Positions 1-64,000 of a stretch of 64,000 nt of DNA are shown piece by piece. How positions within the stretch are numbered: position 1 is the stretch's first letter; the number at the start of each line of letters is the position of its first letter. The translations under genes were made by a program, and so were the position numbers. The DNA comes from Microcaldota archaeon. Its GTDB lineage: Archaea; Micrarchaeota; Micrarchaeia; Micrarchaeales; Micrarchaeaceae. The notes beneath the pieces are model-generated. The model was not told where the DNA came from. It saw only the letters and a list, made by a program, of their open reading frames with translations, and made no database searches. The stretch lies in NCBI GenBank assembly GCA_021810105.1, contig JAJZJM010000001.1, positions 124,001 to 188,000 of the forward strand. Reading direction: 5' to 3'.

Positions 1-23
1 CTTTATATTCTTTAGGTGTATCT

Positions 24-2315
24 GTGGAGGAGGGCGAGGCAATTTCATTAAGGGAGAAGCTTGACAGGCTTAAGAGCTCGCCCAAAGAGAATAGCGGTAA
101 AGACCCCAAGAGCATAAGTGCGCATCCAGAAAGGAGTATAATTGGGAATAAGTATGCCTTCATCGCCATAATGCTGGCGATTATAGTATTGGCTATAATC
201 CTAAGGCTTGGCATGCTCAAATATTCAGGCTTCTTCGAGCCTGACGGCTTCTTTCATTACTCTGTAATAAGGCAGGCGATAACCTCTAACCATTATATAG
301 TGCCAATGTACCTTGCATTGTCAGGTTTTCCGTCGCATAATGCGATTACAGAGCCTACAGGCTTCTATTATGTAACAATAGTGCCCTACATCTTCCTTCA
401 GTACCTTGGCATATCATACTATAATATAATGAGACTTGTTCCTGTCTTTTTCGGCATACTTGACGTATTGGGGGTATATTTTCTTGGCAAATACCTTACA
501 GGAAGCAGGTTTGGCGGAATTCTTGCATCGCTCTTCATAGCGATATCAAGCGGAGACATAGCAAGGACAGCAGCGCTTGTATACAGAGGAGACGGTTTTG
601 TAACGATCTTTATAATGCTGAGCCTGATCTTCTTTGTAAAGACAGCTATGGAGGGGAAGAAGAGGCGCATGCTATATATATATGCGCTGCTCGGTGCATT
701 ATCGCTTGATGTTGCACTCTTTGTATGGGGAGGGGCCCCGTTTGGAGTGGTAGTCTACCTGCTCGCAATAGCTTTCTTATTATTATACGCTTTCATAAAA
801 GGGGATTCGAAGCTTGCAATTGCATCTGTGGTGCTGCTGCTGGCGATGATGGTCTTCTATATTATAGAGCAGATCATGATAGTCACTACAATACTAAGAC
901 AGGTGCCATCATTAGGAAGCCCTCACTTCTTTGTGTTCTACCTGCCTCTGCTCTTTGGAGGATTGATAGCCCTCTATCTTCTTGAGAAGAAGCCTTTCCC
1001 GGGCATAACTAAAAACTGGAAGAGTAGGGCTGCATTCTCGATATCTCTCTCTTTGCTGGCCGTCCTGATCATAACACTGGGATTCCCTAATCTTATATCT
1101 GCGCTTGCAACAGGCAAAGGAGGGGTGATAGCCTCTAGCTCCCTTAATGTAACAATACAGGAGCTGCAGCCTCCTACTCTGGCATTTATATGGGATAGCT
1201 TCAGCTACCAGATAATACTCGCTCCTGTAGGCGTAGTAGTATTCCTGCTCCTTAAGAGAAGAGTGACGAAGCCAGGCAGCATGGCAATGGCAAACCTTAC
1301 ATTCCTTGCTGTATTCTCATATTTCATATCAACATCATACCTTCAGGATCATGCAATAAGGTTCAACTCCCTGGTTTCGGCCCCCATAGCTATACTATCC
1401 GCATGCGCTGTCTACTACATAGCAGCCTTTTTCTATTCAAAAAAGAATATAATCATAAAATATGCCCCTATGGGACTTTTCACAGCTTTGATAATACTAA
1501 ACCTTGCACAGACAGCAACAGCAAGCTTCACAAGCGCGCAGGCGGACAACATAAACCCCGGATTCCTTTCTGCAATGGCGTGGATGTACAACAATACCCC
1601 TAAGAATGCCACTGTATTGGACCTATGGCCTGACGGCTCTGTTGTTGAGGGATGGGCACAGAGGACAAGCTATACTGACAGCGTAGGCGGGCAGAACGAT
1701 ACGAGAATCTATAACTTCTCGAGATGGCTCTTCTCAAATACTCCGGATCCATCCTTCCTGATAAACGCAAGCATGCCGCAGTATTTCGTTGTTAGAAACT
1801 ATTGGTACTACGAGCTTGGAGGCATAGCAGTAGAGGGTAACATAACGAATGCTTCGAACTATGGCTTTGACTTAATGACCTCTCTGAGCATACAGCACAA
1901 CGGCAACCAGACAGCCTATCTGTTCAACAGCTCCACATACGACTCAGAGCTTATAGTTCAGCCGACATCCAACAGCCAGAGCGAATTTGCAGCTTTCATA
2001 AGCGTTCCTGGCTATTCTACAAGGGTGCCGATACGCGGCGTAATATTTGTTAACGACAGCGGAGGGCCTTATTCTGAGGTGCTATCAAAAGTGAACAATA
2101 CGCTAAACTATACCCTTCTGGTAGAGTACTCTCAAAACGGGATAACCGGAGGGGCGCTGCTTGGCAAGGACATGCCTACAAGCAACCTATTCAGGTTCAC
2201 CTACCTATGCAACATAGCATACTGCCCGTATAACGCCAGCGGAATAACAATGAATGTTGTATACAGCAATAACGATACAAAGATAATAAAAATAGATTAT
2301 CCAAATCAGAGCTGA
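24..2315 (+). CDS. aglB: STT3/AglB-type oligosaccharyltransferase
   Basis: Membrane enzyme predicted to transfer a lipid-linked glycan to Asn in N-X-S/T sequons on the outer face of the cytoplasmic membrane. About 763 residues: a short charged cytoplasmic N-terminus (1-40), roughly a dozen membrane segments to about residue 510, then a soluble C-terminal domain. The first external loop carries EPDGFFHY (72-79), matching the acidic metal-binding motif of STT3, and a second acidic motif RGDGF lies near residue 190. The usual WWDYG motif appears as LWPDG around residue 535, followed by TSYTDSVGG. The start is GTG after a TAGGTG ribosome-binding site. The frame is open to the window edge, so an upstream start is not excluded. 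It heads a glycosylation locus. Family assignment is secure; glycan and lipid carrier are unknown. Confidence 0.88.
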   Translation: MEEGEAISLREKLDRLKSSPKENSGKDPKSISAHPERSIIGNKYAFIAIMLAIIVLAIILRLGMLKYSGFFEPDGFFHYSVIRQAITSNHYIVPMYLALSGFPSHNAITEPTGFYYVTIVPYIFLQYLGISYYNIMRLVPVFFGILDVLGVYFLGKYLTGSRFGGILASLFIAISSGDIARTAALVYRGDGFVTIFIMLSLIFFVKTAMEGKKRRMLYIYALLGALSLDVALFVWGGAPFGVVVYLLAIAFLLLYAFIKGDSKLAIASVVLLLAMMVFYIIEQIMIVTTILRQVPSLGSPHFFVFYLPLLFGGLIALYLLEKKPFPGITKNWKSRAAFSISLSLLAVLIITLGFPNLISALATGKGGVIASSSLNVTIQELQPPTLAFIWDSFSYQIILAPVGVVVFLLLKRRVTKPGSMAMANLTFLAVFSYFISTSYLQDHAIRFNSLVSAPIAILSACAVYYIAAFFYSKKNIIIKYAPMGLFTALIILNLAQTATASFTSAQADNINPGFLSAMAWMYNNTPKNATVLDLWPDGSVVEGWAQRTSYTDSVGGQNDTRIYNFSRWLFSNTPDPSFLINASMPQYFVVRNYWYYELGGIAVEGNITNASNYGFDLMTSLSIQHNGNQTAYLFNSSTYDSELIVQPTSNSQSEFAAFISVPGYSTRVPIRGVIFVNDSGGPYSEVLSKVNNTLNYTLLVEYSQNGITGGALLGKDMPTSNLFRFTYLCNIAYCPYNASGITMNVVYSNNDTKIIKIDYPNQS

Positions 2316-2378
2316 CTTCATAGAAAACCTGGATGAGAATGCCTGCTGCGCGTACAGCACAGAATTCGTTTATTCTTT

Positions 2379-4169
2379 CTAATGCTTGCTGATAAGCCAT
2401 CCGTCCAGATATAATGCATCAAGCCCGCTTGCAGCAAAACTTCGTATAGCCTGCACTGGAGTGTCCACTATAGGCTCGCCTGCAATATTAAAGCTGGTGT
2501 TTACTATCACATTTTCTCCAGAGGCCTCTCCGAACTCCTTTATGAGACCATGCCATAGCTTATTTCTGTCTGCGCGGACAGCCTGCGGCCTTGCAGTGCC
2601 GTCTATATGCACAACTGCGGGTATGCGCTTGGCAGCTTCGCTTTTTGCCATGTACATCATGACCATGAACTCGTGCTCTTCTGCGTCTGCAAAATACTCG
2701 TTCATAGAAGAGGCGAGAACAGATGGAGCAAGCGGCCTCCATGCCTCCCTTCCTTTTATGGAGTTTATGCGCTTCCAGTTTTTTTTAGACGTAGGATTTC
2801 CGATTATGCTCCTGTTGCCGAGCGCCCTGGGCCCGAATTCCTGCCTTCCCTGATAGAACCCTATTACTTTTGACACTCTGAGCAGCTCTGCGATTTGCCC
2901 CATCTCTTCGCCTATCATCTCTGCCTTTAGGTTGGACGCAGCTACAGCAGCTTTTACCTGCTCCGCATCGTAACCATCGCCAAGATATAAGTCCTTTATC
3001 CTCTCTCTGCGCATCTTTTCTCCTATTACATTTTCGTATGCATATGCAGCAGCGCCTATGGCAGTTCCCGCGTCTCCAGCAGCAGGAAAAACAAATACGC
3101 TCCTGAACTTTTTCGAATAATGCATCTCCATATTCGCTTTTGCATTCAGCGCAGATCCGCCAGCGATAACTATATCATTCATTCCGGAATTATTTGCAGT
3201 CCATTCTGCAACTCCTGAATAAAGCCTCTCGAAAAAAACCTGCAGTGTGCGCGCTGTATCTGCAGCCTTCTTGCCAGGGAATTCGCCCGGACCTGGGCTT
3301 GCTCCTCTTTTTGCTCCAGTAAAAACCTCTGCAATTTTATCGTACATGAGGTCGTGCGATTGTGCCTTTGCGATCTTTTTTATCCTATACGGCGCATCGC
3401 CAACCTCCAAATCGAACAGGGATTCCAGTCTTCCGAGTGCTTTTACATCTATCTTACCATAAGGCGCAAGCCCCATTACCTTTCCAGGCCCTTCCAGCCT
3501 GCCAAACCCCAGCCTCTTTGATACGGATTCGTATAGATATCCTAGAGAGCCTTCCTTCCACCCAACGCGCAGCAGCTCCTCGAACTCTCCATCTTTTATG
3601 CTCCATGCTGTTGTTGCGTCCGTCTCTCCCTGTCCGTCTACAACTATACATGTTGCGCTGCTCTTTCCTGAAAAATAATAAGCGGATGCGGCATGCGCCA
3701 GGTGATGCCTGACAGGGATTATCTTTACTTCTTTGTTTATGCTGCGCCCGATTGATAGCGCTGCCATTCTTACGAACTCTTTTGCGGATTTGGTGAAATC
3801 AAAGCCTGAAGCTATTGATCCGCGCATGCCCTTTAGCATGAACGAGTATGCATCATATCCTGCATCGCTTCTGAGCATCCAGTCTTTGATAAGCGCATTC
3901 TGGGAGAACGAATGCCATGCCCTTGATTTTGCGCTGTAGAATTTTGGATCAAAATTTATTGCGAATGCATCTATCGTATCTGGCTTCATACCGTACTTCC
4001 TTTCTAAAAATTTGAGGCAGTGGGCCATCGCATTTATCGGAAGCTCGTAAGGGGCATGCTTGTGCCTGGTATACCTCTCCTCCTCAGAGGCGTATACTAG
4101 CCTCCCGTCAAGTATTGCAGCAACAGCATTGTCATGGAAGCTTGGCCAATTGAATCCCAGAACTAGCAT
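2379..4169 (-). CDS. Carbamoyltransferase, NodU/TobZ/CmcH family (copy 1)
   Basis: About 596 residues, full length for the family. Known members transfer carbamoyl from carbamoyl phosphate, through carbamoyl-AMP, to a hydroxyl of a sugar or antibiotic. The N-terminal Kae1-like (ASKHA) domain begins MLVLGFNWPSFHDNA and contains SEEERYTRHKH and the metal-binding motif HHLAHAASAYYFSG near residue 155. The C-terminal YrdC-like domain has GRQEFGPRALGNRS near residue 445 and ends in the usual NTSFNIAGEPIV block. All recognised motifs are intact. It lies convergent to aglB with a 63-bp gap. A second, clearly different homologue lies at 15712-17439. In this setting the likely substrate is a surface glycan sugar; that is inference from neighbours. 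Confidence 0.9.
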   Translation of the reverse strand: MLVLGFNWPSFHDNAVAAILDGRLVYASEEERYTRHKHAPYELPINAMAHCLKFLERKYGMKPDTIDAFAINFDPKFYSAKSRAWHSFSQNALIKDWMLRSDAGYDAYSFMLKGMRGSIASGFDFTKSAKEFVRMAALSIGRSINKEVKIIPVRHHLAHAASAYYFSGKSSATCIVVDGQGETDATTAWSIKDGEFEELLRVGWKEGSLGYLYESVSKRLGFGRLEGPGKVMGLAPYGKIDVKALGRLESLFDLEVGDAPYRIKKIAKAQSHDLMYDKIAEVFTGAKRGASPGPGEFPGKKAADTARTLQVFFERLYSGVAEWTANNSGMNDIVIAGGSALNAKANMEMHYSKKFRSVFVFPAAGDAGTAIGAAAYAYENVIGEKMRRERIKDLYLGDGYDAEQVKAAVAASNLKAEMIGEEMGQIAELLRVSKVIGFYQGRQEFGPRALGNRSIIGNPTSKKNWKRINSIKGREAWRPLAPSVLASSMNEYFADAEEHEFMVMMYMAKSEAAKRIPAVVHIDGTARPQAVRADRNKLWHGLIKEFGEASGENVIVNTSFNIAGEPIVDTPVQAIRSFAASGLDALYLDGWLISKH

Positions 4170-4297
4170 GCCATCACAACAGCTTGATGCATTTTTGTAA
4201 TGAATCCTGCGTATTTATTTCTTTCCTGAAAGCTCAAATGCAGAAATTCTTTTTACAGAATCCAAAATATTTTATATAATTGCATAGATTCTTTATC

Positions 4298-5872
4298 ATG
4301 GTCGGAATTGCAGGGCTTCTTGCCCAGCTGATCATAGACACATCATTCTCCTGGATAAGGATGCTGGTAGCGCTCTTCCTGTCAATAATAGCCAGCATAG
4401 CTATAGGAATACTGGCTGCCAGGTCAAGGTTTGCTGGAAGAATAATAATACCCGTATTGGATGTATTCCAGACCCTTCCGATACTTGCGTTCTTCCCTTT
4501 TGTTATATACATAGTAGTGGCAACCCTTCCGGGCTACATAGGCATAAACGCAGCAGTGATTTTCCTGATAGTCACAAGCATGATATGGAATATAGCATTC
4601 GGAGTTTACGAGTCGATAACAACATTGCCTGCTGAGTTCATAGAGGCTGCACGCATATACGGAATGTCCAGGCTTGCGCGCCTTAGAAAAATATTCATAC
4701 CCGCTTGCATGCCCAGAGTTGCGGAGCAGTCAGTGCTGTCGTGGGCGATAGGCCTCTTCTATCTTGTTACAAGCGAGATATTCTCTACAGGAAATGCAAA
4801 CTATGCTGTGAAATATGGCATAGGAGTTGAGATAACAAAGCTGGCATTTTCTGGAAACCTCCTGTATTACCTGATAGGCATACTTGTCTTCATAGGTTTT
4901 GTAGTTGCGACACGCTTTCTTCTTTTTGTGCCTTTCGAACATTATTCTACAAGGTATACTGAAGGAAAGAAAAAGGCCAGAAGATGGACTATCAGCCTCC
5001 AGCTTGCAAAGCAGGCTTCGCATGAAAAAACATACCATGTACACGCGGCGAAGCTGCACATGTTCACTCAGCATGCGTATAGGGAGCGTCCTGCAAAGAG
5101 AGTTCAGCCTACGAGCAAAAAGCGTATGTCAAGGTTTTATGCATACATGTACGCAGCTGTAGCTTTAATCATAATAATAGCGCTACTAGTCTACAACTAC
5201 AGATTCCTTGTAGGTTATGAAAGCGAGACCGCAGTTGCTCTCGCGGTCTCATTCGTTAGGGTGTGGGGTGCTTTCGCAGCCATACTTATTGTTGCGGTGC
5301 CAGTATCAGTATATCTTGTCTTTATGGCAAAAAGAACGAGCAGATACATACTATTGTTCCAGGTAATTGCGTCTATACCAGCAACAATACTGTTGCCAAT
5401 TATAGCTCTCTCTTTATCAGGATATCCAGGGCATGGTGAGATAACCGCTTTCCTGATATTCTTTCTGAGCGGCTTATGGTATGTAATATTCGGCATCATA
5501 TCCAACTCAAAAACCATAAGCGCATCAATACTGGATGTTAAAAAAGTGTTCGGGGTTAAGGGAACTCTGGCATGGCGCAAGCTCTACATTGGAGCGATAA
5601 TGCCCGGCCTGATAACCGGAGCCGTAACCGCAATTGCTGGAGAGTGGAATGCAAGCATAGTTGCAGAGTATTTCACTACAACAGGAATATCAGGAAGCAA
5701 CGTGGTAAGCTCAGTTGGAATAGGAATAGGGAAGCTGCTTGACCTGTCATTGGCTAACGGAAACATAGTGCTGCTGATTACAGCATTAATAAATCTTACA
5801 GCGATGATACTGATAATAAATACATTCGTGTGGAAAAGGCTGTACAGGAAAGTGGAGAGGACATCGGTGTGA
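4298..5872 (+). CDS. ABC transporter permease, two fused domains (NitT/TauT-like)
   Basis: Membrane permease of about 524 residues containing two copies of the binding-protein-dependent permease fold. The first half has an EAA loop beginning EAARIYGMSRLARLRKIF. The second half has an equivalent loop beginning ASILDVKKVFGV, and the two are joined by a basic cytoplasmic linker of about 80 residues. Sequence style resembles nitrate/sulfonate/taurine-type permeases, normally one domain per chain, so this is a head-to-tail fusion giving a complete transmembrane dimer. A TTG at 4280 is possible, but the TATA-like TTTATATAAT at 4271-4280 lies about 22 bases before ATG 4298, favouring a leaderless start there. 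It overlaps the ATPase gene downstream. No substrate-binding protein is adjacent, so the substrate and even the direction of transport are open. Confidence 0.82.
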   Translation: MVGIAGLLAQLIIDTSFSWIRMLVALFLSIIASIAIGILAARSRFAGRIIIPVLDVFQTLPILAFFPFVIYIVVATLPGYIGINAAVIFLIVTSMIWNIAFGVYESITTLPAEFIEAARIYGMSRLARLRKIFIPACMPRVAEQSVLSWAIGLFYLVTSEIFSTGNANYAVKYGIGVEITKLAFSGNLLYYLIGILVFIGFVVATRFLLFVPFEHYSTRYTEGKKKARRWTISLQLAKQASHEKTYHVHAAKLHMFTQHAYRERPAKRVQPTSKKRMSRFYAYMYAAVALIIIIALLVYNYRFLVGYESETAVALAVSFVRVWGAFAAILIVAVPVSVYLVFMAKRTSRYILLFQVIASIPATILLPIIALSLSGYPGHGEITAFLIFFLSGLWYVIFGIISNSKTISASILDVKKVFGVKGTLAWRKLYIGAIMPGLITGAVTAIAGEWNASIVAEYFTTTGISGSNVVSSVGIGIGKLLDLSLANGNIVLLITALINLTAMILIINTFVWKRLYRKVERTSV

Positions 5873-6618
5873 AAATGCGCATATTGGATGTAATAGACGT
5901 GGGCTTCAACTACGGAGAAACCCTGCAGGTGATAGACACAGCCTCTTTCTATTGCAACACTCGGGAATTTGTATCCATAATAGGGCCTTCTGGATGCGGG
6001 AAGAGCACGCTGCTTAGGATAATAGCAGGTCTTGTCGAGCCTGCGCACGGCAAGATTCTATTCACTGGCAAGAGGGTAACGCGCCCAACAGAGGGAATCT
6101 CTTTTGTATTCCAAGACTTTGCACTTATGCCATGGCTTACAAACCTCGAGAATGTTAAGCTTGGCCTTGCAATGAAGAGGATGCCGGAAAAGGAGAAGGA
6201 GAAGATATCGCTTGAGCTTCTGGAAAGCTTCGGGCTCTCAGACTTTGAAGATGCTTATCCGAATATGCTTAGCGGTGGGATGAAGCAGAGAGTGGGGATT
6301 GCAAGAGCTATTGCTTCTAAACCTAAGCTGCTGCTTATGGACGAACCATTTAGCGCCCTGGACGAGCTTACTGCAGAGGCTTTGAGGAAAGAGGTTGTTG
6401 ACCTTCTTAAGAGCAAGAAAAGCCCAATAGACTCTGTAGTAATGGTGACGCACAATGTAGAAGAGGCTGTTGAGCTATCAGACAGAGTCGTTGTGCTGTC
6501 TGACAAGCCGTCAATGGTAAAAGACATAGTTAAGATAGAGCTTAAAAGGCCTAGAGACAGGGAGAGCAAGCAGTTCATGGAGATATCTGACAAGATATAC
6601 GCTTACCTGAAGGAATGA
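5869..6618 (+). CDS. ABC transporter ATPase (NitT/TauT-like)
   Basis: Cytoplasmic ATPase of about 249 residues partnering the fused permease upstream. In order it shows Walker A GPSGCGKST, Q-loop FVFQDFALMPW, signature LSGGMKQR, Walker B LLLMDEPFSALD and H-loop VTHNVEEAVEL, all intact. The chosen start is GTG 5869, which overlaps the permease stop as GTGA and sits eight bases after a strong GGAGAGG site. A longer frame back to 5830 lies inside the permease gene and is less likely; ATG 5875 is the other option. Closest in style to the SsuB/TauB/NrtD group. Tight coupling indicates one transport complex. The substrate cannot be read from the ATPase. Confidence 0.9.
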   Translation: MKMRILDVIDVGFNYGETLQVIDTASFYCNTREFVSIIGPSGCGKSTLLRIIAGLVEPAHGKILFTGKRVTRPTEGISFVFQDFALMPWLTNLENVKLGLAMKRMPEKEKEKISLELLESFGLSDFEDAYPNMLSGGMKQRVGIARAIASKPKLLLMDEPFSALDELTAEALRKEVVDLLKSKKSPIDSVVMVTHNVEEAVELSDRVVVLSDKPSMVKDIVKIELKRPRDRESKQFMEISDKIYAYLKE

Positions 6619-6653
6619 TTATAGATTCGTATTCATAGAGCTTGGAATTTTTC

Positions 6654-7742
6654 CTATTTTCTGCCAGAAGCCCCCTCTATGAGCCTTATCAGTTTTTGCA
6701 TGTCGGAATTTTGCAGCATCAGGGAGTGCTTTCTGGCATTATTTCCCATTCTCTCCCTGGTCTTTTTATTTGAGAGAAGAAGTGCGAGCCTGCCTGCGTA
6801 ATCTTTCTCATTTCCCTCTTTTACCAGGAACCCAGAATATCCGTTTTTTACGCTCTCGGAAAGTCCTCCATTTGCAAATCCAACCACAGGAAGGGAGCAT
6901 AGCTCAGCCTCAATTGCGCTGAGCCCTAACCCCTCTATCAGCGACGCTGTCGCAAACACCCATGCCCTTTTTAACTCCCGAATCTTTGTGCCCTCCTCAA
7001 GGAATCCTGTAAATATTATGTTCTTCTCCAAACCAAGATGCAGTACAAGCTCCTCAAGTTTTTTCCTCTCTGTTCCGCTGCCCACTATTATCAGCTTTGC
7101 ATTGATTCCCCTCTTTTTTGCGAGAACGCCTATAGTCCTTATTATTATGCCGACCCTTTTTTGCCTTACCAATCTCCCAACAGTTATCACCGTAGGAATC
7201 TTGGCTTTCTGTTCTCTTTTTCCATCTATTCTTGCATGCTGAATTCTGACTATATGTATTCTTCTGCGAGCCACGCCGATGCTTTCAAGCTGGAATCTCA
7301 CGAATTCCGATAGCACAATAAAATTTGATTTGCTGTAGATTGCGGGTATCATGGCTTCTGCAACTGCTGCAATTGCTGCCTTAGCAGGGTTTGTTGCTGC
7401 GAAAAGCCGCTTTCCCATTATGTGATGGACCAGGATAAATACTCTACTTTGCCTGAAAAGAAGTGCGGAAAAGAAAGGCACCGTATTAACGCTCTCTACA
7501 ACTGCATCGTATCCTCTTCTATTTGCAAGCATGTGCATGAAGGCGAATAAGTAGACGGTATTTACGCTTCCCTTTCTTATGATATTGATTTTGCCTGACG
7601 TTTCATGAGAGGAACGTCCTGCAGTTTGTGAAGTAAATAATGTGACATCGTGCCCTGCTGCAGCCAGCGAGCTTGCTATTTCATTTGATATTATTTCCGC
7701 TCCGCCGTATTGCCCGCCGCTCTTGTCCCTCCAGTTCAGCAA
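6654..7742 (-). CDS. Glycosyltransferase family 4
   Basis: GT-B fold retaining glycosyltransferase, about 362 residues, predicted cytoplasmic and acting on a nucleotide sugar. It has the N-terminal GGAE motif (SGGQYGGAEIISNEIA), the acceptor-domain HH pair (LVHHIMGKRLF), VGRLVRQKR in the interdomain region and the EGLGLSAIEAELC donor-binding motif near residue 260. Only TTG 7742 is available as a conventional start. Family members usually begin M-R-I-L-L-L-N-W, and here the codons upstream of TTG read R-I-R-I-L, implying initiation a few codons earlier at a non-standard codon (see findings). The gene follows the GT2 gene with overlapping context, so they are probably co-transcribed. Donor and acceptor unknown. 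Confidence 0.88.
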   Translation of the reverse strand: MLNWRDKSGGQYGGAEIISNEIASSLAAAGHDVTLFTSQTAGRSSHETSGKINIIRKGSVNTVYLFAFMHMLANRRGYDAVVESVNTVPFFSALLFRQSRVFILVHHIMGKRLFAATNPAKAAIAAVAEAMIPAIYSKSNFIVLSEFVRFQLESIGVARRRIHIVRIQHARIDGKREQKAKIPTVITVGRLVRQKRVGIIIRTIGVLAKKRGINAKLIIVGSGTERKKLEELVLHLGLEKNIIFTGFLEEGTKIRELKRAWVFATASLIEGLGLSAIEAELCSLPVVGFANGGLSESVKNGYSGFLVKEGNEKDYAGRLALLLSNKKTRERMGNNARKHSLMLQNSDMQKLIRLIEGASGRK

Positions 7743-7755
7743 AAGTATCCTGATT

Positions 7756-8532
7756 CTACCACCTCTTTATACGATTGTATGCAAAGCGCGTTAGGCTTTT
7801 TGGGATAAGAACTCCAAATCTCGATTTGTATATCCTGAAACCAAATGCAGCGGCCAGCATCTGCGGCGCGTTCCTTGCTATGCTTATGCTTGTCCCTTCA
7901 TTCGACTGGTCATATGCAACCCCAAGCTCAACTATTTTTCTGCCTTTGAGCTTGAGGGAATAGAGTAGGTCCACATCAAAGCTCATGCCCAATATGGTAA
8001 GGCTGCTGACCACATTCGAAATTGCTCTAGTCCTGAATATCTTGGCTCCGCATTGTGTGTCTTTGACATCTATCCTGAAGAGCAGCCTGATGAGAAGGTT
8101 GTATGCGCGGCTTGCGACAAACCTAGATGCCGGAATTCCGCCCCTTATGGTACTGCCTATGGAGTACCTTGATGCTATTACTCCGTCTATGCGCTTGTTA
8201 CTTTCCAACAGCCTAAGCATCCTTAAAAATTCAGCACAACCTACAGATCCGTCAGCATCCAAAAAACCTATGAAGTCAGGTTTGTCCTTCATTGCCCTGA
8301 TGAAACCTTTTATTATCGCCCCTCCTTTTCCTTCCCTCTCTCTGCTTTTGATAAGTTTTATGAAATTGTACTTTTTTGAGTACTCAGATACTATACTGTC
8401 AGTATCATCATTGCTGCTCGATACAACTATTATCCCTATTCTTTTCCCATTTACGCATTTGGAATATTTTTCTATGGTATTTCTTATTCTGCGCTCTTCG
8501 TTGCGTGCAGGTATAACAATCCATGCAATCAT
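7756..8532 (-). CDS. Glycosyltransferase family 2, polyprenyl-phosphate glucosyltransferase (ALG5)-like
   Basis: GT-A fold enzyme of about 258 residues. It begins MIAWIVIPARNEERRI, with a nucleotide-binding NDDT region near residue 45, the metal-binding FLDADGS near residue 90 and DTQCGAKIFR near residue 160, a layout typical of dolichyl-phosphate beta-glucosyltransferases. Such enzymes charge a polyprenyl phosphate for later use by membrane GT-C enzymes. An upstream ATG at 8550 would overlap the previous gene by 14 bases. ATG 8532, four bases after that gene's stop, gives the standard family N-terminus and is preferred. It lies between the polytopic membrane protein and the GT4 gene on the same strand. 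Sugar specificity unknown. Confidence 0.85.
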   Translation of the reverse strand: MIAWIVIPARNEERRIRNTIEKYSKCVNGKRIGIIVVSSSNDDTDSIVSEYSKKYNFIKLIKSREREGKGGAIIKGFIRAMKDKPDFIGFLDADGSVGCAEFLRMLRLLESNKRIDGVIASRYSIGSTIRGGIPASRFVASRAYNLLIRLLFRIDVKDTQCGAKIFRTRAISNVVSSLTILGMSFDVDLLYSLKLKGRKIVELGVAYDQSNEGTSISIARNAPQMLAAAFGFRIYKSRFGVLIPKSLTRFAYNRIKRW

Positions 8533-8536
8533 GAAA

Positions 8537-10525
8537 TCAACATTCCGCATGATATATGGTTATGTTGCCGTTAATAGTCTTGCTGTATGAATTATAAATT
8601 TCTGCGAACCTCTCATTATCGAAGGGCTGTCTTGAGGCGGAATTGCCGCCGAGCAAGTATATGTAGGAAACGTTGTATTCTTTTATGAGGGTGCAGTTTC
8701 CAGAATCTATTATGCCGGAATTAGCTGCGACAAGCCGCTGAAGCGGGATGCTCTGTATGCCAGTAACGTATACTTCTATCGAGACAAGAGTTTGCCTTGC
8801 AGCCAGCGATGGCACTACTGGGTTGAATGTGTCGTAGTTGCTTACTGCGAATATTGCATTCTGCGGGGTATTGTTGATTATGAATGCTGCAGACCTCATC
8901 TCAGCATTGCTTTCTGTTATCTGGACATTGTTTATGTTATCCGACCAGAAAACGAAGAGTATATTTATGCATATCAGGACTATCAGAGCTATTGCGATTA
9001 TCTTGCCGTATCCGGGTTTTTTCCACATGGCATAGAGAAGCTCAGATGTGAGTATGGAAAGAATGAGGAAGATGTACAGGAAGATTTCATTGGAGTCTGC
9101 AGGGTTTGCTGTTATGGCTATTATGTTTATAATCACCCAGAGCGCCAGGAACGGAATGAATAGGAGCCTCTCCTCTCTTCGCGCGTATATCAGGCCAAGA
9201 AAACATAGCACCACAGGTATGCCCGCCATCTCTACCCATAAGAAGATCACATTACCTATGCTGAAAAGAAACGTATTGAGAAGAGTGTGCGCGTGTATTA
9301 TGTAGCTGCCGTATATGTAATAGAACCAGTTTACAGACCTGTGCTGCGTGTCTATATATAGCAGCTCTGGAATGGATATTACTGCGGCAACCGCAACAGC
9401 TATTGCAGCCCTCGAGAGCGCCCTGAATTTCTTTCTGGCTGTTATAACAAAAAGCGCAAATGAGAAGAGCCCTATAACGAATACTGTAAAGAAGGTAAGC
9501 GGATGGATGAGGGGAAGCAGACCTATGCAGAGCCCTATGAATGCGGCCTCTTTTTTGCTTGGCTCTCTCTTTTCGAATGCAAATACATATAGCATGTATA
9601 TTATTGCCAAACCTATTGGAAGACCGAGTATGAAGTCCCTCTGCGCAATCAGCATTGTATTGATTATGGACACCCATGGCGTTATGAAATCTGTTGCAAC
9701 CCAGACCAGAGCATTTATTACAGATATTGCGCCGTGCCCGACAAGCGGAGGCGCGAGCAGGTGTATTGGACTGAATAGCTTTTCCAAAGTGCTCACAAAA
9801 GGATAATCAAGCATCTGTATGAATCCGACTCCGCCGAACCAGAATATTATCAATGAGAAGATCGTCTTCAGCTTGCTTTTTGTCACCCTATATGCAACAA
9901 GAAGCGAGAGAGCGATGAAAGAGAATACCATAATGCCTTCAGGTATCATGAGAGAGCCATTTAGACCAAGCCCGTATTTTAGCATAATCGCGTCAAAGAA
10001 ATCATACATGAAAGGAAATACATTTACAACCTTATACGAAAGGAAAAGCTTAGGGGGGAATTGGTTGTAGAGAACCGAATTCCCTAAGCTAATGTGAAAT
10101 ATATTATCCGAGCATCCAGGATTTTCGCAATAGAACACCCCATGGTAGTAGAATGCGGAAATTGCAAATATGGGCTCTATAACCACATAAAGCACTATCA
10201 GAAAAACTACAAGCATTGTGGGGATGCCGATTCCTTTGCCGATAATCTGCTTCTTCAGCAATTTCGTTGTGATTCGTTTTCTTGACCCCTGCAGCACCAA
10301 CAGTATGGCAAGAAGGAGGAGCATAATTCCAGCTATTCCAAGCATTGTTCCAGTAACATAACCGTTAAGATAATCCAGCAAAAACGATAATCCCGAGTAT
10401 GAAGCAATCCCTATGGGCATTCCTATTGAAAGTCTTAGCAGGAGGTTATCCGCAAATTCCATCCTTGATACAAGAGCAAAGCCGAATGCCAAGGAGCTTG
10501 CTAGTACAAATATGCCAAGAAGCAC
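8537..10525 (-). CDS. Large polytopic membrane protein, possible GT-C enzyme
   Basis: About 662 residues with a dozen or more predicted membrane segments followed by a short extracytoplasmic C-terminal part from about residue 545 (NNTPQNAIFAVSNYDTF and on). Long hydrophobic stretches and a single external loop holding CENPGCSDNIFHISLGNS (residues 132-149) recall GT-C glycosyltransferases and flippase-like proteins of archaeal glycosylation loci, but no diagnostic catalytic motif was recognised. The C-terminal NNTP(Q/K)NA segment resembles the start of the soluble domain in the AglB of this window (NNTPKNATV), a local similarity only. It overlaps or abuts the GT2 gene downstream, suggesting joint function in glycan assembly. 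Function not established. Confidence 0.7.
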   Translation of the reverse strand: MLLGIFVLASSLAFGFALVSRMEFADNLLLRLSIGMPIGIASYSGLSFLLDYLNGYVTGTMLGIAGIMLLLLAILLVLQGSRKRITTKLLKKQIIGKGIGIPTMLVVFLIVLYVVIEPIFAISAFYYHGVFYCENPGCSDNIFHISLGNSVLYNQFPPKLFLSYKVVNVFPFMYDFFDAIMLKYGLGLNGSLMIPEGIMVFSFIALSLLVAYRVTKSKLKTIFSLIIFWFGGVGFIQMLDYPFVSTLEKLFSPIHLLAPPLVGHGAISVINALVWVATDFITPWVSIINTMLIAQRDFILGLPIGLAIIYMLYVFAFEKREPSKKEAAFIGLCIGLLPLIHPLTFFTVFVIGLFSFALFVITARKKFRALSRAAIAVAVAAVISIPELLYIDTQHRSVNWFYYIYGSYIIHAHTLLNTFLFSIGNVIFLWVEMAGIPVVLCFLGLIYARREERLLFIPFLALWVIINIIAITANPADSNEIFLYIFLILSILTSELLYAMWKKPGYGKIIAIALIVLICINILFVFWSDNINNVQITESNAEMRSAAFIINNTPQNAIFAVSNYDTFNPVVPSLAARQTLVSIEVYVTGIQSIPLQRLVAANSGIIDSGNCTLIKEYNVSYIYLLGGNSASRQPFDNERFAEIYNSYSKTINGNITIYHAEC

Positions 10526-10680
10526 TCAATTACCCAATGCCAGTTACACCAAAAGCATGCTGAGGCATCTATGGTATACTCAACCCAAATTTATAATAAT
10601 GAATATATTTGCCGGAGAGATTGCATGTGGATAGAATACATTCCGGCAGATGAAGCACAAATATAGAAAGCAGTTTCGGC

Positions 10681-10742
10681 CTGGAGTTTCATTTTCTTGT
10701 AAGCCAGATTACTGGAGTTTCATTTCTTTGTAAGCCAGATTA
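10681..10742. repeat. 31-bp tandem duplication at a gene 3' end
   Basis: Two adjacent 31-base copies (10681-10711 and 10712-10742) start CTGGAGTTTCATTT and end TAAGCCAGATTA. They differ only in the order of a T/C run. The second copy contains the last codons and stop of the surface protein gene at 10720-11367; the first is a downstream spare copy. A recent slippage or unequal exchange is the simplest origin. Confidence 0.9.
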
Positions 10743-11367
10743 CAATTATTAGTATTATGATTATGACCAGTATCGCTATTGCAGCTATCATTAGATAGGT
10801 GTTGTTTGGCGAGCCTGCTGTAGATGTTGGTGATGTTGTGTATGCCACTGTGGTGGGCGGAGTAGGCTGTTTGGAAACGGTTGTTGTTGGAGTATTTGAT
10901 GTGCTGTTTGAAGATACAGTTGTTGTTGCAATTGTGGTAGTTACAGGGGCTCCAAGCACTGTAAGCGAAACAGTCCCGCGAGGATGCCCGTTTAGATTGT
11001 CAGAGCACCCTGGAGATAATCCAACGGAATAATTTGTTCCCGGGGGTGTATTTTTACCTGCAATTATTGTAAGCGTTCCATTGAATGGTGGAGTTCCTGA
11101 ATCCGGATATATGGAAGCGGATATGTTTAGAGACTGTAGATAATTATTATTCGGTATGAACAGGCAAGTATTTCCTGCGGATCCGTTTATTAGAATAATT
11201 TTAAATGAGACAGTTCCTGTAGCACCCTGATTGAGTGTCAGATTTGTTGGATTTATTGATGGTACAGCAGTTCCTATGTTTTGCGCAAATGAAACCCCGG
11301 TTATAAGGAATGAGAGAATAAGAGCTGCAAGTATCGGCATTCTTGCGTATCCAATTTTGAACATCAA
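10720..11367 (-). CDS. Secreted, C-terminally anchored surface protein with Thr-rich stalk
   Basis: About 215 residues. A signal peptide (roughly 1-28, ending ITGVSFA) is followed by an immunoglobulin-like segment with sequons such as NLT and NGT. A Thr/Ser/Pro-rich stalk occupies about 140-185 (TTTIATTTVSSNSTSN and similar). A membrane helix YLMIAAIAILVIIIILIIV with a basic tail WLTKK ends the chain. This is a cell-surface anchored topology. The domain SINPTNLTLNQGATGTVSF resembles small beta-sandwich modules of archaeal surface proteins, but no named family was recognised. It sits among glycosylation genes and is a plausible target of AglB. The last codons are duplicated just downstream. 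Confidence 0.72.
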   Translation of the reverse strand: MMFKIGYARMPILAALILSFLITGVSFAQNIGTAVPSINPTNLTLNQGATGTVSFKIILINGSAGNTCLFIPNNNYLQSLNISASIYPDSGTPPFNGTLTIIAGKNTPPGTNYSVGLSPGCSDNLNGHPRGTVSLTVLGAPVTTTIATTTVSSNSTSNTPTTTVSKQPTPPTTVAYTTSPTSTAGSPNNTYLMIAAIAILVIIIILIIVIWLTKK

Positions 11368-11550
11368 AGCACATTTAATTATTCTATAATAGTATTTAAT
11401 AAGTTTACTGCATCTGCGATAGCGCTAAATGCGCATTCTGCGTACAGGCGTCAGCTTATCATACTCTTCAATGCTGCATTACTTTCTCCTCGAAACGTTA
11501 AAGAACTTTTGCAATAATAGCTCTATGGTTTGGCATTATTTGGTGTTGCT

Positions 11551-12279
11551 TTGGCTAAGAGGTTTTCAATCATACTTGCAGCATTGGATGAAGATAGGAA
11601 CGTCAAGGTCATGCTAGAGAAGATTGGCGGACTGTTTCAGAAAGGCAGGCTGCCGGGATTATGCGAGATACTTGTAATTAATGGCAATAAGAGCGAAAAG
11701 ACAATGCGGATCGTGGATGCGGCCTCTAGAAAGTCAAAAGGCTATAAGATACGCCTTCTTTTTCAGAAAGTGTCGCCAGGATTGGTGCCAGCCCAGCTTG
11801 AAGGAGTAAAAAGGGCTGGCTCGGACATATTGGTTATAATGGACTGCGACCTCCAGCACCCCCCAGAAGACATATCAAGGCTTATTGCGGAAAAAGAGAG
11901 AGGATATGATTTGGCAGTCGCCAGCCGCAGGTTAGGGTATGAGGGAGACAAGCGAGCCTTTAGCAGAACAGTCATAAGCAAAGTTGCGCGCAGGCTTGCA
12001 TATGCTTATGTGAAAAGGTCGAGGAAGCTTGCGGACCCTCTCTCGGGTTTTTTTGCAGTAGACAGGAAATACCTGGCAGGGCTTGAAGAGCGGCCGAACC
12101 TGTACAAGCTTTTGCTCTATCTGATTGCTGCGAATCCCGGCATAACAGTCTCGGAGATAGATTTCCGCTTCAGGCAGAGGCTTTATGGAAGTTCAAAGAT
12201 TATAAGCGCATCTTTGAGATTCATACGGAACTATATGTCAGAGCTCAGGTATTATAGAGAGATAGAAAGGAGGGGCTAG
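11551..12279 (+). CDS. Glycosyltransferase family 2, Dpm1-like
   Basis: About 242 residues. It shows the Dpm1-type signature MDCDLQHPPED near residue 95 and LADPLSGFFAVDR near residue 160, as in polyprenyl-phosphate mannose/hexose synthases. It has no C-terminal membrane helices and ends in RYYREIERRG, so it would act at the membrane surface. The N-terminus AKRFSIILAALDEDRNV replaces the usual VVIPTYNE with ILAALDE, and the acidic residues remain. TTG 11551 follows a GGTG site by six bases and gives the shortest sensible protein; TTG 11530 is an alternative. Likely makes a lipid-phosphate sugar donor for the GT-C enzymes nearby. The sugar is inferred only by family. Confidence 0.82.
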   Translation: MAKRFSIILAALDEDRNVKVMLEKIGGLFQKGRLPGLCEILVINGNKSEKTMRIVDAASRKSKGYKIRLLFQKVSPGLVPAQLEGVKRAGSDILVIMDCDLQHPPEDISRLIAEKERGYDLAVASRRLGYEGDKRAFSRTVISKVARRLAYAYVKRSRKLADPLSGFFAVDRKYLAGLEERPNLYKLLLYLIAANPGITVSEIDFRFRQRLYGSSKIISASLRFIRNYMSELRYYREIERRG

Positions 12280-12348
12280 GCTTTCGGATCTATTTTTGCA
12301 TAATTCGCGCTTTTAGGAAAACATAGAAACTTTAGCATCGAAGGTTTG

Positions 12349-14037
12349 TCATGAGCTTTTTCTGTGTTTTGAGCTGTGATGTTTTTTCTTTCCCCCTTTA
12401 CTGAAGAATAGCCAAACTGTGAAAAGAACTACGGCAGCAGTGTAAGTTATGAAAGCCGCAGCCTTCAGCCTTGCGGGATTCTGCACGGGCTGGCCCTGCT
12501 TTGCAGTAATTGTTGTGGTTATTGTTGTGCTCTGCTCCGGGACTGTGGTTACAGCATTGCTTTGGGTGGCATTTGGCTGATTTGCCCAGTTGCTTATGCT
12601 TGAATTCTGCATTGACGAGTACTTTTGATATCCAATCACTTTGGTGCGATTCAGGATTATCTTGGAATTGCTTCCTGCGAATGCGGTATCGGACGCATTG
12701 TTTGCCGTAAGGGTGCTGTTGAGTATATCAATTGAGGAATGATAGCCGCTCACCGCATTGCCATAGATCCTGCAGTTCTCCAGTGTTATATTTTCTGCGG
12801 ACCTGACTATTATGCTTGAGTTTGTGGAGTTTATCTCGCCACCCCTGCAGTCTATGATGACATTGCTAGATGCTATTGTAAGCGCATTCTGGCACGTTCT
12901 GTTAGAAGCGTAATATATGTTGAGCTTTGTCAGGGAATTGTAGGCCATTGAATAATAGCCTGGCATTTGTATAGGTAGCTGGCCTTGAGTGCAGAAAGCC
13001 AGCCCCACGGCATAATTGAGAGTCGTGGAATTCGACTGCTCGAATCCGTTCAGGTATGTAGATCTTAGCTCTCCTATGAATTGGTATATTCCGGGTTTCT
13101 GCACGCCAGCATTATATGAAAGCTTTCCAAAAGTAAAGTTCTGGAGCTGTTCTGCTATGCTTATGTTTGGGCTGAACTGGTATCCCTTGAATATTATTGC
13201 AAGCACATTTCTTTGTCCGCTGTAGTCCACAGTGGTGAAATTCCAGTATACGTCAGTGTTATCCGGAAGCTGGATGTTGGCCATATAATCCGGCTTTAGG
13301 AACATCGGGGTGAAATTCATGTTTCCTGTGACGTTGAGCCTCGCATACGATAGTATGTCGTATCCCCAGTCGGGGCAGATGAACCAGTATGGATTGAAAC
13401 TTTTTTTGCCATTCTCAGATACCTCTTCAGTCTCTACTGGAAATGAGATTTTGCCAGATGAATTTGAGGGCATGTTAACCCCGAACCTTGGCAGCTGATA
13501 GTTGTGCGACGCAGCTATGCTGTTTACCTGGCTCAGCGTCAGTTCTTGGTTGTTGAATCTGTCTATGCTAAAGTTTGCGAGCAAATAAGGGCTTGTCGCA
13601 GCAAAATACTCCGGCACAAGAACGCCGAATGCGTTTTTCGGAATAAATGTAAGGAAATATCCTATTGCCAGGTTTGAAGTATTATCGGTAAAATTCATAG
13701 TGTAATTTCCATATGGACTTATCAGATTGTTCTGCGCATCGTGCATGCTTGTGATTATAGCACTGCTGAACGTGCAGTTGATTATGCTGTTGTTGTAGCT
13801 GTAATTTCCGAATCTCACTGCAGCTATGCTCTGGGTTAATCCTGGTCCGCAAACTAGCTTATTATTGTAAGAGCTGTTGGAAAACAGAATCCTGTAGGAT
13901 GTGCAAGCTCCATTAAGGTACTGCGTGGAGTTGCTTCCATTTATAATAGAATTGCACTGCTGAGTTGTAGACGCATGCAGCAAACCGAAAAACGCAACGA
14001 AGATGAGCGTTGCAATTGATAGCGATTGTATTTTCAT
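12349..14037 (-). CDS. Large secreted surface glycoprotein candidate with C-terminal anchor
   Basis: About 562 residues. A signal peptide (about 1-23, IATLIFVAFFGLLHAS) is followed by a long Asn/Ser/Thr-rich ectodomain with dozens of N-X-S/T sequons. Residues about 385-470 look like short beta-helix repeats (VIIDCRGGEINSTNSS, ENITLENCRIYGNAVSG), a pattern known from right-handed parallel beta-helix surface proteins. A Thr-rich spacer precedes a terminal helix near 525-545 and a basic His/Lys tail. It begins immediately after the stop of the PMT-like gene (TAAATG), so the two are probably co-transcribed. A likely substrate of the N-glycosylation system. No specific family recognised. Confidence 0.75.
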   Translation of the reverse strand: MKIQSLSIATLIFVAFFGLLHASTTQQCNSIINGSNSTQYLNGACTSYRILFSNSSYNNKLVCGPGLTQSIAAVRFGNYSYNNSIINCTFSSAIITSMHDAQNNLISPYGNYTMNFTDNTSNLAIGYFLTFIPKNAFGVLVPEYFAATSPYLLANFSIDRFNNQELTLSQVNSIAASHNYQLPRFGVNMPSNSSGKISFPVETEEVSENGKKSFNPYWFICPDWGYDILSYARLNVTGNMNFTPMFLKPDYMANIQLPDNTDVYWNFTTVDYSGQRNVLAIIFKGYQFSPNISIAEQLQNFTFGKLSYNAGVQKPGIYQFIGELRSTYLNGFEQSNSTTLNYAVGLAFCTQGQLPIQMPGYYSMAYNSLTKLNIYYASNRTCQNALTIASSNVIIDCRGGEINSTNSSIIVRSAENITLENCRIYGNAVSGYHSSIDILNSTLTANNASDTAFAGSNSKIILNRTKVIGYQKYSSMQNSSISNWANQPNATQSNAVTTVPEQSTTITTTITAKQGQPVQNPARLKAAAFITYTAAVVLFTVWLFFSKGGKKKHHSSKHRKSS

Positions 14038-15681
14038 TTATGCACCCTGAACAACGTGATAAACATTTGTCGGTATGAAAGTCTGGTCTCCTATCTCTCC
14101 TTGGATCACATATGAGGGTATGCCAGTGACAGGACTTACATTGAAAACGTCGATAAAGTCGCTGCAGGGCGGCTTTCCGCTCCATACAACATATACGCCA
14201 TTAGGATAGTATGTGCAGTTCTGATTTGCATATATAGATACGACTCTTGGATCTGAAGGATATCCGTCTTCAGTTGGTATATATGCTCCGTAGAATGAGA
14301 CTCCTCCGTTAGGGCTTATCGCCTCTATGTATACTGTTGCATTGTCAAGCACATAAGGCCTTATGAAGTTGGAGACCTGTAGAGATATGCTTTCAGGGAA
14401 GTGCTGCCATTCATACCAGAAATTCGATATCTGGTAGTTGTTGGCATACAGAAGCATGATTATCAATGCCAAAGCTATTGCGCCGGGCACGAGAAGCCGC
14501 ATTTTTTTAGGAGTTATCAGCTTTGATAAACCTATTCCTATTATTGCGCAGAGGGGTATGCTTAGCAGCATCATAAACCTGTGCAGCCTGTATGCCAAAA
14601 GGTATGTTATGCCAGGATGTGCAAGGCTGATGCCCACGTGCATTGGGCCGAATTCAAGGAATAGCCATATAAAAGCGAACCAGTATATGAAGAAATATGA
14701 GCGCCTATCGAAGAGCAAAAGCAGAATGATTATCGGCGTCAATAGATAGAAGTAAAGCCCGTATGAAGAGGTGTTTATAGGGTTGAATATTGTTGCCCAT
14801 ATGGATTCGAGCCCGGCTATGGTCGGGTTTCTTATCAGGGCGCTGACTATTCCATACTGGTACATTCCGTTTATGTAAAATGAGAGATTTGTATTTGTCG
14901 TAGGTATTGTTGATATTCCATTGACTGTAGTGCCAACTGCGCTGTAAAAATTCAGGTTGTCTGTTATGATAAAGAATGGTGTGCCGCTTATCAGGTAGCT
15001 TAATGCAAATGTTACAAGGAATGCTAGTGCTATGCCCTCTATGAAGAATAGTGTGGTTTTGCTTATGGTTATCTTCTTCCTCAGCAGCTCTATTATCGCG
15101 TAGGAAAGAAGAAAAAGTATGGCCACACCTCCTTCGTAGCTTATCTCCCATGCGATAACAAGAAGCGCTCCTGATGCTAGATACTGCCACCTGTTATTGC
15201 TCCTCTCTGCATAGAGAAATAGCAGCACAGCTATGGAGGATATGAACATCAGCGATATGTCTTCGCCGGTATTCAGCGCATATTTTGTCAGAAGAGGATA
15301 TATGCTGACCAACAGCGCAGATATGAGCGCTGCCTTTTCGCTGTAGAAGAGCTTTACTGCCAGATACGCAACAAGTATGGCACCCAGATATGAGATTATG
15401 TTCCATAATGTCGACGATATTACGGATATTCCGAAGAGCTCGTACATCAAAGCTATAGGCAAGAAAGACATCGGCCTTGCTGTGAATATGTATCCCGGAA
15501 TGAGCCTGTATTGGCCGTGTATTGTTGCGCTTGCCAGATATATGTAATTTGGGTCATCACCATATTGCGAGGCGCCCTCGGCATGAGTGAAAGCGAATGC
15601 TGCAGCGTTTGCGATTATTATCGCAAGTATGGCTATCTCTATGTATTTTTTCTGCGCTGCTGACAACCCTCTTCCATGCAT
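14038..15681 (-). CDS. GT-C membrane glycosyltransferase, PMT/ArnT-like
   Basis: About 547 residues with 11-13 membrane segments and a C-terminal external domain from about 430. The first external loop holds YGDDPNYIYLA near residue 40, the acidic DD motif expected of PMT_2/ArnT-type enzymes, followed by ARPMSFLP, in the position where ArnT-like enzymes carry a conserved basic residue. Such enzymes use a polyprenyl-phosphate sugar and work on the outer membrane face. Upstream is the second carbamoyltransferase and directly downstream is the large surface protein. The donor may be supplied by the GT2 enzymes in this locus. The acceptor (glycan or protein) cannot be inferred. Confidence 0.78.
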   Translation of the reverse strand: MHGRGLSAAQKKYIEIAILAIIIANAAAFAFTHAEGASQYGDDPNYIYLASATIHGQYRLIPGYIFTARPMSFLPIALMYELFGISVISSTLWNIISYLGAILVAYLAVKLFYSEKAALISALLVSIYPLLTKYALNTGEDISLMFISSIAVLLFLYAERSNNRWQYLASGALLVIAWEISYEGGVAILFLLSYAIIELLRKKITISKTTLFFIEGIALAFLVTFALSYLISGTPFFIITDNLNFYSAVGTTVNGISTIPTTNTNLSFYINGMYQYGIVSALIRNPTIAGLESIWATIFNPINTSSYGLYFYLLTPIIILLLLFDRRSYFFIYWFAFIWLFLEFGPMHVGISLAHPGITYLLAYRLHRFMMLLSIPLCAIIGIGLSKLITPKKMRLLVPGAIALALIIMLLYANNYQISNFWYEWQHFPESISLQVSNFIRPYVLDNATVYIEAISPNGGVSFYGAYIPTEDGYPSDPRVVSIYANQNCTYYPNGVYVVWSGKPPCSDFIDVFNVSPVTGIPSYVIQGEIGDQTFIPTNVYHVVQGA

Positions 15682-15711
15682 ACGACCACTATCTAATGCT
15701 TGACTGCATTT

Positions 15712-17439
15712 TTATCGCTTTCTTTTCTCAACTAGGAAGTTGCCTATTGCAAGATACCTGGCGCCCGTGTTCATGAGCGTCCAGATTGCATCCTCCGGAG
15801 TCCTAACTATCGGAAATCCGTGCTTATTAAAGCTGGTGTTAAGTAGTGCTCCAATGCCTGTCTTCTTTCTGATCCTTTCAAGCAGCCTTCTGTATAGCTG
15901 GTTCTCGTTTCCAAGAATCTGCGGCCTTGTCGTCATGTCTATGTGTGATGCTGCGGAAATTTCGCCGAACCTTTCCGGCCTTACCCTGTAGCCTATAGTC
16001 ATGAACCTGCTCTTTCTTGGGTACGGGTCAAGAAGTTTATCCGCATCCTCTTCCAGTATCGTGCTGGCAAACGGCTGGTAGTACGGCCTTTTTTTTATTA
16101 TTATGTTTATCTCGTCCCTGTTCTTTTGGTTGTTTGGCATTGCAAGCACGCTCCTGTTGCCTAGCGCCCTGGGGCCGAGCTCCATCCTTCCCTGGAACCA
16201 TAAAACGATCTTGTTCTCTTCTGCAAGCATCTCTGCGCACCTGCCGGAGATGTCCTTCTCCTCTTGATAAACTATTGCCCCCTCCTTCTTGTGCCTCTGC
16301 AACGCGTTCTCTATTTCGCTTGAGGAATATTCTGGGCCGTAATATATGCCCTCTACCTGCCTGGCATTAAACTTTCCATTTTGGACGTAATCAGCATAGT
16401 ATGCGGCTCCCAACGCAAGGCCGCCATCTCCCATCTGAGGTGCAACAAAAAAGTCCTTCACTTCGTGCAGCTCGTTTATAAGCATGTTCACTATTATGTT
16501 TGAGAATACGCCTCCAGCTACAGCAATCCTTCTTATTCCAGTCTCTTTTATATACTGCTTCACTATCTTTAGCACCTGCTCCTCTAGATGCCTCTGAACA
16601 GCGTATGCAAAAGCCTCCCTGTTATACCTCCATAGTATCTTGTCCCTGAGATGCTCTGCAAGCAGGAATTCGTACTTTATGCCAGAGTCGCTAACAAGCT
16701 GCCGCTTTTTCTCGTCGTACCTGGAGAATCTGCCAAGCTCCTTTATTTCCGAGGGATATGAATACGCAGCCAGGCTCATGAGTTTACCTTCATCCTCGCT
16801 GTAACGCATGTCGCATGCAAGTGTTGCAGCGCCGAAGAGAGCTCCAATACTGCACGATGCCCTAAACTCGTTTATCCGGTTGAGCTCTCCATTGTCCCCT
16901 ATGCTAATGCTGCCGCTCACGCCGTCCCCGCCTCCGTCCAGAGTGATCACTAGCGCCTCCTTGAATCCTGATGCATAATAAGCGGAAGATGCGTGCGCCA
17001 GGTGATGCTCTACGAATACAGGTTTTTGCTTTATCCCCATCCTGCGCAGCCTTGCTCCTATTGTTGCATTTCCTACTGCAATGCCAGCGGCCTTCCAGAC
17101 TGCCCTAGGCCTTTGATCCTGTATCGTCTTGAATAGCGCATTTGTGATGTGCATTCTGAATCTTGTTGGCTTCTTGCCTTCCTTTCTCCAGAGCCTAAGC
17201 CTCTCCTCCTCTATTTTTGGAAATATCCTTGTGAAGATTACGCTGCCGCCTATCCACGGAATCGCAACTCCGGATATCTCTTCCCCAGACTCCATAAGGT
17301 ATTTTATAGAATGCTCGGGAAAACCTACGTCGTTCTTCCTCTTTGTGAACCTCTCCTCGTTTACAGCTGAGGCTACGCTGCCATAAGATACAAGCCCTGC
17401 GCCAGCGTCGTGCGCGTTGTGGACTCCGAGAATGGCCAT
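15712..17439 (-). CDS. Carbamoyltransferase, NodU/TobZ/CmcH family (copy 2)
   Basis: About 575 residues. It starts MAILGVHNAHDAGAG, with NEERFTKRKND and then EHHLAHASSAYYASGF near residue 140 and LDGGGDGVSGS. The C-terminal domain has GRMELGPRALGNRSVLA near residue 410 and ends GALLNTSFNKHGFPIV. It shares family motifs with the copy at 2379-4169 but differs throughout, so it is an old paralogue or a separate acquisition rather than a recent duplication. It could modify a different hydroxyl or sugar. Spacing of 30 bp to the PMT-like gene suggests one transcript running into the surface-protein gene. Confidence 0.9.
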   Translation of the reverse strand: MAILGVHNAHDAGAGLVSYGSVASAVNEERFTKRKNDVGFPEHSIKYLMESGEEISGVAIPWIGGSVIFTRIFPKIEEERLRLWRKEGKKPTRFRMHITNALFKTIQDQRPRAVWKAAGIAVGNATIGARLRRMGIKQKPVFVEHHLAHASSAYYASGFKEALVITLDGGGDGVSGSISIGDNGELNRINEFRASCSIGALFGAATLACDMRYSEDEGKLMSLAAYSYPSEIKELGRFSRYDEKKRQLVSDSGIKYEFLLAEHLRDKILWRYNREAFAYAVQRHLEEQVLKIVKQYIKETGIRRIAVAGGVFSNIIVNMLINELHEVKDFFVAPQMGDGGLALGAAYYADYVQNGKFNARQVEGIYYGPEYSSSEIENALQRHKKEGAIVYQEEKDISGRCAEMLAEENKIVLWFQGRMELGPRALGNRSVLAMPNNQKNRDEINIIIKKRPYYQPFASTILEEDADKLLDPYPRKSRFMTIGYRVRPERFGEISAASHIDMTTRPQILGNENQLYRRLLERIRKKTGIGALLNTSFNKHGFPIVRTPEDAIWTLMNTGARYLAIGNFLVEKRKR

Positions 17440-17487
17440 TCAATCGATACTATTTATCGCAACTGTTTTAAAAAGATGCAGAAAAAT

Positions 17488-18549
17488 TCAGAGTAGCGAT
17501 GCTATTCTTCCGGTTATTATCTGGTATGCCTCGCAGGATGTCCATTCATCTGGCTCCCTACCCTCTGTTATGTCCTTCCTTACCTCGTTCGACGCCTGGC
17601 TGCTGAGTATAGGGACGAGATCGTAGCCAGACTCTCGTATATTGCCAACCTTCTTGTTCCACATTATTGATGGGTATACGTTTCCCCAGCCATCCATGAA
17701 CACAGATGCCTCGAGGCTCCTGCATTTCATAGGGCTCTTTCCAGTCTTAGCGAATTCTATGAGTTTTTTTAGGAATGCGTTCTCCACAACCATCATTGGG
17801 TCCAGAGAAGGCTTTCTTTTCTTAAGCACTCCAGAGAGCTCATCAGCTGCAGCTGGGCCATCGGGCCTTATGTCAAGCGTACCGTTCTGATAATAGTTCT
17901 CAGAGACCTGGGCGAGGTTTATATGAAAGTCATTGTATGTCACTTCAGGAAAAATCATTTTAACCTCTTGGAATGTCCTATCGAACTGCCCTTGATTGAA
18001 CTTGCTCATAGTATAGCCGAATACGAAATCCAGGTTATTGTATTCTTTCTGCAGCCTCTTTATCATTCTGCAGTTCTCCATGACCTTATCGAAATTTCCA
18101 GGTATGCCCCTTATCTTGTCATGAAGTTCCCTGTAGCCGTCCAGGCTCAAGGTTATTGCGACTCTAGGTATGCCTAGTGCTAGGATCTGCCTGAGCCTTG
18201 CCTCGACAGTGGCGGGGTTGCACAGGGAATTTGTTGGCATTGTCATAAGATAGAGACCTTTGCAATTGTCCTTGAATGCCCTTGCTATTTCCACTATGTC
18301 GCTCCTTAGGAATGGCTCGCCTCCTGTTATTGTTATCCATTTGAAGTAGCCATTCTTCTTTGTAAATTCCCTTATCTCATCTATAGTAAGCTCATTCTTC
18401 GGCCTTATCTCCCATATATTGCAGGTAATGCATCTGCTTTGGCAGTTGTATGTTATGGAGAAGTTGAGCTTGAAAGGCCTGTCCAGCCTTGTTATGTTGG
18501 ATTTCAGCGCAGTGAGCGCCAGGCTCGCGAATCTCTGCTTTGATGCCAT
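17488..18549 (-). CDS. Radical SAM protein, SPASM-like
   Basis: About 353 residues. The radical SAM core has ITYNCQSRCITCNIW (canonical CX3CX2C, near residue 35), TITGGEPFLR and a glycyl-type loop ITLSLDGYRELHDKIRG. Cysteines near the C-terminus (CRSLEASVFMDGWGNVYPS, then WTSCEAY) resemble a reduced auxiliary-cluster region. ATG 18549 is preferred over TTG 18555. Its partner and substrate are unknown. It sits next to the carbamoyltransferase, so sugar or lipid modification in the glycan pathway is conceivable. It reads away from hppA across a structured intergenic region. Confidence 0.82.
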   Translation of the reverse strand: MASKQRFASLALTALKSNITRLDRPFKLNFSITYNCQSRCITCNIWEIRPKNELTIDEIREFTKKNGYFKWITITGGEPFLRSDIVEIARAFKDNCKGLYLMTMPTNSLCNPATVEARLRQILALGIPRVAITLSLDGYRELHDKIRGIPGNFDKVMENCRMIKRLQKEYNNLDFVFGYTMSKFNQGQFDRTFQEVKMIFPEVTYNDFHINLAQVSENYYQNGTLDIRPDGPAAADELSGVLKKRKPSLDPMMVVENAFLKKLIEFAKTGKSPMKCRSLEASVFMDGWGNVYPSIMWNKKVGNIRESGYDLVPILSSQASNEVRKDITEGREPDEWTSCEAYQIITGRIASLL

Positions 18550-18588
18550 AATCAAATTTCTCGCCTTAAATATTTAAATGTAGGTCAT

Positions 18589-18635
18589 ATGACGCAGCTG
18601 GCAATCAACCTTGCTCATGAGCAACACTGCGTCAT
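18589..18635. promoter_or_regulatory. Nested inverted repeats between divergent genes
   Basis: Outer 9-base arms ATGACGCAG (18589-18597) and CTGCGTCAT (18627-18635) enclose a perfect 14-base palindrome TTGCTCATGAGCAA (18611-18624). It lies between the radical SAM start and the TATA-like CTTTTTAAAC at about 18653-18662 that serves hppA. It could be an operator shared by both genes or a small structured RNA. Confidence 0.5.
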
Positions 18636-18692
18636 TTTGGACCTTGCAGTAATCTTTTTAAACTTTTATGATATATTAGTGGCGGTGAAACA

Positions 18693-20672
18693 TTGAGCTT
18701 CTATGTTTATACTCTGGCAGCTGGAATTATCGCATTGCTTTTCTCTGCATTTGCAGCAATAAAGACAATAAGGAAACCTGAAGGAAGCAAAAAGATGCAG
18801 GAGATATCCGAAGCGATAAGGCAAGGGTCCAAGGCATACCTAAACAGACAGCTGAAGACAATACTCATCTTCGGAATCATACTTGTAATAGTATTCTTCT
18901 TCCTTAAGAACGGAGGGCAGCTAGACATAGCATTCGTGACAGGAGCAGTTGCATCGTACATTACAGCTTATATAGGAATGACGGTTGCAGTAAGGGCTAA
19001 TGTAAGGACTGCAAAAGCAGCCGAGAAAGGAACTGAAAAAGCATTCTCTACTGCGGTTCTTGGCGGATCTGTTACAGGCTTTGCTGCAGTTGGATTCGCG
19101 CTTATAGGAATAAGCCTTCTGCTAATGTATTTGACGATATCTAATGTAGCAATACTGATAGGTTTCGGATTCGGAGCTTCTCTCATATCGCTTTTCGCAA
19201 GGGTTGGCGGAGGCATATACACAAAAGCAGCTGACGTTGGAGCCGACCTTGTAGGAAAAACAGAGTTAGGCCTGCCTGAGGACGACCCGAGAAACCCTGC
19301 GGTGATTGCAGATAATGTTGGAGACAATGTTGGCGACTGCGCAGGCATGTCAGCCGACGTATTCGAGAGCTATGCTGTTACGCTTGTGGCAGCTCTGCTG
19401 ATAGCTGCTTCCATAGGCAAGAGCGTACAGCTATACTCCTACCCGTTGCTGATAGCATCGTTGGGAGTGATAGGAAGCCTTGGCAGCATGCTTTTCATGA
19501 GAGCGCGCGGAGGGAATGCGATACGTGCACTATACGCTGGAGTGCTATCTGCCGTATTAATTTCTGGCATACTTGATTTTGCATTGACAATAATAATGGG
19601 AATGCCGATTCTTTCATTTGCAGCTGTCGCATCCGGCCTTGTGATAGCGATACTGATCTTCTGGATAACAGACTATTACACTGGAAACAACAGCAAATCT
19701 GTGATAAAGATTGCAACAGCAGCAAAAGGCGGTGCTGGCACCAATGTGATAATGGGGCTCGCGGTTGGCCTTAGAAGCACCTGGCTTCCTGTGCTGATAA
19801 TAGTATCTGCAATATTCGTGAGCTATGCAAGCGCTGGAATCTACGGGATAGGGCTTGCTTCCGTAGGCATGCTATCTCTTACTGCAACCATACTGACGAT
19901 AGATGCTTTTGGACCGATAACAGACAATGCCGGAGGTATAGCTGAAATGAGCGGAATGCCGCATTCTGTTAGGAAGGTCACAGACCACCTTGATGCGATA
20001 GGAAATACTACAAAAGCAACCACAAAAGGCTATGCAATAGGAGGTGCTGCGCTATCAGCAGTTGCTCTTTTCGTTGCATTTGCAAGCGCTGTGGGGCTTA
20101 CCTCAATAGACGCACTTAACCCAATAGTCACAATAGGAATATTCATAGGGGCTTTGCTTCCATTTATATTCTCATCATTCCTGATGGAAGCCGTAGGCCA
20201 TGCAGCCAACATGATGGTAGAGGAAGTGAGAAGGCAGGTAAAGACTATAAAAGGGCTTATGCAGGGCAAGGCAAAGCCTGATTATGCGAGAGCGGTTGAC
20301 ATAGCAACAGTAAATGCCCTGAAGTCTCTTGTGCTGCCTGAACTGATTGCAATACTAGTACCTATAGGAGTGGGACTTATACTCGGCAAGGCGGCTTTGG
20401 GAGGGCTTCTTGTGGGCATGATACCAGCCAGCCTTGTTCTTGCGCTTTTCATGGCGAACTCTGGAGGAGCTATGGACAATGCTAAAAAGTATATAGAGGT
20501 TGGCAACTTTGGAGGCAAGGGCAGCGACGCTCACAAGGCAGCAATAGTGGGAGACACTTTGGGAGACCCGCTAAAGGATACTGCAGGACCTGCGCTCAAC
20601 TCGATGATAAAAGTCGTGAGCACGATATCCATACTGCTAGCTCCGATATTCATAATGTATGCATTGCTATGA
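18693..20672 (+). CDS. hppA: Membrane-bound proton-translocating pyrophosphatase, K+-independent type
   Basis: About 659 residues and some 16 membrane helices. It hydrolyses pyrophosphate and pumps H+ across the cytoplasmic membrane. Signature blocks are intact: GGGIYTKAADVGADLVGK, DDPRNPAVIADNVGDNVGD and, near the end, GDTLGDPLKDTAGPALN. The motif GNTTKATTKG has Lys where K+-dependent enzymes have Ala, which in this family marks the K+-independent class. The start is TTG 18693 after GGCGGTGA. A TATA-like element lies about 35 bases upstream. It stands alone between a divergent radical SAM gene and pilin remnants. Na+ pumping is unlikely because Na+-pumping members belong to the K+-dependent class. 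Confidence 0.95.
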   Translation: MSFYVYTLAAGIIALLFSAFAAIKTIRKPEGSKKMQEISEAIRQGSKAYLNRQLKTILIFGIILVIVFFFLKNGGQLDIAFVTGAVASYITAYIGMTVAVRANVRTAKAAEKGTEKAFSTAVLGGSVTGFAAVGFALIGISLLLMYLTISNVAILIGFGFGASLISLFARVGGGIYTKAADVGADLVGKTELGLPEDDPRNPAVIADNVGDNVGDCAGMSADVFESYAVTLVAALLIAASIGKSVQLYSYPLLIASLGVIGSLGSMLFMRARGGNAIRALYAGVLSAVLISGILDFALTIIMGMPILSFAAVASGLVIAILIFWITDYYTGNNSKSVIKIATAAKGGAGTNVIMGLAVGLRSTWLPVLIIVSAIFVSYASAGIYGIGLASVGMLSLTATILTIDAFGPITDNAGGIAEMSGMPHSVRKVTDHLDAIGNTTKATTKGYAIGGAALSAVALFVAFASAVGLTSIDALNPIVTIGIFIGALLPFIFSSFLMEAVGHAANMMVEEVRRQVKTIKGLMQGKAKPDYARAVDIATVNALKSLVLPELIAILVPIGVGLILGKAALGGLLVGMIPASLVLALFMANSGGAMDNAKKYIEVGNFGGKGSDAHKAAIVGDTLGDPLKDTAGPALNSMIKVVSTISILLAPIFIMYALL

Positions 20673-20751
20673 AAGCATAGCATTGCTTATATTTGCTTTA
20701 CTAAGTTATAGTAGTTGTAGTTGTAATTGTTGTAGTACTTGTTGTAGTTTG

Positions 20752-20870
20752 AGCTGATTGCACAAGATGTATCAGGAAGTCCATGCGCTTGTGTAGATTA
20801 CGTTTGTGGCATTGCAGTTGAGGGGGCCATCATTCAACAAGGCTGTTGACATTTATTGGAGCATCGCTAA
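20752..20870 (-). pseudogene. Decayed 3' fragment of a pilin-LamG gene
   Basis: Reading the minus strand gives APINVNSLVE, a stop, then a short out-of-frame stretch and NATNVIYTSAWTS followed by a stop. These match the conserved C-terminus of the neighbouring pilin-LamG proteins, but the block NGNANDYSGNGNSG between them is deleted. Only the conserved tail survives. The rest of 20673-21089 holds hairpins (20885-20902; 7-base arms TACGGGT/ACCCGTA at about 21053-21083) and no convincing gene. Confidence 0.8.
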
Positions 20871-21089
20871 ATGGCCATATGCACCTCTGTCGTATGACAG
20901 AGTTATCCAATAACCCATTTCCATAATGGCACGCACCTTATTCTCTTTCCTGATTCCTTTATCTCACCTTCGTAATCCCGGTTATGTAGAGCAGCTCCTG
21001 CAGTGCAGCTCACCGGATGTAGATAGACAAGCCATTTAAATAGGACTTATAATACGGGTCATTTTATACTAATTTAACCCGTATAAAAT

Positions 21090-22013
21090 TCAAGGTGTAC
21101 TGTACCCCGAAGTCCATGCGCTAGTGTAGATTACGTTTGTGGCTGTGCCGCTGTTTCCATTTCCTGAATAATCATTGGCATTACCATTGAGAGGCCACCA
21201 TCCAACAAGGTTGTTGATATTAATTGGAGCGCCGCCAATTCCTTCCTGATAAAGGGCAGTTATCTCTGACTGTGACAAGGTTGTATTGTAAAATTGAAGG
21301 TTGGCTAAACTTCCATTTATTCCTCCTCCAGTATACGCTCCGGGGCATCCGCTGCCGCTAATTCCAATTACCGATCCAGGATCATTATATGTAGAAAGCG
21401 ATTGGCTATAAATTTCTTGGCTTGCAACTGTATCTGGAGAGCCACCGTCTATATATACACTAAGCGTACCAACTCCGTTCCCTCCTCCTGTAAGAGTCAC
21501 GGTTACCATGCTCCACGAGTTGAGAGGCGCCACGCTATTAGGAAAGCTAGAGAAAATCCAATTACCACGATTCCATGTGCCCATGTACGTGACTGTATTA
21601 AGTGTTACATAATAAAAGCTACATCCCGGTGCCTGTTGTGATATCCCTGCGTATTCAGAAATTATTTGTGCAGGATAAGCTTTAGGATACACCCAAAAAT
21701 TAAAAGTATATGAGGGAAGGAAATCTCCAGGGTTTGTATATAATGTGATATACCCATTGTTCATTACACCTACATACTCAGGCAGCATTCCATTGCACTG
21801 CCCAGCAAGGGAGGTCTGTGCAGAAGTTTTGATTACCTGACATGATCCTGGCTGCGCCCTTGGAGCGAAATTTGCGCTGTTGAATATTCCTAAGGAGAAA
21901 AGCGCAACTAGTACAATCGCAATTATGAGTATTGCCCAGCCGTATGTCATCAGGTACTCCATTGCTGATTGAGACTTTTGACTTTTAAATTTAGAATAAT
22001 CAAACTTTTTCAT
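21090..22013 (-). CDS. Prepilin-like LamG surface protein (copy 1)
   Basis: About 307 residues. It has a basic leader (MKKFDYSKFKSQKS), a predicted prepilin-peptidase site before QSAMEYLMTYGWAIL (Glu at +5 of the mature form) and a hydrophobic helix to about residue 45. A conserved neck contains PGSCQVIKTSAQTSLAGQC. A divergent LamG/concanavalin-like domain spans about 80-250, and a conserved tail holds GWWPLNGNANDYSGNGNSG and ends TSAWTSGYSTP. The start at 22013 matches copy 4, whose equivalent upstream ATG is absent; ATG 22022 is also possible. Probably a pilin or pilus-tip adhesin binding carbohydrate. The ends are nearly identical to copies 2-4. Confidence 0.8.
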   Translation of the reverse strand: MKKFDYSKFKSQKSQSAMEYLMTYGWAILIIAIVLVALFSLGIFNSANFAPRAQPGSCQVIKTSAQTSLAGQCNGMLPEYVGVMNNGYITLYTNPGDFLPSYTFNFWVYPKAYPAQIISEYAGISQQAPGCSFYYVTLNTVTYMGTWNRGNWIFSSFPNSVAPLNSWSMVTVTLTGGGNGVGTLSVYIDGGSPDTVASQEIYSQSLSTYNDPGSVIGISGSGCPGAYTGGGINGSLANLQFYNTTLSQSEITALYQEGIGGAPININNLVGWWPLNGNANDYSGNGNSGTATNVIYTSAWTSGYSTP

Positions 22014-22079
22014 TCTCTCCATATAAGTAAGGTAAAAAAGTATAAAAACCTGTTAGACACGGGATTTTGAAGAATCATT

Positions 22080-22982
22080 TCAGGGCGTACTGTACCCGGA
22101 AGTCCATGCACTTGTGTAGATTACGTTTGTGGCATTGCCGCTGTTTCCATTTCCTGAATAATCATTTGCATTGCCATTGAGAGGCCACCACCCTATAAGG
22201 CTGTTCAAATTGATCGGAGCACCCCCTATTCCTTCTTGGTAGACGGCTTGAATCTCGTTTGCTGAAAGGGATGAATTGTAGATTTGGACATTTGCTATAT
22301 ATCCTGCATAAAAATTATCTACGCCGCATAAACCATGACCCCCTATAATAACATTAGAATACTGAACGATAGGTGTGGGAGTAGGGTTAAAGCTTCCTTC
22401 ATTAAATCCATTAACGTATCCCTCTTCTGTAACGCTGTTATATGTTATCGCAATAAAGTTCCAACCGCTTACAACATGAGAGGAAGTCCAATCTAGATCG
22501 TCATTCCAAAAATAATTTCGAAATTGGTATAAATTACTCCTTGTACGCAATGTATTATCCTCTGCAGTTATTCCGCTAATCCCCCAACATAACAAATCTT
22601 GAGCATCATAATTATTTGAAGCTAAATACACCCAAAGTACTTTTGTAAATTGACTGTTTCCTAATGGCAATTGTTTTTGCGGAACATTTATTTCTATGTA
22701 GCTGCTCTGCCCGTTGAATTGCGCCACATACTGAGGCAGCATTCCATTGCACTGACCAGCAAGAGAGGTCTGTGCAGAAGTTTTGATTACCTGACATGAT
22801 CCTGACTGCGCCCTCGGCACAAAGTTTGCACTGTTGAACACACCCAATGAGAACAGTGCAACAAGGACAATCGCAATTATGAGTATTGCCCAGCCGTATG
22901 TCATCAGGTACTCCATTGCAGACTGGGATTTTCGAAATTTAATGCAAGTATATCTGCTTTTAATGAACGGCGGCCGCCTCAT
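22080..22982 (-). CDS. Prepilin-like LamG surface protein (copy 2)
   Basis: About 300 residues with the same plan as its downstream neighbour: a basic leader, QSAMEYLMTYGWAIL, a single helix and a neck ending LAGQCNGMLPQYV. The LamG-type domain contains FNGQSSYIEI, GWNFIAITYNS and ANVQIYNSSLSANEI, followed by the conserved GWWPLNGNANDYSGNGNSG tail. In the first 70 residues it differs from copy 1 at only about four positions after the processing site, while the central 150 residues are largely unrelated in detail. Its leader (MRRPPFIKSRYTCIKFRK) is unlike the others. About 60 bases separate it from copy 1. Confidence 0.8.
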   Translation of the reverse strand: MRRPPFIKSRYTCIKFRKSQSAMEYLMTYGWAILIIAIVLVALFSLGVFNSANFVPRAQSGSCQVIKTSAQTSLAGQCNGMLPQYVAQFNGQSSYIEINVPQKQLPLGNSQFTKVLWVYLASNNYDAQDLLCWGISGITAEDNTLRTRSNLYQFRNYFWNDDLDWTSSHVVSGWNFIAITYNSVTEEGYVNGFNEGSFNPTPTPIVQYSNVIIGGHGLCGVDNFYAGYIANVQIYNSSLSANEIQAVYQEGIGGAPINLNSLIGWWPLNGNANDYSGNGNSGNATNVIYTSAWTSGYSTP

Positions 22983-23048
22983 TTTATTACCAGTAGCTGA
23001 TTATTACAAAACGATTTTATAAATGTTGCAGTGCGCTGCAGTTGTCTG

Positions 23049-23555
23049 TCACCATGGAACCTTCTTCAGTCCCAATCTGTGTGCACCCTTATTTGTAAAC
23101 ATGTGAAGTACGCCTGTAAGAATAACAAGAAATGCAAGGCCGTATATGTCAGGCATGTGGCCCATTGGGAATGCTAATACCAATGCGACTATGAAGAATC
23201 CATACTGATCTAATATCGGCACGCCAGCTCCAGGCTTTATTCCAATCCTTCTCTTTATGAAGCTCCCAAGAAGGTCTCCAAATATGGTGCCTATTGCGAG
23301 AAGTACTGCTATGGGCAGCATGAAGCTCAGGAACGGAAATTCAATTACTCCGACAAGCATTCCACAAGCAAGGCCTGCGAGAGTTCCGCTGACAGTCTTA
23401 TTGTTTCCAAAGATTCTCTTTTTCCCAAGCTTTTTGCCCATATCCAGAGGACCTCCCCTGCCTCCAAACAGCACAGGCGCGCCATTTGCCGCATATGCTG
23501 GGAAAATGTAGATTATAGGATATAAGATTATGTCGTATATGATTTGATAGAACAA
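23049..23555 (-). CDS. carS: CDP-2,3-bis-(O-geranylgeranyl)-sn-glycerol synthase
   Basis: Integral membrane cytidylyltransferase of about 168 residues that activates digeranylgeranylglyceryl phosphate with CTP in archaeal lipid synthesis. It shows YAANGAPVLFGGRGGPLD near the N-terminus, the conserved GNNKTVSGTLAG block and GTIFGDLLGSFIKRR with KPGAGVPILDQYGF, all diagnostic of CarS. Four or five membrane helices are apparent. The start is TTG 23555. A GAGGT site for it overlaps the end of alaS immediately upstream, indicating co-transcription. Confidence 0.93.
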   Translation of the reverse strand: MFYQIIYDIILYPIIYIFPAYAANGAPVLFGGRGGPLDMGKKLGKKRIFGNNKTVSGTLAGLACGMLVGVIEFPFLSFMLPIAVLLAIGTIFGDLLGSFIKRRIGIKPGAGVPILDQYGFFIVALVLAFPMGHMPDIYGLAFLVILTGVLHMFTNKGAHRLGLKKVPW

Positions 23556-23564
23556 AAGATAACC

Positions 23565-26219
23565 TCATGAGATTGTGCCTTCCGCCATCTTCTGCGTGCC
23601 GCCTCCGTTAAATTTCTTTCCAAGCTTGGCTGCTGACTCCGTAACCAATTCAAGCGCGTTCTTGCCTGATTTGTGCCCTGATATGCAGACGATCTCGCCA
23701 TTCTTGTTCCTGAGCACAACAGCGATATCAGCATTGCGCTCTATTGCAGCGTTGGCTATATTTCTCAGCGTCTGCCTTCCATAATCCATCTCCGTAGAGA
23801 AAATGCTTGATGCATGTTTCTCTGCAATTTCCTTTCCTAGCTCTTCAGCAAGCTTTCTATTCTCCTTCCTTGCCCTCTGAAGCTCTTCCATCCTGTCCTT
23901 CATGCCAGAATCAAGCTTGTCAACATCTAAAGATGAAAGTCCAGCAATATTCTTGATTGTTTTCTCCATTTTATTTATCTTGTCTAGTGCTGCGGGTCCT
24001 GCAGTAAATTCTATCCTGTCTACGCCATCGTGCGGCCTTGATGTAGATATTATCTTTATCAGCCCTATCATGGTCTCTCTGCCCATTAGATGAAGTCCAC
24101 CACAAGCCTGGGCATCTATAAGGTTTCCGCTCAGGTCCCTTATTGTCACTATCCTGAGCTTCGATGCCGGTACACCGTGTCCCTGATATATTGTAAAGCC
24201 GTATTCCTCCTCTGCTTTGCCCCTCTCCATCTCCTCAACCTTAACTTTTATGCCATGCAGTATTATTCCATTAGCTTTGTCTTCTATGGAACTTACCTGC
24301 TGCTCAGTAAGCTTGTCATAATGGGATATGTCTATGTGCGCTTTCTCTGGAGACTTCTTTGCGCCCTCCTGCCATGCGTGAGGACCTAGCACGTTCCTTG
24401 CGGATGCGTTTATAATGTGGGTTGCTGTGTGGTGAGCCATTAGCCTTATCCTCCTTTCCACATCCACTTTGCACTCTACCTTTTCTCCTTTTTTGAATGC
24501 GTTATGGGATTCCATTTCGTGAACCACTATCCCATTAATGCTCTCCACAGATTTTATCCTTATTCCGTTTATAGTGCCCCTGTCGGCTTCCTGGCCTCCG
24601 CCTTCCGGATAAAATGGTGTTTTGTCAAGAATTACAAAAGTGCCTTCACACAGCAGCACTTTCGAATCAGACTGCTCTATATAATCATAATATAGCCTTT
24701 TTGTACTTGGGAGCCCTTCTAAACTTATTTTAATCTCGGAGTTTTCCTTCTTTTCCTTTCTGGCAAAATCACCTTTTATTATCTTGTTGTATAGCTCCTC
24801 AGGAAGCTCGACTGTTTTACCTTTTTCATTTGCTATCCTGCTTATGAACTCCGGAGTTATGCCATTGCTTTCATATAAAGTCCTCATCCTTTCGGGAGTT
24901 ATCTCTTCATTCTTCTCCATCATTGCTGTGACGTGCTTCGTAGCTGCCTCTCTCATAGATGCGTATCTTTTTTTCTCTATGGACATTACCTCGTTGATTA
25001 TGCTTATGCTTTCCGACATCCCTTTGTACAGGTTTTTAACATCGTTGGCGTGCATCTCCATAAGTTTTATCAGATCGAGGTCGATTGAGTATCTGTCTAT
25101 GAAATCAAATATCCTTCTGGTTATTATCCTTAAGTTATAGCCCCCACCCATATTGCTTGGGAGGGCGCCGTCATTTATTGCGAAAAGCAATGTCCTTGTA
25201 TGATCTGCTATGGCGTATGCAGCCTGCATGGGCTTTATTACATTATGATATTCTTTTTCTTTCACTCCGGCCTTTTTCATAAGTTCCTTATCCGCATCTT
25301 TGCTGCCGGCATCCGTTATGTCTATTTCCCCGCTTAGAGATGCGACTTTGGAATATAGAGAAAAGTCTCTTTTGAATGGAGAGTTTTTGTATATGTATTC
25401 AAGCTCTTTTGGAAAGACTGCGTCGTAATTCGTCTGGGCGCCGGTATAATACCAGAGCAACCTTTCGAATCCCCATCCTACATCGACAACCTTGCCTTGC
25501 AGTTCTTTCTTCTTCCCCTCAGAATATTCGAACTGGGTAAAGACATTGTTTCCTAACTCCAGCCCCTTAGAAAAGAATTCCAGGGATGGACCGAATTCTG
25601 AGAAATCTCCCATCGCCCATACGTCTTCTATGTATGTAAGATCCTCTTTTTTGATCCCCATCTGTTTTGTAAGAAATCCATAATTCAAGTCCATACATCT
25701 ATCCCTCCAGTAGCCCTCTTTCGGGTAGTTAAATGCGTGCTGCCCTGCCATCATGAAAGAGGTAAAATGCCTTCCAGTAACCCCCACATTAGGTATGTCA
25801 TTGAAGCGCATGCATATCTGAGGCACTACAAGGGGATTATTGCCATATTCAAAGCTCATCTTCCCATTTTCTATTCTTTGAAAGTCCTGTATGCTGGCAA
25901 TTGTAAAATATAAGTCTGGCCTCCATCTGCTTACGACAGGATACCTGTCTATTATAGAATGCCCGTTCTTTTTGAAGAAATCGGAGAATTTATGCCACAT
26001 TTCTTCATATGTTACGTTAGATGCTTTTTTCTTAAGGAAATCGTATGGCTCGTGGGATGAATCGCCGCACATCTCTCTTGAAGGATCTGCTGTCCAGAAG
26101 TGCATGCCGCATCCTTTGCAGCGTTTTCTTTCGAATCCCTCTTTTTGGAATAGCTTTACCGAATAGTATTTATCCGGTTCCTTTGCAAATTCCTTTATCA
26201 GTTCATTTTTTGTCAGCAT
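23565..26219 (-). CDS. alaS: Alanyl-tRNA synthetase, archaeal type
   Basis: About 884 residues, full length. An archaeal N-terminal zinc-like segment (CKGCGMHFWT) is followed by the class II catalytic core (motif 2 region NPLVVPQICMRFND), then the editing domain with HHTATHIINASARN and the downstream ACGGLH metal site. The C-terminal oligomerisation/C-Ala domain has a coiled coil (LDSGMKDRMEELQRARKENRK) and ends in the GGGTQKMAEG motif. It charges tRNA-Ala and clears mischarged Ser/Gly. Downstream is carS, nine bases away. Confidence 0.97.
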   Translation of the reverse strand: MLTKNELIKEFAKEPDKYYSVKLFQKEGFERKRCKGCGMHFWTADPSREMCGDSSHEPYDFLKKKASNVTYEEMWHKFSDFFKKNGHSIIDRYPVVSRWRPDLYFTIASIQDFQRIENGKMSFEYGNNPLVVPQICMRFNDIPNVGVTGRHFTSFMMAGQHAFNYPKEGYWRDRCMDLNYGFLTKQMGIKKEDLTYIEDVWAMGDFSEFGPSLEFFSKGLELGNNVFTQFEYSEGKKKELQGKVVDVGWGFERLLWYYTGAQTNYDAVFPKELEYIYKNSPFKRDFSLYSKVASLSGEIDITDAGSKDADKELMKKAGVKEKEYHNVIKPMQAAYAIADHTRTLLFAINDGALPSNMGGGYNLRIITRRIFDFIDRYSIDLDLIKLMEMHANDVKNLYKGMSESISIINEVMSIEKKRYASMREAATKHVTAMMEKNEEITPERMRTLYESNGITPEFISRIANEKGKTVELPEELYNKIIKGDFARKEKKENSEIKISLEGLPSTKRLYYDYIEQSDSKVLLCEGTFVILDKTPFYPEGGGQEADRGTINGIRIKSVESINGIVVHEMESHNAFKKGEKVECKVDVERRIRLMAHHTATHIINASARNVLGPHAWQEGAKKSPEKAHIDISHYDKLTEQQVSSIEDKANGIILHGIKVKVEEMERGKAEEEYGFTIYQGHGVPASKLRIVTIRDLSGNLIDAQACGGLHLMGRETMIGLIKIISTSRPHDGVDRIEFTAGPAALDKINKMEKTIKNIAGLSSLDVDKLDSGMKDRMEELQRARKENRKLAEELGKEIAEKHASSIFSTEMDYGRQTLRNIANAAIERNADIAVVLRNKNGEIVCISGHKSGKNALELVTESAAKLGKKFNGGGTQKMAEGTIS

Positions 26220-26578
26220 CGTGCCACATGCTTATTTATCAATTTCGCTTATAAAGCTTTGCGGAGGTTCAAAACTTCCATTTTAGCATGTTGTTATAAA
26301 CAGAGTTAGCCTCTTCAATAGTGGAATTGTGTGCGAACGTTCCTATTCATTATTAAATTTAAAAGTTGAACAAACACGTCAACTATTTATCTATGAAATT
26401 TACGCTTTAATCAAACACGTCCGATTATCCTTTTGCGCTTTCCAAACTGGTCAGGATTTTGGCTGCTCGTATTTTTTATTTGCATTTTTTTATTTTAATG
26501 TTATTAATTTAAAACCGAAATAAAACCGAAATGTATGGCAGTATATATAAAAAGTGTTGCAGTAACTATTTTGATTTG
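26220..26578. promoter_or_regulatory. AT-rich intergenic region with tandem 11-mer and TATA box
   Basis: No gene was found in these 359 bases. Just before the downstream gene, an 11-base unit TAAAACCGAAA occurs twice in tandem (26510-26531), followed by a strong TATA element TATATAAAAA at 26542-26551. The TATA lies about 30 bases before ATG 26579, consistent with a leaderless transcript. The tandem repeat next to the TATA box is a candidate binding site, possibly for the HTH protein itself. Confidence 0.55.
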
Positions 26579-28354
26579 ATGACAAAAACCTGGGAGACCA
26601 AGCATAAAATACTAAAATTTATGCGTAATGGAAAGAAGATGCCATCTGAGATATGCACTGAATTGAAATTATCTCCTGCAACAGTTACACAGCACCTTCA
26701 AGAGCTTGAAGCTATGGGCGCAATAAAGCGCGTAGAGAATCCCTTTGTAAAGAAATGGAGGTATTTTGAAACTAACCCTGAATTCAATGCTAAAATGGAA
26801 AATAAAGCAAGAATCACGAAACCCAAGATAACCTATATAGCGGCAATAGCTATTTTACTTGTTGCAGCGGGCGCTATTGCGCTTATATCTGCATTTCAAC
26901 TGCATGTGGCAGGTTCTGCACAGGTTACTGTACCTGTAAGGCTTACTGATCCTCCAACTGTGCCAAATGGCACACAGGCTCTTCTTATAAACTATTCTTC
27001 TGTAGAAGTCCATCTTAAAGGCAAAAATAACATTACTGGATGGGTTAAAGCGTCAGGAACCGGATCTGTAAACCTGCTGTCACTTATAAATGAGAGCGTA
27101 GTTATAGGCAGCGCAACCCTGCCTCAGAGCTCGGCTGTAGATATGATAAGATTCAATGTCACTTCCGCCAGCATAGAGATAAATGGAACATACTACAACG
27201 TGACTGTTCCTAATGGGAGCGTTCTTGCACACGTATCAGGTAACGGAAATATTAATAGTAGCGCTGGTTTGCTCCTTGACCTGTCTCCGGTAGTGGTAAC
27301 CATGTATACTAATACCTCTACAATATTCGTTCTTGTTCCATCTGTAAGGGCTATTATCACCTCTAAAGGAAATGTAAATCTATCTGTTGGGACCAGGACA
27401 GGGTTATCTGAGAATGATAGGTATAATTTGGAAAATGCAAAAGCGAATATGTCAATAACATCTGCAGCCTTATTGCAAAATGGAAACATAACCACGTTCT
27501 CCATAACTGTGAAGAATAATGGAAATCAAAGCCTGCAGCTTAGCCATCTTCTGATATATGGAAATGAGACGGCTACAATCAATCCGCAGCCAGGATTGCA
27601 CGCCAGCGGCGCTTTCAACAATTCCATATCAGGTAGTTCGTCTGCAAATAAAACAGACAACGCTGCAATAAATGATAACGAATCTGCAAGCGTTTCCATC
27701 CCTGATAATAAAAATGTATCAAAGCATTCGCACGCGAACGGATCAGTAACTGCAAACCTGTCCATAAATGCAAACATTACAGTGCAGGACAGGCCAGACG
27801 TTTTCGGTGGGTTTGGTTATTATGGCATGGGTGCAGGATTAAACGGCACAGTAAATCTCACAGGATTAAGTGTTGGAACGCTGGGAAGCGGGCATGAGCC
27901 GATAGAGATGCTTGTAAATGGTTCAAGGGTTGGTATAAATGGAAGCTTCGGAACATCGCTGATAGGAAGGGAAGATGCAGCTAACCTGTTCAGAGTCAGC
28001 AAACAGATAATAAACATGAGGGTCTTGAATTTCCAGATAACGCAGAACGGGCAGCTTCTGCTTCCATTCTCGTCTGTTTGTGCACGCTACTCTGATAATG
28101 GAACCGCTCAGAGCACAGGCAATATTGCCGTATCAGACAACTCATCCGCAGATTTCTGCGCATATGGCGACGTGCCTAGGATAATCGGAGAAGGTTATGC
28201 TCTGGCTCCTGGCAAGTCAGTTACTCTCACGTTCTCCGGAACTGCAAGCCTTGCGTTCGGCCACATAATAATGAGCCTCATTCCTGGAGATAATTACAGA
28301 ATAATCGTGGGAGGAAGCGATGGCGCTTACGCTGTAACAAATGTCACCGCTGCT
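26579..28354 (+). CDS. Membrane-anchored HTH protein with extracellular DUF4382-like domain
   Basis: About 592 residues. Residues 1-75 form an ArsR-like winged helix (TWETKHKILKFMRNG, LSPATVTQHLQELEAMGAIKRV). One membrane helix lies at about 88-108 (IAAIAILLVAAGAIALISAF). The outside part begins with VPVRLTDPPTVPNGTQALLI and SSVEVHLK with WVKASGTGSVNLLSL, the pattern of DUF4382, followed by beta-rich, sequon-rich modules. The DNA-binding domain sits inside the cell and the ectodomain outside, so it looks like a one-component transmembrane sensor-regulator. The ligand is unknown. A longer start at 26531 would overlap the TATA box and is rejected. Confidence 0.72.
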
Positions 28355-28373
28355 TGAACTATACAGGAAAACC

Positions 28374-28396
28374 GCATAGGGCTCTGCCGCCTATGC
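28374..28396. terminator. Bidirectional hairpin between convergent genes
   Basis: Arms GCATAGG (28374-28380) and CCTATGC (28390-28396) form a 7-bp stem with a 9-base loop, midway between the convergent ends of the HTH-DUF4382 gene and the nuclease gene. Position suggests a shared terminator. Confidence 0.5.
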
Positions 28397-28419
28397 AGTT
28401 GTTCAGGAGTTATATGAGC

Positions 28420-29286
28420 TTATAGTGCCTTTTGCGGCCACCAGACCTTGCACTCTTTTCCAAAAAATGCGCAGTAGTTGCACTTCCACGACTCGTCTTT
28501 TGGAACAGGCATTGCTTCTCTATTCCCTTTCCAGTACTCCATAATGAATCCGAGTATCGAGTTCATCTCTTCTTCAGTATAATAGATTTTTTCTATTTTT
28601 GTCTGCTTTCCTGTATACTGGTTTATGTATCTTACAAGAAGAGTGTCGCTTATCTTGCCAAGTTCCTTTATCGCAGAAAAGAATAAGTCCACTATGGCAT
28701 TTACGTTCATCATCTGTTCTTTTACATCAAGCGCCTGAAGCTGCCTCTTGAATTCTGCAGTCAGAGGCATTGTGGATGTTCCGAATGCTCTTTTAAACTG
28801 CTCAGATGTATACTCTCCTTTTTTTATGTCCTCCAGTAATTTTTTATACAGCATTACCTGAACCTTGTGAGTGAGAATCTGTGCATCTGTAGGAACCTTG
28901 TCTGTACTTCTTGTTTTGTCTTCCTGAACCACTACCTCATTGTCCCTTATTTCAAGCTGGTCTATTTTGCCAACAATCTTGAACCCGCTTATTGAGCCGT
29001 ACACCTGTATTTCCCTGGCTTTTCCATTCTCCTTCAAAGACCTAAGCGCCATAAGGCTGCTGTACAATCCCTTGTAAAAAGAGTCTGAGTAGCTTTTGGG
29101 CATGAGTATTATCGGGACGTTTGTTTCGCTTTCCAAAGTTCCATGTATCTCCTTGCCTTTCTTTATCTCCGCTGTTATCTTTTGCCCATATATGTAGTTG
29201 AGCTCCATCTGCTTCTCGCACCAGTATTGGGAAGCTATGTCGGAAGCGCGTATGCTTGCTTTCTTCAGACGTTTAAGAGCATCCAA
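28420..29286 (-). CDS. Solo Cas4/ExoV-like PD-(D/E)XK nuclease with Fe-S cysteines
   Basis: About 288 residues. RecB-family nuclease motifs appear in order: GKEIHG near residue 43, IVGKIDQLEI (catalytic Asp) near 104, VVQEDKT (E-x-K) near 117 and a downstream QVMLYKKL (QxxxY) helix. One Cys at residue 23 (QYWCEKQ) and a C-terminal CNYCAFFGKEC are placed as in the 4Fe-4S clasp of Cas4, AddB and ExoV. No CRISPR array or other cas gene is in the window, so this is a stand-alone member. Likely a DNA exonuclease in repair or end processing. An immune role is not supported by the context. Confidence 0.8.
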   Translation of the reverse strand: MDALKRLKKASIRASDIASQYWCEKQMELNYIYGQKITAEIKKGKEIHGTLESETNVPIILMPKSYSDSFYKGLYSSLMALRSLKENGKAREIQVYGSISGFKIVGKIDQLEIRDNEVVVQEDKTRSTDKVPTDAQILTHKVQVMLYKKLLEDIKKGEYTSEQFKRAFGTSTMPLTAEFKRQLQALDVKEQMMNVNAIVDLFFSAIKELGKISDTLLVRYINQYTGKQTKIEKIYYTEEEMNSILGFIMEYWKGNREAMPVPKDESWKCNYCAFFGKECKVWWPQKAL

Positions 29287-29387
29287 TTATATCAGCCCGC
29301 CTGCCTGTCATCACAGCAATAGCTCAGAGATTACCTCGGTCATCACTGATTAGTTTTACTGTTATGGCTATAAATAGCTTTATGGAT

Positions 29388-30053
29388 TTATTTCAGAAGC
29401 TGACTTTGGCTCTTTGTGTGCTTCTTGAAAAGATAGTATATGAGATATATTATTACAACAAATGCGGCTATTCCAACCAGAACCACTATAGCGCTTTTTG
29501 CAGAAAGAAGGTAGTAGCCATAAGCCATAAGCACAGCATCCCAGATAAATGTACCAACAATAGAATACGTAAAGAACCTTTTTGCATTCATTCTTGCAAA
29601 TCCGGCTGGGAAACTCATGAATGTCCTTGCCACGGGTATCAACCTTGATACGAATACTGCAAAGTTGCCGTTTCTCGCAAACCATTCATCGAATCTGTCC
29701 AGAGATTCCTTGCTGATATGAAATAAATGCATGTGCTTGTATACAACATCCTTGCCCAAAAAGTACCCTATGTAATAGTCTATTATCAGACCCCCTATGC
29801 TGCCGAAAAGCCCTGCAAGAAGCGCTGGATAAAATCTCAGCAGTTCATTGTGCGCAAATAGCCCTGCGAGAGGCATTACCACTTCACTTGGCACTGGCAG
29901 CGATGAGCCCTCCATGAGCATAAGGCCAAATATGGCCGCATAGCCGTATTTGGTTACAAGTGCAGATATTGCAGAGTATGAGGATGTGAATATTGATGTG
30001 ATTGCTGCAGTGATTGTAAAGATCAAACGATCACGCTGAGATATCTTGCTCAA
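29388..30053 (-). CDS. DedA/VTT-family membrane protein
   Basis: About 221 residues with five or six hydrophobic segments. It shows the family pattern EGSSLPVPSEVVMPLAG near residue 48, GSIGGLIIDYYIGYFLG, and FVSRLIPVARTFMSFPAGFARM with F-x-x-Y-S-I-V-G-T-F-I-W following. DedA proteins are associated with lipid carrier or phospholipid translocation and membrane homeostasis; some recycle polyprenyl phosphate. It is divergent from pelota, only about 40 bases away. No specific substrate can be assigned. Confidence 0.88.
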   Translation of the reverse strand: MSKISQRDRLIFTITAAITSIFTSSYSAISALVTKYGYAAIFGLMLMEGSSLPVPSEVVMPLAGLFAHNELLRFYPALLAGLFGSIGGLIIDYYIGYFLGKDVVYKHMHLFHISKESLDRFDEWFARNGNFAVFVSRLIPVARTFMSFPAGFARMNAKRFFTYSIVGTFIWDAVLMAYGYYLLSAKSAIVVLVGIAAFVVIIYLIYYLFKKHTKSQSQLLK

Positions 30054-30092
30054 AGAGATTAAATACTTTGCATCATCACTCTAAATGTTGAA

Positions 30093-31118
30093 ATGAAAAT
30101 TATCAAGTTCTATGAAAGCACAGGCACACTTAAAGTTAGGCTGGACACTGTTGAGGATTTGTGGTGCGTAGAGAGGATAGTCTTCAAAGGAGACATGGTA
30201 AAATCTGAGAGTAAAAGAAGATTCAAGTCTGTTGAAACTGATGCAGGAGAGCTTAAGGACGTTGTGATAAAGATAGGAGTGGAAGAAACCAAGCTGGATA
30301 AAGCTGCGATGAGGCTGAGGGTACGCGGCAAGATCTTGGAAGGGAGGCCTTTGGAGTACATAACGCTGAACAGCTACCACACCCTAAACATAGCCCCTGA
30401 AGACACTATTGAGATAATAAAGACCGAGTGGCCTGACTACATCATTCAGGTTGTAAAAAACGCTGCAAGGGATTCAAAGAAGCCAAGGCTTGGAATAATA
30501 GCTGTGGACGATGAAAAGGCGCTCTTTGCTTACTTGCACGGCTCTGGAATACAGTTCGAGAATGAAGTCTATAGCCACCTGAGCAAAAGGATGAGCCAAA
30601 AAGATTTTACTGAGCAGCAGAACAAGTATTTTAACCAGATACTAGACTTTGCAGGCAGAATGCCTGTAGAGATAGTTGTGATTGCAGGGCCTGGATTTAC
30701 AAAGGATGACATAAAGAAGTATGCAGAAGCAAACAGCATATTGAAGAAAATTGGGAAAAGATTCTTTTTTTTCAAGACAAGCAATAATGAGAGGTCTGGA
30801 GTATACGAGCTTATAAGAGGAAAGGAGATTGCAGAAATATTGGAGGGAGATAGAATGAGGGAGGAATTCGCGCTTATGGCTGAATTCCTGGAGGGCCTTG
30901 AGAGCGGGAGGTCAAAATCTGGGATTAAGGCAGTGCTAGACTCGATAGATAACTACGATGCAGATAGAATACTGGTAAACGATAGCATGCTTGCAGAGGA
31001 AGAGGTAAAAAATGCGCTTTCAAAAGCAGAAGCTGCGAGAATAAGGATAAGCATAATAAATTCTGATGATGAGGTAGGAGTTCAACTGCACTCTTTTGGA
31101 GATATTGTATGCATGTGA
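30093..31118 (+). CDS. pelA: Pelota, mRNA surveillance and ribosome rescue factor
   Basis: About 341 residues, the usual archaeal length. The N-terminal Sm-like domain begins MKIIKFYESTGTLKVRLDTVEDLW, with RLRVRGKILEG. The central eRF1-2 like domain has IVVIAGPGFTKDDIKKYA, and the C-terminal L7Ae-like domain has VNDSMLAEEEVKNALSKAE and ends GDIVCM. It acts with aABCE1 and an EF1A-type GTPase on stalled ribosomes. Its last ~29 codons are duplicated downstream at 31904-31991 as part of the tandem duplication. Confidence 0.95.
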   Translation: MKIIKFYESTGTLKVRLDTVEDLWCVERIVFKGDMVKSESKRRFKSVETDAGELKDVVIKIGVEETKLDKAAMRLRVRGKILEGRPLEYITLNSYHTLNIAPEDTIEIIKTEWPDYIIQVVKNAARDSKKPRLGIIAVDDEKALFAYLHGSGIQFENEVYSHLSKRMSQKDFTEQQNKYFNQILDFAGRMPVEIVVIAGPGFTKDDIKKYAEANSILKKIGKRFFFFKTSNNERSGVYELIRGKEIAEILEGDRMREEFALMAEFLEGLESGRSKSGIKAVLDSIDNYDADRILVNDSMLAEEEVKNALSKAEAARIRISIINSDDEVGVQLHSFGDIVCM

Positions 31119-31247
31119 TGCTTTTTCAATGCAACGCATTGGGATTGAAGTCACGTTATTATATTATCTTTCCATAAAACTGGACTTAAAATAAGATGCT
31201 AACCTATTTAAGTTTTGCCATAGATGCTTATTTAGAATGGTGAAAAT

Positions 31248-31310
31248 ATGCCAGACCCAAAAGATGAAGATGGTGGAGATACTTCAAGCGGTGGCGGAGG
31301 AGACAGGTAA
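31248..31310 (+). CDS. Acidic micropeptide, copy 1 (20 aa)
   Basis: Encodes 20 residues: MPDPKDED, a variable middle GGDTSS, then GGGGDR. A TATA-like TATTTAAG (31205-31212) and a GGTGA site (31239-31243, four bases before ATG) give it its own promoter and ribosome-binding site. The paralogue at 32121 keeps the same ends and the frame, with a whole-codon length difference. That supports real translation. There is no signal peptide and no known family. It points toward a double-Lrp-like regulator gene fragment, so a regulatory or signalling role is possible but unproven. An alternative is a toxin-like or metal-binding peptide. Confidence 0.6.
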   Translation: MPDPKDEDGGDTSSGGGGDR

Positions 31311-31350
31311 ACCGGTTGAATTTGTGAACTTTGAATCTTTCAAGTATTGA

Positions 31351-31369
31351 AGACTATGAACCATAGTCT
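31351..31369. terminator. Hairpin between micropeptide and regulator fragment
   Basis: Arms AGACTATG and CATAGTCT with a 3-base loop overlap the stop of the regulator fragment and lie downstream of micropeptide 1. The matching site in unit 2 (about 32229-32245) retains only a weak stem. Probably a bidirectional terminator. Confidence 0.4.
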
Positions 31370-31903
31370 TCCTGTTTCTTTTGTTCCTTTTTGTATAAAT
31401 TTATTAATTGCTCATACTGGCTAGTGTACATTTTATCGAATTTTCTGTATGGGATACATCCCAGAAGCACTTCTGTGATGATTAATTGGTAGGTACTTAT
31501 TCCATTAACAAATTTAGTAAGCTCTTCTATTGCGAGATCTGCATCCCCTTCACTGAAGACGGGCATGATTAATATTACTCCTTCTGGCATGTTAATGTCC
31601 CCTACCAAAACGAATCTATCGGAGTAGGCTGAACTCTTCTCTTCCAAAAGGTACTCTAAAAACCTTTCTCTTGAGTTCCAGAATGCATTCTGATTTTTTA
31701 TCTCAATAATTATTACCGAATTGTATCTGATGCTGAGTTTTTTACATGTTATAGATACCCTTTTGATAACGTCCTTTTCTTTTAGTCTATTGTACGTGTG
31801 CTTTGCATTCCCTTTTGCCATATTGCCCTTTCTTTCTATTTCTGCAAATGGAACAACACCATCGCTGTTTAACTCCTTCAAAACAGAGTATTCACTTTTC
31901 AAT
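31354..31903 (-). pseudogene. Truncated copy of the double-Lrp-like regulator
   Basis: Matches the last ~183 codons of the full regulator at 32231-33631 with about eight amino-acid differences and no stop or frameshift. The copy begins at the second HTH (QLLKSEYSVLKELNSDG) and lacks the N-terminal part. Its open frame runs back to 32007 through antisense pelota sequence, giving an artificial N-terminus. It has no obvious promoter. The intact frame means it could still be made as a free HTH plus ligand-domain protein. Confidence 0.75.
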
Positions 31904-31991
31904 AGCTGCGAGAATAAGGATAAGCATAATAAATTCCGATGATGAGGTAGGAGTTCAACTGCACTCTTTTGGAGATATTGTATGTATGTGA
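31904..31991 (+). pseudogene. Duplicated pelota 3' fragment
   Basis: Copy of the final pelota codons (AARIRISIINSDDEVGVQ to the stop) created by the tandem duplication. The two visible base changes within the codons (TCT to TCC, TGC to TGT) are synonymous, which fits a recent origin or gene conversion. It has no start of its own. Confidence 0.85.
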
Positions 31992-32120
31992 TGCTTTTCC
32001 AACGCAACGCATTGGGATTGACGTCACGTTATTATATTATCTTTCCATAAAAATGGACTTAAAATAAGATGCTAACCTATTTAAGTTTTGCCATAGATGC
32101 TTATTTAGAATGGTGAAAAT

Positions 32121-32186
32121 ATGCCAGACCCAAAAGATGAAGATGATTGCGGAAGCACCTCAACTGGAGGAGGAGGAGACAGGTAA
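32121..32186 (+). CDS. Acidic micropeptide, copy 2 (21 aa)
   Basis: Encodes 21 residues: MPDPKDED, a variable middle DCGSTST, then GGGGDR. TATTTAAG (32078-32085) and GGTGA (32112-32116) repeat the promoter and ribosome-binding layout of copy 1. It is one codon longer and carries a Cys absent from copy 1. It lies convergent with the full-length regulator, 44 bases from its stop. The conserved ends with a fast-changing middle are unusual for so short a gene. Function unknown. Confidence 0.6.
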   Translation: MPDPKDEDDCGSTSTGGGGDR

Positions 32187-32230
32187 AACTGTCTGGAATT
32201 TGATACTTAGAATTCTTTAGGTATTTGAAT

Positions 32231-33631
32231 CTATAGACCATAGTCTTCCTGTTTCTTCTGTTCCTTTTTGTATAAATTTATTAATTGCTCATACTGGCTA
32301 GTGTACATTTTATCGAATTTTCTATATGGGATACATCCCAGAAGCACCTCTGTTATGATTAATTGGTAGGGACTTATTCCATTAACAAATCTAGTAAGCT
32401 CTTCTATTGCGAGATCTGCATCCCCCTCGCTGAAAACAGGCATGATTAATATCCCTCCTTCTGGCATGTTAATGTCCCCTACCAAAACGAATCTATCGGA
32501 ATAGGCTGAACTCTTCTCTTCCAAAAGGTACTCTAAAAACCTTTCTCTTGATCTCCAGAATGCGTTCTCATTTTTTATCTCAATAATTATTACCGAATTG
32601 TATCTGATGCTGAGCTTTTTACATGTTATAGATACCCTTTTGATAATGTCCTTTTCTTTTAGTCTATTGTACGTGTGCTTTGCATTCCCTTTTGCCATAT
32701 TGCCCTTTCTTTCTATTTCTGCAAATGGAACAACACCATTGCTGTTTAACTCCTTCAAAACAGAGTATTCACTTTTCAATAGCTGTGATTCGGATGGCCT
32801 GAGACTTTCCCTTGTTCTGCCCCATACCTTATCGCGCAGAACCTCAAACATTTCATTCCGTAGAGGAATAAATCCCTTGGTTACATTAAAACTGGTTGCA
32901 TACCATCTAGAAGTAATTTTGACTAAAGAATTCAGATTCTTTATTCTGCGGAGTATTATCGAAAAATCATTATTGCTCTCAGCCAGTATGTGCAGTATCA
33001 TATCATATTTGCCGTTTGTAAGCGCGGCAAACTGCACTTGAGGCAGTTTACTTAAATCCTCTTTCACCCCATCCGGGTTTGGCTTCCTTTCAGAAAATTT
33101 TACAAGTACTAAAAACTCTATGAAACCCAACCTTTCCAGTTTTATGTGGGGTATGTACCTTATCCCTAATTCCTTTTCCAGCCTTGTAATCTTGTTCTCC
33201 AATTTTTTTTCATCTACGCCTAGTTTTTTTGCCATAAAAGATACAGGCATTCTACCATTCATTGTGAGATTCCTAAGTATCTTTATGTCGAGGTCTGAAT
33301 ACTCTTTTTCTGAAGTTTCTTCATATGCTCTTTCTTCACTTACCTCTGGTAACAATACCTTTCCTCCATGGGCGAGTATTACAGCCTTTGCAATCTCTAT
33401 CTCGTTATTTGAGTTCTTTATGCCCTTGACTATAAATATTCCTGAAGAGGTTATCTTGCCCAAATATTCTGTTTCTACAATTTCTGTTTTGTTGAGCGTC
33501 TTGTTTCTTTTTGATATTTGCTTGTATACGTAATAACGGCCATTTATCCTTCTTAGAACTATTGGGAACTCGTAGTTCTTCCTTAGCTCCCCAAATTTAA
33601 CGTATACAGGCTCTGGAACCTTGTCTATCAT
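32231..33631 (-). CDS. Transcription regulator with two Lrp-like HTH/ligand modules
   Basis: About 466 residues. Residues 1-80 are a beta-rich domain (YYVYKQISKRNKTLNKTEI, EYLGKI). A first winged helix is at about 115-165 (LDIKILRNLTMNGRMPVSF, AKKLGVDEKKLENKITRLEK) followed by a RAM-like alpha/beta domain (VQFAALTNGKYDMILHILAE). A second HTH starts near 283 (SEYSVLKELNSNGVVPFAEI) followed by another ligand-type domain to the end. The arrangement suggests a ligand-responsive DNA-binding protein. A perfect inverted repeat spans its start codon, consistent with autoregulation. The 3' half is duplicated upstream. The ligand is unknown; the neighbouring micropeptides are candidates only by position. 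Confidence 0.7.
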   Translation of the reverse strand: MIDKVPEPVYVKFGELRKNYEFPIVLRRINGRYYVYKQISKRNKTLNKTEIVETEYLGKITSSGIFIVKGIKNSNNEIEIAKAVILAHGGKVLLPEVSEERAYEETSEKEYSDLDIKILRNLTMNGRMPVSFMAKKLGVDEKKLENKITRLEKELGIRYIPHIKLERLGFIEFLVLVKFSERKPNPDGVKEDLSKLPQVQFAALTNGKYDMILHILAESNNDFSIILRRIKNLNSLVKITSRWYATSFNVTKGFIPLRNEMFEVLRDKVWGRTRESLRPSESQLLKSEYSVLKELNSNGVVPFAEIERKGNMAKGNAKHTYNRLKEKDIIKRVSITCKKLSIRYNSVIIIEIKNENAFWRSRERFLEYLLEEKSSAYSDRFVLVGDINMPEGGILIMPVFSEGDADLAIEELTRFVNGISPYQLIITEVLLGCIPYRKFDKMYTSQYEQLINLYKKEQKKQEDYGL

Positions 33632-33661
33632 AGTATTATTTACTATGATTAAATATTTAAT
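33628..33661. promoter_or_regulatory. Promoter and operator-like repeats of the double-Lrp regulator
   Basis: TCATAGTA and TACTATGA (33628-33635 and 33641-33648) form perfect 8-base arms around five bases, overlapping the regulator ATG. Next to it, ATTAAATATTTAAT (33648-33661) is a perfect 14-base palindrome that doubles as the TATA region on the minus strand, about 25 bases before the ATG. This fits a leaderless, self-repressed gene. Confidence 0.6.
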
Positions 33662-33807
33662 ATCATGTTATTTTATGATGATTTTACTTTAATTTTTAGT
33701 AAAATAAGGCATATGTTCGTATTTTTTATTAGTATCTCTTATAAATAAGCCCGATTAAACGAATTAGACTATAAATAGAATAAAGTTCATAAACTACTTG
33801 TGGTTGG

Positions 33808-34029
33808 ATGGGGCAGAAGAACAATTGCAAAAGCAGAGGGTATATGCAGTTAAATTATCAGGACTCTTTCGTCTATCCCCTAAAAAAGAAAGATGGCTCC
33901 TTCCGGAACATAAAGATTCACCTTAACGGCTTTTTCTTCTTGTCTCCCGTCCAATCACAAATTCCCCCTTCTAATGATAAAGACCTATCATTAAAGGCAA
34001 TTGTTTTTACAGATAAAAATTTGCAATGA
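33808..34029 (+). CDS. Possible small hypothetical protein
   Basis: A 73-residue frame starting MGQKNNCKSRGYMQLNYQ. No family is recognised and composition is not distinctive. It is listed because a good TATA-like CTATAAATAG lies about 35 bases upstream (33768-33777), and its stop is four bases before the ATG of the next frame, which looks like translational coupling. The rest of 33632-33807 is AT-rich with no other gene seen. It may be a chance frame in a leader. Confidence 0.25.
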   Translation: MGQKNNCKSRGYMQLNYQDSFVYPLKKKDGSFRNIKIHLNGFFFLSPVQSQIPPSNDKDLSLKAIVFTDKNLQ

Positions 34030-34033
34030 TAAA

Positions 34034-34312
34034 ATGCGCATTAGAAATAGCCCTGGCAGAGCAGCAATGCACCGTTTTTATCTCATTTCTCCAAAAATAT
34101 GCTCTGTAAATGCCTGCAATCTTGCTGGGAAACTTCTATCTTTTGACTCAGTTGAAGAAGTATTCATGACAGAGGGGAAATACGGATATATTGTAAAGAC
34201 AAGGCATCAGAAAGCAGGCACTGGTCTTAAAAACGACGCTTTCAGAAAGCATATATCTAAATTAGGTTTAAGTTGCACGGAAGCTTTAAGCCATTATCGT
34301 TATAAAAAATAA
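34034..34312 (+). CDS. Small hypothetical protein, possibly RAM/Lrp ligand-domain-like
   Basis: About 92 residues, or 81 if it starts at ATG 34067 (MHRFYLISPKICSVNACNLA). The central FDSVEEVFMTEGKYGYIVKTR resembles the beta-strand pattern of Lrp-type RAM domains and of short archaeal proteins of that size; this is a resemblance by eye, not a confirmed match. The C-terminus is basic (SHYRYKK). No HTH is present. It lies between two regulator genes on a stretch otherwise rich in regulators. Confidence 0.5.
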   Translation: MRIRNSPGRAAMHRFYLISPKICSVNACNLAGKLLSFDSVEEVFMTEGKYGYIVKTRHQKAGTGLKNDAFRKHISKLGLSCTEALSHYRYKK

Positions 34313-34475
34313 TATTATAATGAATAATCATTCTGTAAATAATCATGACAGCACCTCATTCTTCATGGCAAGAGATGAATTTTATCCCAAGCCCGACTAT
34401 ACAAAAAGCTTAAATAACTATTATGTATTTTGGAATACGTAGATAGACGGGAATGGTGTAGATGGAAGCGCAAAT

Positions 34476-34515
34476 GCTGCAAACATGGTACTTCTCCTTT
34501 GCGGACATGTGCAGC
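34476..34515. other. Intergenic hairpin, possible small RNA
   Basis: GCTGCAAACATG (34476-34487) pairs with CATGTGCAGC (34506-34515), leaving an 18-base loop. It sits in the 297-base gap 34313-34609, which has no convincing gene. No box C/D or H/ACA layout could be established. Confidence 0.3.
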
Positions 34516-34609
34516 GCAAGCTCCATATTTAAGTGCGGCATTAATACACCACACCTCCGTTTGGCTGCATAAAACTCTTCAAATTTTTCTGGTGTTTTGT
34601 GTGGTCCAA

Positions 34610-34963
34610 ATGGAATCTAATGTTAGGCTATGCCTTGACTCTATGCTCACTCAAAGGGAGCAGCTTATAATGATAGAGATAGGGTCTGACAGCATAGGCA
34701 GCGCCTCAAGCTTTGTCGAATACATGAGCGACAGCTATAGCATTTCTAGAAGCTCGGTCTGGTATATTCTCAAAAGGCTGAAGGATAAAAGGCTCCTGTA
34801 TTTCGCAACACGCGAAGACCCTGGCAGAAGTCTTGAGCTTACAAAGGAGGGGATGGAAAGGCTGCGGTTGGTTGAGAGAAGCAAAAGCGAAATACTGAAT
34901 TATTTCGCAAAGGAGTCTGCGGTAGGGATAGGCGCTCTCCACAGGCTTAGGGTAACAAGGTGA
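34610..34963 (+). CDS. Winged-helix protein
   Basis: About 117 residues starting MESNVRLCLDSMLTQREQ. A winged-helix pattern is visible in SDSYSISRSSVWYILKRLKD (recognition helix) followed by a wing KRLLYFATREDPGRSLELTKEGMERL, as in PadR/MarR-like regulators. A longer frame from 34430 has no homology-like content and crosses the hairpin above, so it is rejected. It is probably a transcription regulator; target unknown. The short gap to the MGMT gene on the opposite strand has no clear operator. Confidence 0.6.
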   Translation: MESNVRLCLDSMLTQREQLIMIEIGSDSIGSASSFVEYMSDSYSISRSSVWYILKRLKDKRLLYFATREDPGRSLELTKEGMERLRLVERSKSEILNYFAKESAVGIGALHRLRVTR

Positions 34964-35067
34964 ATGCCACAGGTGGAAAATGTGCAGGGCAAATTCCCTG
35001 CACAATAATGATTATAGGTTTTGCATTAATGCCGGGTTTTGCGCCAAATTCCTGCTGCTTAATGTTT

Positions 35068-35373
35068 TTACATTGCGCCTTCTTTCTTCAGCATCTCGAT
35101 TTTTCTTTTAGAGCCGCCGGATGAATAGTTGCCAGGGCTGCCATTGCTTTTTATCACCCTGTGGCAGGGTATTGTTGGCGCGAACGGGTTCCTCTTCATT
35201 GTTGTTCCAACAGCCCTGTATGCATTCGGATGGCCTGCCATTATTGCAACTTCCTTATATGATCTCGTCTGCCCTTTTGGTATCTTCATTGTGGCGGTCA
35301 GTACATCAATCTGGAATGGCGTCAATCCTTTAGCAACAAGCATGCTTATGGTAATCTTTTTCTTGCCAGACAT
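35068..35373 (-). CDS. ogt: Methylated-DNA-protein cysteine methyltransferase
   Basis: About 101 residues, the bare catalytic domain. It takes alkyl groups from O6-alkylguanine onto its own cysteine. The active site IPCHRVIKSNGSPGNYSSG is intact with Cys, so it is a true methyltransferase and not an alkyltransferase-like protein. The DNA-binding helix YKEVAIMAGHPNAYRAVGTTM carries the Arg finger. The N-terminal domain seen in longer homologues is absent, which is common in archaea. Divergent from the BCAT gene with about 60 bases between. Confidence 0.92.
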   Translation of the reverse strand: MSGKKKITISMLVAKGLTPFQIDVLTATMKIPKGQTRSYKEVAIMAGHPNAYRAVGTTMKRNPFAPTIPCHRVIKSNGSPGNYSSGGSKRKIEMLKKEGAM

Positions 35374-35432
35374 GCTATTATTTATCCTTATAATCTTATT
35401 AATCTTGCCAGAGATTATGCATTGTTGGTATA

Positions 35433-36374
35433 ATGCCAGGAAAAAACAGATCCGTATACCATGATCTTAAGCTAAAAGTGTGGCTTGACGGTAAAATAAT
35501 TAGATACGCAGATGCGAACGTACCTATACTTACTCATTCCCTGCAATATGGAAGTGGAATATTTGAAGGCATAAGGGCTTATGCGACAGACAGGGGCACT
35601 GCAATATTCAGGCTTTCTGATCACGTTGCAAGACTTATAAGGAGTATGAAAATCTACTCTATAATGCCAAATTACACACAGAAAGAGCTGGAGAAGGCGA
35701 TTGTGCAGGTCGTAAAGGCGAATGGATTAAAGCCGTGCTACATAAGGCCGTTCATATTCTACAATTCGGATAAGATAGGAATAGCTACGTATGGAAAAGA
35801 GACAAGCACATTCATAGCCGCAGTGCCTTTTGGTGACTATTATGGCGCCGGAACCACTAAAGGAATACGTTGCAAAGTATCCTCTTGGAGAAGGATAAAT
35901 TCGAGCATACTCCCTGTTGAAGCTAAGGCTTCTGGAAACTACATAAATTCGATAATAGCAGGCAATGAGGCGAAGGCATCAGGCTTTGATGAGACAATAT
36001 TGCTCTCGTATAACGGGTACGTTGCAGAGGGAGCCGCGGACAATATCTTCATTGTAAAAGGCGGCAGACTTGTAACCCCGAATGCGAGCGCTGACATACT
36101 GATAGGAGTGACAAGAGACACAATAATAAAAATTGCGGAGAGCATAGGCATCATAGTGGAGGAGAGGGAGACCCATAAAGAGGAGCTCTATTCTGCTGAT
36201 GAGGTTTTCCTATGCGGTACAGCTGCAGAGATAACTCCGGTAGTAAATGTGGATGGGATAAGCATAGGGAACGGGAGACCAGGACCTATAACAAAACTGC
36301 TTGCGAATAATTACAAAAGCATAGTTACAGGGCATAACGAGGAGTTTGCTGATTGGCTGACTTATGTCAAATGA
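35433..36374 (+). CDS. ilvE: Branched-chain amino acid aminotransferase
   Basis: About 313 residues, fold-type IV PLP enzyme. It shows LTHSLQYGSGIFEGIRAY near residue 35, VEAKASGNYINSIIAGNEAKASGFDE with the PLP lysine, and LSYNGYVAEGAADNIFIVKGG, then VFLCGTAAEITPVVNVDG. These are the standard class IV signature positions. It interconverts Leu/Ile/Val and their 2-oxoacids. No other branched-chain biosynthesis gene is in the window, so it may serve either synthesis or amino-acid fermentation together with the acyl-CoA synthetase near 62 kb. Confidence 0.92.
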   Translation: MPGKNRSVYHDLKLKVWLDGKIIRYADANVPILTHSLQYGSGIFEGIRAYATDRGTAIFRLSDHVARLIRSMKIYSIMPNYTQKELEKAIVQVVKANGLKPCYIRPFIFYNSDKIGIATYGKETSTFIAAVPFGDYYGAGTTKGIRCKVSSWRRINSSILPVEAKASGNYINSIIAGNEAKASGFDETILLSYNGYVAEGAADNIFIVKGGRLVTPNASADILIGVTRDTIIKIAESIGIIVEERETHKEELYSADEVFLCGTAAEITPVVNVDGISIGNGRPGPITKLLANNYKSIVTGHNEEFADWLTYVK

Positions 36375-36462
36375 GCAATCAACATTTCAATTCTGCATAG
36401 ACAAACGCTGTGTGATAGGGCGCTGCTTTGCTCTCTTTTTACTTAGAATCTAAAACAAATGC

Positions 36463-36831
36463 TTAAAGCAGTTTAAGCTTGCTGGTAAAGATATCTATCT
36501 CGCTGCTCTTCCAGGGCCCTATCCCTAGAGCGGTAATGGTTCCGGGAGGCAATTGTGTGAGGCCAGCATCGTTCACTAGCGAGCATGGCACCTTCTTAAA
36601 TCTGAATGCACCATAAATTTTCTTTAAAGACTCTTCGTCTGGAAGCTTCAATACAATCTTTTTTTGGCCTGTATCCATCCACTCCTTTGCTACCCCTTTG
36701 TCGATCTTTTCGGTTTCAATAAATGAAAGAACAGAGGCATGGCAGCCTTGAGCAACCATCTTCCCTTTACCCATGTCTAGGTCAGCTCTAAGTATTATTA
36801 CCTGCTTTATTTCCTGATCTGAACCCGGCAT
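36463..36831 (-). CDS. pth2: Peptidyl-tRNA hydrolase, Pth2 type
   Basis: About 122 residues. The archaeal/eukaryal Pth2 pattern is complete: KQVIILRADLDMGKGKMVAQ, GCHASVLSFIE, WMDTGQKKIVLKLPDEESL, and the C-terminal LVNDAGLTQLPPGTITALGI. It releases tRNA from peptidyl-tRNAs dropped by ribosomes. It stands as a single gene on the minus strand. Confidence 0.95.
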   Translation of the reverse strand: MPGSDQEIKQVIILRADLDMGKGKMVAQGCHASVLSFIETEKIDKGVAKEWMDTGQKKIVLKLPDEESLKKIYGAFRFKKVPCSLVNDAGLTQLPPGTITALGIGPWKSSEIDIFTSKLKLL

Positions 36832-36900
36832 ACTCTCTTTTGGTAAAGAGCATTTTTATTATGTGCGGTAGTTCGATGCATCCTTTTTATTCGATATTGC

Positions 36901-37482
36901 CTATTGCCTACTTCCTACCAGCTTAGCAACGTCTCCCCAGTTATGCGCAGTAGAGATTCTGTTTTTATTTATCATCTGCAGTATTTTTCCCGCACTCCTA
37001 TTGTACTTCCTTTCAAAAAGTATGACGTTAACACCTTCTTTTGCAGCCATTATTGCAACAATCGGGTCATCCTCCACAAGAGTGGCATTTTCCGACTTTG
37101 CTATCCTTATCTTATCCTTATCCAGCACTGTATAGATTCTCGCTTCATGCACACCCTCTTTTTGAAGCGCAAGATTAAGCTCATTCTTCTCCAAAATAGG
37201 ATTTGCTGTACATAATATTAAATCTGATGGAGTTCTAGTGCGCATGAAACTTGCTGCATTTTGTTCTATGCATATTTCTGGCTGCGTAATCAGCTTTGCG
37301 CCTGCACTCTTCAACGGCCTTAGCAATTGAAATAGCCCTTCAGTGAAGGCCCTTGCAATACCAGTATCAGAACCTGGAAATCTTTTGTTTATATGAGGGG
37401 TAATGTCGTCTATCGCAACTCCGTCAAAATCCAGCATCACCTTAGATGTCGGTTTGCCTATTCCATTTTTGCTGCTCTGCAT
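36901..37482 (-). CDS. HAD-like hydrolase family protein
   Basis: About 193 residues from MQSSKNGIGKP. The motif VMLDFDGVAIDD is a HAD motif I (DxD-like: D-F-D), with a possible motif II Thr/Ser in LILCTANP, a Lys in VLDKDKIRIAKS and an acidic motif IV LVEDDPIVAIMAA. That makes a small soluble phosphatase-type HAD domain likely. A longer frame from 37542 is open but has no family-like N-terminus. Substrate unknown. Confidence 0.65.
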   Translation of the reverse strand: MQSSKNGIGKPTSKVMLDFDGVAIDDITPHINKRFPGSDTGIARAFTEGLFQLLRPLKSAGAKLITQPEICIEQNAASFMRTRTPSDLILCTANPILEKNELNLALQKEGVHEARIYTVLDKDKIRIAKSENATLVEDDPIVAIMAAKEGVNVILFERKYNRSAGKILQMINKNRISTAHNWGDVAKLVGSRQ

Positions 37483-37623
37483 TGAAACCCTTTTTGTGCG
37501 TATGGTAAATCGAATCTGATGTTTAAATATAACGAAGCGCACTTTGACGAATGACGAAATGAATGTTTATGAACGCTTATGATGCGCATATTTATTGTTT
37601 GCAGTGCATATACCATTGGTTCA

Positions 37624-38772
37624 ATGCTTGACGATAATGCAAAGGCCATGATAACACCCCTTTTCAGGGACTATTATGGGCATATCGAAATCAGGGACGG
37701 GCACATAGGAGAGAGGGAATTCGGATTCGGAGATTTCGAGAAAAAGATTTCATTCAGGCATTACTCTTTCAGCAACGCTGCTTTATTGAAGAAATACATA
37801 GTAGATAATGCACCGGCATTCATATCCTATTCGCCTGCGTTCTACCAAGAACCCTCTGGTAGACCTATGGAGAAAAAAGGTTGGCTTGGAGCAGAGCTAG
37901 TATTCGACCTTGATGCGGGAGACTTGCATTTAGAATGCCAAAAACAGCACTCTAGAGCATGGGTGTGCAGCAACTGCTTGGAGAAAGTTAAGTTGGAAAC
38001 CATCAAACTCATTGAGGATTTCCTGATCCCTGATTTTGGATTTTCAACCAAGGAGATGTCAATAAACTTCAGCGGGAACAGAGGATATCATGTGCATGTA
38101 AGCTGCGACCCGGTTTATCAATTAAAATCAAAGAGCAGAGAGGCTATAACAGACTACATATCTGGCAAGAAAATAGACCCAGACTGGTTCTTCCCATCCA
38201 TAGGAAAAAAGATTGCAAAACTTTCCGGGCCAAAGCCATCCGATCCAGGATGGGGAGGAAAGCTTGCCGGGGATGTAATAAAAAGCATTAATGGAGGCGT
38301 GGATGCTCTTGTAGCGATTGGGATAGAAAGGAAAATTGCCAAGGCTTTGGATGCCAAAAAGGCAGACGTAATATTCGGGATAAGCAATGGAAACTGGGAC
38401 AAGGTCGCGATACCAAAGAAGGATGAATTCTGGAAAGGCATTATATTGAAAATATCACCCAATTTGGGATGCGCAATAGACAAGAACGTTACAAAGGATG
38501 TACACCATCTTATACGCATGCCGGAGACACTGCACGGGGACACGGGCCTTGCTGGAAAGAGCATAGGATCGGTATCTGAATTGGAAAAGTTTGACCCTAT
38601 GAAAGATGCAATTGCGTTTAACAGCGGCGAGATAACTGTAGAGGCGGAACTTCCTTATAAATTAATTATGATGGGAAATGAATATGGCCCATACTCAAAG
38701 CAGAGGGTGGAATTACCCTCATATGCAGCCATATACCTCATACTAAAAAGATTTGCGAAATTGATTGTTTGA
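37624..38772 (+). CDS. priS: DNA primase small subunit
   Basis: About 382 residues. It is the catalytic subunit that makes primers for replication with PriL. The catalytic VFDLDAGD motif is near residue 97, the zinc-binding cluster is CQKQHSRAWVCSNC, and FSGNRGYHVHVSCDP carries the conserved SGxxGxH motif. A conserved downstream Asp/His block is VHHLIRMPETLHGDTGL. ATG 37624 is preferred to 37579 because TATTTATT (37589-37596) lies about 30 bases before it. PriL is not in the window. Confidence 0.93.
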   Translation: MLDDNAKAMITPLFRDYYGHIEIRDGHIGEREFGFGDFEKKISFRHYSFSNAALLKKYIVDNAPAFISYSPAFYQEPSGRPMEKKGWLGAELVFDLDAGDLHLECQKQHSRAWVCSNCLEKVKLETIKLIEDFLIPDFGFSTKEMSINFSGNRGYHVHVSCDPVYQLKSKSREAITDYISGKKIDPDWFFPSIGKKIAKLSGPKPSDPGWGGKLAGDVIKSINGGVDALVAIGIERKIAKALDAKKADVIFGISNGNWDKVAIPKKDEFWKGIILKISPNLGCAIDKNVTKDVHHLIRMPETLHGDTGLAGKSIGSVSELEKFDPMKDAIAFNSGEITVEAELPYKLIMMGNEYGPYSKQRVELPSYAAIYLILKRFAKLIV

Positions 38773-38826
38773 GGCACCTTTTTATTATTGATTGTCAAAT
38801 CTTAAATGCTGTAATGGGGACATCAG

Positions 38827-41157
38827 ATGAGCGAATCAGACACAATTCACGTGCATGCTGGAGAAGCGCATGTTAATCATGAACATAAAAAACGCTTTGG
38901 CATAAGCAATTTGAAAAAGCTAGCCGAAGAGAAGATTAGGCTTAAGCATGTTCTTTCTGGGCTTATCTATCTGCTAATAGCGCTTGTCCTATTTTATCCG
39001 ATTGCTCTGCATATGTCATCCGTAGCCCCGGGAACCGGAGGAGACCTCTATAGCAATATGTGGGGCATGTGGTGGATTTCCTATACACTCCTGCATGCGC
39101 CATCAAGCATGTGGTACACTTACCTGCTATTTTGGCCAGTAGGGAGCAATATAGCCTACTTTACCACTGCGCCTCTCGCGTCAATACTTACAGGCCCATT
39201 CCAGGCGATTAGCCTGACGTTTGCATATAATATGATCTTTTTCACGGGCTTCGTAATAACAGGAATAGGAATGTTCATACTTGCAGACTACATTACAAAA
39301 AATCAATATGCAGCGTTCTTTGCTGGAATAATTTTTGCATTTAGCGCATACCATACTGCAGCTGCAGTAGGCCATCTTGATTGGATGGATATCGGATGGG
39401 TTCCGCTTGTCCTTTATTTCTTCATAAGAATGCTCAGAGATGATAGAAAATACCTCTATTCTATAGGCATGGCTTTCTCTTTCGTATTTGCAGTGTTTAT
39501 GGGAGACATAGAGCAGGGAATAATGACGCTGGTACTTCTTTTCTTAGTACTGGTCTGCTATGCAGTTTATCCAAAAACCAGGAAGCTTGTATTAAAAAGA
39601 AAATTTATTGCAGCACTAGGAGTGGGAGTTGTAGCAACATTCATAATAGGATCTTGGGGCTTTATACCGCTTCTTCACGGAGTTTTGGTTAAGGGCGGGC
39701 TTCAAAACGTAAATAGCAGAAATACTTTGCAGAATGATGCAGAATGGAGCGACCCAATACTCTCATTCTTTTTGCCTAGCCCGTACAATGGTCTGATAGG
39801 CGGGATTTCTTCCGCATACAGCAGCATATATTCTGTAGATCCTAATGAAAGAATTGCTTATATAGGATATATTGCAATAATACTTCTTCTTTACGGAGTG
39901 TTCAAGAATTTCAAGGAAGCCAGGCTTTGGATAATAATAGCATTTGTATTCGGATGGCTCACTCTTGGGCCATTCATAGAATTTGGAGGATATGTGAGCA
40001 GCGGCATACCAGGAATATACCAGCTTTATCATTATATACCAGGATTCAGCATACTGCAGGAAGCAGATAGGTTCTATGTTGTATTCAGCATCGCAATTGC
40101 CATGATGGCAGCTTTTGGAATGAAAAGCCTCATAGAGAAAATATCAAAGATGAACCACAGAAGCAGAAACTCTCTAATATACGGAACTGTTGGAATCCTC
40201 TCTATAATCTTTATTATTGAAAGCGCAGGAATTATGACACCAGGAGTGGCTGCTGCAAATACTACACATATAACCATACCTAACTTTTACAATATAATTG
40301 CAAACTCAACAGTCCAATTCAGCGTACTCCAATTGCCAATTATAATAAACAATAACATTCCATTTCCGGATCTTGCTGCCGGAGAGGCATCTTTTTACAC
40401 AGTAGCATCGCATAAGCCGATACTTGGAGGATATGGAGGCAGGATAAACACAACTCAGGAGCTTACCCTTTTCTCCATACCGCTTGCTGTTGCAGTTTAC
40501 AATATGCAAAATGGTAATTTCACCTACACGTCTCCGGTAAACGAGAACTATACTGCAGCAACGCTCCTTTCGCTCTATAATTACCAGACCGCTTTTGTAG
40601 TGCTGAATGAACAGGTATTGAATGCATCTGAGCTTACAGAATTGTACGCTTACTCTGAAGCAGTTTTTGGAAAGCCAGTATACGAGGATAACAGCACAAT
40701 AGCCTTTTCTACAGTGAATGCCATAAACCAATCAATATACAGACAATATGTATCATATCCTCTTACGCTTGATTGGCAGCCGGTCAGCACTTTCATAAAT
40801 GGCAGTGTTGTAAATCTCTGGGAGCCGATAAGCCCTGGACTAATATCAGTATTTGCGCCATACTCTAATACCACAGGCATCATTCGGAAGGTCTCTTCTG
40901 GAGTGCCGTATACTATAAACACAACAGCGAGCTTCTCCGCAATCGCAGTTGGAGGATCTACGCGACTAGCTGTTGATGAGCCAACCTCATCCGGAGGATA
41001 CCGCACAATTGCAACGTTCAACATAACGAATAAGCTATCATCATACTCTTTCAGTACAGACATGGTTTCAGGGCCTCTTGGAAATCCACTCCTCTTCGTC
41101 AGCGATGGATCCGGGAGCATAGGGATTTCAAATATAACTTTCAGTGAAAGCAAATGA
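38827..41157 (+). CDS. Large polytopic membrane protein, GT-C/YfhO-like
   Basis: About 776 residues. An acidic/His-rich cytoplasmic N-terminus of about 45 residues is followed by 10-12 membrane segments to about 480 and a beta-rich extracytoplasmic C-terminus with many sequons. The first loop GTGGDLYSNMWGMWWISY has an acidic residue where GT-C enzymes carry their catalytic Asp, and FSAYHTAAAVGHLDWMDIGW follows. This layout resembles YfhO/GT39-like proteins, but no assignment is firm. It overlaps the nuclease gene downstream as ATGA. That pairing with a DNA-repair gene is probably just operon packing. Confidence 0.68.
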   Translation: MSESDTIHVHAGEAHVNHEHKKRFGISNLKKLAEEKIRLKHVLSGLIYLLIALVLFYPIALHMSSVAPGTGGDLYSNMWGMWWISYTLLHAPSSMWYTYLLFWPVGSNIAYFTTAPLASILTGPFQAISLTFAYNMIFFTGFVITGIGMFILADYITKNQYAAFFAGIIFAFSAYHTAAAVGHLDWMDIGWVPLVLYFFIRMLRDDRKYLYSIGMAFSFVFAVFMGDIEQGIMTLVLLFLVLVCYAVYPKTRKLVLKRKFIAALGVGVVATFIIGSWGFIPLLHGVLVKGGLQNVNSRNTLQNDAEWSDPILSFFLPSPYNGLIGGISSAYSSIYSVDPNERIAYIGYIAIILLLYGVFKNFKEARLWIIIAFVFGWLTLGPFIEFGGYVSSGIPGIYQLYHYIPGFSILQEADRFYVVFSIAIAMMAAFGMKSLIEKISKMNHRSRNSLIYGTVGILSIIFIIESAGIMTPGVAAANTTHITIPNFYNIIANSTVQFSVLQLPIIINNNIPFPDLAAGEASFYTVASHKPILGGYGGRINTTQELTLFSIPLAVAVYNMQNGNFTYTSPVNENYTAATLLSLYNYQTAFVVLNEQVLNASELTELYAYSEAVFGKPVYEDNSTIAFSTVNAINQSIYRQYVSYPLTLDWQPVSTFINGSVVNLWEPISPGLISVFAPYSNTTGIIRKVSSGVPYTINTTASFSAIAVGGSTRLAVDEPTSSGGYRTIATFNITNKLSSYSFSTDMVSGPLGNPLLFVSDGSGSIGISNITFSESK

Positions 41158-41801
41158 AAACTTTAAAGGTCATAGTTGACGAGCGGGAGAGGAATGCAGA
41201 AATAAATTCTTTGCTAAAAGAGAACATGCTCGTGGAGAGAAAAACCATAGATGTGGGCGACTATGTTGTATCTGACAGAATATGCATAGAACGGAAGGCT
41301 GTGCCTGATTTTGAAAGCTCTTTGATAAACGGAAGACTGTTCGAGCAGGCGAAGATGCTGAAGGAGAGCTACGAGCATCCGATAATAATTGTGGAGGGGG
41401 ATGTTGAAGATTTCAGACTCGCTAAAAATGTTATAATAGGGACATTTGTAGCACTTTACGTAGATAATGGAATCGAGGTAATAATGTCAAGGAACCCGAA
41501 AGAGACATACGAGTTCATAAAGGTTATAGCAAAGCATGAGCAGGATGGCAGCATCAGGGAACCTTCGCTCAAAGGAGCCAGACGGGCGCATAGCACTTCA
41601 GACTATCAGGAATTTATAATCGCAAATTTGCCAGGAATAGGAATAAAAATGGCAAGATCTTTGCTAAAACATTTTGGAAATATAAAATGCGTGGCCAATG
41701 CCAGCATTGAAGAGCTTATGAAAGTGGAGAAAGTCGGGGAGAAAAAGGCACTAATGATACACAGCGTCATAAACGATAAGTATGCTGAGAAAAATGTGTG
41801 A
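41154..41801 (+). CDS. XPF/ERCC4-type nuclease with HhH domain
   Basis: About 215 residues. The ERCC4 nuclease domain starts KVIVDERERNAEI and holds the active site IERKAVPDFESSLINGRLFEQ (ERKxxxD with flanking acidic and basic residues). A C-terminal tandem helix-hairpin-helix is at about 155-205 (IANLPGIGIKMARSLLKHFG, LMKVEKVGEKKALMI). It cleaves branched or flapped DNA in repair and fork processing. No helicase domain is present, so it is the short XPF form, not full-length Hef. Confidence 0.93.
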   Translation: MKTLKVIVDERERNAEINSLLKENMLVERKTIDVGDYVVSDRICIERKAVPDFESSLINGRLFEQAKMLKESYEHPIIIVEGDVEDFRLAKNVIIGTFVALYVDNGIEVIMSRNPKETYEFIKVIAKHEQDGSIREPSLKGARRAHSTSDYQEFIIANLPGIGIKMARSLLKHFGNIKCVANASIEELMKVEKVGEKKALMIHSVINDKYAEKNV

Positions 41802-41808
41802 TGCGCAG

Positions 41809-42303
41809 TTATTCAAGCCTGGATGCCGCCATTTCACGGAATATTCTGATGTCTAAATCTCCTTTTTCTTTTATTCCCAGTCCTCTAGCTTTTGAAAGAA
41901 TTTCGCTTTTTCCCCTCTTGAAATCCTTGGCGTTAACAAGCAATGGCTTTATTTTATTGTATGCTGCAGGGCTGTTTGCAAACACAACAAGGTTTTTGCC
42001 TGGCTTTGCGCCTGCCTTTTTTATTGCTACGCTTATCTGTTTTGTCATTGCTGCGAAAAGCAGCATCTCAGTTGCAATGCTCTTTGATATGTTGCTGCCA
42101 GATTTGAAAGCAAGCTCTGCATCTATATAAGCCCCTGCCAGATGGCTACGGTTTATTATGTAATCTGCATCAAATACCTGGATTACATTTTTGAGCCCGT
42201 TTAGCATCGACAGCCGCTCTATTATGCCGTTTAAACTCGTCTTCGGCGTTGCCTCTTTTATAATGAAATTTGACTTATGCATAGGAAAATATCCCCACAG
42301 CAT
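41809..42303 (-). CDS. KEOPS complex subunit Cgi121
   Basis: About 164 residues. The Cgi121/TPRKB pattern is clear: QVFDADYIINRSHLAGAYI near residue 45, FKSGSNISKSIATEMLLFAA and KQISVAIKKAGAKPG. Cgi121 binds Bud32 and helps recruit tRNA to KEOPS for t6A synthesis. ATG 42303 or the internal ATG at 42279 (MHKSNFIIKEATP) are both possible. Other KEOPS genes are not in the window. Confidence 0.85.
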   Translation of the reverse strand: MLWGYFPMHKSNFIIKEATPKTSLNGIIERLSMLNGLKNVIQVFDADYIINRSHLAGAYIDAELAFKSGSNISKSIATEMLLFAAMTKQISVAIKKAGAKPGKNLVVFANSPAAYNKIKPLLVNAKDFKRGKSEILSKARGLGIKEKGDLDIRIFREMAASRLE

Positions 42304-42440
42304 TTATTTATCCTTATGGTTGCATTGGCAAAGAAAAGAGTTTGTATATTGAACCGGAGCAAACGGAACCGAATATGAATCTACAACTTTTTACATTAGG
42401 TAAGCTGCCTCTTGCATAGCTCACGCTAACGTTCTGAAGT

Positions 42441-42469
42441 AAAATAAAAAGACGGAGAAGAAGTTTGCA
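42441..42469 (-). promoter_or_regulatory. 23S processing stem, 3' arm, with T-rich terminator
   Basis: GGAGAAGAAGTTTGCA (42454-42469, plus strand) is the exact reverse complement of 45305-45320. The two arms would pair around the whole 23S transcript. Just beyond it the minus-strand transcript runs into GTCTTTTTATTT, a likely terminator. Confidence 0.8.
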
Positions 42470-45304
<2,835 letters not shown>

Positions 45305-45495
45305 TGCAAACTTCTTCTCCTCGAATCAATCGCCAAACAGGCGATCTCACAAATGCAGCAAGAGAGATTATGGACTCTGTTAACGTATTTTCATCAAGCA
45401 GAAAAAAGCCTTCAAATACAGAAAAGAGCCTATAAGAGCTCAGTTGCCATAATAGCACCGAGCTATTATAATGTAGAATAAGGTATAAATAGGTT
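45305..45495 (-). promoter_or_regulatory. 23S leader, processing arm and promoter
   Basis: TGCAAACTTCTTCTCC (45305-45320) is the 5' arm of the processing stem. About 165 bases upstream a TATA-like element, read on the plus strand as GGTATAAATAGG (45482-45493), is placed to drive the rRNA. A leader hairpin with GAGCTC and GCTCGG elements lies between. Confidence 0.6.
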
Positions 45496-45509
45496 GCTGT
45501 GAATTGCGG

Positions 45510-46060
45510 CTATTCTTTTCCTGCCATAGATAATACCTCATCGAGTGCTGGTTGTAGATCCCTTATGCCTGCTTCGTCTTTTATGTGCGATAGGGAGTGC
45601 TCAACTATTATCTTGGCGCTTAGTTCCTTTTTGAATATATCTGCCTCAGAAAGTGCGACAAAAAGATCATCATCAGAGAATATAGCGGTGATTTTGCACG
45701 TAGGCACATGGTTCCGTATAGCCTTCCAATCGATTGGTGTTTCAATCCATGGCTTTGCTATCTCACGGTCTTCTGGGGCCTCATATGCCGCCTCTGTTAG
45801 ATGTATCCACGGTGCCACAAGAATCACACACCCCCACTTGCAGTCCATGTTGCAATGTGGTGAGATATCTAAGCACGGCCTGGCATCCTATACTATGGCC
45901 TATAAATATTGTTTCTGGGTCTGGCTTTCCAACAATATCGGCTAGATGTTTAATCCATGCATAGATCTTCGGTTTAGCAGAATCGGGCATCAAAGGTGCA
46001 CCAAGGATTTCAACGTGAAAAAGTTCGAAAGGATGGGCTTTGAAAAGAAGATGAATTTCA
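45510..46060 (-). pseudogene. RBBP9/YdeN-type serine hydrolase, truncated and frameshifted
   Basis: Minus-strand reading gives FELFHVEILGAPLMPDSAKP and then ETIFIGHSIGCQAVLRYL, which holds the nucleophile motif GHSIG. The frame shifts near 45830 and continues as CVILVAPWIHLTEAAYEA, FSDDDLFVAL (acid residue) and a His region (VEHSLSHIKDEAGI). Homologues start about 25 residues earlier with an HGW/HGT motif and NWFPWL, which are missing here. The break lies at the stop of the next gene (46079), as if that DNA had replaced the 5' end. Confidence 0.75.
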
Positions 46061-46078
46061 TGTAGAGGAAGCTGCAGC

Positions 46079-47296
46079 CTATATGCTTTCAGAATTGATT
46101 ATTATTCTTTCGAACTTGGTTCTAGGTTTTGTATCTGTTGTTACAAGCCCAGCTCCACGCAATTTGTTTACATAGGAACTTACATTGCTTAACTGCATGC
46201 TGGTTTTTTTTGCTATTTCTGACAAGGTCATTTCGCCATTGCAACACGCCAAAACTTTCAGCACAGCCTTGCTCTTTAACAAAATGCTCATCTCCAAAAA
46301 TTTTAACTTCGAGTCTATAACAATTTCTTTTCTCTTTATTAGTGTCTCGCTGTTTGTCCTGCTCGCAACACTGTTCAGTATACTGTAAAGATAACCCGAG
46401 ATATGCTCCACGTCAAATTTAGGCTTTTTTATCAGCGTTGTTCTTATGCCTAACTTCGAAAAGAATGCAAACAATGGCATTATTATGTTTTTATAAAGCT
46501 CAGCGTAGTCGGTCTGCTTTAAATCTAACTTTTGTAATATGTTCTTTATTTCTTCTGTGCTGTTTCCACACATCGGCAAATTGTCATTGTATGAAATAAA
46601 GGGAACATGTTTCATTTTTAAGATTATCGGTGTCTGTATGCCTTTTGATAAGGTATATGTACTCTCTGACAGTATATCCCTCAGTCTGGTGTAGGCCTGT
46701 GCCCGTTCACTGGATGTTATGAAAAACAACGGGTTGCCCTCATCCTTCTTGTACAATTTGGAGAAATTTTTCGCAATGTAAATATCAAACGGCCTCTGGA
46801 AAATGTGATGCGCCCCGCTATAGAAATTCTTATCTTTTGAATACAGATCAAAAGTTATTTCACTGAGGAAACTGTAAAACCCAAAAAATTCGGTTTTATT
46901 TTGTGCGCAGGCAAACCACGCATCGGAAGCCTTAAATATATCTACATTTTCAACATTGGCACCCATGACTTTCAATAAAAGCTCTATTTCCTCCAATATC
47001 TGTTCGACATACCTTGCAAGAGAGGTATTATTCTTCGAAAGGAGGTTCCTTCTCACCCTTTGATGTATGATAAAATTGTTGTCATGCAATACGATGGAAA
47101 CCTTATGCCCCAAATTCGTAAGCGCCGATATGAGAGAAAGGGCATGTATCGAGAGGTAATTCGGTGTTATATAAGTTATCGGAATTATAAAATGCGTTTT
47201 ACCGGCAATTTTCTCAACATCAAAGCGCTCTCCGTTATCGTAGTTTGTCATACCCTCTTTGACATAATCCGTATAGAAATGCTCCAAAGTACCCAT
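46079..47296 (-). CDS. Unknown protein: Rossmann-like N-terminus and C-terminal winged helix
   Basis: About 405 residues. The N-terminal third looks alpha/beta (THFIIPITYITPNYLSIHAL then NLGHKVSIVLHDNN), like a nucleotide-binding or HUP-type fold, but no HIGH/KMSKS motif or Walker motif is present. The middle is mostly helical. Residues about 345-400 form a winged helix (LKVLACCNGEMTLSEIAKKT, LSNVSSYVNKLRGAGLV). ATG 47296 fits a leaderless start from ATAAATATAAC; TTG 47308 and GTG 47305 are alternatives. It is divergent from the radical SAM operon and shares its promoter region, so it may regulate it. No family recognised. Confidence 0.65.
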   Translation of the reverse strand: MGTLEHFYTDYVKEGMTNYDNGERFDVEKIAGKTHFIIPITYITPNYLSIHALSLISALTNLGHKVSIVLHDNNFIIHQRVRRNLLSKNNTSLARYVEQILEEIELLLKVMGANVENVDIFKASDAWFACAQNKTEFFGFYSFLSEITFDLYSKDKNFYSGAHHIFQRPFDIYIAKNFSKLYKKDEGNPLFFITSSERAQAYTRLRDILSESTYTLSKGIQTPIILKMKHVPFISYNDNLPMCGNSTEEIKNILQKLDLKQTDYAELYKNIIMPLFAFFSKLGIRTTLIKKPKFDVEHISGYLYSILNSVASRTNSETLIKRKEIVIDSKLKFLEMSILLKSKAVLKVLACCNGEMTLSEIAKKTSMQLSNVSSYVNKLRGAGLVTTDTKPRTKFERIIINSESI

Positions 47297-47308
47297 ATAG
47301 TCCACCAA

Positions 47309-47389
47309 ATTGTTATATTTATTGTATAAGTTATATATTATAACAAATATAAATATATATTACATACAGTGTATACTTTTCTGGATGGA
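47309..47389. promoter_or_regulatory. Divergent promoter of the radical SAM island
   Basis: Very AT-rich. GTTATA and TATAAC arms around TAT (47330-47344) form an inverted repeat between two TATA-like elements, one toward the HTH protein (near 47317-47327, minus) and one toward the operon (AATATAAATATATA, about 47346-47360, plus). It is a candidate shared operator. Confidence 0.5.
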
Positions 47390-48400
47390 ATGGAGAGCGC
47401 AATGGAGTTGATGGTTCAGCAAAAAAAGCACAAATCTTCGCTGGTGAACATAAGAATAGACAAAACCGTACCTACCGGCACACCGGTGCTTAGACGATTA
47501 TGTAATGAGAATTGTAATTTTGACAGCCGATTAAACATCAAATGCCACGAAGATAACTCGTACAGAGCTGTTTTTGGCCAGAACGCCATAGGTAATGAAG
47601 GTTTTGTAGGTATTGTGAGCCGAATCGCCGCGGTAAGTCGTAGGCGGACAAGCATCCACATCGCTGGTGACGGTGAACCAACCCTATTCGAAGAGGAATT
47701 ACTTGATCTGGTATCAAGGCTTAAGGCCCTTAGTGATGTGGAAAGCATAAAAATAACAACAAACGGCACAAGATTGAGTGGAGGTCAGCCAACCCTTGCT
47801 GCGAGACTGAAATCCGCTTCCGTAGATGGTCTGAACATTTCAATTCACTCGCTTACCAGGGAGGGTTTTAGGGAGGTCACACACATCGACGCACTACACC
47901 TCGCTTTAGCGGGTCTGGATGCCGCTGTAAATGCTGGCCTGTACGTGAGTGTGAACTGCGTAGTTAGAGATCAGACCTTTGAGGAGGTGGATAACTACAT
48001 AAAATTATCTATTGAAAAGGGGGTTAAAATCAAATTTTTCTGCATGCTCTCTGAGAACCAGGAAGCTCAGGAATACGCATATTCGTTGGTCGACAGACTT
48101 GACAAGGTCCTCACCCAAAAGGCGGATTCCATTGGCCATTATGTGTTGCCGTACGCTGGGAAAATATTTAAGATTGGAAAGGCCATAGTGGAGCTTAAGG
48201 ACACCAGGATTAATAGCTGCCCAAACACAAAATGTGTGGTCAGAACCCGTTGCACAGAGGGTTGCAGATATCACGTAAGGATCACGCCTACTGGTGTTAT
48301 ACAACCATGCGGTATAAGAACGGATAACCTAGTCAAATTTACGACTGAGGTTACCGATGGCGAGATATTCAATGCATTAAGAAGCGGAGGTAAAGTTTAG
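47390..48400 (+). CDS. MoaA-like radical SAM enzyme with CX3CX9C motif
   Basis: About 336 residues from ATG 47390 (GTG 47369 possible). The cluster motif reads LCNENCNFDSRLNIKCHEDN: two cysteines spaced as usual, but the third comes ten residues after the second, as if seven residues were inserted before the common CHxE. HIAGDGEPTLFEEEL replaces the usual GGEP loop, and IKITTNGTRLSG and LNISIHSLTREGFREV follow. The C-terminal CPNTKC, then CTEGCRYHVRITPTGVIQPC, resembles the auxiliary 4Fe-4S site of MoaA. First gene of a four-gene operon with 8-base and smaller gaps. Substrate unknown. ATA dominates isoleucine codons less than in neighbouring genes. Confidence 0.75.
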   Translation: MESAMELMVQQKKHKSSLVNIRIDKTVPTGTPVLRRLCNENCNFDSRLNIKCHEDNSYRAVFGQNAIGNEGFVGIVSRIAAVSRRRTSIHIAGDGEPTLFEEELLDLVSRLKALSDVESIKITTNGTRLSGGQPTLAARLKSASVDGLNISIHSLTREGFREVTHIDALHLALAGLDAAVNAGLYVSVNCVVRDQTFEEVDNYIKLSIEKGVKIKFFCMLSENQEAQEYAYSLVDRLDKVLTQKADSIGHYVLPYAGKIFKIGKAIVELKDTRINSCPNTKCVVRTRCTEGCRYHVRITPTGVIQPCGIRTDNLVKFTTEVTDGEIFNALRSGGKV

Positions 48401-48408
48401 GTGAGATT

Positions 48409-48939
48409 ATGATAGAAATAGAGACAAAAATAGTAGATTTTGACGTAAACAGACTGAGAGCGAAACTTAAGCAACGGGGTGCGGCCAGTTCTGGCGAAAT
48501 ACTGCAAAGAAGATGGATTTTTAATTTATCCAAGAATGAGGGCGAGGACGAATTCATAAGGGTCAGGACCGACGGTAAAAAATGTACAATCGCATACAAG
48601 CACAGGAAGGGCGATAAGCTCGGGAATACCGAAGAAATTGAGGTGTCAACGGACGACTTCGATAGCTCCGCAGAAATATTTTCGAAGTTTATCAAAGACA
48701 AGAAATACCAGGAAAATAAAAGGGAAACCTTCATACTCGGCGAGGTGGAAATAACCATCAACAGGTGGCCTATGATCGCGCCGGTTGTGGAGATAGAAGC
48801 GTCCAGCGAAAAGAAGGTAAGAGACACAATAAAGGAATTGGATATTGGCGGTAGAGAGCTGGGCAATATCGGATGGGAAAAGCTCTACAAGCAATATGGA
48901 ATAGATTTGAATGCGTATGAAGTCTTAAAATTCAAATGA
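48409..48939 (+). CDS. CYTH-domain protein (class IV cyclase / triphosphatase)
   Basis: About 176 residues. It opens with the diagnostic ExExK motif (MIEIETKIVDFD), followed by alternating charged strands (FIRVRTDGKKCTIAYKHRKG, EEIEVSTDDF, RETFILGEVEITINRWP, APVVEIEAS), as expected for the eight-stranded tunnel that binds triphosphates with metal ions. Known members hydrolyse inorganic or organic triphosphates or make cAMP; which applies cannot be told from sequence. Second gene of the island operon. Confidence 0.85.
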   Translation: MIEIETKIVDFDVNRLRAKLKQRGAASSGEILQRRWIFNLSKNEGEDEFIRVRTDGKKCTIAYKHRKGDKLGNTEEIEVSTDDFDSSAEIFSKFIKDKKYQENKRETFILGEVEITINRWPMIAPVVEIEASSEKKVRDTIKELDIGGRELGNIGWEKLYKQYGIDLNAYEVLKFK

Positions 48940-48943
48940 TTTT

Positions 48944-49585
48944 ATGGTAGTGATATCGATAGATGGTGTGGACGGCGCGGGGAAAACAACAGTAGCAGCA
49001 TTACTCGCAAGTGCTATTCCAGCAGAAGTGGTGAAAACCCCGCTAAAGGAATTTTTGCCCGACATTAAGAGCTTTCTGGATAACAGTCCTGAGAACACGC
49101 TTGCGCGTTTCGTATATTTCATGTGTGGGAACAAGCACGCATGCGACGTCTTGACACTGAGATACAATGGAAGCCTATCCGAGCAAAATATAGTTTTTGA
49201 TAGGTACAAATATTCAACCTTAGCCACGCACCTTGCTCTAGATGAGATGTTTTCCGGAGGTGTAAATATAGCACGCCTCCATCAAATCGCAGATAAGACC
49301 AGTGAAGCGCTCATGAAGCCCGACCTTATTGTATTTTTGTACGTCGATTATGATGTAAAAACACAGAGAATTACGCTGAGAAAGAATCCAGCAGATACAA
49401 AACTTGATAACAATAAACAATTCTCAGAAAGAACTGAAACTCAACTTAGATCTTTGGCTAGAAGTCTTAGGGCTGAAGGAGTTAATGTACTTGAACTTGA
49501 TACAACAAAAGAGAGTCCCGAAGCCATAAGAGACGCAATAATTGCGGCTGTGCCAAATAGGGTAAGGCTTATTGCTAGAACCTAG
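48944..49585 (+). CDS. Thymidylate-kinase-like P-loop nucleotide kinase
   Basis: About 213 residues. Walker A is SIDGVDGAGKTTVAALL at the N-terminus, the DRY-type motif is IVFDRYKYSTLATHLAL near 90, and a lid-like region is KTQRITLRKNPADTKLD near 147. The fold is that of dTMP kinases, but the usual FxREP segment after the P-loop is replaced by VVKTPLKEFLP, so the phosphate acceptor may differ from dTMP. Spacing of four bases from the CYTH gene indicates coupling. Confidence 0.8.
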   Translation: MVVISIDGVDGAGKTTVAALLASAIPAEVVKTPLKEFLPDIKSFLDNSPENTLARFVYFMCGNKHACDVLTLRYNGSLSEQNIVFDRYKYSTLATHLALDEMFSGGVNIARLHQIADKTSEALMKPDLIVFLYVDYDVKTQRITLRKNPADTKLDNNKQFSERTETQLRSLARSLRAEGVNVLELDTTKESPEAIRDAIIAAVPNRVRLIART

Positions 49586-49596
49586 GTGTATTACAA

Positions 49597-49941
49597 ATGG
49601 TTTTTTGTCAAAAATGTCACGCTTTGCTAAGACCAAGCATAGATGGGGAGTCTGTCATTAGCAAGTGCCTGCGCTGCGATTACAGTGAAACAAAGCCATT
49701 AACAAACGTAGAACCGCCGCAAGTTGTACTAAGGGCAGAGGTTTTGAACGGAGCTACAAATAGATTCATTTATGATTCAACTCGGGAAAATGTAGATCAC
49801 CATTGTGACTTTTGTGGGAATGACAAGGCCTATGCAGGAGAGATAAAGCCCAACCGGTTCAACGATGAGCAGAGCGTTTTTACATTCACATGCACTGATT
49901 GTGGCAAAACAACGAGGGAATACTCTTCAGGTAGTGGTTAG
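49597..49941 (+). CDS. TFS/TFIIS-like transcript cleavage factor
   Basis: About 114 residues with two zinc ribbons. The N-terminal one is FCQKCHALLRPS with CLRCDYSE. The C-terminal one is HHCDFCGNDKAYAGEI, then FNDEQSVFTFTCTDCGKT. The acidic pair DE at the ribbon tip, which in TFS/TFIIS reaches the polymerase active site, is present, so RNA cleavage activity is plausible. It ends the operon, 11 bases after the kinase. Whether the genome has another TFS elsewhere cannot be seen, but location in an island suggests a specialised paralogue, as with the virus-induced TFS4 of Sulfolobus. Confidence 0.83.
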   Translation: MVFCQKCHALLRPSIDGESVISKCLRCDYSETKPLTNVEPPQVVLRAEVLNGATNRFIYDSTRENVDHHCDFCGNDKAYAGEIKPNRFNDEQSVFTFTCTDCGKTTREYSSGSG

Positions 49942-49959
49942 AAATAAAGAATATTGGTG

Positions 49960-50335
49960 TTATGTCTCTTCGTCTATGTACTTGGAACGGAACTTCATGA
50001 AATATTCCTAAAGCTCTACGGTCGTATATGACGTGGCATTTATCCCATGTTTCTTCGTATCGTTTTCGTCGATAAGACGTTTCATTTTCCTCTTCGTCTT
50101 CTTTTGTGATTGAGGGAGGCCGGCCGCTTCGCGGTTTATCCGAAACACTCTCTTCCGTTACCCACTTCTTTATCCAGTCGTAGGCCGTAGACTCTTCGAC
50201 ATCTACGAATTTTGCAGCCTCTGCAACACTGAAACCTCTGCTCGCCGCATAGAGTGTCATATGCTGTGTTTTTTCTTTCGCATCTTTACAGTTTCTGTAC
50301 CGTTCTCTAAGGGTGTTGGAGTCGTTTTCCAACAT
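49960..50335 (-). mobile_element. IS630-type transposase N-terminal remnant
   Basis: The first ~80 codons (start 50335) encode an IS630-style HTH: SRGFSVAEAAKFVDVEESTA, YDWIKKWVTEE and KPRSGRPPSITKEDE. The frame then shifts, and the continuing product can be read as MKRLIDENDTKKHGINATSY, TTVEL, a stop, EYFMKFRSKYIDEET. One frameshift and one stop mark it as dead. The DDE catalytic part is missing. Confidence 0.75.
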
Positions 50336-50396
50336 ACTGGTCGCAAAAGAAGATACAATGCGAAAGTTTCTGATTTATGCGAGTTTGGGACAAAAG

Positions 50397-50510
50397 TCAA
50401 CCATAACCCATCCTGAATAAGTTATGGAGAACTGCGATGCAGGTTATCGCAGTATCAACCCTATCACCCCACCTCTGAAGAGCGTGGGATTTCTCGCTAT
50501 GATATGTTAA
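50397..50510 (-). mobile_element. Possible transposase C-terminal fragment
   Basis: The minus strand reads TYHSEKSHALQRWGDRVDTA followed by ITCIAVLHNLFRMGYG and a stop, a pattern like the last helices of several transposase families (tryptophan, then HNLFR). It abuts the 3' end of the YbjQ gene. No start or catalytic part exists, so it would be a fragment. Assignment is tentative. 50336-50396 shows nothing else. Confidence 0.35.
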
Positions 50511-50908
50511 GCTTCGTCTTCCGCGCTTGCACTTCTGGTAGGTATTACAACTGTTGGGGATTTGCCTCCTTTTGAGCCCACATATTTTATAGCCGTGCCT
50601 ATGGCAGTTATCTCCATCCATTCGTTGTTGTGGAGGTACTGGACCTTTAGCTTTACTCCTATTACACCATCAGCTCCGAGCTTTTCAGCCTCTGCCTGCA
50701 TCCTGCCCAATGCCATCTCCCTTGCATTGTACATTAGCTCTGTTATCTGCGTTAGCTCTCCCTTTGCCATTCCTTTTATACCTGTTGCTATCCCCCCGGC
50801 TACACCCATACTGTAAACAGAGTTTCCCAGCACCAGCGCTACAGGCATATAACCCGCATCTTTTAGCAACCAGAAATCGCTTGTTGATATGTCGCTTGTG
50901 AATGCCAT
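50507..50908 (-). CDS. YbjQ/UPF0145 family protein
   Basis: About 133 residues. Family pattern: ALVLGNSVYSMGVAGGIATG, then ELTQITELMYNAREMALGRM, AEKLGADGVIGVKLKV and ITAIGTAIKYV. The N-terminus differs from short YbjQ by an extra STSDFWLLKDAGYMPV segment. These proteins form pentamers of unknown function, once annotated as heavy-metal-binding. Single gene on the minus strand. Confidence 0.85.
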   Translation of the reverse strand: MAFTSDISTSDFWLLKDAGYMPVALVLGNSVYSMGVAGGIATGIKGMAKGELTQITELMYNAREMALGRMQAEAEKLGADGVIGVKLKVQYLHNNEWMEITAIGTAIKYVGSKGGKSPTVVIPTRSASAEDEA

Positions 50909-50977
50909 GATATCACCTATTCCTATCTGAACATTACTTTTTATATGTTTTCTACCAGTTAGCTCTATGTGACCAGC

Positions 50978-51526
50978 ATGAAAAGGGGTAGGAGAAGAGA
51001 TATTATAAAAATAAACCGCTCAGTAAGAACAAAACTGATCCCGGCTTTATTGACTGCAATAAGCCTTGCAATACTGATATTCATTCTGCACGAATTCAGC
51101 ATAGGTATAGAAAAGGGTATAGGCTCTTCTGTAGTGATATTTGCATCTTTTGCGGCAAGTGCATTCATACTTTTCATGGCTCCGCATACAAGGGCGGCAA
51201 AACCTAGCAAATTCATAAAAGGCTACATAATAGGAGGGGTAGTAGGCTATTCTGGTTTCCTGCTTTCAGGCCTGATAGGAATATACCTCACTGTGTTCAT
51301 AGCAATGTTCGTTTTAGCAATCCTGCTGGTAGTTCTTGATGCAGAGCACCCTCCTGCCGCAGGAATAACACTTGCTTTCTTGCTCTATGGGGTTGGTTAT
51401 TTAGGAATTTTTGTAGTAATAATTGCGGCTTTGACAATGTTGCTAATAAGATTCTTCCTAGAGAACCTTGTCTATAGAATAGAGGAAGACTTTATAAAGC
51501 AGGAAAGAAAACCAGTAAAGAAATAG
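50978..51526 (+). CDS. HPP-family membrane protein
   Basis: About 182 residues with five or so membrane helices. The family motif is seen in LDAEHPPAAGITLAFLLYG near residue 120, and an earlier helix end is LFMAPHTRAAKPSKFIKG. Cyanobacterial relatives have been linked to nitrite transport, but the general role of HPP proteins is unsettled. GTG 50969 is an alternative start. It lies ten bases before truD, probably the same transcript. Confidence 0.78.
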   Translation: MKRGRRRDIIKINRSVRTKLIPALLTAISLAILIFILHEFSIGIEKGIGSSVVIFASFAASAFILFMAPHTRAAKPSKFIKGYIIGGVVGYSGFLLSGLIGIYLTVFIAMFVLAILLVVLDAEHPPAAGITLAFLLYGVGYLGIFVVIIAALTMLLIRFFLENLVYRIEEDFIKQERKPVKK

Positions 51527-51535
51527 GCAGATTCT

Positions 51536-52774
51536 ATGATGCGTCTTTCTAAAAATAATCAGCTTGGCAGCTTAATTAAACAATCTCCGGAAGACTTTAT
51601 AGTAGAAGAGATAACGAAAACAGGGAAGGTGTTGGAAGTTAACCGCACATTTACCCCGCAGGAATTAGGCATGAATGAAGACCCTGAAGGCAAATTTGTT
51701 ACGTTCATACTACAAAAAAAAGACTGGAACACTCTGCAAGCTCTCAATGAGATCGCCAGGATGACCCACAGGGGAATGCGATCAGTCTCTTTTGCAGGCA
51801 CAAAGGACAGAACCGCAGTGTCTACTCAGTTATGCAGCATATACGGCGCAGACAAGAATAGATTGGCATCTACACACATAAAGGACATTAAAATAAATGC
51901 TGCATGGCAGAGTTCTGAAGGAGTAAAGATGGGAGAGCTCTTGGGTAACAGATTTACAATTGCCATAAAAAACATCAAAGGAGACATTTCCTCAATTAAG
52001 CGCATATCGGAAGAACTTGACGGGCTTTTCCCTAATTATTTCGGAGAGCAGAGATTTGGAATAAGGTCTAACAACTTTAACATAGGCGTTTCGATATTGA
52101 AAGGGGACTTTGAATCCTGCGCAATGAATTTTCTTACAGATACGACAAACGAGAGGAACTTGGACTCCATAGAAGCGCGCGAGAGGCTTGCTAAAGAGAG
52201 AGATTTTGTAGCAGCTATGGATTATTTCCCAGGATATCTAAAATACGAGAGATCCGTTATACAGTATTTATCGCAGTATCCTACGGATTTTGCAAATGCT
52301 ATGCGAAAGCTACCAAGGCAACTTATGCTGATGTTTGTTCATTCTGTGGAATCTATGATATTCAATATGGAAATAGAAGAACGTATCAAGAGCCAGGGAA
52401 CCGATCCGATCGATGGAGACGTGATTTGTGGAAGGAATGCTTTTGGCTTCCCCGATTTCTCAAGCGTTCCGGACAATGGAAAAGGATTTATTTTAGGAAA
52501 TATCGTAGGATACCAGAGTGAAAAATTAAACGAAATAGAGATGGGGATAATGGAAAAGATAGGAATAAGCAAGGAGTCATTCAAAGTCAGCAATATGCCT
52601 GAGCTCAATTGCAAGGGAAGCCGGAGGGTACTATTCGCCCCGTTTAACGGATTCTCCACTTCTGAAGAAAATAATGGGGTTCGTTTTTCATTCTCATTAC
52701 CTTCTGGATCATATGCGACTGTGCTACTTGATGAATTCGTAAAGTCAAATCAGGCAGAACATGGTACGGTTTGA
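51536..52774 (+). CDS. truD: tRNA pseudouridine synthase D
   Basis: About 412 residues. It modifies U13 in tRNAs. N-terminal SPEDFIVEEI and FILQKKDWNTLQALNEIAR are typical, and the catalytic Asp lies in SFAGTKDRTAVSTQ near residue 90. NYFGEQRFGIRSNNFNIG and the C-terminal LPSGSYATVLLDEF are also family hallmarks. The TruD insert domain is present between. ATG 51536 or 51539 both fit. Confidence 0.95.
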   Translation: MMRLSKNNQLGSLIKQSPEDFIVEEITKTGKVLEVNRTFTPQELGMNEDPEGKFVTFILQKKDWNTLQALNEIARMTHRGMRSVSFAGTKDRTAVSTQLCSIYGADKNRLASTHIKDIKINAAWQSSEGVKMGELLGNRFTIAIKNIKGDISSIKRISEELDGLFPNYFGEQRFGIRSNNFNIGVSILKGDFESCAMNFLTDTTNERNLDSIEARERLAKERDFVAAMDYFPGYLKYERSVIQYLSQYPTDFANAMRKLPRQLMLMFVHSVESMIFNMEIEERIKSQGTDPIDGDVICGRNAFGFPDFSSVPDNGKGFILGNIVGYQSEKLNEIEMGIMEKIGISKESFKVSNMPELNCKGSRRVLFAPFNGFSTSEENNGVRFSFSLPSGSYATVLLDEFVKSNQAEHGTV

Positions 52775-52892
52775 ATATTAATGGACTATTCCTAATGAAT
52801 AGTGAGACCAATATTAATTCAATCTTGTCTCAATATTAAAAATGAGTTTTAGAAAAGTATTTATTGCTTCTTTGAACAACATAATTGAGAAG

Positions 52893-53753
52893 ATGCTTCG
52901 TATACAAACGTTTCAAAAAGGAATGAGAGCTCAATCAGCAATGGAGTATCTGATGACATATGGATGGGCAATTCTGATTATTGCGATCGTTCTTGTTGCG
53001 CTTTTCTCCTTGGGAATATTCAACAGCGCGAACTTTGCACCGAAAGCGCAGCCGGGTTCATGTGAAGTGCTCAGAAACTCTGCACAGACATCTCTTGCGG
53101 GACAATGCAATAACATGCTGCCCGCGTATGTGGCGCAGTTTAACACTACTGCATTATCTAATATAACAACAAGCAATGTACCAGCTTTAGCTCCTAATTC
53201 TGGAGATAAATACACCGTAACATTTTGGATAAAACCTCTCCTCCCAACAGCCTATGGTTGGAACGGTGTAGCCATTGCACCTCTTTCGGTTCCATTTCAA
53301 ATTGGATGGTGGACTGACTATTCACCAAATGGCGTAGACTGGATAGTTGGAAATCCCCCTACCCAGCAAGATACTTGGGCATTTATAGTTGTAAATGGAA
53401 CGGTAGGCGGTACTGGATGGATGTCCATAAATGGAGGTGGATTTACAACTAACAGCGCAATTGTAGTATCTCCGGTAGGGTCTACGAAGTATACCTTTGG
53501 ATCTATATATTACTGTTGCCACATAACCGCTATGATGTCTAATATCCAACTCTACAACACACCTCTATCAGCAAACGAAATTCAGGTACTCTATAAGGAA
53601 GGAATAGGCGGCGTACCTGTCAATGTCAACAACCTTGTTGGATGGTGGACTCTGAACGGCAATGCGAACGATTACTCTGGTTATGGTAATGATGGTACAG
53701 CAACAAATGTCGTATACACCAGTGCGTGGACTTCTGGATACAGTGCACCATAA
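52893..53753 (+). CDS. Prepilin-like LamG surface protein (copy 3)
   Basis: About 286 residues. A basic leader MLRIQTFQKGMRA precedes the processing site and QSAMEYLMTYGWAIL, then a neck PGSCEVLRNSAQTSLAGQC. The central LamG-like domain (YTVTFWIKPLLPTAYGW, TWAFIVVNGTVGG, MSNIQLYNTPLSANEI) is distinct from the other copies, and the tail GWWTLNGNANDYSGYGNDG ends TSAWTSGYSAP. ATG 52893 is preferred because TATTTATT (52858-52865) lies about 30 bases before it; ATG 52842 is also open. It is the most diverged of the four in its tail. Confidence 0.78.
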   Translation: MLRIQTFQKGMRAQSAMEYLMTYGWAILIIAIVLVALFSLGIFNSANFAPKAQPGSCEVLRNSAQTSLAGQCNNMLPAYVAQFNTTALSNITTSNVPALAPNSGDKYTVTFWIKPLLPTAYGWNGVAIAPLSVPFQIGWWTDYSPNGVDWIVGNPPTQQDTWAFIVVNGTVGGTGWMSINGGGFTTNSAIVVSPVGSTKYTFGSIYYCCHITAMMSNIQLYNTPLSANEIQVLYKEGIGGVPVNVNNLVGWWTLNGNANDYSGYGNDGTATNVVYTSAWTSGYSAP

Positions 53754-53820
53754 CCTGATCATTTCCAAATCAGATATCTAACATGTTTTTATATTTTTTT
53801 ACCTTACTTCTATAGAGAGA

Positions 53821-54714
53821 ATGGAAAAATTCTATTATTCTAAATTTAAAAGTCAAAAGTCCCAATCTGCAATGGAGTACCTAATGACATACGGATGGGC
53901 AATTCTGATTATTGCGATTGTTCTTGTTGCGCTTTTCTCCTTGGGAATATTCAACAGCGCGAACTTTGCACCACGCGCGCAGCCAGGTTCATGTGAAGTG
54001 CTCAGAAACCCCGCGGAAACCTCTTTGGCGGGGCAATGCAACGGAGAACTGCCACAGTATGTTGCAGAATTCAATGGTGCTAGTAGTTATATATATGCGA
54101 ATTCTTCAAATTTAAATGGAGGGATGTCACAGCTCACATTAGCCGCATGGGTTAAGCCCAATAATTTCTATTCATATATGAACATAATTCATGATGAAAG
54201 CGCATACATTCTCAATCTGGATAGTAATAATATTATTCTATTCAGTATAGCAAACCTGGGAGGATCATGGAGTTATAGTCTATACGCTACAGCACCCCAA
54301 CAAATCAATCTAGGAACTTGGTATTTTGTTTCAGCAACGTGGAACGGAAATGAAATGTACACTTACCTTAATGGACAGGAAAGCGGTTCTACATCTACCA
54401 GTTCGAATTCAATAAATGTAGTTAGCGGACCTACAGATATAGGAGTTTGGGGAACATGGAATTTATGCCAAGCATGTGATGTGTGGAATGGGAGTATAGC
54501 AAATGTCCAAATCTACAACACCTCACTATCAGCAAATGATATTCAAGCTCTCTACCAAGAGGGAATAGGGGGTGCGCCCATTAATGTCAATAACCTTGTT
54601 GGATGGTGGCCGCTGAACGGCAATGCGAACGACTACAGCGGAAATGGGAACAGCGGCACTGCCACTGGGATAACATACACCAGTGCGTGGACTTCTGGAT
54701 ACAGTGCACCTTAA
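53821..54714 (+). CDS. Prepilin-like LamG surface protein (copy 4)
   Basis: About 297 residues. The leader MEKFYYSKFKSQKS is almost that of copy 1, although the genes are 32 kb apart and on opposite strands. QSAMEYLMTYGWAIL, a helix, and the neck PGSCEVLRNPAETSLAGQC follow. The LamG-like centre has FNGASSYIYANSS, QLTLAAWVKPNNF, GTWYFVSATWNGNEMYTYLN and ANVQIYNTSLSANDI. The tail holds GWWPLNGNANDYSGNGNSG. Its stop abuts the stop of the pilus ATPase gene with no gap. Confidence 0.8.
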   Translation: MEKFYYSKFKSQKSQSAMEYLMTYGWAILIIAIVLVALFSLGIFNSANFAPRAQPGSCEVLRNPAETSLAGQCNGELPQYVAEFNGASSYIYANSSNLNGGMSQLTLAAWVKPNNFYSYMNIIHDESAYILNLDSNNIILFSIANLGGSWSYSLYATAPQQINLGTWYFVSATWNGNEMYTYLNGQESGSTSTSSNSINVVSGPTDIGVWGTWNLCQACDVWNGSIANVQIYNTSLSANDIQALYQEGIGGAPINVNNLVGWWPLNGNANDYSGNGNSGTATGITYTSAWTSGYSAP

Positions 54715-56031
54715 TTATCTTGTGATTACCGGTCTTATATTGCTCAGGCCAAGTTTTGCCAATACAGCCTCTGGATTATCGTAATATTCTCTTACCATTT
54801 GGCTTATGCTCTTGATGTCGCGTATGCCCTGTTTGTTCATAGCAAGCAGGACAGCTGCGCGCACGCTCTCTTCTGCGAGTATATCTTGCGGAACTATTCC
54901 TATTATCTTAGATAGAGTGTCCCTGTAGGTTACGCTCGGAAGTATGGGCATTGATGAGAAGGTCTTATAATCAAATTTGTATAGGTCGGAAAGCAGAACC
55001 TGTGTCTCAAGCCCAGATATCTCGGATATCTGGATGATTTTTCTAATAGGTTTTCTTTCTTTAAACACCTGTGAAGTCACTATTATTGCATCTATAGCCG
55101 ACAGAGTCTCCACAGGAACATTCATCGGCGCATACTGAAGCCTGTTTACAGTATCTCTAGCACTAGAAGCGTGAACTGTGCACATTCCAATCTTTCCTAT
55201 GTTCATTGCTGTTATCATGTCATTTGCTTCCGCTCCCCTCACTTCTCCGACTATTATTCTGTCAGGCCTCATCCTAAGCGCATTTTTTACAAGAGCCTCC
55301 ATATCCGTATCTTCGCTTGTTTCGAGCCTGACGCAGTTATCCTGCGTCTCGGTATTCAGTTCGTATGTCTCCTCTATTGTGACTACTCTTTCATCAGGCC
55401 TTATGAATGAGAACATAGCATTCAGCAATGCCGTCTTGCCAGAGGCTGGCATGCCGCCTATAAGAATGTTTGCTGGCCTGACCGCGAATCCGTCCGTATA
55501 CACCCAAAGCCTTGCCGCAATCTGATAGTCCAACTCTCCGAAATTGATCAAATCAATTATACTGAGTGCGTTCTTCTTAAAGTTCCTTATCGTTATGTCA
55601 TAGCCTAAGGGTGATGAGACAATATTCGTTCTGCTCCCGCTTGGCATGTGAACATCCATTATGTTGCCTTTGGAACTTTCGTTAGTTGCGTATAATTTAA
55701 GCTTCTTAACAAGCAGTTCCAGAGACTCTCTATCTGCAATCTTTTCGCCAGTATTCTTGCTGCCCTCTCTGGAATTGTATACGAAAATGTCATTAGTATT
55801 GTTTACCATTATGTCCTCTATGACCTCATCATAAAGGTATTTCCCTATCGGATTTAAGTCCTCAACATCTGCGATTATCTGTTTGATCTTGTCGTCGCTT
55901 ATCGTTGGCTCTATCATGCGCGCTGCTGCGCGAACAATATCTGCACGCCTTTCGGGATCGGTAACCCCTACGAACCTGCCAACAAGTTTATCTAGAGCCT
56001 TCATCTCTATGTCGAGCAAAGAGGCATCCAT
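54715..56031 (-). CDS. Type II/IV secretion and pilus assembly ATPase, TadA/CpaF-like
   Basis: About 438 residues. After an N-terminal region (1-170) come Walker A GGMPASGKTALLN, the Asp box TIEETYELNTETQ, Walker B RPDRIIVGEVRGAEANDM and the His box IGMCTVHASSARDTVNRL, all intact. It is a hexameric ATPase that would drive assembly of pilins such as the adjacent copies 3 and 4. A membrane platform protein (TadC/FlaJ type) is not next to it. The single-gene setting suggests it may serve several pilin genes. Confidence 0.9.
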   Translation of the reverse strand: MDASLLDIEMKALDKLVGRFVGVTDPERRADIVRAAARMIEPTISDDKIKQIIADVEDLNPIGKYLYDEVIEDIMVNNTNDIFVYNSREGSKNTGEKIADRESLELLVKKLKLYATNESSKGNIMDVHMPSGSRTNIVSSPLGYDITIRNFKKNALSIIDLINFGELDYQIAARLWVYTDGFAVRPANILIGGMPASGKTALLNAMFSFIRPDERVVTIEETYELNTETQDNCVRLETSEDTDMEALVKNALRMRPDRIIVGEVRGAEANDMITAMNIGKIGMCTVHASSARDTVNRLQYAPMNVPVETLSAIDAIIVTSQVFKERKPIRKIIQISEISGLETQVLLSDLYKFDYKTFSSMPILPSVTYRDTLSKIIGIVPQDILAEESVRAAVLLAMNKQGIRDIKSISQMVREYYDNPEAVLAKLGLSNIRPVITR

Positions 56032-56088
56032 GTAATAACCAAATTAATATGTTATTGATAGGAAGCTATAAAATAGATGCAGGGCGCT

Positions 56089-57186
56089 TTAGTTGTTTGG
56101 CAAGATCGCATCCAATACAAACTCCTTGCTGTAACGCCTTAATGAATCGTACCCTTCTCCAACACCGAAAAAGAGTATTGGTATGCCTGTGGTATATGAT
56201 ATTGAAAGGGCATTGCCGCCTTTGGCGTCGCAATCGAGCTTTGTCAGGATTATGCCGTCTATTTTCATATGCTTTGAGAACTCCGATATCTGTGAAGAGA
56301 GAGTGTTGCCTGCCGTGCTCTCCCCTATGAACACGGTTATATCCGGAGCCGCAACTTTCACCATTTTTAGCATTTCGTTTATCAGGTTTTTGTTTGTCTC
56401 CTGCCTGCCTGCAGTGTCTATAAGCACTACAGGAAGAGAGTGTGCTTTTGCATAAGCGATGGCATCAAAGGCGATGCTTGCAGGATCTGCTCCGTATCTG
56501 CTTTTTATGACAGGAAGTCCCAATGTTTTCGCGTGATGCTCTGTCTGCTCTATCGCAGCCGCACGGAATGTGTCGCTTGCGGAGAATACGGAAGAGATGC
56601 CTTCCTTCTTGAGCATTGCCGCCAGTTTGCCCATTGTGGTTGTTTTTCCAGTCCCGTTAGGACCTATGAAAAGAATTTTTACAGGAAGTTCATTTGCAGC
56701 AATGCGCGTTTTTATAAACTCTATTAAATCAACGCCCTCTTTGGACCTGTTCAGTATCTCCAGAAAGGACTGCCTAACGGATTCTAGCACTTCCTGCTTT
56801 ATTGTTTTGGATTTGAACCTTGCTGCGGAAAGCTTTTCCTTTAGGGCAACCAAAATATCTTCGGTTGCGTTGTAGGAAACATCAGCCTGCAGCATTGCGG
56901 TTTCTATCTCTGAAGTAAAGCTTTCTATGTCGGATTCGCTAAGACGTATTTCTCCTAGAAATGCGCCTTTTATTTTTGTACTTATAGAGAGGTTCAGTTC
57001 CAGAGGGTTCTCCTCCTTTGGGCTGCTGTTTTCAATGCTTTTAGCGTGCGTCTCTTCTGGTTTTGCTAGGCTCTCGGCTTGCTTAGGAGGTGCCTCTTCT
57101 GGAGTTGCAGCAAGTTCTTCTTTCTCCTCTTTCTTTATCAAGCCTTTTACTGCATTTGAGACCTTCTTTCTTAGTTCATCAAACAT
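56089..57186 (-). CDS. ftsY: Signal recognition particle receptor FtsY
   Basis: About 365 residues. A charged N-terminal A-like region (Glu/Lys-rich, 1-65) precedes the N domain and the G domain with GPNGTGKTTTMGKLA (G1), SASDTFRAAAIEQ, VVLIDTAGRQETNKNLINEM (G3) and ILTKLDCDAKGGNAL (G4), then FFGVGEGYDSLRRYS. It docks SRP-ribosome complexes at the membrane. Last gene of the S19e-ftsY cluster, six bases from prefoldin. Confidence 0.95.
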   Translation of the reverse strand: MFDELRKKVSNAVKGLIKKEEKEELAATPEEAPPKQAESLAKPEETHAKSIENSSPKEENPLELNLSISTKIKGAFLGEIRLSESDIESFTSEIETAMLQADVSYNATEDILVALKEKLSAARFKSKTIKQEVLESVRQSFLEILNRSKEGVDLIEFIKTRIAANELPVKILFIGPNGTGKTTTMGKLAAMLKKEGISSVFSASDTFRAAAIEQTEHHAKTLGLPVIKSRYGADPASIAFDAIAYAKAHSLPVVLIDTAGRQETNKNLINEMLKMVKVAAPDITVFIGESTAGNTLSSQISEFSKHMKIDGIILTKLDCDAKGGNALSISYTTGIPILFFGVGEGYDSLRRYSKEFVLDAILPNN

Positions 57187-57192
57187 AGCCTC

Positions 57193-57618
57193 TCATCTGC
57201 CTAATCTCTCAAGCCGCAGTGACACTTCCATAAGGGCATTTTCCAATTCCTTCCTATCCTTAGATAGACGGTTAAATAATGAGGTCATTTTTTCTACTCT
57301 TTTGCTAATATACATTTTTGATTCGGAAATGCTCTTTTCAACCATCCATCCTCCACCAACTCCGACCACCATGGTTTCTGACTTGCTTGCATTAGCATTA
57401 AGATATACGTTTGCACCTATATGCATTAGAGTGCCCTTTCCGTTTACAATATCATAATTCTCTGCGGTCTTGAGCGCAGCCTCAAGCTCCCCTATATGCC
57501 CCAAAAGTTGGTTCATCTCGTTGCTTATTCCTGAATATTGGCCTTGATAGAGCTGCTGGAGGTATCTTAGAGTATACTGCTCCTCTTCTTTCGACCTAAA
57601 GCCTTGAGGTATCTCCAT
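57193..57618 (-). CDS. pfdA: Prefoldin alpha subunit
   Basis: About 141 residues. Two long coiled-coil helices (LRYLQQLYQGQYSGISNEMN and RVEKMTSLFNRLSKDRKELE) flank a beta hairpin with LMHIGANVYLNANAS and MVVGVGGGWMVEKS, the classic alpha-class layout. It is a jellyfish-shaped chaperone with prefoldin beta. An AAGGTG site precedes ATG 57618. Confidence 0.93.
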   Translation of the reverse strand: MEIPQGFRSKEEEQYTLRYLQQLYQGQYSGISNEMNQLLGHIGELEAALKTAENYDIVNGKGTLMHIGANVYLNANASKSETMVVGVGGGWMVEKSISESKMYISKRVEKMTSLFNRLSKDRKELENALMEVSLRLERLGR

Positions 57619-57622
57619 GGAA

Positions 57623-57802
57623 TCACCTTACTTTCTTTATCTCATTTATGTCTATCCTGTTTTTCTTAAGCCCGTGTTTGCTCCCTAACATAGATATTGC
57701 TACGCTTCTGGCATGTTTTTCGCTCTTTGCTTTTATTTCGATACTGAATTCAGTATCTCCGTGTAGTTTTCCTGTCACAGCAAAATTTTCATAGTTCTTC
57801 AT
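57623..57802 (-). CDS. rpl18a: Ribosomal protein L18a/L20a (LX)
   Basis: About 59 residues: MKNYENFAVTGKLHGDTEF, then FSIEIKAKSEKHARSVAISM and GLKKNRIDINEIKKV, matching archaeal LX. Its ATG (57802) overlaps the aIF6 stop as TGATG, with GAGGTAA upstream, showing translational coupling. Confidence 0.92.
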   Translation of the reverse strand: MKNYENFAVTGKLHGDTEFSIEIKAKSEKHARSVAISMLGSKHGLKKNRIDINEIKKVR

Positions 57803-58479
57803 CAAATTACCTCTTTCTCCAAAGCTTGAATAATTCTATTCATTTCAAAACCTGTAGTTTCATATCCAGTAAGTATGCCTTTCGAATTGGCAACTGCAGC
57901 TATCCCTATGCTGAGGCCACCAGTATTTGCCGTGGTGCGTACGGAATCGAATCCTGTAATGCTGTCGATTGCAGCTTTCTCAGCATCAGTTGTGCGGTTA
58001 TTTATTGCCATTCCATTAATTGTCATTATGTTATTTGCGCCAATAGTTTTATAACCTCCTACTTCATTGGCAAAAACCCTGACATTGAATATCTCCTCAA
58101 TAATTTCCTTATCTTTTTGGTTGTAATCGGGGTTTACAATGCATACTTTATCATTGACAAGCAAGTTGTTACCGATGGCGTTTATGCCGCTCTCTACACG
58201 TGCTACCCTGATGTCAGGGCACGCTTTGCTTATTTTCCTTATCTCTTCATCAGATGCAAGGTTTGATACAGCAATGCTTTTTGAGTTAGCCCTACAGAGC
58301 ATCCCTATGAGGCTGCACCCTCCTATAAAAATTTCTACAACATCCGTACCGAGAATTTCCTTTATGAGCTCTTTTGTCCTATTGGGGATTCCCACAGGGC
58401 AGAAAGTATACTCCTCAGTTGTTGTAATGAAAGCCCCGATGTAATCGCTGCCTCCCACCTGGCATTTAGCAGCACGCAT
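57802..58479 (-). CDS. eif6: Translation initiation factor aIF6
   Basis: About 225 residues with five-fold pseudo-symmetry. It begins MRAAKCQVGGSDYIGAF, with TFCPVGIPNRTKELIKEILG, GINAIGNNLLVNDKVCIVNP and TVN-like NIMTINGMAINNRTTDAEK repeats. It binds the large subunit and prevents premature joining. ATG 58479 is nine bases from AAGG and gives the usual N-terminus; ATG 58488 would crowd the site. Confidence 0.93.
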   Translation of the reverse strand: MRAAKCQVGGSDYIGAFITTTEEYTFCPVGIPNRTKELIKEILGTDVVEIFIGGCSLIGMLCRANSKSIAVSNLASDEEIRKISKACPDIRVARVESGINAIGNNLLVNDKVCIVNPDYNQKDKEIIEEIFNVRVFANEVGGYKTIGANNIMTINGMAINNRTTDAEKAAIDSITGFDSVRTTANTGGLSIGIAAVANSKGILTGYETTGFEMNRIIQALEKEVI

Positions 58480-58494
58480 GAGAAACATCCTTTT

Positions 58495-58836
58495 CTACTG
58501 CTTCTTTGCAGGCTCTTTCTTTGTAGTCTCCTGCTTTTTATCCTTGTTTTTCGCAGTATCCGAAACCTGCTGTACATCTTGCTTGAACGGTTCTGCAATA
58601 GCCTTCCCTCCCTCTAGTTTTACATTCATCCTTACAGGAGTCATGGTCTTGGAGTATTTCTTGACTATTACGCTGTTGAGCTCTTGGTCTATTCTGACAT
58701 TTTCTATGTCAGTCTTGGTAAAATGGGCAACTCTTTCCCTCACGTAGATTACAGCCTTTCTGGCCCTTTTTGTTCTAGGCTGTCCTACAAGGTATTTTCT
58801 TATATTTATTGTCAAAAGCATTCTTCCGGTTGCCAC
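58495..58836 (-). CDS. rpl31e: Ribosomal protein L31e
   Basis: About 113 residues from GTG 58836, or 108 from ATG 58821 (MLLTINIRKYLVGQ). The L31e core TKRARKAVIYVRERVAHFTK and VRIDQELNSVIVKKYSK is clear. A Lys/Glu-rich tail of about 35 residues extends beyond most homologues. It is part of the cluster with L39e, five bases downstream of it. Confidence 0.92.
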   Translation of the reverse strand: MATGRMLLTINIRKYLVGQPRTKRARKAVIYVRERVAHFTKTDIENVRIDQELNSVIVKKYSKTMTPVRMNVKLEGGKAIAEPFKQDVQQVSDTAKNKDKKQETTKKEPAKKQ

Positions 58837-58840
58837 ATCA

Positions 58841-58999
58841 TCAATCCTCTATATTAAGTTTGCTCTTTCTCCAGTTTCTTGCAAATAGGTTTGTCTGCAC
58901 CCTCCTGTGGGTTCTTACAACTGCAAGCAATGGCATTCGCCTTGACTTCTTAAGCGCTTTGCCTAATCTCGCTTTTTTAATCTGTGATTTTTTTGACAT
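58841..58999 (-). CDS. rpl39e: Ribosomal protein L39e
   Basis: A 52-residue gene, MSKKSQIKKARLGKALKKSR followed by RMPLLAVVRTHRRVQTN and ending in NWRKSKLNIED. It has the usual extended basic L39e sequence that lines the exit tunnel. It sits in its standard position between the PDCD5-like gene and L31e. Confidence 0.95.
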   Translation of the reverse strand: MSKKSQIKKARLGKALKKSRRMPLLAVVRTHRRVQTNLFARNWRKSKLNIED

Positions 59000-59008
59000 T
59001 TGCTCACT

Positions 59009-59320
59009 TCATTTATGTTCAAAATGTATTGTTGTTTCCTTCTTAAATGTTATCCTGTTAATTAATGACATAAGCTGCTTTTCTCCTAATTTGCCTTGAA
59101 TCCGGTTTGATTGTGCAAGAGATATTATTATTCCAGTAACCTGTGCATAAAGTTCATGATTTGCAATTCTTATGTTCATAAGTCTGTCATATGCAGGTAC
59201 TTCCAGGAGCTGCTTCATTATCTCTTTCCTCTCCTGCTCAATCTGCATGTTCTTTAAAGCGGTTGCAACCTTCTTTTTTAACTTCTTATTTTGTTCTTCT
59301 TCCTCGTCATCATATGGCAT
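59009..59320 (-). CDS. PDCD5-related DNA-binding protein
   Basis: About 103 residues: an acidic start MPYDDEEEEQNKKLKKKV, a triple-helix core (YDRLMNIRIANHELYAQVTG, LAQSNRIQGKLGEKQLMSLI) and the basic end ITFKKETTIHFEHK. It is conserved next to S19e in archaea; the role is uncertain and nucleic-acid binding is reported for relatives. ATG 59320 is preferred because AAGGTG lies just upstream; GTG 59329 would sit inside it. Confidence 0.88.
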   Translation of the reverse strand: MPYDDEEEEQNKKLKKKVATALKNMQIEQERKEIMKQLLEVPAYDRLMNIRIANHELYAQVTGIIISLAQSNRIQGKLGEKQLMSLINRITFKKETTIHFEHK

Positions 59321-59330
59321 AAGGTACACC

Positions 59331-59759
59331 TTACTGCGCAGCCTTCATCTCTTTTGGTGATAGCCCCTTGGCTATTTTATCCATGAACGCCATGCCTTTT
59401 GGGGTCAAAACCCTACCTGCAGGAGTCCTCTTTATAAGACCAACTCCCTCAAGGCTCTGGAAAAGGTCTCTTATTATGCCTCCGCCAGCTCTGACATGGT
59501 GCTTTCTATGCATGCTGTGCTCCTTTCTTGCGCCATACCTTGTCCTTAATCTTGAGACTCCTATAGGGCCATTTATGTATACCTGCCTCAATATCGAAGC
59601 ACCTCTTGTATACCAGAAATCAGGGTCGGATGGTACCCTTTCCCTGTGGGCTCCGGATTTCACATAATTGATATAATCAGGCTTTTTTATCATACCCTTA
59701 AGTTCTGTTGCAGTGGCTACTACTAGCTTCGATGCTTTAACATCATATGCGTTTGGCAT
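59331..59759 (-). CDS. rps19e: Ribosomal protein S19e
   Basis: About 142 residues. The family pattern is MPNAYDVKASKLVVATATEL, then DFWYTRGASILRQVYINGP and GVSRLRTRYGARKEHSMH, with the C-terminal GVGLIKRTPAGRVLTPKG. A small-subunit protein needed for 16S maturation. It is first gene of the eight-gene cluster reading down to ftsY. Confidence 0.95.
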   Translation of the reverse strand: MPNAYDVKASKLVVATATELKGMIKKPDYINYVKSGAHRERVPSDPDFWYTRGASILRQVYINGPIGVSRLRTRYGARKEHSMHRKHHVRAGGGIIRDLFQSLEGVGLIKRTPAGRVLTPKGMAFMDKIAKGLSPKEMKAAQ

Positions 59760-59810
59760 AACTATACCTCATATACAGAAAAGGACGAGCCTTTCAATTA
59801 TCATTTCCCT

Positions 59811-59836
59811 AAAAATTATTAAATACATATGTATTT
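59811..59836 (-). promoter_or_regulatory. Promoter of the S19e-ftsY cluster with palindrome
   Basis: On the minus strand TATTTAATAA is a TATA element, overlapped by the perfect 16-base palindrome AAATACATATGTATTT (59821-59836). The position fits a site where a repressor could block TBP/TFB. Confidence 0.5.
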
Positions 59837-59859
59837 CGGAAATTACAGCGCATATGCGA

Positions 59860-61176
59860 TTATTGAGCCTGCACTTCTGAGATTGCCTGTTCAAGTATGT
59901 CAAGCCCCTTCTCTATATTCTCCTTCCTCATTGTTAGTGGAGGTATGATCCTTATGGTAGAGGTACCGCAGGGAAGCATTATCAAGCCATTGTAGAAGCA
60001 TTTCTCTATAATCTGCGCCCTCTCTTTTACAGCAGGCTCCTTTGTGCTCTTGCTCTTGACAAACTCTACAGCGATCATCATTCCGAGCCCTCTAACATCC
60101 CCCACGATCTCGTATTTTTCAAGCATCTCGCCCAGCCTCCTCATTATAAGCCTGCTTTTTTCTTTTGACATTGCTTCGAGCTTTGCCTTGTTTCTCTTTA
60201 CATACTTCAGATAAGAGCTTGCTGCTGCTACAGAGACCAAATTCCCGCCAAAAGTGCCGGCATGCGATCCTGGCGGCGTATCGCCAAGCTCTGTTTTGGC
60301 TATTGTTAGCCCAATAGGCATTCCGCCCCCTATGGACTTTGCAAGAGTATATATGTCTGCTGTTACGCCAAAATGTTCCATGGCGAGGAATTTGCCTGTG
60401 CGCATGCTGCCAGACTGAATCTCGTCAGCTACAAGCAATATATTATTCTCGCTTGCAACGCGCCTTAGTTCCTTTACAAAAAGCTTAGGAGGAACTATAT
60501 ATCCGCCTTCTCCTTGTACAGGCTCGAAGAATATGGCCGCCACCTCTTTTGAAGAATACTCTTTTGCCAATATGTTCTTCTCTATGTGGTCTATGCACGC
60601 AATTGCGCAGTCGTCAGGATCGCTTGTATTAAACTGACACCTGTATGGATTCGGGTATATTGCATGTACAATATTAGGGAATGGGCCAAGGCCGTCTCTT
60701 ACTGCTGTCCTGCTTGCAGTAAGCCCTAAAGAGCCCAGGCTCCTGCCGTGGAAGGCACCATAGAAACTTATTAGGACTTTCTTTTTGGTAAATATCTTTG
60801 ATAGCTTTATTGCATCCTCTATGGCTTCGGTGCCTGAATTAGAATAGAAAACCCTTCCAAATCCTCTTGGAAACAGAGTAAGCAAATTCTCTGCGAATTT
60901 TACTGGTGGTTCTGAGTAATAATCGAGAAACGCAGGATGCATAAGCTTGTCAACCTGTGCTTTTACCGCCCTTCTTATCTCTGCATTTCCGTTTACCCCT
61001 ATGTTATACGCGCCTATGAAACTAGAGAAATCTATGAACCTGTTTCCTGCGATATCATATGCATAATCTCCTTCGCCTCTTTCTACAACAAAGGGAAAAT
61101 CTTCCCTTGTGGTGGTGAACAAAACCTTCTTATCCCTCTTTATCACCTCTTTTATTTTGTTGTTTATTTTTATCAT
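59860..61176 (-). CDS. Class III aminotransferase (GABA/ornithine type or racemase-like)
   Basis: About 438 residues, PLP fold-type I. It shows VFYSNSGTEAIEDAIKLSK near 110, SFYGAFHGRSLGSLGLTAS, the Asp motif LLVADEIQSGSMRTGKF and LAKSIGGGMPIGLTIAK with the PLP lysine, then HAGTFGGNLVSVAAA. Closest in style to thermococcal enzymes that include ornithine aminotransferase and broad amino-acid racemases, so the exact reaction is open. Its ATG overlaps the stop of the acyl-CoA synthetase alpha gene (ATGA), linking it to amino-acid fermentation. Confidence 0.88.
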   Translation of the reverse strand: MIKINNKIKEVIKRDKKVLFTTTREDFPFVVERGEGDYAYDIAGNRFIDFSSFIGAYNIGVNGNAEIRRAVKAQVDKLMHPAFLDYYSEPPVKFAENLLTLFPRGFGRVFYSNSGTEAIEDAIKLSKIFTKKKVLISFYGAFHGRSLGSLGLTASRTAVRDGLGPFPNIVHAIYPNPYRCQFNTSDPDDCAIACIDHIEKNILAKEYSSKEVAAIFFEPVQGEGGYIVPPKLFVKELRRVASENNILLVADEIQSGSMRTGKFLAMEHFGVTADIYTLAKSIGGGMPIGLTIAKTELGDTPPGSHAGTFGGNLVSVAAASSYLKYVKRNKAKLEAMSKEKSRLIMRRLGEMLEKYEIVGDVRGLGMMIAVEFVKSKSTKEPAVKERAQIIEKCFYNGLIMLPCGTSTIRIIPPLTMRKENIEKGLDILEQAISEVQAQ

Positions 61177-62564
61177 TTTATGACACCTTTATATCTGGAA
61201 TATTTGACAAGCGCAGATATAGATTTAGCAGCAGCATCTGGAGATTCGTATACCGGAACTCCAGAAGCCTCGATGATTGCTGTATGCGACCTTGTATATG
61301 TGCTGCCAGTACTTACCACGACAATGGGTTTCTCTTTCCTGCTTGCAACATCTACTATGGCAGATGCAACTGATTCATCAGCACCGGGTGTCTGGAAGAG
61401 AGTTATAACCATTATCACATCTATGTTAGGATCGGAAGATAGCGCGGAAAGGGCGGATGAGAACCTATCGGCTCCAGCGTCTCCGCCTATGTCCAATGGA
61501 AGCCTTATATTTACGATTGGGGGCATTTTCTTCCTCAAATCCCTTGCCATCTTTCCGTCAAGTTCTGGCAGTATCAGACCGTTTTGATATAGAGCGTCTG
61601 CAGCAAGCACACCGTGACCGCCTCCATTTGTTATTACTCCAACTCTGTTGCCCCTGCATAGCGGCTGTGTATCGAATATCTTGCCGTACCATAGCAATTC
61701 CTCTAGGCCTTCCGCCTCTATAAAACCGAACTGGTTAAAAAACGCGTGGTATGCATTGTTGCTTCCTGCTAAAGATGCAGTATGCGAATGTGCAGCTTTG
61801 GAACCGGATTCTGTTCTGCCTCCTTTAAGCACAACAATTGGCTTTGCTTTAGTTATTTTTTTGGCTATGCTCATAAGCTCCTTGGCTCTTCTGGCACCCT
61901 CCATATACAGCACCACCACATTAGTGTCCTTGTCTTTTGATAAATAGTCCAGTATGTCTACCTCGTCAACAACAGCTGCATTGCCGTAGGATATGAACTT
62001 AGAAAGCCCGAAACCTTCGCCGCTTATCAGGTCCAATATCGAACTTCCTACAGATCCGCTCTGCGAAACAAAGCTCACTCCGCCGATCTTAGGCCTGTCT
62101 ATCTTTGCTGTAGGAAGAAAAAGCGTATCATTCCTAGAGCGGGTGTCCATAACTCCCAGGCAATTCGGTCCTATGACAGGCATTTTATATGCTTCAGATA
62201 TGCGAATTATCTCGGCTTGAAGGTCGTTTCTTCCCACCTCAGAAAATCCGCTTGTAACTATCACTGTGCCTTTGACTTTAGCTCTGCCTGCTTCATTCAA
62301 GACTTTCGGAGTTGCATCAGCAGGAACGCATATGACTGCCAGGTCTATAGGCTCTCTCACATCTAATATGCTCTTGTAGGCTTTGTGCCCCATAATGGAC
62401 GGCTGGCCAGAAATGTTTACTGGATATAATTTTCCCTGGAAACCAACGTCGATATAGTTTTGCATTATGGCCGTTCCGACTTTGCCAGGTTTATCGGAAG
62501 CGCCTATCACCGCCACAGAACCGGGTTTCATGATCTTTTCAATATTGTTTATTTTGACTTGCAC
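61173..62564 (-). CDS. acdA: ADP-forming acyl/acetyl-CoA synthetase, alpha subunit
   Basis: About 463 residues, matching the separate alpha subunit of Pyrococcus-type enzymes. The CoA-binding Rossmann domain has SVAVIGASDKPGKVGTAIMQ, and VIGPNCLGVMDTRS follows. Two succinyl-CoA-ligase-like domains contain VSFVSQSGSVGSSILD and the phospho-His region GGRTESGSKAAHSHTASLAG. It converts acyl-CoA, ADP and Pi to acid, CoA and ATP with the beta subunit encoded just upstream. Confidence 0.94.
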   Translation of the reverse strand: MQVKINNIEKIMKPGSVAVIGASDKPGKVGTAIMQNYIDVGFQGKLYPVNISGQPSIMGHKAYKSILDVREPIDLAVICVPADATPKVLNEAGRAKVKGTVIVTSGFSEVGRNDLQAEIIRISEAYKMPVIGPNCLGVMDTRSRNDTLFLPTAKIDRPKIGGVSFVSQSGSVGSSILDLISGEGFGLSKFISYGNAAVVDEVDILDYLSKDKDTNVVVLYMEGARRAKELMSIAKKITKAKPIVVLKGGRTESGSKAAHSHTASLAGSNNAYHAFFNQFGFIEAEGLEELLWYGKIFDTQPLCRGNRVGVITNGGGHGVLAADALYQNGLILPELDGKMARDLRKKMPPIVNIRLPLDIGGDAGADRFSSALSALSSDPNIDVIMVITLFQTPGADESVASAIVDVASRKEKPIVVVSTGSTYTRSHTAIIEASGVPVYESPDAAAKSISALVKYSRYKGVIK

Positions 62565-62568
62565 TTTA

Positions 62569-63198
62569 TTACCTCTCGTTAGACAGAAGCCTCAGGTCAA
62601 CAGCATCATAAGTCCCATCATGCAATATTATCGGGTTTAAATCCATCTCTGTGAAATCGTTTTCTGCAAAAAGTTTCGATGCCTTTAACAAGAGCGACGC
62701 GATCATCTCTCTGGATTTTGTATCGTGCGCTATAACATTGGAGGACTTGAGTTGATCTATCATGGAAAATGCCGTATCCTTATTTATCGGGCATATCCTC
62801 AATGCGAAATCCTTGAACGCCTCTACGTATATTCCGCCAAGGCCAAGGAGCACCATCTTTCCAAATTGTGAGTCTGTATTCCCACCTACTATTATTTCGG
62901 TCCCTCCAAGAATCATTCTTTGCGCCACTACCTTATATTTACCTAGCTTAAGTTTTGATGCTCGCTTTGTCAACAGAGAAAAAGCATCCCGTATCTGCTT
63001 AGGGTTGGCCAAATATAGAGCAACCAGACCGCTTTTGGATTTGTGCAGCGCCTTATCTGAGATGACTTTCATAACTATCATCCCACGGCTGCCCCAGAAT
63101 TTTACCGCATCGTCTCCGCTTGCAATTGTGGCAGTTTCCACATTTCTTATTTTATACCTATCTAGAGTTTTCCTGGCAACATCATAAGGCAATAACAA
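62569..63198 (-). CDS. acdB: ADP-forming acyl/acetyl-CoA synthetase, beta subunit
   Basis: About 209 residues, an ATP-grasp subunit. GMIVMKVISDKALHKSKSGL near residue 33 is the family hallmark (VxKxxSPxxxHKSDxGG in homologues), and EIIVGGNTDSQFGKMVLLGL, then FTEMDLNPIILHDG, complete it. The start is TTG 63198 (or 63192) after GGTGGGTAG. Gap to alpha is four bases. The split alpha/beta arrangement is typical of Thermococcales and many DPANN. Confidence 0.93.
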   Translation of the reverse strand: MLLPYDVARKTLDRYKIRNVETATIASGDDAVKFWGSRGMIVMKVISDKALHKSKSGLVALYLANPKQIRDAFSLLTKRASKLKLGKYKVVAQRMILGGTEIIVGGNTDSQFGKMVLLGLGGIYVEAFKDFALRICPINKDTAFSMIDQLKSSNVIAHDTKSREMIASLLLKASKLFAENDFTEMDLNPIILHDGTYDAVDLRLLSNER

Positions 63199-63231
63199 CT
63201 ACCCACCAACCGAATGCTGCATGGAGCGTAA

Positions 63232-63951
63232 TCAGATTACACGCGCAAGCAACAAAAGTATCACTATTATTATGATTATTCCTATTACTACTATAAGATT
63301 TGCCTTTCTTCTTTTTTTGCTCGAAGATATTTTGTTTTCTATATCTGCAAGCGCTTGCCCTTCTTGAACATTATTTGTTTCATTTGATTTTGGCAGCATC
63401 TGCGATACTGCTGGCTGGTTCTGTTGGGTTCCTGTTGAAGGCGTAGCCATCTGTTGCGCCTGGCCAGAGGTAACAGGCTGTGCTTGAGGCTGCTGGAAAC
63501 CCGCCTTAGCCTGCAGCAATCCTTTTTCTGTAAGCATAATGTCTATGCTTCCATTCTTTATGTCATAGACTATGTACTGCTGCTTCCCCATTCTGTAAAG
63601 ATGCATTGCTAAATCTCTTGGTCTTAAATTTACCGCTCCTCCCACATCAACGTAAGAACGCTTTCCGCCCTGCAGTTGGGCCACTATTGCAAAATCTACA
63701 GCATCAAACGGGGCCTTTGCCCTTTCTTCGGCTTCGGCAATAATGCTTTTTCCGGATTCTGTTAGCGATATAATGCTTTGCCCTGGAAAATTAGCAGTAA
63801 AGTCTACCAACCCTTTGATCCTCAATGTGCCAAGTATGTTTGATCCATCAAAAAACGAGGAATTTATTTTACCTCCAAATTTCTCCACTACAAGGCCGGG
63901 AGTTATGTTAGAAAGCGCGACTAAATCAAGAAAGTTAAGCTCATCTGCCAT
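63232..63951 (-). CDS. Tail-anchored protein with two winged-helix-like segments
   Basis: About 239 residues. The first half has two helix-rich segments ending in wings (ILGTLRIKGLVDFTANFPGQ, LTESGKSIIAEAEERA; then MHLYRMGKQQYIVYDIKNGS, LTEKGLLQAKAG), like paired winged helices. A Gln/Pro/Ser-rich linker at 150-205 leads to a basic patch SSKKRRKAN and a final helix LIVVIGIIIIIVILLLLARV. The protein would face the cytoplasm, held by its tail. No named family recognised. It is first in the acyl-CoA synthetase operon, 33 bases upstream, but may be unrelated to it. Confidence 0.65.
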   Translation of the reverse strand: MADELNFLDLVALSNITPGLVVEKFGGKINSSFFDGSNILGTLRIKGLVDFTANFPGQSIISLTESGKSIIAEAEERAKAPFDAVDFAIVAQLQGGKRSYVDVGGAVNLRPRDLAMHLYRMGKQQYIVYDIKNGSIDIMLTEKGLLQAKAGFQQPQAQPVTSGQAQQMATPSTGTQQNQPAVSQMLPKSNETNNVQEGQALADIENKISSSKKRRKANLIVVIGIIIIIVILLLLARVI

Positions 63952-64000
63952 AGTATCACATTAATATGTATGCCAATATTTAAATAGATTCAGAGCATTC

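Follow-up and report, generated by a model that had tools for sequence, protein, structure and literature searches.

What do four closely packed genes, encoding a radical SAM enzyme, a CYTH protein, a nucleotide kinase and a TFS-type transcript-cleavage factor, do together in the genome of an ultra-small archaeon? The locus lies in a 64-kb stretch (the window) of an 821-kb Micrarchaeota genome, G000 in our comparison set. An earlier sequence-only reading had proposed that the four genes form an operon that could make or handle a modified nucleotide, with the TFS-type factor rescuing the host polymerase from terminated transcripts.

Gene layout of the locus

Analysis of the window revealed four ORFs on the plus strand at 47369-49941 with intergenic gaps of 8, 4 and 11 bp, confirming that the genes are real and tightly packed, with the proposed start of the radical SAM (rSAM) gene falling on an in-frame ATG (Table 1). 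Family scans agreed with the identities assigned to all four proteins, which we read as divergent family members because each scored under the curated equivalog cut-offs. The proposed four-gene unit does recur in other Micrarchaeota but is part of a larger module, the earlier reading having overlooked a fifth, divergently transcribed gene. The AT-rich region between this gene and the operon is probably a promoter/operator for both, judging from its sequence. AT-rich inverted repeats are present at this intergenic region in several relatives, and no common operator motif beyond these repeats was found between the divergent genes of the relatives.

Table 1. Features of the locus (positions in the window).
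Feature	Coordinates	Strand	Basis
rSAM, MoaA-like	47390..48400	+	PF04055; AF2/Foldseek; ORF open from GTG 47369, in-frame ATG 47390
Non-canonical cluster motif C45-NEN-C49-xF-x7-C59 (CX3CX9C)	47501..47545	+	Alignment of rSAM family
CYTH/triphosphate tunnel metalloenzyme (TTM)	48409..48939	+	cyaB; Saci_0718 TTM profile match; ExE
TMK/dNK-like P-loop (deoxy)nucleotide kinase, divergent	48944..49585	+	PF02223, PF01712, TIGR00041
TFS/TFIIS-like two-zinc-ribbon protein with R..DE hairpin	49597..49941	+	TIGR01384; RPA12 profile match
Divergent gene: probable degenerate TyrRS-like (HUP fold) domain plus C-terminal winged HTH	46079..47308	-	Foldseek, Pfam, co-occurrence
AT-rich intergenic region between divergent gene and operon	47309..47389		Sequence
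Variable island between 23S rRNA and YbjQ/HPP/TruD genes	45509..50513		DNA homology breakpoints
Transposase-type HTH ORF (remnant), right edge of island	49886..50335	-	HTH_29 7.3e-9, HTH_23 1.1e-6

A MoaA-like radical SAM protein with an altered cluster motif

The rSAM protein belongs to the radical SAM superfamily (PF04055, 5.6e-11; 43.3 bits against a gathering score of 29.5), and its best curated family in the family scan was MoaA (4.7e-27), although it scored below both MoaA equivalog cut-offs (94.9 versus 231 and 91 versus 325 bits). It also fell short of the viperin model NF038283 (24.1 versus 180 bits) and reached 29 bits with the PADLOC pVip profile. The resemblance to MoaA, the GTP 3',8-cyclase, extends to the fold, the C-terminal Cys cluster region and the C-terminal GG tail, which is functional in MoaA; in the rSAM family alignment, the GEP motif and the C-terminal Cys set are invariant and the GG tail is near-invariant. 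In contrast to MoaA, the module protein has extra C-terminal cysteines, and all core members of its family carry CX3CX9C in place of the canonical CX3CX2C motif, a correction to the earlier description as a MoaA-like enzyme.

C45, C49 and C59 are invariant across the alignment, and the altered motif is most simply read as CX3CX2C with seven residues inserted between its second and third cysteines. A sister rSAM, that of G218, keeps the canonical CNENCFFC at the equivalent position. Since variant cluster motifs are also known in other members of the superfamily, such as ThiC and HcgA, we do not take CX3CX9C to exclude the protein from it; the altered loop could nevertheless impair SAM cleavage. 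A literature search for a CX3CX9C radical SAM motif found no paper in the collection searched, which is not proof of novelty.

Comparison of the rSAM AF2 model (pLDDT 83, falling to about 65 around the cluster motif) with known structures by Foldseek placed it nearest MoaA (6.5e-12), followed by AbmM (2.4e-10) and, more weakly, viperins (about 3e-6). A search of the PDB with the rSAM sequence profile retrieved only MoaA and AbmM at 1e-5, with AbmM (8wm2, 1.5e-9) among three matches. Judged by the curated models, the rSAM is not a viperin and is nearer MoaA, but its structural neighbors MoaA, AbmM and viperin all act on nucleotides. SuiB, PqqE and anSME were also among the Foldseek matches, indicating that MoaA-like folds act on peptides and other substrates too, which argues against an assured nucleotide substrate.

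If the rSAM were simply MoaA, as its closest curated family might imply, the locus would serve molybdopterin biosynthesis. We rejected this role, to which we assign only a minute probability, because MoaC was not found in any of the 13 module genomes, whereas 11 of 14 reference genomes gave a match in a control search; the gap between scores of 91-95 bits and cut-offs of 231-325 bits, the altered cluster motif and the unrelated neighboring genes also speak against it.

Kinase, CYTH and TFS-like partners

The kinase is a member of the Thymidylate_kin/dNK P-loop kinase superfamily (PF02223, 2.8e-14, 53.7 bits against a gathering score of 27; PF01712, 3.6e-11), with a P-loop and a DR-Y motif found in the alignment. 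It scored below the dTMP kinase equivalog cut-off (TIGR00041, family-scan E of 1.1e-14; 54.5 versus 83.25 bits), and the host genome also encodes a canonical dTMP kinase (162 bits with TIGR00041). The PADLOC profile of the viperin-associated kinase VakA favored the module kinase (52 bits) over the host dTMP kinase (37 bits). A PADLOC PDC-M51B match of the kinase (4.4e-20) was set aside as not discriminating, the host dTMP kinase scoring 63.9 versus 70.2 bits for the module kinase. At some other loci, the alternative module kinase is uridine-cytidine-kinase-like.

The CYTH protein matched the class IV cyclase/CYTH family (cyaB) at 3.1e-9, below the equivalog cut-off, and did not reach the Pfam CYTH domain in a Pfam scan. 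Nevertheless, E3, I4 and E5 of the ExE strand are invariant in the alignment, placing the protein among CYTH/TTM enzymes, and the family profile matched the archaeal TTM Saci_0718 at 1.7e-13. Plant TTM1, a fusion of kinase and CYTH domains, in turn matched the module's uridine-kinase profile at 1.7e-13. In the module, by contrast, CYTH and kinase are encoded by separate genes that accompany an rSAM gene. Standalone CYTH genes are widespread in Micrarchaeota, so that the presence of CYTH alone is uninformative as a marker of the module.

The TFS-like protein matched TIGR01384 at 6.1e-7 (30.1 bits against a cut-off of 64.75), and its family profile matched RPA12 at 1.5e-10. The catalytic DE pair noted previously was borne out by the alignment, R87, D90 and E91 being invariant in four homologues. 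The conserved R..DE residues and the RPA12 match make a transcript-cleavage role possible.

A divergent gene with a probable TyrRS-like domain and a winged helix

The N-terminal domain of the divergently encoded protein gave TyrRS as the best Foldseek match of its AF2 model (3.2e-8, with a TM of only about 0.4-0.5 and a mean pLDDT of 71), and the top 50 PDB structure matches were all TyrRS/TrpRS or engineered variants in the same TM range. HTH_IclR/ArsR Pfam matches mark a C-terminal winged HTH at residues 348-392. Neither the HIGH nor the KMSKS signature is conserved in the family alignment, and the divergent gene was not among the matches when the genome was searched with PF00579. An hhalign comparison with the genome's PF00579 loci gave no signal; this comparison is a weak one, as the ORF taken at two of the three loci, the longest one, is not the synthetase. 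We read the protein as a probable regulator in which a degenerate, dead synthetase-like domain would act as the sensor, and refer to it below as the regulator. NadR and BirA are ligand-sensing regulators derived from enzymes that similarly fuse a nucleotide-binding enzyme domain to a DNA-binding HTH; in contrast, the enzyme part of the module protein appears to resemble TyrRS/TrpRS, without the HIGH/KMSKS signatures. A search of 72 other archaeal genomes found no regulator save a winged-helix-only match at 9.8e-6, and none was found in viral contigs or phages.

Co-occurrence of the module genes across Micrarchaeota

Of 301 Micrarchaeota genomes, 11 have the rSAM family (nine with E below 1e-90, G249 with a broken copy and G261 with a C-terminal remnant) and 10 have the regulator (leaving out a weak match in G076), nine having both (Table 2). 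The hypergeometric P was about 1e-14 with genomes treated as independent and about 3e-10 by genus; both values are uncorrected for relatedness, and shared descent and transfer make them optimistic. The nine of ten regulator-bearing genomes that also have the rSAM family include G260 and G261, where the two are unlinked, the regulator having a separate site alongside TMK-like, dCMP-deaminase-like and CYTH genes of its own. The earlier expectation that the genes would be found together as a unit, at varying places, was thus confirmed, the same families recurring together in other Micrarchaeota, and neither of the outcomes named as fatal to it, homologues that never co-occur or an rSAM gene clustering with a non-nucleotide pathway, was found.

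Table 2. Gene order at module loci (a slash separates divergent gene groups).
Genome	Arrangement
G000	regulator / rSAM-CYTH-TMK-TFS
G133	regulator / rSAM-CYTH (contig ends)
G134	regulator / TMK-rSAM-CYTH-TFS
G117	rSAM-CYTH-TMK-HD-TFS
G249	TMK-rSAM(broken)-CYTH-TFS
G260	TMK-rSAM-CYTH-PfkB
G261	rSAM(remnant)-CYTH-PfkB
G155 and G180	Nudix-regulator / rSAM-uridine-kinase-like
G119	regulator / rSAM-uridine-kinase-like
G135	regulator / rSAM; no kinase found
G218	TMK-rSAM'-CYTH; sister rSAM (25% identity) with canonical motif
G229	regulator / TFS-variant rSAM (NF045502)-TMK-like

The near-constant core of the module is the rSAM gene, a P-loop nucleo(s/t)ide kinase gene and the divergent TyrRS-like/winged-HTH gene, around which kinases and phosphate-handling partners are interchangeable. 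The rSAM gene nearly always lies beside a kinase of one of two families, either TMK-like (with CYTH and often TFS) or uridine-kinase-like (with Nudix), in three arrangements. The accessories seen are CYTH, Nudix, HD, dCMP-deaminase-like and TFS-like genes. Not every member of the originally proposed unit is constant: CYTH accompanies the TMK-like variants but is missing from the uridine-kinase variants, and TFS, linked to the rSAM family at only four loci (a further locus pairs it with a different rSAM), is accessory and co-occurs with rSAM less tightly than the regulator does. Pairs of these genes also occur free of rSAM (TMK and CYTH in G172 and G268; CYTH and TFS in G118).

The TFS-like and HTH genes also occur together in G229, where the regulator, TFS-like gene and kinase are kept and the rSAM is swapped for a different, also non-canonical one. 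This arrangement and the conserved transcript-cleavage hairpin residues would fit a system for control of RNA polymerase or transcription, in which the TFS-like and HTH proteins are central and the TyrRS-like domain detects a nucleotide signal that the enzymes produce or break down. We regard such a system as improbable, as the loci of G260, G155, G119, G180, G135 and G218 have no TFS-like gene of this type, indicating that it is not part of the core.

Mobility and selection

Same-genus genomes show DNA homology to the window up to 45508 and again from 50514, confirming the suspected variable island; between these points lie the module, the transposase-type HTH ORF and a serine hydrolase that is broken. 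In G205, only about 1.1 kb separates the 23S gene from HPP-TruD, leaving no room for the module, and both rSAM and the regulator are absent from eight same-genus genomes. Between G000 and G133, module proteins are 83-91% identical (rSAM 91%), compared with 48% for TruD, a contrast that is the strongest seen and may be inflated because the G133 copy lies on a 4.25-kb contig at a coverage of 3. More generally, mis-binning is possible for the G133 and G135 loci, whose MAG contigs are short (4-5 kb) and thinly covered (coverage 2-3). In the rSAM tree, G134 groups with G260 and G000 with G133 although the partners belong to different families, in conflict with species groups, the TruD tree covering only part of the genome set; neither the G134-G260 pairing nor the long contigs of G260, G119 and G000 hinge on G133. 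The dN/dS of 0.07-0.13 between G000 and G133 reflects purifying selection and indicates that the module genes are maintained, whereas the decayed copies in G249 and G261 indicate that the module is dispensable. In sum, the module is a co-inherited, horizontally transferred gene set. Viral cargo was considered and rejected, the rSAM and HTH proteins having no relatives in viral contigs. Plasmid or phage cargo was rejected likewise: the rSAM had no plasmid relatives, and among phages just two Enterococcus records matched it, partially and at 31%.

This distribution bears on whether the module could instead serve accessory nucleotide salvage or cofactor/tRNA modification. The rSAM would then modify a nucleotide-derived cofactor or tRNA precursor scavenged by auxotrophic episymbionts, the kinase, CYTH and Nudix proteins would trim and charge it, and the TyrRS-like protein would be a metabolite-responsive repressor. 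Micrarchaeota are genome-reduced, the module kinases include the uridine-cytidine kinase type and one site has a dCMP-deaminase-like gene, all in keeping with such a role. However, an accessory conflict trait accounts better for the patchy, island-like spread, the interfamily transfer and the decayed copies of G261 and G249, and the TFS paralogue is left unexplained by salvage, which is rather unlikely.

Proposed function and relation to known systems

We propose, at roughly even odds, that this mobile module makes, phosphorylates and detoxifies a modified nucleotide. The MoaA-like rSAM would alter a nucleotide by means of a 5'-deoxyadenosyl radical, probably also using the C-terminal auxiliary cluster, and the kinase would lift the substrate or product along the mono-, di- and triphosphate ladder. 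CYTH (or Nudix or HD) would remove or process the triphosphate, lessening self-poisoning, while the TFS-like protein would engage the host RNA polymerase, perhaps to cleave transcripts that the product has stalled. The earlier idea of a chain-terminating product from which TFS would rescue the polymerase is compatible with this scheme. A nucleotide-like ligand would be sensed by the dead synthetase fold of the divergent protein, which would control the divergent promoter. The product would most likely be used in conflict, antiviral or anti-competitor, rather than in housekeeping. The modified-nucleotide proposal draws on the co-occurrence of rSAM and regulator even where unlinked, the two kinase families found beside rSAM, the G229 locus with its exchanged rSAM, the derivation of CYTH, Nudix, HD and dCMP-deaminase-like accessories from families acting on nucleotides or phosphorylated compounds, and the nucleotide substrates of the structural neighbors. 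G135, where no kinase was found, and the loci without TFS count against it. Mobility is argued for by the identity contrast with G133, the tree conflict and the island with an empty site in the genus. The purifying selection also favors the proposal.

The combination of an rSAM with a nucleotide kinase follows a logic similar to that of viperin-kinase operons. As in prokaryotic viperin (pVip/SAND) operons, a MoaA-fold rSAM gene lies beside a (d)NMP-kinase-like gene, and the module kinase favors the VakA profile. In contrast, the module rSAM fails the viperin models and carries CX3CX9C together with a set of auxiliary C-terminal cysteines, and the module adds CYTH, TFS-like and TyrRS-like/HTH genes.

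The proposal is further supported by the like logic of the published 4'-thiothymidine cluster (thmABC), which comprises an rSAM, a nucleoside kinase and a nucleoside triphosphatase giving self-resistance (PMC12691670). This plan of rSAM, nucleoside kinase and self-resistance triphosphatase is common to the thmABC and albomycin (AbmM/AbmG) thionucleoside clusters and resembles the module, but AbmM is distant in sequence from the module rSAM and the module kinases are of the TMK/UCK type. We know of no counterpart of the module regulator and the TFS-like gene in the thionucleoside clusters.

The module is real and, to our knowledge, undescribed; it joins an rSAM to a nucleotide kinase, as known systems do, but its cluster motif and its regulator are unusual. 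More tentatively, it may represent an undescribed mobile archaeal family in which a CX3CX9C rSAM makes a modified nucleotide, a TFS paralogue and a CYTH triphosphatase protect the cell and a dead TyrRS fold regulates, an episymbiont counterpart of viperin defence or nucleoside antibiotics. The module proteins are small and apparently soluble, making the substrate, product and sensor ligand directly testable. If the proposal is true, the kinase-linked radical SAM nucleotide chemistry of viperins and thionucleoside antibiotics would have an independent mobile form in ultra-small archaea. This form would have built-in candidate self-protection in the TFS paralogue and the triphosphate tunnel enzyme, its regulator, derived from a tRNA-synthetase fold, would be of a new class, and CX3CX9C would add to the variation recorded for radical SAM cluster loops.

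Genomic setting of the module

The variable island that holds the module (the divergent TyrRS-like/winged-HTH regulator and the rSAM-CYTH-TMK-like-TFS-like operon) immediately adjoins a complete archaeal 23S rRNA gene, and a frameshifted serine hydrolase gene sits between that rRNA gene and the module; no tRNA or 16S genes were found within the 64-kb window.

Elsewhere in the window, repeated surface-type proteins sharing the N-terminus QSAMEYLMTYGWAILIIAI form two pairs on opposite strands (21090-22982 and 52842-54714). Two carbamoyltransferase-like genes, judged by eye to be of the NodU/CmcH type, lie at 2379-4169 and 15712-17439, the latter adjoined by another radical-SAM-looking protein (17488-18555). 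A Lrp/AsnC-looking HTH protein occurs in duplicate on the minus strand; the version at 31354-32007 repeats part of the C-terminal half found in the one at 32231-33631.

Variant and partial gene sets in other Micrarchaeota

In genome G229, a radical SAM protein differing from the module rSAM occupies a regulator/TFS/kinase setting matching that of the module; a gene for a Nudix-containing protein lies on the regulator's opposite side. Two further genomes carry decayed rSAM copies.

Flanking features and related loci (window or locus coordinates)
Feature	Location	Coordinates	Strand
23S rRNA, complete	window	42461-45313	-
Serine hydrolase, PF06821-like, broken	window	45510-45993	-
Variant radical SAM, NF045502, CX8CX2C	L089 (G229 C7:1-16000)	3543-4802	
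rSAM with frame breaks	L038 (G249)	10200-11260	
rSAM, C-terminal remnant only	L039 (G261)	3867-4097	
CYTH, then directly module-type TFS-like	L195 (G118)	2065-3042	
TMK-like + CYTH, neighbouring, no rSAM	L190 (G268)	2816-4100	
TMK-like + CYTH, neighbouring, no rSAM	L193 (G172)	8749-10062	

Partial sets comprised a CYTH/TFS-like gene pair in one genome and TMK-like/CYTH pairs in G268 and G172; the TMK-like/CYTH pairs possibly represent a smaller unit related to the module.

What the first reader, a model, noticed from the sequence alone, without database searches (positions are those of the whole stretch)
47390..48400. Radical SAM enzyme with CX3CX9C cluster spacing
The motif CNENCNFDSRLNIKCHEDN has the first two cysteines normally spaced, but the third follows nine residues after the second. 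Aligning CHED with the common CHxE suggests a seven-residue insertion inside the cluster loop. The GGEP loop reads GDGEP. The C-terminal auxiliary-cluster cysteines are kept, so it is unlikely to be a dead gene.
Basis: seen in the sequence. Interest (0 to 1): 0.55.

Follow-up and report, generated by a model that had tools for sequence, protein, structure and literature searches.

The report
Radical enzyme with stretched cluster loop
In a group of tiny archaea, a radical-forming enzyme carries seven extra amino acids in the loop that normally holds its iron-sulfur cluster, and it travels between lineages with genes for nucleotide handling, so it probably makes an unknown modified nucleotide.

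Summary
The gene at 47369/47390-48400 encodes a MoaA-fold radical SAM protein with motif CX3CX9C: seven residues (47522-47542) inserted before the third cysteine. It is not an error: 10 of 10 copies in which the loop can be read (41-91% identity, Micrarchaeota genomes) have exactly CX3CX9C, while seven relatives outside the clade have CX3CX2C. Against a 90%-identical copy from another family, the 21 loop codons show 6 synonymous and 0 non-synonymous differences. 'GDGEP' and five C-terminal cysteines are invariant in 9 of 9 full-length copies. It is not MoaA: scores lie far below MoaA cut-offs, auxiliary spacing differs, no MoaC in 301 phylum genomes. It lies in a patchy, horizontally moved cassette with a CYTH triphosphate-tunnel protein and a thymidylate-kinase-like protein (or a uridine-kinase-like protein and Nudix), plus a divergent TyrRS-like winged-helix regulator. 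Some canonical relatives keep similar company (kinase-rSAM-CYTH; an rSAM-CYTH fusion). Best reading: an active radical SAM enzyme with an extended cluster loop acting on a nucleoside or nucleotide; substrate and loop role are inferred. My searches of the held library found no CX3CX9C radical SAM enzyme.

The parts
47369..48400 (+). MoaA-like radical SAM protein with CX3CX9C motif (likely start ATG 47390)
   Evidence: MoaA fold, Z 23.2, rmsd 3.0 over 275 residues
47501..47545 (+). cluster loop CNENCNFDSRLNIKC; cysteine codons at 47501, 47513, 47543
   Evidence: sequence; cysteines and Phe invariant in 9 of 9
47522..47542 (+). 21-nt, 7-residue insertion DSRLNIK relative to CX3CX2C relatives
47657..47680 (+). 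HIAGDGEP loop (GGEP position)
   Evidence: invariant in 9 of 9
48218..48310 (+). auxiliary-cluster region, five invariant cysteines CX4CX5CX3CX14C
48409..48939 (+). CYTH / triphosphate tunnel metalloenzyme-like protein
   Evidence: cyaB 36.9 bits, below its cut-off 57.95; profile of 7 family members matches archaeal TTM Saci_0718, E 1.5e-6; 5 of 7 members hit Pfam CYTH at E 0.01, the window copy does not
48944..49585 (+). thymidylate-kinase-like P-loop kinase (paralogue; a dTMP kinase above cut-off lies elsewhere in the genome)
   Evidence: PF02223 53.7 bits; TIGR00041 52.5 bits against cut-off 83.25 whereas G000:C5 scores 161.9; PADLOC: PDC-M51B E 4.4e-20, VakA E 2.1e-14
49597..49941 (+). small zinc-ribbon-like protein, found in 4 of 11 family loci
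   Evidence: Pfam matches weak, all under cut-off; homologues
46079..47308 (-). divergent regulator: TyrRS-like domain plus C-terminal winged helix-turn-helix
   Evidence: Foldseek to TyrRS E 1.8e-9, Z 15.2; HTH_IclR 30.3 bits, cut-off 22

Best explanation
A functional radical SAM enzyme of the MoaA-like branch whose cluster loop was lengthened, most simply once in an ancestor of a Micrarchaeota clade, by seven residues between the aromatic residue of the CXF step and the third cluster cysteine, together with a change of the neighbouring loop (GGEP to GDGEP). The three cysteines still hold a site-differentiated [4Fe-4S] cluster and the bound SAM gives a 5'-deoxyadenosyl radical; the extra loop most likely reshapes the pocket above the cluster or a docking surface. 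The enzyme works on a nucleoside or nucleotide whose phosphates are handled by the partner proteins (TMK-like, PRK-like or PfkB-like kinase; CYTH or Nudix hydrolase), and the TyrRS-like winged-helix protein probably senses product or substrate and controls the divergent operon. The cassette moves between lineages. Shown: motif, conservation, selection, predicted fold, neighbourhood, transfer of at least one copy. Inferred: cluster binding, SAM chemistry, nucleotide substrate, role of the loop, regulation.
For: CX3CX9C in 10 of 10 readable copies; clade support 100/98 in a 20-row tree; dN/dS 0.065 and no amino-acid change in the loop; MoaA fold. Neighbours over 11 family loci: CYTH 7, TMK-like 5, PRK-type kinase 3, TyrRS-like regulator 7, Nudix 3, zinc-ribbon-like 4, PfkB 2. 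Control: of 13 other loci hit by the broader profile (up to 1.5 kb each side), CYTH 0 and TMK-like 1; counting also G019, G133 and G239, which I name as relatives, CYTH 2 and TMK-like 2 of 16. Canonical-motif relatives with such partners: G019 TMK-rSAM-CYTH, G133 rSAM-CYTH fusion, G136 TMK-rSAM-PfkB, G239 rSAM-Nudix. Transfer: rSAM 90% identical between G000 and G040 of another family, TruD only 48%; no match in the eight same-genus genomes, 57-93% complete.
Against: No biochemistry. Both altered loops are modelled with pLDDT under 50, so cluster competence is not shown. The Pfam match begins after the loop (position 37 of 166). Gene neighbourhood suggests but does not prove the substrate class. 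Two copies are decayed (G027 broken, G263 truncated), so the function is dispensable. G185 has no kinase or CYTH beside the rSAM gene, only the regulator and a Nudix protein. Outgroup branches in the tree are long and some joins may be false. The G136 contig also carries DnaA_N, GreA and IS110 genes and its bin has 6% contamination, so that relative is probably bacterial.
Confidence: 0.6

Rival explanations
1. A pseudo-radical-SAM protein: the barrel fold is kept for binding or regulation, the lengthened loop no longer supports SAM cleavage.
For: Weak matches to the haloarchaeal pseudo-SAM/SPASM family TIGR04347 (24.1 bits for the window protein, 51.1 and 42.2 for G024 and G044; cut-off 525); loop unmodelled.
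Against: All three motif cysteines, the CXF aromatic residue, GDGEP and five auxiliary cysteines invariant in 9 of 9; strong purifying selection between two copies. Pseudo-enzymes usually lose cysteines (recalled).
Confidence: 0.15
2. An active radical SAM enzyme on a peptide, lipid or other non-nucleotide substrate; the kinases and CYTH are bystanders of a metabolic island.
For: SuiB, SkfB, AbmM and a tetraether synthase rank just below MoaA in the fold list; one family locus lacks kinase and CYTH.
Against: Kinase, CYTH or Nudix recurs beside canonical and non-canonical members, and one relative is fused to CYTH. I noticed no small precursor-like ORF beside it, but did not search for one.
Confidence: 0.2
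3. A GTP 3',8-cyclase (MoaA) making a molybdopterin precursor.
For: Best family match is MoaA (94.9 bits); MoaA is the top fold match; an invariant Arg aligns with the Arg of the RLT..G segment of the L036 MoaA.
Against: Scores below the MoaA cut-offs of 231-325 bits; MoaC in 0 of 301 phylum genomes, control positive in 11 of 14; auxiliary spacing not CX2CX13C; no terminal -GG.
Confidence: 0.04
4. Assembly error, intron or recoding: the seven codons are not part of the protein.
For: None beyond oddness.
Against: Same length and reading frame in 10 of 10 copies; only synonymous changes in it between window and G040.
Confidence: 0.01

Closest known systems
MoaA, GTP 3',8-cyclase (1tv7, 2fb2)
   Same: Fold (Z 22.7-23.2 over 275 residues) and best sequence-family match.
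   Different: CX3CX9C instead of CX3CX2C; GDGEP; five auxiliary cysteines instead of CX2CX13C (MoaA spacing from a passage of PMC5352715); no MoaC in the phylum genomes searched.
Canonical rSAM of G019, G133 and G136 (similar neighbours)
   Same: Kinase and/or CYTH partner; CNxxCx[F/W]CHxEG context; in G019 and G136 four of the five auxiliary cysteines align.
   Different: CX3CX2C, GGEP; 24-27% identity to the window protein. G136 is probably on a bacterial contig.
QueE with CX14CX2C (passage of PMC4389238)
   Same: A radical SAM enzyme with one lengthened cluster loop and, by that passage, an otherwise canonical cluster-binding motif.
   Different: Insertion between cysteines 1 and 2, here between 2 and 3; pterin-type substrate (recalled); no close relation tested.
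ThiC (CX2CX4C), PhnJ (CX2CX21CX5C), HmdB (CX5CX2C) (passage of PMC4389238)
   Same: Non-canonical cluster spacing.
   Different: Other spacings; ThiC and PhnJ place the motif near the C terminus.
Viperin / SAND with an associated nucleotide kinase
   Same: A thymidylate-kinase-family gene next to a radical SAM gene; kinase matches PADLOC VakA (E 2.1e-14; name read as viperin-associated kinase from recall), though PDC-M51B matches better (4.4e-20); rSAM matches pVip weakly (29.5 bits).
   Different: rSAM 24.1 bits against the viperin cut-off 180; CYTH and TyrRS-like regulator not part of that system (recalled).
Archaeal triphosphate tunnel metalloenzyme Saci_0718
   Same: The CYTH partner is a relative; reported to be a phosphohydrolase, not a cyclase (passage of PMC8646023).
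   Different: The terms radical SAM and thymidylate kinase do not occur in the main text of its paper PMC8233210 (word search).

Membership tests
Radical SAM superfamily | Sequence profile and barrel fold | tested here: met
   PF04055 43.3 bits, cut-off 29.5; fold matches of the predicted model
Radical SAM superfamily | CX3CX2C cluster motif | tested here: not met
   CX3CX9C in 10 of 10 readable copies; accepted exceptions exist
Radical SAM superfamily | [4Fe-4S] cluster and reductive SAM cleavage | not testable with these tools
   needs protein chemistry
MoaA (GTP 3',8-cyclase) | Score above the curated equivalog cut-offs | tested here: not met
   94.9/91.0/82.9 bits against 231/325.25/284.05
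MoaA (GTP 3',8-cyclase) | Auxiliary cluster motif CX2CX13C | tested here: not met
   five cysteines CX4CX5CX3CX14C in the window, invariant in 9 of 9
MoaA (GTP 3',8-cyclase) | C-terminal -GG tail (recalled) | tested here: not met
   the nine copies end in or run on past SGGK/DGGK (alignment); the MoaA of L036 ends in IGG
MoaA (GTP 3',8-cyclase) | Partner MoaC in the genome | tested here: not met
   0 of 301 genomes
Viperin / SAND | Score above curated cut-off | tested here: not met
   24.1 bits against 180
Viperin / SAND | Associated nucleotide-kinase gene (common, not universal; recalled) | tested here: met
   TMK-like in 5 of 11 loci, PRK-type in 3 of 11
dTMP kinase (the neighbour) | Score above curated cut-off | tested here: not met
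   52.5 bits against 83.25; another gene of the genome passes with 161.9
CYTH / TTM (the neighbour) | ExExK start and profile match | tested here: met
   EIETK invariant in 7 of 7 (motif recalled); profile to Saci_0718 E 1.5e-6; Pfam CYTH in 5 of 7 members, not the window copy, and no Pfam CYTH match in the own genome
TyrRS (the divergent regulator) | Class I catalytic motifs HIGH and KMSKS (recalled) | tested here: not met
   neither motif is conserved in the 6-row alignment A3; fold similar

The most novel reading that the evidence does not exclude
The family is a new class of radical SAM enzyme with a genuinely rebuilt cluster loop (CX3CX9C) that makes an unknown modified nucleotide, perhaps an antiviral chain terminator analogous to viperin's product or a signalling nucleotide, inside a mobile micrarchaeal cassette controlled by a TyrRS-derived transcription factor.
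Probability: 0.25. Interest if true: 0.75.

Novelty: new variant of a known kind. Interest (0 to 1): 0.5.

Why it matters
Few exceptions to CX3CX2C are known in radical SAM enzymes, and the Pfam profile skips the loop here. A family in which one insertion of fixed length separates the second and third cluster ligands, with canonical relatives in similar gene neighbourhoods for comparison, is a natural experiment on what the cluster loop does. The cassette also points to an unknown nucleotide chemistry in very small archaeal genomes, and to a TyrRS-fold protein that seems to have become a transcription regulator.

Tried and rejected
Rejected: Asp at the canonical third-cysteine place as ligand (the residue is D, S, V or I among the 10 copies, while the later Cys is kept in all). 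Rejected: intron, recoding or assembly error. Rejected: MoaA orthology. Led nowhere: structure of the loop (pLDDT under 50); viral contigs (59 pattern matches, 0 relatives); plasmids (no match); phages (two Enterococcus records, 31.6% over half the query, read as a general radical SAM likeness).

Literature: the three terms radical SAM, noncanonical and CX3CX9C together gave 0 papers. Five spellings (CX3CX9C, CxxxCx9C, C-X3-C-X9-C, CX3CX6C, CX3CX8C) gave 11 papers, seen as a listing only, whose titles concern antimicrobial peptides and other proteins, none a radical SAM enzyme. Three of the four terms CYTH, radical SAM, thymidylate kinase, archaea gave three papers, unrelated by title. Micrarchaeota, radical SAM and MoaA, two of three: 55 papers, 8 listed, none of the eight on this. 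The prokaryotic viperin paper PMC7610908 is not held, so statements on viperin kinases rest on PADLOC names and recall. GxGEP in place of GGEP occurs in other radical SAM families (recalled), so GDGEP alone is not strange.

The order of the canonical relatives in the tree is unsure: long branches meet. The fold search of the rSAM lists families that Foldseek ranked; absence from it means nothing.

Full report
What is there. The window lies in an 821-kb genome in 5 contigs (G000); close relatives are titled Candidatus Micrarchaeota. ORF 47369-48400 (+), with an ATG at 47390, encodes a radical SAM protein (Pfam PF04055, 43.3 bits, cut-off 29.5). It reads CNENCNFDSRLNIKCHEDN as reported. The Pfam match begins only at profile position 37 of 166, that is after the cluster loop.

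Is the spacing real? A search of 301 genomes of the phylum gave matches in 12 at E 1e-10 or better. One (G019) is a canonical relative; 11, the window's genome included, hold the family: nine full-length copies, one broken (G027), one C-terminal fragment (G263). All 10 in which the loop can be read have CX3CX9C; full-length copies are 43-91% identical to the window, the G027 pieces 41-49%. The inserted residues vary (DSRLNIK, DADTDGK, VKELGIA, DKKLGVA, SKNMAVA, DHATGAR, DYATGAK, DYATGAR, IKKLGIA) but never in length. The residue two after the second cysteine is Phe in all 10, and the third cysteine is followed by H or N and acidic residues, like the CHxEG context of nearer canonical relatives. 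So the third cysteine is the canonical one, moved out by seven residues. Between window and G040 the gene has 104.5 synonymous and 35.5 non-synonymous differences (dN/dS 0.065); 21 codons from the first cysteine on have 6 and 0; the seven inserted codons 2 and 0. This rules out decay and assembly error and makes an intron very unlikely.

Relatives with the normal motif. Seven relatives outside the clade have CX3CX2C and GGEP with a clean gap where the insertion is: G019, G133, G239, G072 and G144 from Micrarchaeota bins, G136, and a Chloroflexota MoaA (L036). The G136 contig also carries DnaA_N, GreA and IS110 genes and its bin has 6% contamination, so it is probably bacterial. A 20-row tree gives the CX3CX9C group as one side of a branch with support 100/98; other branches are long and their order is unsure. 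One gain is the simplest reading.

Fold and clusters. The AlphaFold2 model (mean pLDDT 80.7, pTM 0.83) has 34-53 (cluster loop) and 88-92 (DGEPT) under 50, so cluster geometry cannot be judged. The fold is MoaA's: Foldseek E 1.9e-13 to 1tv7; Z 23.2, rmsd 3.0 over 275 residues to 2fb2, other radical SAM enzymes at Z 17.5 and lower. Five cysteines of the C-terminal domain are invariant in 9 of 9; four of them align with cysteines of G019 and G136. MoaA has three, CX2CX13C, leaving an open iron (PMC5352715, passage). With four or five cysteines the auxiliary cluster here may be fully ligated (inference).

Not MoaA. MoaA models score 82.9-94.9 bits against cut-offs of 231-325; MoaC occurs in 0 of 301 genomes, while 11 of 14 control genomes have it.

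Neighbours. Window order: divergent regulator (46079-47308, -), rSAM, CYTH (48409-48939), TMK-like (48944-49585), zinc-ribbon-like (49597-49941). Over the 11 family loci: CYTH 7, TMK-like 5, PRK-type kinase 3, regulator 7, Nudix 3, zinc-ribbon-like 4, PfkB 2. Some contigs end inside the cassette (G040, G044, G185), so these are lower bounds. Of 13 other radical SAM loci found by a broader profile (up to 1.5 kb each side), none has CYTH and one (G136) a TMK-like gene. I left G019, G133 and G239 out of that control because I count them as relatives; with them it is CYTH 2 and TMK-like 2 of 16. Their company: G019 TMK-rSAM-CYTH; G133 rSAM fused to CYTH, beside a nucleoside-phosphorylase-type gene; G239 rSAM-Nudix; G136 TMK-rSAM-PfkB. 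A dTMP kinase above cut-off lies elsewhere in the genome (161.9 bits; the cassette copy 52.5, cut-off 83.25). The CYTH profile matches the archaeal tunnel enzyme Saci_0718, reported as a phosphohydrolase and not a cyclase (PMC8646023, passage).

The regulator. Its winged helix is clear. The rest of the model (mean pLDDT 73.2) resembles tyrosyl-tRNA synthetases (Foldseek E 1.8e-9; Z 15.2, rmsd 5.0 over 261 residues), without conserved HIGH or KMSKS (motifs recalled; alignment). Stretches 78-99, 131-135, 145-173 and 188-190 are under pLDDT 50, so this is a fold-level likeness.

Mobility. The rSAM is 90% identical in G040, a genome of another family, while TruD of the same pair is 48% identical. 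The similar block (85.4% over 2,858 nt) begins at the end of the regulator gene and runs to the end of the G040 contig. None of the eight same-genus genomes (57-93% complete) has a match. In G008 (TruD 80%) similarity to the window stops at 50514, right of the cassette, and the remaining 3 kb of that contig match nothing in the window; a transposase-type helix-turn-helix fragment lies at 49886-50335. A 23S rRNA gene lies to the left (42461-45313). The left junction in G008 was not found.

How it most likely works. A radical SAM enzyme with an intact set of ligands and a longer cluster loop, acting on a nucleoside or nucleotide that its partners phosphorylate and hydrolyse. What the loop does (pocket lid, cluster shield or docking surface) is open; [quoted passage not shown] Viperin-like production of an antiviral nucleotide is an attractive analogy because of the kinase (PADLOC VakA, E 2.1e-14, after PDC-M51B, 4.4e-20), but the rSAM is no viperin (24.1 bits, cut-off 180).

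Novelty. The passage read lists CX2CX4C, CX5CX2C, CX14CX2C and CX2CX21CX5C as exceptions; my searches of the held library found no CX3CX9C radical SAM enzyme. I call it a new variant of a known kind.

Noticed in passing
46079-47308 (-): Divergent gene combines a TyrRS-like domain lacking conserved HIGH/KMSKS with a C-terminal winged helix; present in 7 of 11 family loci. Looks like a synthetase-derived transcription regulator.
   Followed up: partly
L039:1468-2874: Canonical CX3CX2C radical SAM domain fused to a CYTH domain in genome G133, beside a nucleoside-phosphorylase-type gene.
   Followed up: partly
L025:10208-11239 (G027): Family copy broken into pieces in different frames, still with CX3CX9C, between a TMK-like gene and a CYTH gene.
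   Followed up: partly
L084:7808-10341 (G136): TMK-like, canonical radical SAM and PfkB genes in a row on a contig that also holds DnaA_N, GreA and IS110 genes: probably bacterial, binned with an archaeon.
   Followed up: partly
49886-50335 (-): Fragment with transposase-type helix-turn-helix (PF13551 over cut-off, PF01527 under it) at the right edge of the cassette, near where synteny with G008 breaks.
   Followed up: partly
42461-45313 (-): Full archaeal 23S rRNA gene; ARAGORN finds no tRNA gene in the 64-kb window.
   Followed up: no
45510-45848 (-): Short ORF between the 23S gene and the cassette that looks like a piece of a small serine hydrolase (recognised by eye, not tested).
   Followed up: no
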